Assembly (NCBI GenBank): GCA_020055645.1
Contig: CM034546.1
Location: 27,218,001-27,282,000 of the forward strand
Reading direction: 5' to 3'
Origin: Tomocerus qinae
Taxonomy: Eukaryota; Arthropoda; Collembola; Entomobryomorpha; Tomoceridae
DNA: 64,000 bases
Part shown: in pieces, positions 1-64,000 of the stretch
How positions within the stretch are numbered: the first letter of the stretch is position 1
How the letters are laid out: each line of letters starts with the position of its first letter
Notes under the pieces: model-generated
Database searches by the model: none
What the model was told of the DNA's origin: nothing
Seen by the model: only the letters and a program-made list of their open reading frames with translations
Program-made: the position numbers and the translations under genes

Positions 1-1115
1 TCTTCGCCGTCCTTTAAAATTTTATTCAACCATTCCCTCAAAGTTTCGCCACAAATTTCCATTTTTATGTAAAATCCAGTTACTAGGCTATTACTAGCAG
101 AAACGAAGCATCCTCCAAAAAACTCTCTAGCAATAGCTGAAATTTTGTTAGTATGGTCATCCCATTGAAGTATTTTCATCATCTTATCAGTCGATAATGA
201 AAATTTGTCAGAGGATTTGTACTTAACAACATTTGGGTGATCTAGTTTTGCTTGATTCCTCAACTCCCTTAAAATGCCTACTTCATCAGTGTCGCCAAAG
301 CGTTTTCTGTTCGGAATGATTTTGATAGCATAAATCTGATGATCTACTGTGTCCGATGCGGCAATAACAACTCCGAAAGACCCGCTGCCTAATACTTTAT
401 TGGTTGTGTAATTCCATCGTTCGATGACATGCAGAAGATTCTTTTTATCTGCAAATACTCGATTTTGGGCATCTTCAATTATCTTTGAAATTGTTACTGA
501 GTCTGCTCCAAGAATTAGCAAAGCCGTTTCGACCGTTGTGCAGTGCTCTTCAAATTCTAATTGTGTAGCATCTTTCGGTTTTGCATAATGTTTCGTACGG
601 TTTCGAATATCTCGAAGTTTTATCAACGCATTTTTTTCATCGTCGTTTAGTTTTGTTTCATGCGGCTCCCAACGGAATTCCAATAGCCATTTAACACAGA
701 GTGGAGTATCCCATTTCGTTATGTCCCGAGAGTTGATCTTCTCTTGTTCTTCTTCGCGCCATTTTTTATGGGGGTGAGTAATAAAGAAATCCTCCTGAGA
801 ACTATTCTCCCATTTCTGACATTTTTCCACTAAATTGTTTTGAATGTATTCAGTAAATCCCTCTACTAATGCATCTATTTTCACTCCATACTTGTCATCA
901 ACATCTAAAATGTTTATTTTCCCATATAAATGATACTCGAAACCAAAAATGGTATTTTTGACTTAGTAAAACGAAATTATTTCATATGGTAATATTAATT
1001 AATTTATAAATTTTCTTCATTTTAAGAACGATGGAATGATATTAGTAAATTACGAAAATTTTATACATAAGTTAATCGAAAATGAATTTAAAAGCTTACC
1101 CAAATTTGCATCCAT
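1..1115 (-). CDS. HEPN-kinase gene, 5' part (runs off the left edge)
   Basis: The first coding exon is 1100-1115 (ATG at 1115, 16 nt, MDANL then one base) followed by a GTAAGC donor. The second exon begins at 904 after a TTTTAG acceptor in matching phase 1 and is cut by the window start. What remains covers the HEPN-like N-terminus with the RNRTKH (R-x4-H) motif and the kinase N-lobe: GSGSFGVV glycine loop, YAIK lysine and the FYIKMEIC hinge region. The HRD and DFG motifs lie outside the window. Every base here matches 57858-58972, the copy whose kinase exon carries a premature stop, but the matching position is left of base 1, so I cannot tell whether this copy shares it. HEPN and kinase calls rest on motifs seen; the function is not known. 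Confidence 0.8.
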
Positions 1116-3010
1116 CCTCTCAAATAGATTAGGCCTTCTAGTTAGTATTTCTCAATGCATTATGAAGCAATTGGAGGTGTTCTTTTCTTCAGTATTTTAT
1201 TGTTGGTAAAGGTATTTGCCTAAGATCTTCACAAAATGACACTATTATTATTTATAAAAACGTATAGCTTACATGTCTAAATATTTGAATAATTTTAGTA
1301 AATTTCCCTTTCATTATAATACAGACTACAAAAATGATGATCTAATATTTTTTAAGGACGTAATACTAATAATAAAGTACATACCTCCTACATTTTTGTC
1401 ATTAAATTTATTTTGACCCGGATCCGGAATGCTCTGAGATGGCAATTAAAATGCTAAAATCAATTAACAACCAAATATAAACTGTAACTGTAAGACAAAA
1501 ACTACAAAAGGTTGTGAGAATTTAAAACATACCCAAATTACCCACCAATATACTTCCCGATGATTCGATTGGTTTCAACTAAATTTGTCTTATCTCTGTG
1601 AAACATTTATCGGCCAGCTCGACAGAAATAAAAGCCGACCAGATTTGCTGAAGCGAAAATTATGATCATTTTATAATAAATGATATAAAGTAGTTTAGGC
1701 TTTATTGACAAAGTTGCCTATTCTAATTAATTGTATTATTGTCTTAAATAATATAAATCTAATCTAAACCTAATGATCTGAGTATCAGTATCATTAGCAT
1801 AGATTGACACAAAATATATTAATATCCTAGAGTTAAAATTCCTTAAGATAAAACGTGTCATCCGAAATATTTTATGAAAATTTTAGTACTTAGATGGTTA
1901 TATATTATAGTATATAGTTTATTCAATGCATTCTTTGTGCAAAGTGTTTTCAAGCTCATATATAATGCGCTTTAGGATTTCGCATGTCGTAATATCGCAA
2001 CTTTACCTCGTTGGATTGGTCACGCTGGCACTTTTATCTATATCACATTGAAACAAATTAACCATTCGATGACAATACTCCAAGTGTATAAAATTTTTAA
2101 TATATATATACATCTAAACCTGTACATAATTAAAAATCTAATGCGTAATTTCGACATCATAACTTCTAACCATTATAGCTTAAAAGCATTTCTTCAACAG
2201 CAGCGTCAGTTTTCAACTATTTAATACTAAATGAATTGCATACTAATTCGATTTTATCGGCTGTATTTGTAAGTGTATAGTACTTATATACGAAAGCTTA
2301 CAAAAAGTTGTCTTGTGTAAAGGATTTTTTATGATCTCTATACATACATACCTAAAATTTATAAAAAACCATTCATTATAAAGGAAATAATAGTATGTGG
2401 ATGGAATCTGGAATTCACCAATATTTGAAACTTGATTGGTATTTTTTGTTTTTCTGAATGGTATTGTTTTGTTTGGTTAATGTTTTTCGGATATTAAAAA
2501 TTATGATAATACGACATGGTTTGTTCAGCTTTTAATGAACAGTTAGCAAACATTTAGTTATTAAACACATGTTGTGTGGTGTATTGGGATGAAATGTAAA
2601 ATAAACGTTTGTGAATATCCAAAGTATATCAAGCAACAGTATAAATATTAACATTTATATGAAGTAAAAGTACTTATATGACTGAATGATAAGATAATTT
2701 TAATCTGCCTGACAAAATCCCTTTTCTCGGTCGGCATTTATAGACGGGGCGGTGTAATGTCCGGTCTAAATATGTGCTTGTACAACTGTTGTTATGTTAA
2801 ACAATTAATTACAATCATTTTATTGTAATATTAGTAATGAAACCAGATTTTACATTACCTATGTATGAATATACATATCACTTTTACCTATGTCCTGCTA
2901 ATGGACATAATAATTATACTACATAACAATTTTTATATTTACCACCATTTGCATCTTCTTCTGTTTATTCGAGTTCCACTAAACGTTGCTTGCAATGAGA
3001 AAACGAAATT
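1116..3010. other. 5' flank of the HEPN-kinase gene, no gene seen
   Basis: AT-rich DNA paralogous to 33540-35320, 23387-26580 (with insertions) and 58973-60870. It contains a short open stretch near 1385-1440 that looks like a 54-nt upstream exon (acceptor TCTCAG, donor GGAG/GTATGT, coding for a peptide ending NKFNDKNVG). The same stretch recurs in the other copies, so it may be a 5' exon or an untranslated leader. Nothing else supports a gene. Confidence 0.45.
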
Positions 3011-4455
3011 CGTTACAACGAAGTAATATTCGTTGTAATAACATGTAAGTAGTCTACAGATATCACATTTTGCATTTACAATAACAATTTACACCGAGTT
3101 GCCCCTTAACTTGAAATGTTATAAGAAAATTTAAACACAACTCCCCTCATCTAACCAGACTAACCATCCATTCATTTGAATTACACACAATATGACCAAC
3201 TATGGTAATGGTTGGATGGTTACGGGTTAAATTCTGGACAAAAGTTAAGATCATAATTCAAACTTTGACTCCAAAATAGATATGGGTAAGTCTGGAAATG
3301 TGACAAAATTATTGTAAATTTTGGTTCCAAGTATAATGGTAAAATTCCGGTTAAAATCGGGTATTTTATTTTAACCACCATAAATATCTAAAATTGAATT
3401 GAGACAAAATTTAAATTAATTACAACAGATAAAAATGTTAATTGTATAAAAATAATAAATATAAAAATAATAAAACAGAAAGTATAACAAATTATACTAT
3501 ACGACTCATATTATGTTATAAAATTTCGTCCTTTTCTGGGAATTTAGGAGGTTCAAGTACCGCCAACTCTGGATACGTGCCCAGTGCCCATATATCCGTT
3601 CGCCCTTGACAACGGTTATTAAGACTTTTATTATCTCATTCTTTAAGCTTTGTTGAAATTGGATTCATTTTACCAAAAGAACAGTTTTCTACTTATACTT
3701 GTAAATCATTATATTTTACGAGCAAGGGGCGCTTCTTGCTCTCGTTGATGGTCCCCAGACTGTGTATTAATAATTTAAAGATAGTGCCGTGAAGGATAAA
3801 AGTTTCGTGTCTTGTGGAAATGTGACTAAATTCTAATTAGGTAAATAATAAGTCTAAGAAGTACTTTATGGTGCAGTTATTTTTCGATTTGTTTTTTCAA
3901 TAAATGCATGATAAGCAGTTGTGTTTTAAAAATATTATGTTGATAATCATTAACCACGAGCACAATTCAAAATACCGTCAGCTTTCCTTGTTGCTACTGA
4001 AAATGAATAAGTTTTTCTCCATCTATAATGTCATGGATAAATGGCCCATATAATCAACATAATATTCATAACGAAACAGTTAAATTAGAGTTTCTAGATT
4101 TATCTACTATCCGGCCGAAATCAAAATGAGCTTTGGTACAATTTTCGCGCGAATAATACGGTTAGTTTTCTGTGCATATACTTAGGTGGTGCTTAGGTAA
4201 AATATATCATCAATCAATGTCATTAAACTAATAGCTGCGAAGTGCAGAATAAAATAGTACCACCTAAGTATATGCACAGAAAACCAACCGTATTATTCAC
4301 CAAATCGTACCAAAGTTCATTTTGATTTCGGCCGGATAGAAAGTATACGTTTTGGTACATTGGTTTTTGCACAATAACACTGGAATAAAGCCAACAACTT
4401 GTTCAGGGGCAGTGTATTACGATAAGTAGAATGTATTTCAGATACGACGATTTTT
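3011..4455. other. Segment present in block A but not block B
   Basis: After the shared stretch ending near 3020, block A and block B stop aligning until about 4992 versus 36581. Block A has roughly 1.9 kb here where block B has about 150 bp. Apart from the foldback element at 4107-4339 I see no gene or RNA. Either block A gained the DNA or block B lost it. Confidence 0.5.
4107..4339. mobile_element. Foldback/MITE-like inverted repeat
   Basis: The ends begin CTATCCGGCCGAAATCAAAA and close with the reverse complement; the arms extend about 90 bp each with a few mismatches, around a loop of about 55 bp. No coding capacity. I could not find a convincing target duplication, so the superfamily is open. 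A second copy is at 61964-62196 only because that region repeats this one. Confidence 0.7.
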
Positions 4456-4990
4456 TGTTATTTTATATTATTTTATATTAATTTACATTATTTTATATTA
4501 ATTTATATTATTTTATATTAATTTACATTATTTTATATTAATTTATATTATTTTATATTGTTTTATATTAATTTACATTATTTTATATTAATTTATATTA
4601 TTTTATATTAATTTACATTAATTTATATTATTTTATATTAATTTATATTAATTTATATTAATTTTTATTGTTTTGTATTAATTTATTTTAATTCATATTA
4701 ATTTTATTAATTTATATTAATTTATATTAATTTATATTAATTTATATTGTTTTATATTAATTTATTTTATTTTATATTAATTATATTAATTTATATTATT
4801 TTATATTAATTTATATTAATTTATATTAATTTATTTTATTTTATATTAATTCATATTAATTTATATTAATTTATATTAACTTATATTAATTTATATTGTT
4901 TTATACTAATTTATATTAACTTATATTAATTTATATTGTTTTATATTAATTTATATTAACTTATATTAATTTATATTATTTTATATTAAT
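4456..4990. repeat. AT-only tandem repeat, (TTATATTAATT)-type
   Basis: About 535 bp made almost entirely of TTTATATTA, ATTTTATATTA and AATTTACATTA variants in irregular 10-11 bp steps. The equivalent at 62314-62848 is the same apart from one T-run length. Block B lacks it. It lies just downstream of the IR gene stop. Confidence 0.9.
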
Positions 4991-5253
4991 GAGACAGAAG
5001 TTTACACTTAACCTAAACAGTAATATTTTTTACAAAAGCAAGTTCTTTCCTAGTCGCCAATATGGCACTCAGTGAACTTTGTGCAGTTAGTGGCCTGCCT
5101 TCAAATCTCCATCATGTCGCTGAAAATAAAATAAAAATGTTATTAAAAATAGGTTGAATAATATCATATTGAATAATTTTGTATATTTCAGTTCTACTTC
5201 TACTAGTTGCTAATAAAATAAAACCGAAATTAATGTAACGCTTAAAATATGCT

Positions 5254-7601
5254 TTAGTATTTTCTTACGAAGTTGATATTTACTTTGTCCGCCGGAAACA
5301 CACGCGAATACCTCTTCGAATATCTTTGGTGACGAGGTTTTAGTTTGCTAAAAAGAATGACGACGTTTATTTTCAGCATCAATCTAGAGTGCCACAACCA
5401 TTCCAGAAGGAACGTTATGAATGATCCAAGTAGTAAGTATCCACAAACGAAAAAAATAGTATGGATTTTCATCGACAGACTTATAGGCAATGTCTGAGAT
5501 TCTCTATGCTTCAGTTTGGAATGGGATATTATATTTTTCAAGTCAAGAATAAAATCGAATTGTTCCTTGAAATAATGTAGAATACCTCTCTCTTGCACGA
5601 CTTGAAACAAAGATTTGAATACATAACGGTAGCAATTTATGAAACGATAAGGCATTGGAGTAGCAAGATCTGTTTCCTTTACAGTCATGCAAATTCCGTC
5701 AGATGATACTTTAGATGGAATTAAGGGCACAGTGTGGTGACTTCTCTTTGTATAGTATACACTAAATAGTTTCATTGAGAAGTCTGTCAAAACTTTCCAA
5801 TTAAATGTAAAGTAGTTACCTTTTTTGTGCTTAGGTTTTCTATCGGTTCGCCAATTATATATGTGGACACTTGAATTCATCTTGTCCAGAATTTTATATT
5901 TTTCAAAATATTCGTTTCTCTGATCGTTAATATTCCACCGCCTGTCTTTCAGCCAGAACATTTTATATCCATTTTCCACGAGATCTTTAAAGTCCACAAA
6001 TTGCTTTCTGTCTGGTGGAGCAATAATCTCGCTTGTTATCCACGTTTCGTATTGAGTAGCAATTACAAATCCCATGAACACAATTACCAAATACAAAATG
6101 GTTCTTCTTTTATTGGGAACTCCCTGATTTAAAAGGACGGCTGTTGTGGATACAAAAATAAACTCTAATTTCTTGTAGAAAGTAGAAATTCGAAAGCCTA
6201 AAGCATAAAATGAAATCGGGAATAGCGAAAATATCAGCCACCAGCAATAGTCATCAAATGTATTTTGAATCAGAACTGTCAAAGGGATGTCCGCGAATCG
6301 AAGGTTGGCTTCGCAGTAATATGGAATCATCTCATCGAAGTATTCAATAGAACGAGTTGTATACCATTTCTGAATATAATTGTCTCTGTAGGGAAATGAC
6401 ATCAAAATGTATCCACATCGACGACGTTCTTGTTTTAGATTTGCATATCGCCATGTATAGTTGGCAGTGAAGTTCAATATTTCAGACATCAAATCAAAAG
6501 TTCTCACTGTATTTCGACAATTCCCATCTCTACTTTTACATCTTATCATTTTTCTTGGATTATAGAACGGAAAAAAAGGATATACTCCCCCGATTTGCAT
6601 TCCATGAAGATTTCCGTTTAAATTTTTCCAAACTCTTTCCCATTCTTCTTCGGAGTCTTCTGCTTCAATTGGATGATAAGTTAAAGACTCATCTTTGTAG
6701 AGAACCGGCGCATAAATCGAATATTGATATCCAACTTTTATAGCCATTATAAAGAGAGGAGCTCCCAATTCATAAGTGATGTTTGCTTGCCATTCTGGAT
6801 TCAGCCATTTCAATTCATCTTTGATGACGACTATGAATCTCGAATCCCGACGATTTATTTCTTTTCCAAAAGGAATGACTGGAGTTTTTAAGTCAGGGTC
6901 TGGCTCCATTAGAATATTTACAGTGCAGGAACTTCTAGAGAGATCCCGTGGATTATCTTCATGACGACCGAAGTGAGTTTTATTATATTTTGATGTTGCC
7001 AATGTCCATGGTTGGCCATTTTGGTTAGACAGGATAAAATCTGTCTGCCATTCGGATTGATGGGAAGTAATCATGTTAAAATCACAATTACTGTAGAACG
7101 ACAAATTTCTAAAGCAGTTGATGTTGTTTATAATAACAGAAATTAAAAATGGTACAACTGGATGCAGGAAATACATTTTAACACGAATTTTGCTCAGTTA
7201 TGTCTTCACCGGTGAAATACCCAAAGTAAATGAAAGAATGTTAATTCAGTTTTAAATGTTGTATACCTAGCCATTGAGGCACCAATGAAGTAGTCAAGGC
7301 TGGCAGTAGCAAAATAGCAACCAGCGACTGTCAAATGTCTTTAACCTCAAATTATAAAACATATACCATGAAATTCAAAATAGTTCTCCCAATTATTAAC
7401 AATAATCGGCTGCCTTATTCCTTGTAATACATTGGCGCCTCTTCTCATAAGCATTCTAACATTGTTCAATTCTAACGTCCTAAACAATGCAGTGCAGAGA
7501 AATAATTTTAGAACGTGGAACCAAAAGTTATGTATGCCCTGGTAGTATTGATTACGTTTAGGCAATTTGGGATTCAAATTTTTTGTGGTTGTATTACAAT
7601 T
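5254..7601 (-). CDS. Ionotropic receptor (IR family), copy A
   Basis: A ligand-gated cation-channel subunit of the iGluR-derived IR family, expected in the membrane of chemosensory dendrites. The main exon is 5254-7157. In the 640-codon frame beginning at 7176 it shows M1 (about residues 310-330), a pore loop (337-350), M2 (357-380, running into TQYETWITSEI) and M3 (570-595), with ligand-binding halves on either side. The ATG at 7176 is probably not the start: a CATCCAG acceptor lies just after it, and an upstream exon 7367-7601 (acceptor CTCTTTTGCAG, donor ATG/GTATATG) ends in phase 1 and joins it in frame. Exon 7367-7601 encodes a segment ending NNWENYFEFH. Still earlier exons, including the start, were not found. 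IRs are very divergent, so no subfamily or ligand is assigned. Confidence 0.85.
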
Positions 7602-10147
7602 CTGCAAAAGAGATGCAATAATAATTAGTTGATAATTTCTAAACATAAACTGAAAACTTGTAAATTCATTTCAGCAGAACATTTGCGCTGTGTTAGAAGA
7701 CTGCAAATGCTTCCACCACTAAAAACTCTGAATAAATGGTTAGATGTCAACATTTTATTTTCCCATTCCCTCCAAGTATTTTGTAAAATGAATTATGTAT
7801 AATATCATGCATGATGATAAAAGGTGACAAAAATATTAAAATAATTAAAAGCTTTAAATGCATTAATTTACAACAAAATGATATTTTCTGCTGTAATTCG
7901 TCAACATTTGTTGTGGTTTTTGCAGTTACTACAACAGCATCGAAGGTGTCCTTACGTTGTGTCAATTGAAGAAAGCTTTTATAGCTTTCGTCATATTTTA
8001 TTTTATCCGTATCTTTGGAAAGTTACTGGAACTTTTGTGGTTGAACTTATAAAATTAATGGCCTTTGATTTGGAAGGGATACTATTTTCATTTCAAATTA
8101 ACATGCGATTTTGATATTCACGGTATTATTGTATCAGCAAAAGGCTTGAACTACTTATGGCCTCTAACTAGAGCATATACATTATACATAACAACGGAAC
8201 AAGCAATTCAGACACGAAAACTCACGACATATATACCATTACATGAAGGCTACGTGTTATAACCATAGCTCAGTGTGGAGCCAGTATTATCTCTCTATAT
8301 TCATTCATAATCATCAACATGAAATTGAGATGAGTGGTATAAATTGAGTAATATTCATTTCTATTGAAGTGATAAAGCTTGTGAGCAATTACATTTTTAC
8401 ATTACCAGATCTCAGTTAAATCAGTATTCTTCAATAATTTAAACTGTTAAAATATTCCCTTCTCATTCACCAATTCTTTATTATTGTGAACGAATTCTAC
8501 AGACAATGTTTCTGTGCAGAAGTATCTAGGCGATCATCAAATATTCATATCACCATACTTGTGTGTGTGTGTTTGCTCGGCAGGTTAATGCTCGTGAGAA
8601 ATAAAGAAGTTTGCTGACCGCAATCGGTTTCTACGAAATACAAAGTGAGTACTATTACAGTTAGATACTGTAGGGAAATATAGCAATTATGTAAGTAAAT
8701 CTCAAGACAAAAGTCACACAAACAAGTACCTTAAACCGTTTTTCATCCAGGTATCGGTTGTTAAAATTAAATAGCACGCAAGTTTGAAGCGCAATTTATG
8801 CCGAAACAATTATAGTTCAATGGCTTCCTTTATGTACAATGAAATGAAATCAGCATGTAAAAGCTCGGCTAGTGTCTCACTTGTAATTACACTTGCACTT
8901 TGCACTATAAACAATTTTGAGAACAAACTAACCAGTAATAGTGGCCAGCTAAAATCATTTTTCATCAGTGCTTTAAATTAATTAACTGACTTCTTAGAAA
9001 TCAATTATTTTGGATTTAGATATGCTAAAAATTTAACTGGTAGCCCTACGTAAAATTAATTTTTTCTTACAACAATGATGTGCTACACTTACACTCTACT
9101 TTTGGAGTGAATTTTCGGTGAATGCACTTGCACATCTTATATTAATTGCTAGTTAATAACAATTACGTTTTTTAACACACATTCTCAGTTATATTTAACT
9201 TCCGCAAATAAAAATGCAGATCATGAACAAATATTGACACACTTGGTCAAAAATAACCAGAGTATAGGCAAAGAGAGTGATAGTGATATTAATCGCCAAC
9301 TAAACGACGAAATGGAGACAAAAAAACTGGATCTCAGTTAACCCTTCACTTTGGGCATTTAGATCTTAGCTTAGAATGTTTTAAAATGAAAGACGTACAG
9401 CAGTTTTTTAGAATAAAATAAGCATAAAATTGTGTGTCTCTTCGTGAACACAGCTGACAGCATTAGTTAGATGAGATATAAATGGTTTAAAATGTAAAAA
9501 GGAAGACAAGGGTTCTACATGTATGGACAGAAACTGGATAGAAGCAAATCTATAATTTAAGGTAGCATTGATTTAAGTAGAGACGCAATGTTTCAAAAAA
9601 ACAGAATGTAGATAATTGTTAGCATATACCACTGTTACATAATTGATATGTTTCACGAGACATTTCATTGAAATGAAACTTTAATCAATAATTTTAAAAC
9701 AATTCAATAGAAGCTTTTAATTAATTGTAGCGTAATTTATCTAAAACATTTCACGAAAATACAAAATTAAACAACATTGATAATTAGATGCTACTTTGTG
9801 AATATTATAAGGTAGGTAATAATAATGATCACAGAACTGTCGTTAAATTTATAATAAATAAAGGTATGCTCGACTTTTTCTAATCTCCTAATACTAGCCC
9901 TCGAATATAAAACCCTACGCTTGCGTAAAAAAGAAATTATTGAATTAAAAAATAAAAAAATAAAAAAATAACGTAAAATTACTGTCTAAAGTCTAAATTT
10001 ACATCCAGTAATATTATAACATTTCTACAAATAGTATCTGCTATCTATGTGAATATGGCTGTATTGTCAAGCTAGACAATGTTCCATTTAAATTGAATTA
10101 ATACTCTGCTAAATCTAAGTCTGAGGATTTTACACCCAGTATTTATA
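7602..10147. other. Between IR and GPR107-like gene, no confirmed gene
   Basis: The first exon or exons of the IR gene should lie in its lower part, but none could be fixed. Small open frames at 7747-7965 (minus) and 7878-8981 (plus) are not kept intact in the block B counterpart. Position 8696-8700 (AAATC) is the empty site of the copia element and 9121-9128 (AATGCACT) is the empty site of the TIR element found in block B. A short GT run is near 8561-8572. Confidence 0.5.
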
Positions 10148-14314
<4,167 letters not shown>

Positions 14315-15099
14315 GTTATTTCTTCCCAAATGATTATTTTGTGATCTTCAATTACTGTGACACTAAAAATTAAAACCATATTAGATTAGACTGACAAATA
14401 GGCACTGCATATACGAAATTGACAGAAAATGAAAACTATCTTTGATCTTTAGTTAATTTCAAAGGTTAGGTTGTAACCTGTTGCTTACCGGTTGTCTCTC
14501 CTGCTAACATTGCTTTCGCTGTTGACAACTGTAAATTTATTATTTAGGTGTCATCTAATCCCCTTGTAACACACGAAGGTAAGCAATGGTAATTAATATT
14601 AATGATTTATGTAGCGCTGGATATAGCATTCGTGCTAGCTAATAACGTTTTCACTTATGTACCCCAAACGTATACCTTCACTTTCACTTCATGTCATGTA
14701 CTAAATTTTACATACGAAGTATGCATTATGCATTCTGTTCTCCTATCAAAATGTTCTCTTATTTATTTCTACATGCATCAGTTTAATGCAAAATAGGTTA
14801 ACTTTTTAAGACAGATTTGTACCTTGGATTTGTTCGAATTTTATAATTTTAATATTTATTCACCTAAGATAATGAATTAATTACATTTACTAATTGATTT
14901 GTGGAGTTGATTGTTACTGGAATAAATAATAATAATTATAGTCAAACATGTATGAATAACAATTATAACATAAATTAGAGTTATATTATTCATTTCCCAA
15001 AATACGTCAAATGTTCTGTGATAGTTTCGGAACTTTTAAAATGGGTGTTGAACGACTGTTAATTCGCCAGTTAATTGTGTCTTAGTATCGAAGTTTTTG
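14315..15099. other. GPR107-like promoter side / 3' UTR of kinase-Hsp70 gene
   Basis: Contains the 5' flank of the GPR107-like gene at its left and the 3' UTR of the composite gene at its right. A minus-strand AATAAA signal is at 14855-14860, about 240 bp past the stop at 15100. The small plus-strand ORF 14602-14796 has no recognisable content. Confidence 0.45.
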
Positions 15100-18000
15100 T
15101 CATTTCTCAAGGCTGTGAATTTCTTTTAACATCTCCGTGATTTCTCTCCTTTTGTGTTCGTTAATATTTTCTGTTTGTTGATTGACGTACACTTTCTCCT
15201 GGCCATTACTAGTGAATATATATCCTTTGGTTGATAATAGACCCGAATGGTCGATGTTGAATACGATTTGTCCAGGATTGATGTAAGAATGAGAATTGAA
15301 ATGGGATTGAATTGAATAATTACCTAAATGAGAACGTCGTCCTTGGATTTTTGATACACTTACAGTTGAGCTCGGTAATGGTAGATTAAATTCCTTTTCT
15401 AATGGAATTGATGTGTTTTTATCAATTATAACTGACTTGTCTGGAAATTCTAAGTAAATTTCGTACTGTAAGGCTTCAGAAACGGAAAAATTAGTACGTT
15501 GCATAATTTCTGCGGCATAGTATATCGCTCCGTTAACAACTGCAGTGATAAAGGGTGTCTGTAGAACGTTTTTGCAGAATTTTTTAGTTCCACTTTCATC
15601 CAGACAGGTAGTAGACTTACATTTTCCAGATTTGACTAACATTCCGTAATTAACTGTGACCTTTGATTTTTCAATTGCTTCATGTAACATAAGTTCATTA
15701 TCTGTAACACTTGCGAAATAAATTCTACTCATTGTCTTCTTCAGTCCTCCTTTTTTCAAATCTGGTAACAAATCTGAGCTGCAAGAGGATAGCATCTTTA
15801 TTTCTCTCTCGGTGACTCTAAAAATTGAGACTGAATCAATTTCTGAGGAAGAATTGTGGCATTGGACCAGTAAGTTGACATTTTTAGTTGTACCAATCAG
15901 TCTTGCCTCAGAAAAACGAAAAGTGACAGCGGCGGCAGCAGATTCGCTCAAAAGTTTCACGATTTCAAATCCTGCCAAAGTGGCACTATCTTCAACCATC
16001 TGTCTCTGCACGTGATCAAAAGCGTTTGGAACACTTATCACGCATTTGTAAAAATCTTGATTAAAATATTTACTGGCTGTTGACTTGATATATTCAAATA
16101 TCAACGCCACAATTACGTGAACGTTGAGTTTCTTTACGGTTCCCATTACATTTGTCTCATAAACTTCCCCAACGCTGTTAAGTAAAATGTTTTCCATATT
16201 TAACCCTCCCTTTCCACTGAGATAAAGTTCTTCAGCTCGGTACCCAATACAAATCCGGTCACATAAGTTGATAAAATTTGGTATTTTAGTTCTGGTCGTT
16301 GTTTGTTTGTAAAGTTGAGGATTTCCGTTTTGGTAGATTCCAAATCGAAATCCAGCCAGACCAAATTGAATTCCTAATATTGAAGATGTTTGTGATTTAG
16401 TTTGCTGATTTAATTTCGCGAAGATTGTTTTGAAAGTACGAATTGTTTCGTATTCTCTATTTATATCATCTGAAAGAGTTTTAGCGAAATGGTCTACTGA
16501 GTTTGAGCCAATTGGATAATTTGGAAATTCCTTGAAAAACATATTGATTGCGTTTTCTTTACCAGTTTTGTGCCAATTATTTAGCAAAGCTTCATGGAAT
16601 TCATTTCCTTTGGTACTGCTTTCCAATTGTGTCTTGTAAAAGTCCACAGCACGTCTCACAGTTTCTTGCAATTTCATATTCTGCATTTTTAATTGAAATA
16701 TTTTCTTCACATGATTTTGGTAATAAGCAGTTACCTTTTCTTCCAGTAGTTTCACAAATGGACTGATCCATGTCTCATTTTTGATAATGCATTTATTCCG
16801 AAGTTTCTGTATTACATCTTTGAAGAACGTATCATGATTCTTTGCAAGTACTTCTTCAGAGCTAATTTGATCCAGATTCTCCATTAATTTTTGGTATAAT
16901 TGAAAAGACTCTTCCACTAATTCATTTATTTTTAATTTGCATTCGGCTATTTTTAGTTCCCTCCCATTTGATTCTTTTTTAATTCGCTCGATTGTTTCAT
17001 TTTGAGCAGCTAGCAACAATGTTTGGAAGGCTGTTCTAAAATTTTGGTCGTTTTTGATGTTATCAAACTTCTCTTTGATTGTTTCAATTAAAAGATTTTT
17101 TTCAGATTCAGAGTTTTCTAATGTTCCGAATATATCATCCGAGTTGTAGTAGGTTTCTAGATATTCAAGAGCTTGTGACAAAATCGATTTTTTATTCTCT
17201 TCAATGATTTTCATACATTGCAATCCCAAAGATTCAAAATTTTTAATTGCAACTATCCTAAGCTGTGTAAGCTCAAAATCCAACTTGGTTTTATATTCGT
17301 ATTCAATGATATCTGGTACGTCTTTTAATTCAGCCAAAAACAAGTTTCTTATTTTACTTTCGGCGTCACCTATCAGAATTTCAAAATCTTCAGTCGGCCT
17401 TATTTCATGTTCAATGCTTGATAACTCTTCGCTATAACAGTCTACTGCCCTTTCTACTGCATTTCCAAGCCGATTTATTGTTGCCGACTCATTTTTAATG
17501 TTTTCTATTTCTAGTTCTTGAAATATTTGGTATAAATCATTTTCTAAAGCTGAATGGAATTCTTCTGCTGTCTCATTATTAAAAAAAGCTGGACAATGTT
17601 GTTGGACATGCTTCAAAACCATTTTATGACATTCCTGTAGAGTGCTTCGGTTCATGAATGATATTTCATTTACCATTTTGGTTATTTGCAGTTTGTATTC
17701 TCTTACTGCGCTGGAATGAGCAACCTTACATTGGGCTGCATCTTTTATCGATTCCCAATGGGATTTAAGGTTAACAAAAATTGCATTTATTTCTTCTTCA
17801 AACAATTGACTGTCGTTTTCAAAACTACAGTTTTCATATTCTTTTGGAATATCTGCCAGGAATAGTGATAAGCTGTTCTTCTTCAATTCATCGTGTCTAG
17901 CCTCAATTTCCTCCTTCATGGTATCACCAGATAAAATCGTTTTCATGCCATCTATGTAAATGTCCCTTACATAATTTTTCCGTTTGGTAATGAATTCTTT

Positions 18001-19914
18001 CAAATGTTGATAATTATTTACGGTAAATGGCATTTGAAACTCCTGAAATACAATAAAATGTCATTATGTTAAAAGCAATGTTTTTCAGTTTAAATGTAGA
18101 TAGGAATTAGTGTAACGAATAAGAATAATAATGTTTTCAAAATGAATTACGATACGTTGATACGATTTATCGAAAACTCTCCCATTATACATTTTAAAAG
18201 AAACATATACATACCTTTGCATTAAAACGGAATTTTATTGGCATTTCTTTTTCATAGTCTCCTGACTGAATTCGTTTATTTGGTTCTTCCTCCGTCAGTT
18301 GCAATATTAGCGAATTCAGCCAGCTTACGTTCTGAAGTCTAATTCCTGTATTCCTGTGATATTTTATTTTCTCGAATTTTTTTGCCAAATTGATTTCCTT
18401 TGTGGGATCAAAGATTTCAGATAAGATCAATCCAAATGAAAACAAATCCGCGTGTTGACCATACTTCGCCTTGCCGTCTTTATGTTCTTCATCCATTTCA
18501 GGAGCACGATATCGGATATTCCATTCCGCGAGTGTCATTGTTTCACTCTCGTAGATTTTGCTTTGTATTGAAAGACCAAAGTCTCCGATTTTTACAGGGC
18601 TGACAAAGTTCAGGTTTGAAAAGTATATATTGTCTGGTCTCAGATCTCGATGAGTTATTCCTTTCCCATGGATGTAATTTAAACCATCAGCTATTCCCTG
18701 TCCAATTTCTTCGCTTGTAGACATTTTTGGTTCGTTACCGTCGTTTAAAATTTTATTCAGCCATTCCCTCAATGTTTCGCCACAAATTTCCATTTTTATG
18801 TAAAATCCAGCTACAAGACCATTACTAGCAGAATCAAAGCATCCTGCAAAAAACTCACGAGCAATGGCTGAAATTTTGTTAGTGAGGTCATCCCATTGTA
18901 GTATTTTCTTCATCTTATCCGCGGATAAAGAAAATTTGTCAGATGATTTGTACCTAACAACATTTGGGTGATCTAGTTTTGCTTGATTCCTCAACTCCCT
19001 TAAAATGCCAACTTCATCAGTGTCGCCAAAGCGTTTTCTGTTTGGAATGATTTTTATAGCATAAATCTGATGATCTACTGTGTCCGATGCGGCTATAACA
19101 ACTCCAAAAGACCCGCTGCCTAATACTTTGCTGGTTGTGTAATTCCAACGTTCGATGACATGTAGAAGGTTTTTCTTATCTGCAAATACTCGATTTTTGG
19201 CATCGTCAATTATCTTTGTTATTGTTGTTGGGTCTGCTCCAAGAATTAACAAAGCCTTTTCAACCGTTGCGCAATGTTCTTCAAATTCTAATTGTGTAGC
19301 ATCTTTTGGATTTGCATAATGTTTGGTTCGGTTTCGAATATCTCGAAGCTTCATCAACGCATTTTTTTCATCATCATTTAGTTTTGTTTCATGCGGCTCC
19401 CAACGGAATTCCAATAGCCATTTAACACAGAGTGGAGTATCCCATTTTGTTATGTCCCCTGAGCTGATCTTCTCTTGCTCTTGTAAGCTCCATCGTTTGT
19501 GAGGGTGAGCAATGAAGAAATCTTCCTCAGAACTGTTTTCCCATTTCTGACTTCTTTCAACTAAAACGTTTTGAATGTATTCAGTAAATCCTTCTACTAA
19601 GGCGTCTATCTTCGCCCCATACTTGTCATCGTCATCTAAAAAGGATTATTTTGTACAAATAATTGAAGAAATACTTAAAACCAATAAAATGCTTTGGTAA
19701 TTTAAAAATAGGGAAACGAAATTATTTGAGGTTGTTTATTTCAATACAAATATTCCTTTCTCTTGTCAAACCATTTGATGATTTAATAGTAATGAACCTA
19801 TAATTAGTAAATGTCGGAAACTTTGACTTGCTTATTCTAACTCTAACCACATTTATGTACAGATATTAAGTTAACCAAAAATGAATTTCAGAGCTTACCC
19901 AAATTTGAATCCAT
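15100..19914 (-). CDS. HEPN-kinase-helical-Hsp70 composite gene, block A (intact)
   Basis: Three exons join in frame: 19899-19914 (ATG, 16 nt), 18215-19635 (1421 nt) and 15100-18042 (2943 nt), giving about 1459 aa. Exon 2 has the HEPN-like RNRTKH motif near residue 106, then a kinase with GSGSFG, YAIK (K200), HRDLRPDN (near 334) and DFG (357); FYIKMEIC and YGQHADLFSFG resemble eIF2-alpha kinases (PKR/PERK/GCN2). Exon 3 carries about 545 residues of helical repeats (each with an A-x2-FY-like start, as in guanylate-binding protein C-terminal domains), then an Hsp70-like nucleotide-binding domain (about 552-850) and substrate-binding beta domain (853-955). The ATG within exon 3 at 18033 is not a conserved start: it is TTG in block B, and a TATTTCAG acceptor precedes it. 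Hsp70 phosphate loops are lost (GIQFGLAGF and LLVQCHNSSSEID), so ATPase activity is doubtful. Catalytic kinase residues look intact. Role unknown; stress or antiviral sensing is an inference. Confidence 0.8.
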
Positions 19915-23386
<3,472 letters not shown>

Positions 23387-23669
23387 CCTCTCAAATATAT
23401 TAGGCCCTCCAATTAGTATTTCTCAACTTATTAGTATTACAAAGTAAATAGGGGTGTTCTTTTTCTTCAGTAATTTATTGTAGGTAAAGGTGTTTACCTA
23501 ATATCGCTACAAAATGACATTATTATTTATAAAATCGGATATCTCATATGTCTATAAATATTTGAATAATTTAATGCATGTTTTTATTTCCCTTTTATTA
23601 CAATACGATACAGACCATCCAAAATGATGATATAACTTTTTGAGAATGTATAGTAAAGTAAGTAAAGTA

Positions 23670-23846
23670 TTATAGTTCCACGCTCACTTCACATCCATTG
23701 TATTCGAAAGACAATGGATCATATATGTTGCATTTCAATGGACCTGCTCGACTCGAAGTTTGAGCTGAAGTAAAGCCTTTTGTATTGCACCATATGATCC
23801 ACTATCTTTCGAATACAATGGATGTAAAGTGAGTGTGGAACTGTAA
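23670..23846. mobile_element. 177-bp MITE with TA target duplication
   Basis: Ends TTATAGTTCCACGCTCACTT and AGTGAGTGTGGAACTGTAA are inverted copies; the arms reach about 60 bp (both contain CCATTGTATTCGAAAGA). The flanks read GTA before and TAC after, and paralogous flanks have a single GTAC, consistent with a TA duplication as in Tc1/mariner-type MITEs. No coding capacity. Confidence 0.75.
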
Positions 23847-24352
23847 TACATACCTCCTACATTTTTGTCATTAAATTTATTTTGATCCGGATCCAGATTC
23901 TGAATTGTGGTAATTTGACTGAAACCAATTAACAACCAAATATAAACTATAAGACAAAACTACAAAAGGTTGTTAGAATTTAAAAAGTACACAAATTACC
24001 CACCACTACATTTCCCGATGATTCGATTGGTTTAAACCAAATTCTCTTATCTCAGTGACGGTCAGTGAAGAGTTATCGGTCAGTTCGATGGAAATAAAAG
24101 CCGACCAGATTTACTGAAACAAAAATATGGGCATTTCTATTAATAATAAAAAATAATTTGCGTTTCATTTACAAAGTTACCTACATCCAACCTTCTAGAA
24201 GTAAATTTCCTTAAGGAAAAACGGGTCATCCAAAAGAAATTACAAAAATTAGACTACATATATAAATAGCTTCGTCAAATGTTTTCAATCTCATATATAA
24301 AGGGCTTTAGGAATTTGGCATATTTGTTGCAATCGCAATATTCGCAATTCTA

Positions 24353-25564
24353 CAATAGGTGTTTACCGGGGATTTTGACATTTTTGCCATAATTTTATTC
24401 AACGAATTATAACGATTATGGATATCCAGCATATTTTTTATTGTTTTCTTCACGTCTTCATTGTGCTAGCTAAAATCAAAACTTATGAGATTAAAAAGTA
24501 TTCTTATCGGGTGAGCTGTTAATTTGCTCCACTCCCCGCTTCAAACTTTCCAAAAGTCAAATATGTATAATCTTCTCCCCAACGTAAATCCTATCTATCT
24601 GATTCCCGAGGAAAAATATATTTACCTGGGGATTTTACCAGAATGATATCTTCAAAATGATGGTTATTTTATGGGGTCCCTGCAATTCTTTGGCATATAT
24701 GGCGCGATCCAACGACTCCGGCTTAGCGACATGTATTGACAAAAATTAGATTTTTAATGTCATAAAATAGAGAAAAAATTCATTACAATTTTTAAAAAAC
24801 CGTTGAACCACTTTTAATATTTTTAATTAATAAAACAAATTAAAGCATTTCCGATGAGATTTATTATTGCTTTACTTTGTTGATGATGAGTACGTATGCT
24901 TAGCAATATGAAAGATTAAAATGAGCGAGGCGACTAGTATTGGCTTTTTCCCGCGTTGGAAGTTAATGTCCTAAGGAGTTTTTTGTCAGATCGCGGAACA
25001 TATTTCTAATTTTAGTTTGCAAAAAAGTGCAAAAAATTTAGTTAGCTTGCAAACTTTTGTCTTATTGTGCAATTTCTTCCATTGATAATCATAGATTATG
25101 TTAAAATTAACTTGTATAGATAGGCATGTCTAACTTATGACCAATCATCTATGACAATGGCAGATTGACCTCTTTCGCCATTTCAGCTATTCTTTGAAAA
25201 ATCTCCAGTTTTCTCTCCATCAGAGTGAGATTCTTTTAATGTGAAAGCGGAGTTTCATATCAATTTATGCCATTGCATTCGAAGACATTAAGATTATATT
25301 CACAAATGTCAATATTTTCTTTACTGGGTTGAACTCATAAACATTTACATAGGAAATTACCTCCGGAAGACAGTTTTGATGACCCCTCCTGTTCTAGTTC
25401 GAATATTTTGGCACTGTGTAACCCGTTGGTGACGAACGACTTTTTTCCTATAGGTGCTTAAATAGATTTGGAATTGGCCTGATATATATAATTGTGCCAT
25501 ATTTACTCTACCTTCTAATAAATGGAGAGACTAAAATGTCAAACACCCCGGTAAACACCTATTG
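24353..25564. mobile_element. 1.2-kb non-autonomous element with 28-bp TIRs, TA duplication
   Basis: Begins CAATAGGTGTTTACCGGGG and ends CCCCGGTAAACACCTATTG, flanked by TA on both sides. The paralogous flanks at 2005-2015 and 34425 lack it. No ORF of useful length inside, so transposase would have to come from elsewhere. The TA duplication suggests Tc1/mariner-like mobilisation; this is inference. Confidence 0.75.
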
Positions 25565-26850
25565 TACTAACTTACGTCGTTGGACTGGTCACGCTATTAT
25601 TTTTATCTGACGTATATTGAAATACTTTTATCATTCGTTAACAATACTTTAAGTGTATACCATTTTTAATAACTTTGTAAATCTAAACCTATACTCATAA
25701 TTAAACATCTAATGCGTTAGTTTCGACATCAGTACTTTTAATCATTATACCTAAAAGCATTTTTTAAACAGCAGTGTCAATTTTTAACTATTAAATTTTA
25801 AATGAATGGCACACTAATTCTATTTTGTCGGTGTTTTTAGGTTTACTGTACATATGTACGAAAGCTTTCAAAGTTGTTTTGTGTAACGAATTTTATGATC
25901 TCTATATATACCTAACATTTACAATGAAAACCTAACTTCCATAAAACAAATTATCGTCGGTGGATGGAATCTGAAATTCTCCAAGATTTGAAGCTTTATT
26001 GGCACTTTTCGTTTTTCTTAATGACATTCTTTTATTTAGTTTGTTTTCGGATATTAAAATAATGAAATAAATAAATTATGATAATACGACACGGTTAAAT
26101 GGGCCTTTAAAGGACAGTTAGCAAGCAGATATTATAAATTTTATATTAAACACATTGTTTTATGGTGATGTAATGCAATGATGTGTTAAATTATCGTACA
26201 TATCCAAAGTGTGTCAAACTTTAACATTTATATGAAGTAATAGCACCTATATATGGCATGAATGATAAGATAATTTTATCCTGTTTGATAAAAATCCCTT
26301 TTCTCGGGATTTAGGCGGGGCGGTGTCATGTCCTTTTTATAAATAAGTGCTTATACAACTGTGCTTATATCATACAATTACAATCATTTTATTCTAAAAT
26401 TAGTAATGCAACCAAATTGTATATTACCAAATTGTAATTAATTAATATGTGGGAATATACCTCTATCACCTTTACTTATGCCCTACACCTACAAATGGGC
26501 ATATGTTACATATAATTACACATTTCATTACAGGTCATATAAATGAAACTACTACTGACATTATTATGGTTTATATTATTATGGGTGAGCAAAGTATGCC
26601 AAAAATGTAATTTTCAATATCATTTCATTAACTATTGACATGACAAGTTGAAATTGGAACAAGGGAAAGGTTTCCTCCTAGTTTTAATACCTTCCAATTG
26701 CTGTGTCAATAAATCTGCACTGGAATTTTAGCATACAAGATTTACTCACACATTGTCAATGTGTTAAGTAATGCCCGTTTGAATGATAGTGACTCTTGGA
26801 TTTCAAATAAATTCTATATTCAATAGTAATATGACGTTTTTTCTGTTCCC

Positions 26851-27048
26851 CCGATTTTGACAGGGGTAACAGAAGGGCTGAAAAGTATATGTTGTCTGGA
26901 CTCGATGAGTTATTCCTTTCCCATGGGTGTAAATTAAACCATCAGCTATTGCCTGACCAATTTCTTCACTTGTAGACATTTTTGGCCCCTTATCGTCCTT
27001 TAAAATATTATTAAGCCATTCCCTCAAAGTTTCGCCACAAATTTCCAT
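26851..27048 (-). pseudogene. Broken HEPN-kinase copy 2 (kinase core only)
   Basis: About 200 bp matching the kinase from the KMEICGETLREWLN segment (right) through the HRD loop region to the VKIGDFG neighbourhood (left). The HRD/catalytic-loop part has a deletion (GITHR is followed out of frame), and both ends break off into unrelated sequence. A relic of a further duplication. Confidence 0.8.
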
Positions 27049-28097
27049 CATGACTAAAGTATAAAGATAAACTGGCGCATGCGTATTGAATAATTAATGT
27101 TTTTAATAATCTACCCCAAAGCAGTTTACCCGATGTCCACCACACGCAACGTGCATTTGTCTGATGCCTTCCGAAGTTACCTGACAAAGGCACTTTGATT
27201 ATAGTGGACTTCGGGTCAACTGCTTTGAGGTACATTATTAAAAACATTTGTATGTACGTATGTTTGTATGTGTCTATATGTGTTTATGAGAATAGGGCAA
27301 GCCATGTAACGTTTCAAAACAGAATGGTCTCTTGCTTAATTTATGCATACACGCTTGCGCGTTTTAAAGGCAAAGTATGATAAAATTATTAAATTTAAAT
27401 ACACCGTTGTGTGACGTGGTAGTAGAAATTTCTTATTTCAATTAAGTATACCGTTTGTTGTACTTATTAATTTTCACTCGCATCTTGAAGTTTTGTTGTG
27501 CTATTGTGACAAGAAAGTTTTGGACTCATTGACTTTTGGGATTTGTTGATACATTTAACAATTATTTTATTTTATTATTCCAAGAACAGCTTTTTTGAAA
27601 GCTAACTAAACATTCTTCACATTAATACTACAATAAAACATTTATTTGACCGTTTTAACGGCTCTTTGCCAAATAAGGCAGACTAACGTGAAACTACTAA
27701 AGTGAATCTTTGCCTGAATTGAGAAGCAATTCAGTTGAAAGAGAGAACTTTAAGTATTAAAATGTACTGGAGGAATCGACAGTGCAGTCAAAAATAAAAC
27801 TTAAATGCAATAAAGAAAAATGAAAATAATAACAGTATATAATAAATGTATTATGTTTTTGGAACAAAGTTGAGAATAATAATGAGAGCTGGCCTGGTCG
27901 GTTCACCTTTTTATCAATTCAGGTTGACATTGCAGGTAAGTTCAAGAACCGACCATGGACTGGGAAATGCATACAGAATTAGGGAAGTTACATACAAATT
28001 ACTGGAGATGCATAGAAATTAGTAGTAGATAATTTCTTAAAACTAGAAGCATTTCTACCTAAAAGAGCCAATCTAAGATATGCTGATGGAGTCTGAT
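27049..28097. other. Unannotated stretch with one small inverted repeat
   Basis: Apart from the MITE-like element at 27096-27248 I recognise nothing here. It has short plus-strand frames only and no splice-supported exon. If the gene model ending at 28098 is right, the left part of this stretch is downstream flank of that gene. Confidence 0.4.
27096..27248. mobile_element. MITE-like inverted repeat, 153 bp
   Basis: Arms of about 44 bp: AATGTTTTTAATAATCTACC on the left and its near reverse complement GGTACATTATTAAAAACATT on the right, both followed inward by CCAAAGCAGTTTACCCGA-like sequence. The loop is about 65 bp. It sits just beside the truncated kinase copy, at the break. Confidence 0.65.
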
Positions 28098-31000
28098 TTA
28101 CATCTTATGCAACCGAGCCTTTCGAGTACGTGAACGTCTTTTTGAGACTTCACACTCGTGCAATTTTGTGAATTTTAATGGATCAACATCTCTGGTATTG
28201 CCTTGCAATTGAGTTTGATAAGCCTTAAATGCCTCAGTCGCAGCTTTTTTTGCAATTGCAGCGACGGTTGTGCTTAGATTTTGCTTAAATTCCATTTTGA
28301 TACCCTCCAGTATCGATCTGGTCTTTTGTTTTATGGATTGCATTGCTTCAAAGACATTAAAAGTTATGTTACTTCGATTTACCACTTCTGCTCCACGTTC
28401 CAAACACTGCTGGATACTTTCTAACGTTTGCATGTTTACCTTTTCCAACTCTCTTTCGTTGAAGAAATGATGCTCCACGTGAACACGCATTTTCGCTTTG
28501 TAGAATCCAAGTGCTACTAAAATGGTTTCATCAAAGGTTTTTCTTTCAATTTCTTTTGTTTGTTCATTTAAGAAGCCCACCTGTATGAGTAAAATAATAT
28601 TCAAATAAAGTTCAAATCATTCACAGCTGCCATTTCCCTCTGCCTTGATTAAAATTGTTTTCAGTACGCTAGTGGAAAACCGTTCTTTTTCATTGGTAAT
28701 CAACTTAGAAAGTATTTCCTGATTTTATCATTTGAAAATAAAACATGAACGGAAGGTGAATGTCGGGAACATGTGGCTCCGAAATATGAAAAAAATTAAT
28801 ACGTTTTGAATTATAGCGTTAGCGGGAAAACATGATTTACAGCCAACACGACTTTTGGTAAATAAATACTATCCTAAGTAATCCACTAAAGGTATGTGTT
28901 CAAGTTACCCAGCTATTAACCACCCTTAAACACATCGTTGCCTAACTTTATTATGCCTGTACCTAAAAAACTTTACAATAAAGCTCTGATTTTATTTCGC
29001 TATATAACAGTCACATTTTTGGTGCATGTGATTGCTAATTGGCAGAAATTATTTGAAATAGGAAAATGAAAAAAAGTAGATCTTCAGTGGACATTTTTAG
29101 TTCTGTTTTTCTGTGCACCTTTTTATTGTTAACTGACATCTTTGGTCAAAAAAATTCATTTTTCAGTATTTCAGGGCCTATGTGAAATAACACCAAAAAA
29201 TCGGAATATGAAATAGCTCTGAAACTACCGGCCCGATTTGGATAAAAACTTGGAACAGAAGTCAACAATCGCTGTATCTCGGACTGTTTTTTGAATTTGT
29301 GAAAATTTCGAATTTCTTCCCTTTCAAAATTACGAAAACATTTTTGAAATAGGCAGTTTTTCATATAAGGAATTGTTTCATCAAAATTCTGCCCGATTAA
29401 AAATAAAGCCCTTATAAAGTTATGGTTTATAGAGGAAAAAAATATTTCAAAATTGTTGACCTCTACAAGGTGTCAGAGGTCAAATTTTATTTTTCGTCAA
29501 AATATGCGTGTAATAATATGTATGTAAGGTGTCGTTCGCCAGCTAAAGTTATAATAAAGACCAAATAAGTACATATTTTGGCTACAGAGGACTTTATAAA
29601 GGGGTCAAAGGTCATTACTGTGAAAATGGTAATGTCTGATGCACAAGCTATGCGGCTGTAGTGCACCCGGCATTTTAGTACGAGATACAGCGATTGTTGA
29701 CTTCTGTTCCAAGTTTTTATCCAAATCGGGCCGGTAGTTTCAGAGCTATTTCATATTCCGATTTTTTGGTGTTATTTCACATAGGCCCTGAAATACTGAA
29801 AAATGAATTTTTTTGACCAAAGATGTCAGTTAACAATAAAAAGGTGCACAGAAAAACAGAACTAAAAATGTCCACTGAAGATCTACTTTTTTTCATTTTC
29901 CTATTTCAAATAATTTCTACTAGTAATAGGCCCGTTCTCCGAACGGGAAATGGGTAACCCCTTAATGGGGACGGTAGATTGTGAGTATGGATTTGCATTA
30001 TGCATTTTAAAAAGTATGAAAATTAACAGATTAGAATGTTTAAAAAATTGCCTGTAGCATTGCTACAACATCCTTCAGACGGGGAACAAATACAATGCTT
30101 ATCAAATCGACATAATAATAGTGAACCAAATTCAACATTATTTAACTAAACACCAAAATTAAAGTAAATGGTGATTTTCATTATATTATAATTAATATAA
30201 TATGGGCATAATATATAATTTTAAATCACCCCGTCATTTTAAATAACCCCGTCATTTTAAATAACCCCGTCAAAAATAACCCCGTCATTTTAAATAACCC
30301 CGTCAAAAATGACCGCGTCATTTTAAATAACCCCGTCATTTTAAATAACCTCGTCAAAAATAACCCCGTCATTTTAAATAACCCCGTCAAAAATGACCGC
30401 GTCATTTTAAATAACCCCGTCGTTTTAAATAACCACTTCATTTTAAATATACGTCATTGTGAAGAAAATTTTGTCTAAAAACCCATAATTTTCTTATTTT
30501 TACTGATAATTTGTCGCCCTCCCCCCAAATGTTTTTTGGCTACGGTCCTGGTAAATGACATCACCATTTTAAATAGACGTCATTGTAAATGATCCCGTCA
30601 TTTTAAATAGACGTCATTGCAAATGGCCCCGTAATTTTAAATAGAGGTCATTTCATATTATGACCCCGTCCTTTTAAATAGACGTCACTGTAAATGCCCC
30701 CACATTTTAAATAGACGTCATTTTAAACAACCCCGTCGTTTTAAATAATTTCGTCGTTTAAAATCACCCCTTCATTTTTAATAACCTCGTAAATCGTTAA
30801 ATCTATAAATTCCATTTTTTTAAATCTCGTCATTTTAAATAACCTTGTCATTTTAAACATTCCTGTCATTTTAAAAAATCTCTTTATAGTAAATATTTCC
30901 GTCATCTTAAATATTCCGTCATTTTCACCTCTTCATTTTAAGTAGCTCTGTTGTTTTATAATTAGCTACCACTATTTTAATTGTCCTCGTCATTTCTATC

Positions 31001-33539
31001 TATTTTCTACCGTTATATTTATTAACCCATCCTATGTCAAGTCAAGTCAACCTATTCAATCCACAACCAAATGATACTAACTAAATAAACGTTGCCTTGC
31101 TATTAATAGTTTGACTCCGCTGCGGTCGCCCCGTTCGAGGTGAAAGGGACACTAATCTCTTTACATGGCGGAGGCCTGCCTGCTTAAAGAGTAGGACTTT
31201 GTCAAATTTTTGAAATTCACTGGCAAAATATTTTCTACTAAAAAATAAAAAACTGGAGTGGCTACCGTCTTTATTGTTAAGTCGAGTAAGTCAGGAAAAA
31301 GTTTGGTAAAGATCGGATGAAAACTGTAGGAGGAGTATTTGAACAAAAAGGTGACAGATCGGAGCGTTTTCTCCCACTCCTTCAATGTTAAAATTCGAAA
31401 TTCAAAAAATCATAAAACGATTTCTATGAAAGATATCGTTTTGAAAATCGAGGTTTGGGGTTCTGACTATGATGTCCCCATCCAGTAAAAATTTGAAAGT
31501 CGTAGATTGATGTTAAAGGGGAAATGAATTGCTATTATTATACAGATAAATGCTACTGTGGTTTTATTATGGCCCATGCATACAGTGTCTGTAATGCAGT
31601 CATCTATTAGCAGAATAAATACGAATAAGACTTTGTTTGAGGTTTTGTATTTTTTATACCTTTGACCTTGATTTGACATCTACTTTAATTTGACTGAAGA
31701 CAATATTTTTGGCAAAAATAAATAAAACCAATGCATAGACACTTTCTCTGCTCTGTTTTGAAATTTGCTGTCTTAAAGGTTACCTATATACGATGTAGTC
31801 CTACTATATATGAATATGTATGAGGCGAAATTTTCAAACTAAAACCGTCATATCATGGCACAAATCATCTACCACTCGAGAAAACAAATTCTAAAGAAAT
31901 TTACATACCTGTGCAGTGACATAAATTTTTATTGGCGTTTCTGTTTCATAGTCTCTCAGATCATTCCGTTTGTTTGGTTCTTCCTCCGTTAGTCGCAGTA
32001 TTAGTGAATTGAGCCACAATACTTTCTGAAGTTTACTTCCTGTATTCCTGTGATATTTTATTTTTTCAAATTTTTTGGCCAAATTGATTTCCTTTGTGGG
32101 ATCAAAGATTTCAGATAAAATTAAACCAAATGAAAACAAATCCGCGTGTTGACCATATTTTGCCTTGCCATCTTTATGTTCTTCATCCATTTCAGGAGCA
32201 CGATATCGGATATTCCATTCCGCGAGTGTCATTGTTTCACTCTCGTTAATTTTGCTTTGTATTGAAAGACCAAAGTCTCCGATTTTGACAGGGGTAACGA
32301 AGTTAAGGGCTGAAAAGTATATGTTGTCTGGTCTTAGGTCTCGATGAGTTATTCCTTTCCCATGGATGTAATTTAAACCATCAGCTATTCCCTGTCCAAT
32401 TTCTTCACTGGTAGACATTTTTGGTTCTTCACCGTCCTTTAAAATTTTATTCAGCCATTCCCTCAAAGTTTCGCCACAAATTTCCATTTTTATGTAAAAT
32501 CCAGTAACTAGGCCATTACTAGCGGAATCAAAGCATCCTGCAAAAAACTCTCGAGCAATGGCTGAAATTTTGTTAGTATGGTCACCCCATTGAAGTATTT
32601 TCTTCATCTTCTCCGTCGATAATGAAAATCTGTCAGAGGATTTGTACTTAACAACGTTTGGATGATCTAGTTTTGCTTGATTCCTCAACTCCCTTAAAAT
32701 GCCTACTTCATCAGTGTCGCCAAAGCGTTTTCTGTTTGGAATGATTTTGATAGCATAAATCTGATGATCTACTGTGTCCGATGCGGCAATAACTACTCCG
32801 AAAGACCCGCTGCCTAATACTTTGCTGGTTGTGTAATTCCATCGTTCGATGACATGTAGAAGGTTCTTCTTGTCTGCAAATACTCGATTTTTGGCATCTT
32901 CAATTATCTTTGTTACTGTTTTCGGGTCTGCTCCAAGAATTGACAAAGCCTTTTCGACCGTTGTACAGTGCTCGTCAAATTCTATTTGTGTAGCATCTTT
33001 TGGTTTTGCAAAATGTTTGGTTCGGTTTCGAATATCACGAAGTTTGATCAAGGCATTTTTTTCATCTTCATTTAGTTTTCTTTCATGCGGCTCCCAAGGA
33101 AATTCCAATAGCCATTTAACACAGAGTGGAGTATCCCATTTCGTTATGTCCCGAGAGTTGATCTTCTCTTGTTCTTCTTCGCGCCATTTTTTATGGGGGT
33201 GAGTAATAAAGAAATCCTCCTGAGAACTATTCTCCCATTTCTGACATTTTTCCATTAAATTGTTTTGAATGTATTCAGTAAATCCCTCTACTAATGCATC
33301 TATTTTCACTCCATACTTGTCATCAAAATCTAAAATGTTTATTTCCCCAATAAATGTTTCTCGAAACCAAAAATGGTATTTTTGACTTAGTAAAACGAAA
33401 TTATTTAATATGGCAATATTAATTAATTTATAAATGTTCTTCATTTTAAGAGCGATGGAATGATATTAGTAAATTACGAAAATTTTATACATAAGTTAAT
33501 CGAAAATGAATTTAAAAGCTTACCCAAATTTGCATCCAT
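28098..33539 (-). CDS. HEPN-kinase gene with short helical C-terminus, block B left
   Basis: Start exon 33524-33539 and kinase exon 31909-33329 are open and intact (479 codons together: HEPN R106-H111, K200, HRD 334-336, DFG 357, APE 383-385). The kinase exon ends ACTGCACAG/GTATGT in phase 0. No helical-Hsp70 exon follows. Instead an exon at 28098-28580 (acceptor TTTTACTCATACAG, phase 0) encodes 160 residues of helical sequence resembling the repeats in the composite gene (ALGFYKAKMRVHVEHH, KAATEAFKAYQTQLQG) and a basic tail ending KARLHKM. Joining them gives about 639 aa across an intron of about 3.3 kb full of repeats. The kinase part is firm; the splice to 28580 is inference from phase and homology. 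Confidence 0.65.
29044..29919. mobile_element. Large foldback element, 876 bp with ~239-bp arms
   Basis: The left arm 29044-29281 (AGAAATTATTTGAAATAGG to CAATCGCTGTATCTCG) is repeated as a near-perfect reverse complement at 29681-29919, around a loop of about 400 bp. Both arms contain CTGAAACTACCGGCCCGATT. No transposase frame. Arms this alike suggest recent movement or ongoing arm conversion. No convincing target duplication was found. Confidence 0.85.
30226..30990. repeat. GTCATTTTAAATAACCCC minisatellite
   Basis: From about 30226 to 30460 the sequence is a tandem array of AACCCCGTCATTTTAAAT alternating with CCCCGTCAAAAAT spacers; from there to about 30990 the same GTCATTTTAAAT core recurs irregularly (often as TTTTAAATAGACGTCATT). 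An apparent minus-strand peptide with repeated GLFKMTG is simply this array read in one frame, not a gene. Confidence 0.9.
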
Positions 33540-36500
33540 CCTCTCAAATATATTAGGCCCTCTAGTTAGTATTTCTCAATGTATTATGAAGCAATTGGAG
33601 GTGTTCTTTTTCTTCAGCACTTTATTGTTGGTAAAGGTATTTGCCTAAGATCTTCACAAAATGACACTATATTATTTATAAAGACGTATAGCTTACATGT
33701 CTAAATATTTGAATAATTTTAGTAAACTTCCCTTTTATTACAATACAGACTACAAAAATGATGATCTAATATTTTTTAAGGACGTAATACTAATAATAAA
33801 GTACATACCTCCAACATTTTTGTCATTAAATTTATTTTGACCCGGATCCGGAATGCTCTGAGATGGCAATTAAAATATTAAAATCAATTAACAACCAAAT
33901 ATAAACTGTAAGACAAAAACTACAAAAGGTTGTGAGAATTTTAAACATACCCAAATTACCCACCAATATACTTCCCGATGATTCGATTGGTTTAAGCTAA
34001 ATTTGTCTTATCTCTGTGAAGCATTTATCGGCCAGCTCGACAGAAATAAAAGCCGACCATATTTACTGAAGCGAAAATTATGATCATTTTATAATAAATG
34101 ATATAAAGAGTTTAAACTTTATTGACAAAGTTGCCTATTTTAATTAATTGTATTATTGTCTTAAATAAAATAAATCTAATCTAAACCTAATGATCTGAGT
34201 ATCAGCATCATTGGCAATATTGGCATAGATTGACACAAAATATATTAATATCCTAGACAATTCCTTAAGAAAAAACGTGTCATCCGAAATATTTTATAAA
34301 AATTTTAGTACTTAGATGACTATAGATTAATATATATTGTGTATTCAATGCATTCTTTGTGCAAAGTGTTTTAAAGCTCTTATATTGCGCTTTAGGATTA
34401 CGCATATCGTAATATCGCAACTTTACCTCAATGGAGTGGTCACGCTGGCAGTTTTATCTGTAGCACAGTGAAACAAATTTACCATTCGATGACAATACTC
34501 CAAAACTCCAAATGCATAACAGTTTTAATAAATATAATATACATAAACCAGTCAGTACATAATTAAAAATCTAACTTTTAACCCTTATAGCTTAAAAGCG
34601 TTTCTTCAACAGCACAGCGTCAATTTTCAATTATTTAATACTAAATGAATTGCAAACTAAGTCGATTTAATTGGCTGTATTTTTAGGTGTATAGTACTTA
34701 TTTACGATAGGCGAAAGCTTAAAAAGTTGTTTTGTGTAAAAAAAATTTTGTGATCTCTACACATTCCTACAATTTATGGAAAACCAACCATTGTAAAGGA
34801 AATAATAGTATGTGGATGGAATCTGCAATTCGCCAAGAAACTTGATTGGTATTTTTTGTTTTTCTGAATGATTTTGTTTTGTTTATGTTTTAGGATATTA
34901 AAAATTATGATAATATGGTTTGTTCAGCTTTTAATGAACGGTTAGCAAGCATTTAGTTATTAAACACATGTTGTGGTATGGTATTGGGATGAAATGTAAA
35001 ATAAACGTTATTGCGAATATCCAAAGTGCATCAACCATCACTATAAACATTTATATGAAGTAAAAGGACCTATATGACTTCAATGATAAGATAATTTTAA
35101 TCTGTGTGACAAAATCCCTTTTTTCGGTCGGGATTTAGACGGGGCGGTGTAATGTCCTCTCTAAATATCTGCTTGTACAAATGTTGTTATGTTATACAAT
35201 TAATTACAATCATTTTATTGTAATATTAGTAATAAGACCAGATTTTATATTACCTATGTAGAAATATACATATCACTTTTCCTATGTCCCGCTAATGGAC
35301 ATAATATTATTATACTACACAATTAGAAGAGCCGTGATATGTATTTATTTAGTTTCCGAAAATATGTAGGTAATGTTTTTTAAATAGTAAAATACGTACA
35401 GAAATATGTACAAAAAACAGCAAAATATCTAGAAAAGATATCTAAAAAGGAGAAATATGCACGAAAAAACGGAAAATATGTACAACTATCGCATCATTTG
35501 CTAAATACAGAAATATTTTTAAACAAATAACCAAAAAAGCTTATGACGGCAAAATATATATAAAAATATAGAAAAAAATAAAAAATATAGAAAATAACAA
35601 ACTATTATCAAAATTATGTCAAATTCCTTTATAAGTTTCTATGCGGTGTTAAAAAAATATGGGCTTAATTGGCAAAAAATGCCAAAATATGGACAAAAAT
35701 GTTGTAATTCATGAAACATGTAGGAAAATATTTTTTAGGTTCCAAACCGTAAAATATGTAAAATAAAGTGAGTGTCCAAATGGTTAAAAAGTTGCGAAAC
35801 GTTGACACCCGAAGTTTCAGGACCGAATTGTCAAACATGAAAAACATGATTTTACCTAAATATCACGGCTCTGATATTTATACACTTTATAACAATTCAT
35901 AACATACATGATACTACTACTGATGTTATTATAATTTATAGTAAAAGTATGATGGGTGAACAAAGAATGCCAAAATGTAATTTTTAGTATCATAAATGAA
36001 TAAATAAATAAATAGTAGTAAATTTACTATTTTTCATTCAGCATTTCATTTACTATTTACATGACAAGTTAAAATTTAAAGTCACAAGAGAAAAATTTTC
36101 TCCAGGTTTTTAAGCCCCTATAATTGCTGTTTTAATAAATCTGGGTTTGAGTCTTATCATTCAAGATTTGCTCACACATTGTCAACGTGTTAAACAATCC
36201 CAGTTTGAATTTTGAATAAACTTTAAACTGTTTCTATACTTTCAAATAAATTCAATGGTCGTTTGAATTTCTATATATATATATACTGTAAAGAAAAGTG
36301 GAATGAAGTTCCTTCTGCAAACTTTTAAATTTTTATATTTACCGCCATTTGAATCTTCTTCTGTTTATTCGAGCTCCATTAAACATTGCTTTGTTGCTTG
36401 CAATGAGAACACAAAATTCGTTACAACGAAGTTATATGCAACGCCAGTAGGCTTAAAATTGTCCCTATTCTCTATGTAGTAAGTCAGAGAAATAGTTTTA

Positions 36501-36777
36501 AATTCATTTTGGATGTATACCAGTTTCGAGTTTCAAAATGCACCACAATATTACTCACTTTTGTCAAAAGTGAGACAGAAGTCTACACTTAACCTACACA
36601 GTAATATCTTTTACAAAAGCAGAGTTCTTTTCTTAGTCGCCAATAGCACTCAGCAAACTTTGTCCAGTTATTGGCTTTCTTCAAATCTCCATCAGGTTGC
36701 TGAAAATAAAATAAAAATGTTATTAAAAATAGGTTTAATAATATCATATTGAATAATTTTGTACATAATAATTATCC
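33540..36777. other. 5' flank of block B left kinase / 3' side of IR copy B
   Basis: Paralogous to 1116-3010 up to about 35320, with one inserted element (35328-35872). From 35880 to 36330 the DNA resembles 26500-26780 and 21780-22230 rather than block A, so block boundaries are patchwork. The last 200 bp match the region beside the block A IR stop. No gene seen. Confidence 0.45.
35328..35872. mobile_element. 545-bp TIR element rich in AAAATATG motifs
   Basis: Begins AGAGCCGTGATATGTA and ends TAAATATCACGGCTCT, inverted copies of about 14-19 bp. The interior is built of many short AAATATGTAC/AAAATATG-like words. Absent from block A. No useful ORF. Superfamily not determined because no target duplication could be fixed; hAT-like ends are possible. 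Confidence 0.65.
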
Positions 36778-39197
36778 TTATATGATTTTAGTTCTACTTG
36801 TACTAGTTGCTAATAAAATAAAACCGAGATTAATGTAGTGCTTAAAATATGCTTCAATATTTAGTATTTTCTTACGAAGTCGATTATTTACTTCGTCCGC
36901 CGGAAACACGCTAATACTTCTTCGAATTTTTTGGTGACGAGTTTTTAGTTTGCTAAAAAGAATGACGACGTTTATTTTCAGCATCAATCTAGAGTGCCAT
37001 AACCATTCCAGAAGAAGAGTGATGAATGATCCAAGTAGAAGGTATCCACAAACGAAGAAAATGGTATGGATTTTCATCGACAGACTAATAGGCAATGTCT
37101 GAGATTCTGTATGCTTCAGTTTTGAATGGGATATTATATTTTTCAAGTCAAGAATAAAATCGAATTGTTCCTTGAAATAATGTAGAATACCTCTCTCTTG
37201 CATGACTTGAAACAAAGATTTGAATACATAACGGTAGCAATTTATGAAACGATAAGGCATTGGAGTAGAAAGATCTGTTTCCTTTACAGTCATGCAAATT
37301 CCGTCAGATGATACTTTAGATGGAATTAAGGGCACAGTGTGATGACTTCTCTTTTTATAGTATACACTAAATAGTTTCATTGAGAAGTCTGTCAAAACTT
37401 TCCAATTAAATGTAAAGTAGTTACCTTTTTTGTGCTTAGGTTTTCTATCGGTTCGCCAATTATATATGTGGACACTTGAATTCATCTTGTCCAGAATTTT
37501 ATATTTTTCAAAATATTCGTTTCTCTGATCGTTAATATTCCACCGCCTGTCTTTCAGCCAGAACATTTTATATCCATTTTCCACGAGATCTTTAAAGTCC
37601 ACAAATTGCTTTCTGTCTGGTGGAGCAATAATCTCGCTTGTTATCCACGTTTCGTATTGAGTAGCAATTACAAATCCCATGAACACAATTACCAAATACA
37701 AAATGGTTCTTCTTTTATTGGAAACTCCCTGATTTAAAAGGACGGCTATTGTGGATACAAAAATAAACTCTAATTTCTTGTAGAAATTAGAAATTCGAAA
37801 GCCTAAAGCATAAAATGAAATCGGGAATAGCGAAAATATTAGCCACCAGCAATAACCATCAAATGTATTTTGAATCAGAACTGTCAAAGGGATGTCGGCG
37901 AATCGAGGGTTGGCTTCGCAGTAATATGGAATCATCTCATCGAAGTATTCAATAGAACGAGTTGTATACCATTTTTGAATATAATTGTCTCTGTAGGGAA
38001 ATAACATCAAAATGTATCCACATCGACGACGTTCTTGTTTTAGATTTGCATATCGCCATGTATAATTGGCAGTGAAGTTCAATATTTGAGACATCAAATC
38101 AAAAGTTCTCACTGTATTTCGACAATTCCCATCTCTACTTTTACATCTTATCATTTTTCTTGGATTATAGAACGGAAAAAAAGGATATACTCCCCCGATT
38201 TGCATTCCATGAAGATTTCCGTTTAAATTTTTCCAAACTCTTTCCCATTCTTCTTCGGAGTCTTCTGCTTCAATTGGATGATAAGTTAAAGACTCATCTT
38301 TGTAGAGAACCGGCGCATAAATCGAATATTGATATCCAACTTTTATAGCCATTATAAAGAGAGGAGCTACCAATTCATAAGTGATGTTTGCTTGCCATTC
38401 TGGATTCAGCCATTTCAATTCATCTTTGATGACGACTATGAATCTCGAATCCCGACGATTTATTTCTTTTCCAAAAGAAATGACTGGAGTTTTTAAGTCA
38501 GGGTCTGGCTCCATTAGAATATTTACAGTGCAGGAACTTCTAGAGAGATCCCGTGGATTATCTTCATGACGACCGAAGTGAGTTTTATTATATTTTGATG
38601 TTGCCAATGTCCATGGTTGGCCATTTTGGTTAGACAGGATAAAATCTGTCTGCCATTCGGATTGATGGGAAGTAATCATGTTAAAATCACAATTACTGTA
38701 GAACGACAAATTTCTAAAGCAGTTGATGTTGTTTATAATAACTGAAATTAAAAATGGTACAACTGGATGCAGGAAATACATTTTAACACGAATTTTGCTC
38801 AGTTATGTCTTCACATGTGAACGACCCAAAGTAAATGAAAGAATGTTAATTCAGTTTTAAATGTTGTATACCTAGCCATTGAGGCAGCAACGAAGTAGTC
38901 AAGGTGGTAGTTAATAGCAAAATAGCAACTAGCGACTGTCAAATGTCTTTAATCTCAAATTATAAAACATATACCATGAAATTCAAAATAGTTCTCCCAA
39001 TTATTAACAATAATCGGCTGCCTTATTCCTTGTAATACATTGGCAGCTTTTCTCATAAGCATAAATTCTAACGTCCTAAACAATACAGTGCAGAGAAATA
39101 ATTTTAGAACGTGGAACCAAAAGTTATGTATGCCCTGGTAGTATTGATTACCTTTAGGAAATTTGGGATTCAAATTTTTTGTGGTTGTATTACAATT
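36778..39197 (-). CDS. Ionotropic receptor (IR family), copy B
   Basis: The main exon 36778-38762 is nearly identical to copy A over the ligand-binding and channel parts (same M1, pore, M2 with TQYETWITSE, M3). The upstream exon 38975-39197 keeps acceptor CTCTTTTGTAG and donor ATG/GTATATG and is 12 bp shorter than in copy A, so its phase is kept. The C-terminus differs: compensating small indels change about ten residues after KTRHQ, and a one-base insertion near the copy A stop extends the frame by about 30 residues to a TAA at 36778. The extension (ending STSRTKII) has no copy A equivalent. The 5' exons are not identified. Full coding potential of the channel core suggests it is functional or recently so. 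Confidence 0.82.
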
Positions 39198-40294
39198 CTA
39201 CAAAAGAGGTGCAATAATAATTAGTTAACATCTTCTAAACATAAACTGAAAACTTATAAAATCAGTTTTCAGCAGAACATTTACGCTGTGTTAGAAAACT
39301 GCAAATGCTTCCACCACTAAAAACTCTGAATAAATGGTTAGATGTCAACATTTTATTTTCTCATTCCCTCCAAGTATTTTGTAAAATGAATTATGTATAT
39401 CATGCATGATGTTAAAAAATGATTAAAATAATTAAAAGCTTTAAATGCATTAATTTACAACAAAATGATATTTTCTGCTGTTATTCGTCAACATTTGTTG
39501 TGGTTTTTGTAGTTACAACAGCACCGAAGATGTCCTTACGTTGTGTCAATTGAAGAAAGCTTTTTATAGCTTTCGTCATATTTTATTTTATCCGTATCTT
39601 TGGAAAGTTACTGAAACTTTTGTGGTTGAACGTCTAAAATTAATGGCCTCTGATTTGGAATGGATAATATTTTCACTTCACATTAACATGCGATTTTGAT
39701 ATTCACGGTATTATTGTATCAGCAAAAGGCTTGAACTACTTACGGCCTCTAACTAGAGCATATACATTATACATAACAACGGAACAAGCAATTTAGATAC
39801 GAAAACTCACGACTATATACCATTACATGAAGGCTACGTGTTATAACCATAGCTCAGTGTGGAACCAGTATTATCTCTCTATATTCATTCATAATCATCA
39901 ACATGAAATTGAGATGAGTGGTATAAATTGAGTTTATTAAAATGAATATTCATTTCTATTGAAGTGATAAAGCTTGTGAGCAATGACATTTTTACATTAC
40001 CAGATCTCAGTTAAATCAGTTCTTCAATAATTTAAACTGTTAAAATATTCCCTTCTCATTCACCAATTCTTTATTATTGTGAACGAATTCTACAGACAAT
40101 GTTTCTGTGCAGAAGTATCTAGGCGATCATCAAATATTAATATCACCATACTAGTGTGTGTGTATTTGCTCGGCAGGTTAATGCTCCTGAGAAATAAAGA
40201 AGTTTGCTGACCGCAATCGGTTTCTACGAAATACAAAATGAGTACTATTACAGTTAGATACTGTAGGGAAATATCGCAATTCTGTAAGTAAATC
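39198..40294. other. IR copy B 5' flank up to the copia insertion
   Basis: Aligns with 7602-8700 of block A with small indels. As there, earlier IR exons may hide here but none can be fixed. It ends at the AAATC target site of the copia element (40290-40294). Confidence 0.45.
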
Positions 40295-40595
40295 TGTTCT
40301 AATAAGAATAAGGTTCACGGGTTTTTGAGATGCTGAGTTAATTTATTTAGTAGTGTAGTGTACTTCTCTTGTACAAAGATCATTACAAACTGACTTATCT
40401 TTAGATGTACTTTTAGCTTAATCTAATTATGTTGTACACATATGAATGTTTACACCGACTTATATGACAACTTATTGACCTACTTATTGTTTGCTGTAAT
40501 ACAGCTTACAGTCAATTTCTCATGACCTGTCGGGTCAGCATGCAATATAATGCCTATTTTCATTACATTTAACATAATATTATCTAAACTTTACA
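40295..40595 (-). repeat. Copia element LTR (3' LTR in element sense)
   Basis: 301 bp, TG...CA termini, same sequence as 46682-46982. Next to it inside the element is the purine run TTTGAGGAGGG (minus strand, 40596-40606), the expected plus-strand primer. The ORF stop lies only about a dozen bases further in. Confidence 0.95.
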
Positions 40596-40606
40596 CCCTC
40601 CTCAAA
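40596..40606 (-). promoter_or_regulatory. Polypurine tract
   Basis: TTTGAGGAGGG on the minus strand directly adjoins the LTR start TGTAAAG, the standard position for the plus-strand DNA priming site of an LTR retrotransposon. Confidence 0.75.
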
Positions 40607-40618
40607 CAATATAGGGAG

Positions 40619-42241
40619 TTAATTTTCTATAATTACTCTATGAGTCACTGGTGACGTATTCTGGTCTGATGGAATCTCTTCAGATCCATTATTTGCACCA
40701 GCTCTGGTTTCGTTGCATATTCCCACTCGGCGATCGGTCGATTTCTTCTTGCATATTCGTTTGCGATATTTGATGACACAAATAATAGCTGCTAATGCAA
40801 TTAATGTTCCAATTAATATGCAGGTAACTTGGAGTGTACTCCAACCATCCGTGAATTCAAAAACAGACATGTTTTTCACATGTTGCTTAATGTCCTCTTC
40901 ATTTTCTTTCCAGGTTTCATCGAACTGTGATGTTAAATTATTCCAATTTAAACTCGGATTCAAATGCCAATTGATCATCTCAGTTAGCTCTGGGTCTTCC
41001 GATTCCCGGTAAACTATCTTTAGGACAGCACCTCTATATTCCACATCATTGAGTGTGAAGGTGGTAGAAATAGGTAGATTGAACACCTTGTTAGGGCAGT
41101 CAATGCTCCTTTTGCCGATTATGTACTGACTTTTAGGACAATACACAAAAAACTTGTTGTCCAGGACTTTAACTTGGACAAAGTCCTTTTCATCGCTTAA
41201 CTGAGAGATTTTACATCTCCCAATTTTGTAGTTTTCGTCAGCTGCTAAAGAACTGTTCTTGCACTTAAGGGACGTAGCCAATCCAAGTAAGTCTTTGGGA
41301 TTGTTTGCATAAGTATCGTATACACAGTCCTCTGGTATAGATAAAATAGCAGTACTTGGTCCAGAATACTTAAGTCTGCATGTCAGTTTTTCCTTTTCAA
41401 TCATCAGATCAAAAGGATCAGCTTCGACTCGTACTAAATCTTGAGTTATAACTGGTACAGAGAATTCCATTTTTATAACGTCACGATGTTCGTTCATTAC
41501 GCATCCATGAAATTTTCCGTTCTCAACAGGGCATGTCTCATTACAGGGCAGTGTGTAATTGAGAAATTCAAAGAAGTCAGCAGACATCTTCCCTCTGTTC
41601 CAAAGTTTCTTCGTGTCTGCCAAGATTCTTTTACCATCTGACAGTTTTCCTGTTAGGTGGGATATTATGTACTGTAGTCTTACAACATCCCTTTTGAATG
41701 AGTAGTAATCAGTACCCAATTGGTCAAGTCTTTCAGTGATTTTATGTAGTTCAAGTTGCAGAACTTTTAAACGCTTGTTTCCAGCATACACGTCTTTCTC
41801 CAGTTCGTCCAACGCATTTTTAAGCTCATCTTGTCTAGTTTCAAGTTTATATGTCTTTGAAACTGCAACTGCAGCAAGTCCAAGTCCCGCACTTGCTATA
41901 CTTGCAATAAGTATGACGCCTAAGACTAACATAATAAACCGTTTTTCTCTACCAAAAACGAGTTGTTGTTGGGGGCACATTATTTCTAATTTTCTCAGAA
42001 ATAGTTCCTCGTAAGATTTTTCACAATGTTCCTTCACTGATTTTCCTATTGTTGGATCGACTCCCTCCATAGGCAATAGTACACACGGTGAAACTAGCTC
42101 AATTTTCATTGTGAACGAGTAAAATCCAATTGTTGCCGGTAATTCACTCTTTCTCCAAAGAATTGAATTGTCTTGGTTGTGTTTTTCTGCTCCTCCAACT
42201 ATTTTACATAGCAAGAACATAAAAAGAACAACACTCCACAT
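40619..42241 (-). other. Envelope-like region of the copia polyprotein
   Basis: The Met at 42241 (residue 1394) opens directly onto a signal-peptide-like stretch (MWSVVLFMFLLCKIVGG). A short cysteine-bearing subunit follows, then REKR, a glycine/alanine-rich hydrophobic segment, a coiled-coil region, a cysteine-rich ectodomain and a single C-terminal transmembrane helix followed by KYRKRICKKK. A small subunit before the cleavage site with the fusion peptide right after it is the arrangement of baculovirus F and errantivirus Env proteins. Fusogenic function is inferred from layout only. Confidence 0.8.
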
Positions 42242-45200
42242 CAGATTTGGTCTTTTAGGATCTTTAATGACACTTAATAAAGCTTTTCGCTTTACAGGCT
42301 CATTTGTTGGTTTTTCACATAAACCCATTAATGTTCGTTTTCGAACAAAGACATCTTTAGGTACTGCCTTTGTTAGAATGTCCGCTGGTTGAGCTTTGTC
42401 AGGGAGATGTTCGAGAGTAATTTGCTTAGTCTCGGACAAGTGTCGGATATAATGATGTCTTATATCGATATGCTTGGTACGGCTATGAAACTCCGGGTTT
42501 TTAGCAAGTTTCATTGCGCTTTGACTATCTGTTCTTATACAGATTGGTTCTTCAGTTTCATCTTTGTCGCACAATTCCTTGTACAGACGAGATATCCAAA
42601 CTGCTTCTTTTCCCGCATGTGCCAAAGCAATATACTCGGACTCCGTTGAAGAGAGAGATTTGCATGTCTGTCTCTTACTCAGCCAATTAATTGGAGCGTT
42701 ATTGAAAGTAAATACAATACCTGTAGTTGACTTTCTAGTTGAAATATCCGCACCATAGTCTGCATCCACGTAGCATCTAATTACTTCTCCATCCCCATTA
42801 CTTTTGGAAAACAGGATTCCAAGTCCCATTGTTCCGCGTAGGTATGCAAGTATTTTCTTTGCTTCGTCCCAATGCTGCTTACCGTACTTGGCAAAAAATC
42901 TTGACAAGTAGTGTACGGGATAGGCTATATCTGGACGAGTGCATCGTGCCAGAAATAGAAGTGCTCCTATTAATTCTTGGTATGCATAACTTGTGTCAGC
43001 AACTTTAAATTCTTCAAGTTGAAGATTAGGTGTCATAGGTATGTCTAGAATTTTACATTCAGACATGCCGTACTTTTTAAGTAGATCTTTGATAAAGATT
43101 CCATTTACGTCACTACTTATTTCTATTCCAAGAAACCGTCCTGGGGGTGTTTCTTCGACATCGTAGTATTTCATAAGAGATTTTAGGACCTCTCTTAAAT
43201 TAATCATTTGCCTTCCCACTATTAGCCCGTCATCTACGTACAAAGCAATAAATATTGGCTCATCTTCTTCTCTATTGATAAATAGACATGGATCATTTTC
43301 CGCTGGAAAGAACCCTAGTTTTGCTAGTGTTCCTGCTAGATGATGATGCCAATTTCTCGGAGCTTGTTTTAGGCCGTACAGACTTTTTACAAGTCTGCAG
43401 ACAAGATCCTGTCCTACTTCATACCCTTCGGGTTGCTCCATGTAGATAATTTCTTCTAACGGACTGTTTAAAAAGGCAGTACGTACATCAATCGGGAGGT
43501 GAGCTAGTCCATGAGCAGCAGCATAAGCCCACAACATTCTAAGAGTTTCGTATCTTAGTGTTGGCGAGAAAGTCTCCGAAAAATCGTATCCCTCCTTCTG
43601 ACTGAATCCTTTGACAACAAGTCTCGCTTTATACTTGACTTGATTGGGATCAGGTGTCGGTTTAGTCTTATAAACCCATCGATTTTTCAAAGGGGTCACA
43701 TTGGGTGGCCTTTTTACAAGAACCCATGTCCCGTTTTCTTTTTGGCTTCGCATTTCAGAATCCATTGCCTCTAACCAATCTTCTTGGTATCTGCATGAAA
43801 TAGCTTCTGCATAGCATTGTGGCTCCAACGTAGTTTCACCAAACTTCTTTGCCTTAAGACCGGCCTGGTAAGGCTTAACTTGCTTTCTAACTCTTTGTGG
43901 ACGAGGTTCAGGTTCCGGAATCTCAGTTGTCCCCATATCAGCGCGCGTGTCGCCGCTGATATTTTCTGTGGCTTCCAAGAGTTCGTCTATTAATTCTTCC
44001 GTGATCTCTTCCTCCATCTCCTCTTCCACTTTAACAGGAGAAGATCTTCGGTGATCTCCCCCTCCACTATTAGGAGAAGATCTTTGGTGATCTCCCCCTC
44101 CACTATTAGGAGAAGATCTTTGGTGATCTCCCCCTCCACTATTATCTACTTTAGTAGGAGAAGATCTTCGGTGATCTCCCCCTCCACCGTTATCCACTTC
44201 AGAGATGGTAACAGTTTCGTTTTCATCGGCAACTAAAGTAAAAGTTTCATCTAATAGTGTCGTTCCCTCCTCATTGTCAAGGCTATCTTCAACAAAATCT
44301 ACGTGTTTTGCTTGTTCGATATATACACCTTCTTCAAGTGCATATAATACATAGTTATGACTGTGGGAATTGTAGCCAACCAGTTTGCACACCTTTGCTC
44401 TCGATTTCAGCTTGTCACTTGTTTTACCGTCCATTATATGTGCAAAAGCTTTACATCCGAAAACTTTCATGTGTTGTAATGATGGCTTCTTGTTAAACAC
44501 CAACTCATAAGGCGTTTTCTCCTTATTTTTTGAACTGAGAGTCCTGTTCAAAATGTAACATGCGGTTGAGATTGCATCGTCCCAATGTTTCTCATTGAGA
44601 TTGCTTTTTATTAACATCGCACGGGCAGCTTCTAACTGAGTTCTCACTTCACGCTCTACAAAGCCATTACTGGCTGGAGTGTATGGGGCATTTAATCCAA
44701 ATTGAATGCCTTTAGTCGAGAAAAAGTCTTTTAGAGTTTTATTAACATACTCCGTCCCGTTATCACAGCGAAACATTTTTACGCTGTTTCCTGTCTGAGT
44801 GCTTATAAAATTGATAGCTTCAATGACATTTTCAGCAGTCTCATCTTTCCTTTTCTGGAAATAGATTTGCCGGAAGGAAGACATTTCATCCTTAATTAAA
44901 AGGAAATACTTCTTTCCACTGTGTGATATATGCGTCGCATATGCCAGGTCTGAGTGTAGACACTCACCTACTTTATAAAGACCAGTTTTTTCCACTGTCT
45001 TATATGACTTTTTCTTTGATTTCGCTTTGAGACACACTTCGCAGTTAAAGTTTTCTGATCCCATTGTTTCAAGTCCATGAACTGCTCCTTTCTCTGCAGT
45101 TAACTTTAAGTACTGAGAGTTAATGTGTCCAAGTCTGTCGTGCCATTTGGTTTGTTTTACACTAACCAATGCCATGTTTACTATTGGTTTGAATAGCATA

Positions 45201-46420
45201 ATCTGCAGACCATTTAGTCGTACCGCCTGAATATCTTTTACGTTATTCCGGTAGTAAATGATATCTCCACTGCCTTGTTTGCGTACTTCCAAACCTTTAT
45301 CTAAAAGTACATTCTCAGACAGGAGGTTAGCTCCTCCTGGAATATACTCTACATTTAGGAGTTCTATTACCTTCCATTGACTCCTGATGAGAGCTTTCAC
45401 TTTCACCGTTCCTTTGCCTTCAATCATCATTACCGAATTGTCAGCAATTGTTACTGGTTGTGGTCTGTCATATTTTTCATATTCAGAAAACCACTCTAGT
45501 CTACCGCAATAATGTGTAGTCGCACCGGAATCATTAATCCATTGGTCATTGAGATCACCAACCACATAAGCTGCATTATTGACTTTTTTAACTTCTTCCG
45601 GTTTGGTTATCTTTGTTTCCACCTTGTCCTTTATGTCATCGGGACACTCGGATTTCCAATGCCCTTTCTTTTTACATTTATGGCAGGTAGTTTTCTTCTT
45701 AAGCTCTGCGAGCTCCTCTTTTGTCCTCTTTTTATTGCCAGTTTTCTTGGCAACAAAAGCTTTATTAGTCGACTTTGACTCACTGGCTGCATTTGTTTGC
45801 TCATCTTCCAACTCCCATGTTTTTAAACGAGAGAGGAGTAAAGCTGGAGTTTGAATTGTCAGATCCACAGATCTCCATGCCTCCCTAAACTGACGATATT
45901 TGTCTTCCATCAGACTGGAAACAACTCTAGCAATTAGAGCTTCGTCGTCCACTGGTTTTCCCAGTGCTGCTAATTGAGCAGCCAAATTCTGGATTTCGCA
46001 CATAGTTTTCACTGGCGAGCCGTTGTGACTGGCCATAACCCCGTAAAACTTTTGTAGAAGAGCTTGTCTACTTTCGCCACTAACACTTTGGTACATAGTT
46101 GCTAGTTTATCCCAAATTTGGAACGCAGTTTTACATCCAGTAATTGTCTCTACCTGGGTGTCGCACATGCTCATTAACATTGACGTTAGAGCTTCATTGT
46201 TTGACTGATCCCACTTATCTTGGGCAAGGCCTGCTATTGCCGGACGAGCAACAGACCCGTTGACTACATCCATGATTTGATGCGTGAGAAAAAGGCTTGA
46301 CATCCTCATTCTCCAGACTCGATAATTTTCACCATTCAATTTGGTTATCGATGCTGTATCAAACTTTTTGGTTTGTACAATTGTCGTAGTAGTCGAAGTA
46401 CCTGGACCAGTTGTTGTCAT
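40619..46420 (-). CDS. Gag-Pol-Env-like fusion polyprotein of the copia element
   Basis: 1933 aa from ATG 46420 to TAA 40619. Order: Gag (about 25-210), zinc knuckle CHKCKKKGHWKSEC (246-259), aspartic protease DSGA (297-300), integrase HHCC (427-463) and D491-D553-E589 (D,D35E spacing), a 12-residue tandem repeat (about 745-795), reverse transcriptase with D978 and YVDD (1061-1064), RNase H (D1219, E1260, D1298) to about 1365. It then continues in frame as an envelope-like glycoprotein: signal-like hydrophobic run 1394-1410, REKR furin-type site 1491-1494, fusion-peptide-like hydrophobic segment 1495-1521, heptad-rich region 1524-1600, several NxS/T sites, membrane anchor about 1862-1884 and a basic tail. 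This layout resembles F-type Env of errantiviruses and baculoviruses. How the Env part would be expressed separately is unclear: a donor-like CAG/GTACTT is near 46402, but I found no convincing acceptor. Confidence 0.93.
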   Translation of the reverse strand: MTTTGPGTSTTTTIVQTKKFDTASITKLNGENYRVWRMRMSSLFLTHQIMDVVNGSVARPAIAGLAQDKWDQSNNEALTSMLMSMCDTQVETITGCKTAFQIWDKLATMYQSVSGESRQALLQKFYGVMASHNGSPVKTMCEIQNLAAQLAALGKPVDDEALIARVVSSLMEDKYRQFREAWRSVDLTIQTPALLLSRLKTWELEDEQTNAASESKSTNKAFVAKKTGNKKRTKEELAELKKKTTCHKCKKKGHWKSECPDDIKDKVETKITKPEEVKKVNNAAYVVGDLNDQWINDSGATTHYCGRLEWFSEYEKYDRPQPVTIADNSVMMIEGKGTVKVKALIRSQWKVIELLNVEYIPGGANLLSENVLLDKGLEVRKQGSGDIIYYRNNVKDIQAVRLNGLQIMLFKPIVNMALVSVKQTKWHDRLGHINSQYLKLTAEKGAVHGLETMGSENFNCEVCLKAKSKKKSYKTVEKTGLYKVGECLHSDLAYATHISHSGKKYFLLIKDEMSSFRQIYFQKRKDETAENVIEAINFISTQTGNSVKMFRCDNGTEYVNKTLKDFFSTKGIQFGLNAPYTPASNGFVEREVRTQLEAARAMLIKSNLNEKHWDDAISTACYILNRTLSSKNKEKTPYELVFNKKPSLQHMKVFGCKAFAHIMDGKTSDKLKSRAKVCKLVGYNSHSHNYVLYALEEGVYIEQAKHVDFVEDSLDNEEGTTLLDETFTLVADENETVTISEVDNGGGGDHRRSSPTKVDNSGGGDHQRSSPNSGGGDHQRSSPNSGGGDHRRSSPVKVEEEMEEEITEELIDELLEATENISGDTRADMGTTEIPEPEPRPQRVRKQVKPYQAGLKAKKFGETTLEPQCYAEAISCRYQEDWLEAMDSEMRSQKENGTWVLVKRPPNVTPLKNRWVYKTKPTPDPNQVKYKARLVVKGFSQKEGYDFSETFSPTLRYETLRMLWAYAAAHGLAHLPIDVRTAFLNSPLEEIIYMEQPEGYEVGQDLVCRLVKSLYGLKQAPRNWHHHLAGTLAKLGFFPAENDPCLFINREEDEPIFIALYVDDGLIVGRQMINLREVLKSLMKYYDVEETPPGRFLGIEISSDVNGIFIKDLLKKYGMSECKILDIPMTPNLQLEEFKVADTSYAYQELIGALLFLARCTRPDIAYPVHYLSRFFAKYGKQHWDEAKKILAYLRGTMGLGILFSKSNGDGEVIRCYVDADYGADISTRKSTTGIVFTFNNAPINWLSKRQTCKSLSSTESEYIALAHAGKEAVWISRLYKELCDKDETEEPICIRTDSQSAMKLAKNPEFHSRTKHIDIRHHYIRHLSETKQITLEHLPDKAQPADILTKAVPKDVFVRKRTLMGLCEKPTNEPVKRKALLSVIKDPKRPNLMWSVVLFMFLLCKIVGGAEKHNQDNSILWRKSELPATIGFYSFTMKIELVSPCVLLPMEGVDPTIGKSVKEHCEKSYEELFLRKLEIMCPQQQLVFGREKRFIMLVLGVILIASIASAGLGLAAVAVSKTYKLETRQDELKNALDELEKDVYAGNKRLKVLQLELHKITERLDQLGTDYYSFKRDVVRLQYIISHLTGKLSDGKRILADTKKLWNRGKMSADFFEFLNYTLPCNETCPVENGKFHGCVMNEHRDVIKMEFSVPVITQDLVRVEADPFDLMIEKEKLTCRLKYSGPSTAILSIPEDCVYDTYANNPKDLLGLATSLKCKNSSLAADENYKIGRCKISQLSDEKDFVQVKVLDNKFFVYCPKSQYIIGKRSIDCPNKVFNLPISTTFTLNDVEYRGAVLKIVYRESEDPELTEMINWHLNPSLNWNNLTSQFDETWKENEEDIKQHVKNMSVFEFTDGWSTLQVTCILIGTLIALAAIICVIKYRKRICKKKSTDRRVGICNETRAGANNGSEEIPSDQNTSPVTHRVIIEN
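44036..44189 (-). repeat. 36-bp tandem repeat coding for a 12-residue unit
   Basis: Three adjacent 36-bp copies plus a fourth separated by a short spacer encode SGGGDHQRSSPN-like units in the linker between integrase and reverse transcriptase of the copia ORF. Two central copies are identical at DNA level, so the array is young and may vary between element copies. Confidence 0.9.
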
Positions 46421-46664
46421 TTTGATTAATAATCGTTTTGCGAATAATCAATCAAAAGATTCTAATCACTTTGTTAAGCACTACACAGTAAATTTTCCTC
46501 CTTTAACAATCTTTTTAGAATCGTTAAAATTAACTCACATGTCCCCTGTACTCCTGTTCTCCACTTTTAATAAATTCGCTTCCGAATTATTGAAAGTCTC
46601 ATTTGTCCCCTTTTTGATAATTCACAAAAGAGAAGTCAAAAGTTTCTTCACAGAGTAAGGTTTA

Positions 46665-46681
46665 GTATCGTGCTGATAACG
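46665..46681 (-). promoter_or_regulatory. Candidate primer-binding site
   Basis: Directly inside the upstream LTR the minus strand reads CGTTATCAGCACGATAC. Its complement GTATCGTGCTGATAACG resembles the anticodon arm of tRNA-Ile, in line with copia-type elements that prime from an internal tRNA cut. The tRNA comparison is from memory and is therefore tentative. Confidence 0.45.
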
Positions 46682-46982
46682 TGTTCTAATAAGAATAAGG
46701 TTCACGGGTTTTTGAGATGCTGAGTTAATTTATTTAGTAGTGTAGTGTACTTCTCTTGTACAAAGATCATTACAAACTGACTTATCTTTAGATGTACTTT
46801 TAGCTTAATCTAATTATGTTGTACACATATGAATGTTTACACCGACTTATATGACAACTTATTGACCTACTTATTGTTTGCTGTAATACAGCTTACAGTC
46901 AATTTCTCATGACCTGTCGGGTCAGCATGCAATATAATGCCTATTTTCATTACATTTAACATAATATTATCTAAACTTTACA
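46682..46982 (-). repeat. Copia element LTR (5' LTR in element sense)
   Basis: 301 bp and the same as the other LTR as far as I can compare by eye. It should contain the promoter for the minus-strand transcript. The ORF start lies about 260 bp inside it. Confidence 0.95.
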
Positions 46983-47413
46983 AAATCTCAAGACAAAAGT
47001 CGCACAAACAAGTGCCTTAAACTGTTTTTCATTCAGGTATCGGTTGTTAAAATTAAATAGCACGCAAGTTTGAAGCGCAATTTATGCCGAAACAATTATA
47101 GCTCAATGGCTTTCTTTATGTACAATGAAATGAAATCAGCATGTAAAAGCTCGGCTAGTGTCTCACTTGCAATTACACTTGCACTTTTCACTATAAACAA
47201 TTTTGAGAACAAACTAACCAGTAATACTGGCCACTAAAATCATTTTTCATCAGTGCTTTAAATTAATTAACTGATTTCTTTGAAATCAATTTTTTTGGAT
47301 TTTGATATGCTAAAAATTTAACTGGTCGCCCTACGTAAAATTAATTTTTTCTTACAACAATGATGTGATACACTTCCACTCTACTTTTTGAGTGAAACTG
47401 CGGTGAATGCACT

Positions 47414-47691
47414 CATAGGCGTCGGAACGTAATTTATCGAGGGGGGGACAAAATGGCTTCTTCAGAAAGGGGGCCCGCCAAAATAATAAAATATTGGTAA
47501 ATCGAAGACACATTCGCGCGGAGCGCGAAAATTTTTTGGATTTTTAACCTTTTTTGACAAAAAAATCGCCTTTTCTGGTGCTTATGTAATTTTAGTTTGG
47601 TTTTTGGAACATTTTTAGGGGGACATGTCCCTCCTAGCCATATTCTAGGGGGGATATTGTCCCCCCTGTCCCCCCGGTTCCGACGCCTATG
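47414..47691. mobile_element. 278-bp MITE, 15-bp TIRs, 8-bp target duplication
   Basis: Starts CATAGGCGTCGGAAC and ends GTTCCGACGCCTATG (perfect 15-bp inverted repeat), flanked by AATGCACT on both sides (47406-47413 and 47692-47699). Block A at 9121-9128 has a single AATGCACT. The interior is unusually G/C-run rich (GGGGGGG, CCCCCC) for this region. An 8-bp duplication fits hAT or P-type elements. Confidence 0.9.
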
Positions 47692-48636
47692 AATGCACTT
47701 GCATATCTTATATTAATTGCTAGTTGATAACAATTACGTTTTTTAACACCCATTCTCAGTTATATTTAACTTCCGCAAATAAAAATGCAGATCATGAACA
47801 AATATTGACACACTGGTCAAAAATAAGCAGAGTATAGGCAAAGAGAGTGATAGTGATAATAATCGCCAACTAAATGACGAAATGGAGACAAAAAAACTGA
47901 ATCTCAGTTAACCCTTCACTTTGGGCATTTAGATCTTAGCTTAGAATGTTTTAAAATGAGAGACATACAGCAGTTTTTTAGAATTAAATAAGCATAAAAT
48001 TGCGTGTCTCTTTGTGAACAAGCTGACAGCATTAGATAGATAATGAGACATAAAGAGTTTAAAATAAAAAAAGGAAGACAAGGGTTCCACATGTATGGAC
48101 AGAAGCTGGATAGAAGCAAATCTATAATTTAAGGTAGCATTGATTTAAATAGAGACGCAATGTTTCAAAAAAACAAAATGTAGATAATTGTTAGCATATA
48201 CCACTGTTACATAATTGATATGCTTCACGAGATATTTCATTGAAATGAAAGTTTAATCAATAATTTAAAATCAATTCAATACTGAAGCTTTTAATTAATT
48301 GTAGCGTAATTTATCTAAAACATTTCACGAAAATACAAAATAAAACAACATTGATTATTAGATGCTACTTTGTGAATATTATGAGGTAGGTAATAATAAT
48401 GATCACAGAACTGTCGTTAAATTTATAATAAATATAGGTATGCTCGACTTCTTCTAATCTTCTAATACTAGCCCTCGAATATATAAAACCCTACGCTTGT
48501 GTAAAAAAGAAATTATTGAATTAAAAAATAAAAAAATAAATTACGTAAAATTACTATCTAATAAATAAATAAATAAATTTAAATCCAGTAATATTATAAC
48601 ATTTCTACAAATAGTATCTGCTATCTACGTGAATAT

Positions 48637-48867
48637 TGTATTGTATTGTATTAACTTTATTGTGCTTCTCAGACGAATAAGTCTATTACACAAAGTAGAT
48701 TTACAATGAATAGTATATAATTATTACCAATATAGCAATTGGGTGAACTTATGGCTTTAAATATTTTAATTTTTAGAACTAGATTTATCAAATTTCTTAC
48801 AAACTAACTACACTATTAGCTAACCTAGGGCCAGTTAGGCGGTTTGGCAAGATTTATATTACTCGTT
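48637..48867 (-). mobile_element. SINE-like retroposon, 231 bp, 15-bp target duplication
   Basis: Flanked by TATCTACGTGAATAT on both sides (48622-48636 and 48868-48882); block A has one near-identical copy (TATCTATGTGAATAT). On the minus strand the insert ends in an (AATAC)n-like tail, a common SINE/LINE tail form. No ORF. I could not identify a tRNA-like head with confidence, so origin from a LINE end is also possible. Confidence 0.8.
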
Positions 48868-48973
48868 TATCTACGTGAATATGGCTGTATTGTCAAGCTA
48901 GACAATGTTCCATTTAAATTGAATTAATACTCTGCTAAATCTAAGTCTGAGGATTTTACACCCAGTATTTATA

Positions 48974-53134
<4,161 letters not shown>

Positions 53135-54020
53135 GTTATTTCTTCCTAAATGATTATTTTGTGATCTTCAATTACTGTGACACTAAAAATTAAAACCATA
53201 TTAGATTAGACTGACAAATAGGCACTGCATGCACACGAAATTGGCAGAAAAATGAAAACTATCTTTGCTTGATCTTAAGTTAATTTCAAAGGTTAGGTTG
53301 TAACGTGTTGCTTACCGGTTGTGTCTCCTGCTGACATTGCTTTCGCTGTTGACAACTGTAAATTTATTATTTAGGTGTCATCTAATCCCCTTGTAATACA
53401 CGAAGGTAAGCAATGGTAATTAATATTAATGTTTCACATAAATGAAGTCAATAACCCATCTTCTGTCTTTCTCAATTTTTTAAATTTCCTGCGTTTCCTA
53501 TATCTAAGAATAATGATAACCCAAAGCGCTGGATGTAGCATTCGTGCTAGCTAATAACGTTTTCACTTATGTACCCCAAACTTATACCTTCACTTCATGT
53601 CATGTACTAAATTTTACATACGAAGCAAAAGTATGCTTTGCGGTACATTTTGTTCTCCTATCAAAATGTTGAATGTTCTCTTATTTATTTCTACATGTAT
53701 CAGTTTAATGCAAAATAGGTTAACTTTTAAGACAGATTTGTGCCTTGGATTCTTTTCGAATTTTATAATTTTAATATTTATTAACCTAAGATAATGAATT
53801 AGTTACATTTCCTAATTGATTTGTGGAATTGATTGTTACTGGAATAAATAATAATAATTATAGTTAAACATGTATGAAGAACAATTATTTACATGAACAT
53901 AAATTAGAGTTATATTATTCATTTCCCAAAAATACGTCGAATGTTGTGATAGTTTCGTAAATTTTAAAATGGGTGTTGAACGACTATTAAATCTTATTTC
54001 ATTTTTTTGTAATTCACCAG
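53135..54020. other. 5' flank of GPR107-like copy B / 3' UTR side of composite gene
   Basis: Aligns with 14315-15099, with an extra stretch near 53430-53520 not in block A. No gene; the plus-strand frame 53597-53794 is not conserved. Confidence 0.4.
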
Positions 54021-57000
54021 TTAATTGTTTCTTAGCATCGATGTTTCATTCAATTTCTCAAGGCTGTGAATTTCTTTTAACATCTCCATGATATCTCTTC
54101 TTTTGCGTTCGTTAATATTTTCTGTTTGTTGATTGACGTACACTTTCTCCTGGCCATTACTAGTGAATATATATCCTTTGGTTGATAATAGACCCGAATG
54201 GTCGATGTTGAATACGATTTGTCCAGGATTTATGTAAGAATGAGAATTGAAATGGGGTTGAATTGAATAATTACCCAAATGAGAACGCCGTCCTTGGATT
54301 TTTGATACACTTACAGGTGAGCTCGGTAACGGTAAATTAAATTCCCTTGATAATGGAATAGATGCGTTTTTATCAAATATAAACGACCTATCTGGAAATT
54401 CTAAGCAAATTCCGTACTGTAAGGTTTCAGAAATCAAGAAATTACTACGTTGCATAATTTCTGCGGCATAATATATCGTTCCGTTAACGACGGCTGTGAT
54501 AAAAGGTGTCTGTAAAAGTATTTTGCAGAATTTTTTCGTCCCACTTTCATCCAGGTAAGTAGTAGATTTGCATTGCCCGGATTTGACAAGTAGTCCGTAA
54601 TTAACTCCGACATTTGATTTTTCAATAGCATCGTGTAAAATGAGCTCATTATCTGTAGCAGATGCGAAGTAAATTCTACTCATTATGTTCCTTAGCCCCC
54701 CTTTTTTCAAATCTGGTAAGAAAGCTGGGCTGCAGGATGATATCATTTTTATTTCTTTCTCAGTGACACTAAAAATCGACACTGAGTCAATTTCTGTGGA
54801 AGACTTGTGACATTGGACAAGTAGGTTTACATTTTTAGCTATACCAATCTGTCTTGCAAAACGAAAAGTAACAGCGGCGGCAGTAGATTCGCTCAAAAGT
54901 TTCACGACTTCAAATCTTGCCAAAGTGGCACTATCCTTAACCATTTGTCTCTGCACGTGATCAAAAGCGTTTGGAAGGCTTATCACGCACTTGTAAATGT
55001 CTTCTTTGAAATATCCTGTGGCGGTTGACTTAATATATTCAAATATCAGCGTTACAATTACGTGAACGTTGAGTTTTTTTACGGTTCCCATTACATTGGT
55101 CTCATAAACTTCGCCAACGCTGTTAAGTAAAACATCATCCATTTTAAAGCCTCCCTTTCCATTAAGATAAAGTTCTTCTGCTGAGTACCCAACATAAATC
55201 CTGTCAGATAAGTTGACAAAATTTGGTATTTTAGTTCTGTTCGATGTTGGATAGTAATGTTGAGGATTTTTGTCTCTGTAGACTCCAAATCGAAATCCAG
55301 CCAGACCAAATTGAATTCCTAATATTGAAGTTGGGGATTTAATTTTCGCGAATTTTGTTTTAATAGTACGAATTGTTTCGTATTCTCTATCTATATCTTC
55401 TGAAAGATCTGTAGCAAAATGGTCTACCAAGTCCATTGGGTAATTTGGAAATTCCTTGAAAAACATATTGATTGCATTTTCTTTAGCAATTTTGTGCCAA
55501 TTATGTAGCGAAGCTTCATGACATTCAATTCCTTTGGTACTGCTTTCTAACTGTGTCCTGTAAAAGTTCAAAGCATCGCTTACAATTTGTTGTAACTTCT
55601 TATTCTGTATTTTCAATTGGAATTTTTTCTTTACACGGTTTTCGTAATAACTCGTTACCTTTTCTTCCAATAATTTCACAAATGGGCTGACCCATGCCTC
55701 ATTTTTTATAAAGCATTTATTCCTTAGTTTCTGTATCACATCGTTGAAGAACGTATCATGATTCTTTTCAAGTACTTCTTCTGAGCTAATTTGTTCCAAA
55801 TTGTCCATCAATGTTTGGTAAAGTTGAAATGCCTCATCCACTTCTTCATTTGCCTTTAACTTGCATTCAACGATTTGTAGCTGCCTCTCATCTAATTCTT
55901 CTGTAATTCGCTCGATTGTTTCGTTTTGAGCAGCTTCTAGCAATGTTTGGAAAGCTGCTCTATAATTTTGATCTTTCTTGATGTCACCAAACAAATCTTT
56001 GATTGCTTCAATGAGAATAGTTACTTCAGAGTTTTCTATTCTTCCATGAATGAATATTTCATCTGAGTTGTAATAAGGATCTAGATATTGAAGAGCTTCT
56101 GATAAAATCGATTTTTTATTCTCTTCAATGATCTTCATACATTGCAATCCCAAAGATTCAAAATTTTTAATAGCAACAGTTTTAAGTTCTGTAAGCTCAC
56201 TGTCTAACCTGGTCTTAAATTTATGTTGGGTGTTATCTGGTACCTTTTCTAATTCAATCAAAAACGGACTTTTTATTTTACTTTCGGCTTCACCTACCCA
56301 AATTTCAAAATCTTCATTTGGTCCTATCTCATGCTCAATGATTGCCAACTCTTGTTTATAACGGTCTTTTGTCCTATCTAATGAATATACAAGTCGAACT
56401 GTCGTTGCTGCCATATTTTTACTGTTTTCTTTATCTAGCTTTTGAAATATTTGGTTTAAATCAGTTTCTAAAGCTGAATGCAATTCTTTTTCCGTCTTCT
56501 TATTGTAGAAAACCGGAATATCTTGTTGGACATGCTTCAAAGCCATTTCATGACATTTCTGTAGAACGCTTTGTTCCATAAATGATTTTTCATTAAGCAT
56601 TTCGGTCATCTGCAGGTTGTATTCTCTTACTGCGCTGGAATGAGCAACTTCCCATTGGGCTGCATCTTTCTTCAACTCCCAATGTGATTTAAGGTCAACA
56701 AAAATTGCATTAATTTCTTCTTTAAGCAGTTGAATATTATTTTCGTAATTACAGTCTTGATATTCATTGGGAATATCCGCCATGAACAGTGTCAAACTGT
56801 CCTTTTTCAATTCATCATGTCTAACCTCAATTTCCTGCTCTGTAGCATCCCCGGATAGAATCATTTTCATGTCATCAATGTAAATGTCCTTAACATAATT
56901 TTTCCGGTGTGTAATGAATTCTTCCAAAAGCTCGCCATTATTATTTACGGTAAGTGGCAATTGATATTCCTGAAATAAGGTAAAATATCATTATGTTAAA

Positions 57001-58972
57001 ACAAATGTTGTCAGTTACAGGTAAAAAGGAGTGTAAACGATAAGAATTTTAATGTTTTCAAAATCAATTAAACAGTTGCGGTTGCGGTTAAAGGAAATTA
57101 TGGAAAAAACCAAAAAGAAATTTATCAAATACCGCAACAATATCAGTGATGATGACAGATTAGCCTATCTTTTATTCTCTAAAAGGAAATAACTAACCCT
57201 TTTGACTTTGCAAGGTACTCTGGCCCTTCAAAGAAACTCAGAGTCGAATAGTATTACTATGACAAAAATACTCGTGATCTTGTTGATACGATTTATGAAA
57301 AACTAGAACCCATTACATTTTAAAAGAACTATATGCTTACCTGTGCATTAAAACGGAATTTTATTGGCATTTCTTTTTCACAGTCTCCTGACTGTATTCG
57401 TTTATTTGGTTCTTCCTCTGTCAGTTGCAATATCAGCGAATTCAGCCAGCTTACATTATGAAGTCTACTTCCTGTATTCCTGTGATATTATATTTTCTCA
57501 AATTTTTTGGCCAAATTGATTTCCTTTGTGGGATCAAAGATTTCAGATAAAATCAATCCAAATGAAAACAAATCCGCGTGTTGACCATACTTTGCTTTTC
57601 CATCTTTATGTTCTTCATTCATTTCAGGTGCCCGATATCGTGTATTCCATTCCGCGAGTGTCATTGTTTCATTCTCGTAAATTTGGCTTTGTATTGAAAG
57701 ACCAAAGTCTCCGATTTTGACAGGAGTAACAAAGTCCAGGTGTGAAAAGTATATATTGTCTGGTCTTAGGTCTCGATGAGTTATTCCTTTTCCGTGTATG
57801 TAAATTAAACCATCAGCTATTCCCTGTCCAATTTCTTCGCTAGTAGACATTTTTGGTTCTTCGCCGTCCTTTAAAATTTTATTCAACCATTCCCTCAAAG
57901 TTTCGCCACAAATTTCCATTTTTATGTAAAATCCAGTTACTAGGCTATTACTAGCAGAAACGAAGCATCCTCCAAAAAACTCTCTAGCAATAGCTGAAAT
58001 TTTGTTAGTATGGTCATCCCATTGAAGTATTTTCATCATCTTATCAGTCGATAATGAAAATTTGTCAGAGGATTTGTACTTAACAACATTTGGGTGATCT
58101 AGTTTTGCTTGATTCCTCAACTCCCTTAAAATGCCTACTTCATCAGTGTCGCCAAAGCGTTTTCTGTTCGGAATGATTTTGATAGCATAAATCTGATGAT
58201 CTACTGTGTCCGATGCGGCAATAACAACTCCGAAAGACCCGCTGCCTAATACTTTATTGGTTGTGTAATTCCATCGTTCGATGACATGCAGAAGATTCTT
58301 TTTATCTGCAAATACTCGATTTTGGGCATCTTCAATTATCTTTGAAATTGTTACTGAGTCTGCTCCAAGAATTAGCAAAGCCGTTTCGACCGTTGTGCAG
58401 TGCTCTTCAAATTCTAATTGTGTAGCATCTTTCGGTTTTGCATAATGTTTCGTACGGTTTCGAATATCTCGAAGTTTTATCAACGCATTTTTTTCATCGT
58501 CGTTTAGTTTTGTTTCATGCGGCTCCCAACGGAATTCCAATAGCCATTTAACACAGAGTGGAGTATCCCATTTCGTTATGTCCCGAGAGTTGATCTTCTC
58601 TTGTTCTTCTTCGCGCCATTTTTTATGGGGGTGAGTAATAAAGAAATCCTCCTGAGAACTATTCTCCCATTTCTGACATTTTTCCACTAAATTGTTTTGA
58701 ATGTATTCAGTAAATCCCTCTACTAATGCATCTATTTTCACTCCATACTTGTCATCAACATCTAAAATGTTTATTTTCCCATATAAATGATACTCGAAAC
58801 CAAAAATGGTATTTTTGACTTAGTAAAACGAAATTATTTCATATGGTAATATTAATTAATTTATAAATTTTCTTCATTTTAAGAACGATGGAATGATATT
58901 AGTAAATTACGAAAATTTTATACATAAGTTAATCGAAAATGAATTTAAAAGCTTACCCAAATTTGCATCCAT
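54021..58972 (-). CDS. HEPN-kinase-helical-Hsp70 composite gene, block B (one nonsense codon)
   Basis: Exons 58957-58972 (ATG), 57341-58761 (1421 nt) and 54021-56969 (2949 nt) have intact splice sites (CAG/GTAAGC donor; TTATTTCAG acceptor) and matching phases. The kinase exon has one in-frame TAA at 57488-57490 (codon 430, AAA in the paralogs), leaving a 429-residue HEPN-kinase product without the last kinase helices unless the codon is a sequencing error or is read through. The helical-Hsp70 exon downstream is fully open (about 982 codons), so any inactivation is recent. The position of the block A exon-3 ATG is TTG here, showing that it is not an independent start. The Hsp70 domain again has degenerate phosphate loops (GIQFGLAGFRFGVY, LLVQCHKSSTEID). 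The C-terminus is longer than in block A, ending TSMLRNN. Confidence 0.75.
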
Positions 58973-61900
58973 CCTCTCAAATAGATTAGGCCTTCTAGTT
59001 AGTATTTCTCAATGCATTATGAAGCAATTGGAGGTGTTCTTTTTCTTCAGTATTTTATTGTTGGTAAAGGTATTTGCCTAAGATCTTCACAAAATGACAC
59101 TATTATTATTTATAAAAACGTATAGCTTACATGTCTAAATATTTGAATAATTTTAGTAAATTTCCCTTTCATTATAATACAGACTACAAAAATGATGATC
59201 TAATATTTTTTAAGGACGTAATACTAATAATAAAGTACATACCTCCTACATTTTTGTCATTAAATTTATTTTGACCCGGATCCGGAATGCTCTGAGATGG
59301 CAATTAAAATGCTAAAATCAATTAACAACCAAATATAAACTGTAACTGTAAGACAAAAACTACAAAAGGTTGTGAGAATTTAAAACATACCCAAATTACC
59401 CACCAATATACTTCCCGATGATTCGATTGGTTTCAACTAAATTTGTCTTATCTCTGTGAAACATTTATCGGCCAGCTCGACAGAAATAAAAGCCGACCAG
59501 ATTTGCTGAAGCGAAAATTATGATCATTTTATAATAAATGATATAAAGTAGTTTAGGCTTTATTGACAAAGTTGCCTATTCTAATTAATTGTATTATTGT
59601 CTTAAATAATATAAATCTAATCTAAACCTAATGATCTGAGTATCAGTATCATTAGCATAGATTGACACAAAATATATTAATATCCTAGAGTTAAAATTCC
59701 TTAAGATAAAACGTGTCATCCGAAATATTTTATGAAAATTTTAGTACTTAGATGGTTATATATTATAGTATATAGTTTATTCAATGCATTCTTTGTGCAA
59801 AGTGTTTTCAAGCTCATATATAATGCGCTTTAGGATTTCGCATGTCGTAATATCGCAACTTTACCTCGTTGGATTGGTCACGCTGGCACTTTTATCTATA
59901 TCACATTGAAACAAATTAACCATTCGATGACAATACTCCAAGTGTATAAAATTTTTAATATATATATACATCTAAACCTGTACATAATTAAAAATCTAAT
60001 GCGTAATTTCGACATCATAACTTCTAACCATTATAGCTTAAAAGCATTTCTTCAACAGCAGCGTCAGTTTTCAACTATTTAATACTAAATGAATTGCATA
60101 CTAATTCGATTTTATCGGCTGTATTTGTAAGTGTATAGTACTTATATACGAAAGCTTACAAAAAGTTGTCTTGTGTAAAGGATTTTTTATGATCTCTATA
60201 CATACATACCTAAAATTTATAAAAAACCATTCATTATAAAGGAAATAATAGTATGTGGATGGAATCTGGAATTCACCAATATTTGAAACTTGATTGGTAT
60301 TTTTTGTTTTTCTGAATGGTATTGTTTTGTTTGGTTAATGTTTTTCGGATATTAAAAATTATGATAATACGACATGGTTTGTTCAGCTTTTAATGAACAG
60401 TTAGCAAACATTTAGTTATTAAACACATGTTGTGTGGTGTATTGGGATGAAATGTAAAATAAACGTTTGTGAATATCCAAAGTATATCAAGCAACAGTAT
60501 AAATATTAACATTTATATGAAGTAAAAGTACTTATATGACTGAATGATAAGATAATTTTAATCTGCCTGACAAAATCCCTTTTCTCGGTCGGCATTTATA
60601 GACGGGGCGGTGTAATGTCCGGTCTAAATATGTGCTTGTACAACTGTTGTTATGTTAAACAATTAATTACAATCATTTTATTGTAATATTAGTAATGAAA
60701 CCAGATTTTACATTACCTATGTATGAATATACATATCACTTTTACCTATGTCCTGCTAATGGACATAATAATTATACTACATAACAATTTTTATATTTAC
60801 CACCATTTGCATCTTCTTCTGTTTATTCGAGTTCCACTAAACGTTGCTTGCAATGAGAAAACGAAATTCGTTACAACGAAGTAATATTCGTTGTAATAAC
60901 ATGTAAGTAGTCTACAGATATCACATTTTGCATTTACAATAACAATTTACACCGAGTTGCCCCTTAACTTGAAATGTTATAAGAAAATTTAAACACAACT
61001 CCCTCATCTAACCAGACTAACCATCCATTCATTTGAATTACACACAATATGACCAACTATGGTAATGGTTGGATGGTTACGGGTTAAATTCTGGACAAAA
61101 GTTAAGATCATAATTCAAACTTTGACTCCAAAATAGATATGGGTAAGTCTGGAAATGTGACAAAATTATTGTAAATTTTGGTTCCAAGTATAATGGTAAA
61201 ATTCCGGTTAAAATCGGGTATTTTATTTTAACCACCATAAATATCTAAAATTGAATTGAGACAAAATTTAAATTAATTACAACAGATAAAAATGTTAATT
61301 GTATAAAAATAATAAATATAAAAATAATAAAACAGAAAGTATAACAAATTATACTATACGACTCATATTATGTTATAAAATTTCGTCCTTTTCTGGGAAT
61401 TTAGGAGGTTCAAGTACCGCCAACTCTGGATACGTGCCCAGTGCCCATATATCCGTTCGCCCTTGACAACGGTTATTAAGACTTTTATTATCTCATTCTT
61501 TAAGCTTTGTTGAAATTGGATTCATTTTACCAAAAGAACAGTTTTCTACTTATACTTGTAAATCATTATATTTTACGAGCAAGGGGCGCTTCTTGCTCTC
61601 GTTGATGGTCCCCAGACTGTGTATTAATAATTTAAAGATAGTGCCGTGAAGGATAAAAGTTTCGTGTCTTGTGGAAATGTGACTAAATTCTAATTAGGTA
61701 AATAATAAGTCTAAGAAGTACTTTATGGTGCAGTTATTTTTCGATTTGTTTTTTCAATAAATGCATGATAAGCAGTTGTGTTTTAAAAATATTATGTTGA
61801 TAATCATTAACCACGAGCACAATTCAAAATACCGTCAGCTTTCCTTGTTGCTACTGAAAATGAATAAGTTTTTCTCCATCTATAATGTCATGGATAAATG

Positions 61901-63111
61901 GCCCATATAATCAACATAATATTCATAACGAAACAGTTAAATTAGAGTTTCTAGATTTATCTACTATCCGGCCGAAATCAAAATGAGCTTTGGTACAATT
62001 TTCGCGCGAATAATACGGTTAGTTTTCTGTGCATATACTTAGGTGGTGCTTAGGTAAAATATATCATCAATCAATGTCATTAAACTAATAGCTGCGAAGT
62101 GCAGAATAAAATAGTACCACCTAAGTATATGCACAGAAAACCAACCGTATTATTCACCAAATCGTACCAAAGTTCATTTTGATTTCGGCCGGATAGAAAG
62201 TATACGTTTTGGTACATTGGTTTTTGCACAATAACACTGGAATAAAGCCAACAACTTGTTCAGGGGCAGTGTATTACGATAAGTAGAATGTATTTCAGAT
62301 ACGACGATTTTTTGTTATTTTATATTATTTTATATTAATTTACATTATTTTATATTAATTTATATTATTTTATATTAATTTACATTATTTTATATTAATT
62401 TATATTATTTTATATTGTTTTATATTAATTTACATTATTTTATATTAATTTATATTATTTTATATTAATTTACATTAATTTATATTATTTTATATTAATT
62501 TATATTAATTTATATTAATTTTTATTGTTTTGTATTAATTTATTTTAATTCATATTAATTTTATTAATTTATATTAATTTATATTAATTTATATTAATTT
62601 ATATTGTTTTATATTAATTTATTTTATTTTATATTAATTATATTAATTTATATTATTTTATATTAATTTATATTAATTTATATTAATTTATTTTTATTTT
62701 ATATTAATTCATATTAATTTATATTAATTTATATTAACTTATATTAATTTATATTGTTTTATACTAATTTATATTAACTTATATTAATTTATATTGTTTT
62801 ATATTAATTTATATTAACTTATATTAATTTATATTATTTTATATTAATGAGACAGAAGTTTACACTTAACCTAAACAGTAATATTTTTTACAAAAGCAAG
62901 TTCTTTCCTAGTCGCCAATATGGCACTCAGTGAACTTTGTGCAGTTAGTGGCCTGCCTTCAAATCTCCATCATGTCGCTGAAAATAAAATAAAAATGTTA
63001 TTAAAAATAGGTTGAATAATATCATATTGAATAATTTTGTATATTTCAGTTCTACTTCTACTAGTTGCTAATAAAATAAAACCGAAATTAATGTAACGCT
63101 TAAAATATGCT
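58973..63111. other. Repeat of 1116-5253 (kinase flank, foldback, AT satellite)
   Basis: Base-for-base copy of 1116-5253 except for three single-base run-length changes: a T run near 59040, a C run near 61000 and a T run near 62692. It includes the foldback element (about 61964-62196) and AT satellite (about 62314-62848). No gene. Confidence 0.85.
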
Positions 63112-64000
63112 TTAGTATTTTCTTACGAAGTTGATATTTACTTTGTCCGCCGGAAACACACGCGAATACCTCTTCGAATATCTTTGGTGACGAGGTTTTA
63201 GTTTGCTAAAAAGAATGACGACGTTTATTTTCAGCATCAATCTAGAGTGCCACAACCATTCCAGAAGGAACGTTATGAATGATCCAAGTAGTAAGTATCC
63301 ACAAACGAAAAAAATAGTATGGATTTTCATCGACAGACTTATAGGCAATGTCTGAGATTCTCTATGCTTCAGTTTGGAATGGGATATTATATTTTTCAAG
63401 TCAAGAATAAAATCGAATTGTTCCTTGAAATAATGTAGAATACCTCTCTCTTGCACGACTTGAAACAAAGATTTGAATACATAACGGTAGCAATTTATGA
63501 AACGATAAGGCATTGGAGTAGCAAGATCTGTTTCCTTTACAGTCATGCAAATTCCGTCAGATGATACTTTAGATGGAATTAAGGGCACAGTGTGGTGACT
63601 TCTCTTTGTATAGTATACACTAAATAGTTTCATTGAGAAGTCTGTCAAAACTTTCCAATTAAATGTAAAGTAGTTACCTTTTTTGTGCTTAGGTTTTCTA
63701 TCGGTTCGCCAATTATATATGTGGACACTTGAATTCATCTTGTCCAGAATTTTATATTTTTCAAAATATTCGTTTCTCTGATCGTTAATATTCCACCGCC
63801 TGTCTTTCAGCCAGAACATTTTATATCCATTTTCCACGAGATCTTTAAAGTCCACAAATTGCTTTCTGTCTGGTGGAGCAATAATCTCGCTTGTTATCCA
63901 CGTTTCGTATTGAGTAGCAATTACAAATCCCATGAACACAATTACCAAATACAAAATGGTTCTTCTTTTATTGGGAACTCCCTGATTTAAAAGGACGGCT
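63112..64000 (-). CDS. Ionotropic receptor, third copy (3' part, cut by window end)
   Basis: Identical to 5254-6142, the C-terminal part of IR copy A: the window ends in codons just upstream of M2, so M2, the second ligand-binding half, M3 and the tail are present. The frame continues past base 64000; the apparent Met at 63954 is not a start. Confidence 0.85.
   Translation of the reverse strand, partial: AVLLNQGVPNKRRTILYLVIVFMGFVIATQYETWITSEIIAPPDRKQFVDFKDLVENGYKMFWLKDRRWNINDQRNEYFEKYKILDKMNSSVHIYNWRTDRKPKHKKGNYFTFNWKVLTDFSMKLFSVYYTKRSHHTVPLIPSKVSSDGICMTVKETDLATPMPYRFINCYRYVFKSLFQVVQERGILHYFKEQFDFILDLKNIISHSKLKHRESQTLPISLSMKIHTIFFVCGYLLLGSFITFLLEWLWHSRLMLKINVVILFSKLKPRHQRYSKRYSRVFPADKVNINFVRKY

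Follow-up and report, generated by a model that had tools for sequence, protein, structure and literature searches.

A predicted HEPN-kinase-helical-pseudo-Hsp70 gene in a springtail genome and its relation to an atlastin-Hsp70 scaffold family

Our analysis of a 64,000-nt stretch of the Tomocerus qinae genome (the window; C1:27218001-27282000 of a searched 334-Mb assembly of 115 contigs) suggests that block A (Table 1) is one composite gene, as the original prediction proposed: the sequence evidence supports the order HEPN domain, protein kinase, helical region and Hsp70-like region in a single predicted chain. In this gene model, the HEPN-kinase part occupies the position that is held by an atlastin-like GTPase in related genes nearby. 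Its product would most plausibly act as a modular sensor of stress or of viruses, in which a scaffold would gather a kinase and an RNase.

Results

The donor, acceptor, phase and length originally given for block A are correct: its three exons join in phase across the predicted 18215/18042 junction into a chain of 1459 aa with a terminal stop only. In a ranking of the window's 3046 minus-strand GT sites by generic consensus weights, the exon-2 donors of block A, block B and copy C came 20th, 1st and 8th, respectively. The exons of A and B align in gapless 60-column blocks that are 0.72-1.00 identical, with few indels; the introns show many gaps, and conservation drops at the intron borders. 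Between A and B, our own Nei-Gojobori script gives a dN/dS of 0.14 in exon 2 and 0.36 in exon 3; dS is alike (0.33 and 0.36, respectively), which is consistent with joint duplication of the two exons. Taken alone, the 33 codons at the start of exon 3 show no significant constraint.

The strongest support for the predicted exon join comes from the diverged paralogues L012, L020 and L024: at all five distinct junctions read, exon 3 starts in phase 0 with E/D-x-Q (EFQM in A, EYQL in B, DYQM in L012, ESQT in L024 and ERQQ in L020). The methionine near the start of exon 3 in block A is retained in L012, but is Leu in B (the codon being TTG, as had been claimed), Thr in L024 and Gln in L020; it is therefore not conserved.

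Table 1. Coordinates of block A, its copies and its domains in the window, and related loci in the genome
Feature	Position	Strand	Remarks
Block A exon 1	19899..19914	-	start codon; 16 nt; phase 1; counterparts 58957-58972, 33524-33539, 1100-1115
Block A exon 2	18215..19635	-	HEPN and protein kinase
Block A intron	18043..18214	-	AAG/GTATGT ... TATTTCAG/GAG; phase 0
Block A exon 3	15100..18042	-	helical repeats and Hsp70-like region; 980 aa and stop
Swt1-type HEPN (exon-2 residues 1-150)	19184..19633	-	PF18731
R-x4-H motif RNRTKH	19319..19336	-	conserved in aligned rows covering HEPN
Protein kinase domain	18266..19141	-	PF00069, E 4.7e-33; catalytic residues present
About six atlastin-type three-helix units	16399..18012	-	collinear with helical part of L011
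Hsp70-like region of exon 3	15103..16386	-	Pfam and DnaK matches; ATPase-residue alignment
Block B exon 2	57341..58761	-	in-frame TAA at 57488-57490
Block B exon 3	54021..56969	-	helical and pseudo-Hsp70; open
Copy C HEPN-kinase exon	31909..33329	-	open
Candidate third exon of copy C	28098..28580	-	160 aa, helical; related to class II genes
Broken kinase-exon copy D	22450..23127	-	further fragment 26902-27054
Left-edge part of another block B copy (exons 2 and 1)	1..1115	-	
Helical and canonical-type Hsp70 loci	L010, L011, L013-L015, L017, L018, L021, L023		

The same junction is indeed present in block B, as had been predicted, but block B is not intact: an in-frame TAA, overlooked in that prediction, forms codon 424 of exon 2, 50 codons upstream of the donor. 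L004 (B''), 57.86 kb to the left of B, carries the same TAA and is also frameshifted, and L002 (A'), 57.86 kb to the right of A, is frameshifted, so that of the composites seen, A alone is intact. The pairs A/A' and B/B'' reflect an approximately 57.86-kb tandem duplication, which is also visible in the window itself, where positions 1-6142 and 57858-64000 (6142 vs. 6143 bases) are 99.95% identical, with 0 mismatches and 3 gaps; part of this duplication may be an assembly artefact. A and B are about 84% identical overall, but in the Hsp70 end and in a portion of the 3' flank (15172-15352 and 14784-14963) the identity of single blocks rises to 93-100%, which raises the possibility of gene conversion. 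The candidate third exon of copy C is 34-57% identical to L005-L009 and is without Hsp70. The stretch between the kinase and helical exons of copy C contains a minisatellite and a 242-bp inverted repeat that is nearly perfect (29044-29918 and 30218-30944).

The HEPN domain matches PF18731 (HEPN_Swt1; curated cutoff 27.5 bits) with 28.0 bits in B and 28.4 in C, and with 26.0, just below the cutoff, in A; among the relatives, the HEPN-family matches of P0002 and P0003 stay under the cutoff and that of P0004 is marginal (E 0.086). The R-x4-6-H motif claimed for this domain is borne out: in a six-row alignment drawn from the 36 matches listed for exon 2, RNxxxH is present in all five rows that cover the HEPN domain (the window protein and P0001, P0002, P0003 and P0004). 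We regard the domain as a predicted RNase. The structure model of exon 2 is of low confidence (pLDDT 44), and no HEPN structure was recognised in its VIA list. A survey of HEPN domains reports a Swt1-type HEPN of more bacterial character, with 46 copies in Daphnia (PMC3710099).

The kinase domain agrees with the resemblance to eIF2-alpha kinases noted earlier: its best PDB matches are PKR (5.4e-22; the alignment stops short of alpha-G) and PERK (1.6e-21), with calmodulin-domain kinases from about 1e-17. It shares with PKR and PERK, by eye, a long beta-4/beta-5 insert, and differs from them in that no dsRNA-binding or luminal domain was matched in block A. K194, E213, H328-D330, N335 and D351-G353 are invariant across the six aligned rows and include the beta-3 Lys, the alpha-C Glu and the HRD and DFG motifs. 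A 41-row tree places A, B and C with P0001-P0005 (support 100/99). Among named sequences, those closest to the HEPN-kinase exon come from Folsomia candida: P0003 (36% identical over 98% of exon 2) and P0005 (43% over 64%). P0003, annotated as 'Interferon-induced, double-stranded RNA-activated protein kinase, partial', is likewise a HEPN-kinase, with the motif RNDIKH; it differs in its C-terminus, which lacks a Hsp70 or GBP Pfam match and by eye consists of a low-complexity stretch and about 100 aa.

Within about 0.4 Mb lie genes in which a single uninterrupted ORF encodes an atlastin-like GTPase, helical repeats like those of block A and Hsp70 (Pfam E-values in such an ORF are 4e-40 for PF02263 and 1e-154 for PF00012), and we therefore consider the helices of block A to be atlastin-type. 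Adjacent helical and canonical-type Hsp70 matches were found at nine loci in C1 26.89-27.41 Mb; the three of these that were scanned (L011, L013 and L018) carry the atlastin-like GTPase upstream in the same ORF, and Pfam finds no PF02263 GTPase in exons 2 and 3 of block A. The helical region of block A is collinear with its counterpart in the atlastin-like/Hsp70 ORF L011, and three-helix bundles are the top VIA-align rows for this region, from a weak model. Atlastin itself combines the PF02263 GTPase with a three-helix bundle; block A shares the three-helix unit and differs by its replaced GTPase, its many units and its terminal Hsp70.

The Hsp70-like end of block A (PF00012, 47.4 bits against a cutoff of 20.6, 83 residues covered) resembles Hsp70/DnaK in a partial nucleotide-binding domain and a weak SBD-beta match. 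D10, T13, K71, D199 and the Gly loop (in residue numbers that we assume for Hsp70, here and for E175) are intact in all four canonical copies (L010, L011, L013 and L018) and lost in all seven members of the other class, to which A and B belong; the replacements are Q, L, S/N and C, with no DLGGGT Gly loop; E175 is retained in all 11 Hsp70 ends aligned. About 100 aligned positions, which we take to be lobe II, are missing from the second half of the nucleotide-binding domain, and there is no lid, because the chain does not extend past the end of the DnaK match. With its ATPase residues lost, the Hsp70 part is probably unable to run a chaperone cycle, and is unlikely to be a working chaperone.

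Across the genome, 15 of the 25 kinase loci whose 3' ends were examined are followed on that strand by a helical match (hand count, 1.5-kb flank, tandem duplicates A' and B'' included); the other ten (L033, L036-L040, L044, L050, L054 and L057) have none in that flank, and two weaker matches (C1:128.56 Mb and C5) stand outside the count. Hsp70 was found behind four kinase loci only, A, A', B and B'', which have the order HEPN-kinase-helical-pseudoHsp70. No Hsp70 match was found downstream at 13.19, 23.54 and 27.30 Mb (7.6, 7.0 and 3.5 kb searched), and for the other eight kinase-helical loci, the 1.5-kb flank and a genome-wide exon-3 query were used, with no adjoining Hsp70-end match among the scored candidates of that query. 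L036-L039 are HEPN-kinases with no helical match in the stretches searched; L034 is a HEPN-kinase with a short helical exon; and L041-L043 and L045-L049 have kinase and helical units, with no HEPN or Hsp70 match in the stretches searched. From this family picture, the N-terminal module looks exchangeable on one scaffold.

Discussion

The domain order, the conserved intron position, the constraint on the exons and the homologous scaffolds are established at the level of sequence. The parts of block A are known; neither their combination nor the atlastin-Hsp70 scaffold family turned up in any source searched. Searches of openly licensed papers listed no such fusion, and a word-based protein search with exon 3 gave no match. 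IRE1 and RNase L also place a kinase and a HEPN-type RNase in one chain, their KEN domain being kin of HEPN (PMC3710099); in those proteins KEN is C-terminal to the kinase, whereas in block A a Swt1-type HEPN is N-terminal and the kinase is followed by a helical array, the atlastin-type rod with its pseudo-Hsp70. The prokaryotic CoCoNuT systems offer an analogy only: they carry Hsp70-like NBD/SBD parts, with low ATPase activity expected, alongside HEPN RNases, and their authors argued that a comparably degenerate Hsp70 would suit RNA binding, but they are multi-gene McrBC GTPase systems, and the accessible part of the account mentions no kinase (PMC11090510).

We tentatively favor a reading of block A as one modular gene in which the HEPN-kinase took the place of the GTPase, and whose kinase/RNase would be activated by triggered clustering. 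The HEPN-kinase exon would have been placed upstream of the helical scaffold, instead of the atlastin-like GTPase; the helical rod and pseudo-Hsp70 arm may bind a trigger, e.g. foreign, misfolded or aggregated protein; binding would cluster the protein, and clustering would lead to kinase autophosphorylation; and the kinase could then switch on the HEPN RNase or phosphorylate eIF2alpha, so that translation would stop, in the manner of PKR, IRE1 and RNase L. Exon 3 has changed faster than exon 2; together with the tandem and the broken copies, this would suit a stress or defence gene with fast turnover, but also decay.

Among the alternatives, it is rather unlikely that the fusion is real but the kinase is its sole output, with HEPN as an RNA-binding or dimerising part of a PKR-like protein without RNase activity: the complete catalytic residues and the top PDB matches to PKR and PERK would suit such a protein, and certain motif-less HEPN domains are thought to be non-catalytic (PMC3710099), yet the RNxxxH motif is conserved in every row that covers the domain. 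We consider it improbable that the composite is a functionless, decaying by-product of tandem duplication near the atlastin-Hsp70 cluster, with A as the last open copy; the broken A', B and B'', copy D, the left-edge fragments and the 57.86-kb duplication itself point that way, but A is open across all 1459 codons, and the A/B dN/dS values indicate constraint, part of which may predate the breakage of B. It is very improbable that two neighbouring genes are present, with a HEPN-kinase that stops at 18215 or a little beyond and an independent helical-Hsp70 gene whose start lies in exon 3: HEPN-kinases lacking a helical match (L036-L039 in the stretches searched, and F. candida P0003), GTPase-helical-Hsp70 ORFs and the lack of clear constraint at the start of exon 3 would be compatible with this, but the gap between the exons is only 172 bp, GT...AG is found in every copy read with phase 0 retained in diverged paralogues, the exon-3 Met is not conserved, and kinase and helical matches are paired at 15 of the 25 kinase loci.

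If the modular-sensor reading of block A holds, the same helical-Hsp70 arm would be combined within one genome region with either a GTPase or an RNase-kinase, making this a case of effector exchange on one scaffold, seen with broken copies beside an intact one; arthropods would gain a candidate for PKR/RNase L logic; and block A would allow one to examine how an Hsp70 can pass from a chaperone role to one in sensing or as a scaffold. The family of clustered atlastin-Hsp70 fusions deserves attention by itself. More speculatively still, springtails might possess a new class of modular cytosolic receptors, in which a common arm of atlastin-type helical repeats, ending in an active or dead Hsp70, carries swappable N-terminal effectors and the Hsp70 senses non-self or damaged protein; the effectors would then be the atlastin-like GTPase in one clustered gene set and the HEPN RNase-kinase in another.

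Other elements in the window

A Copia-type LTR element at 40295-46982, with identical 301-bp LTRs and one 1942-aa ORF whose C-terminal part is envelope-like by weak, sub-cutoff Pfam matches, is a recent insertion. Two further genes are duplicated in the window: one at 5254-7197 and 36778-38802, ionotropic-receptor-like by eye and with no Pfam match over cutoff, and a multi-exon gene at 13000-14300 and 48868-53434 that is possibly GPR107/108-like by eye.
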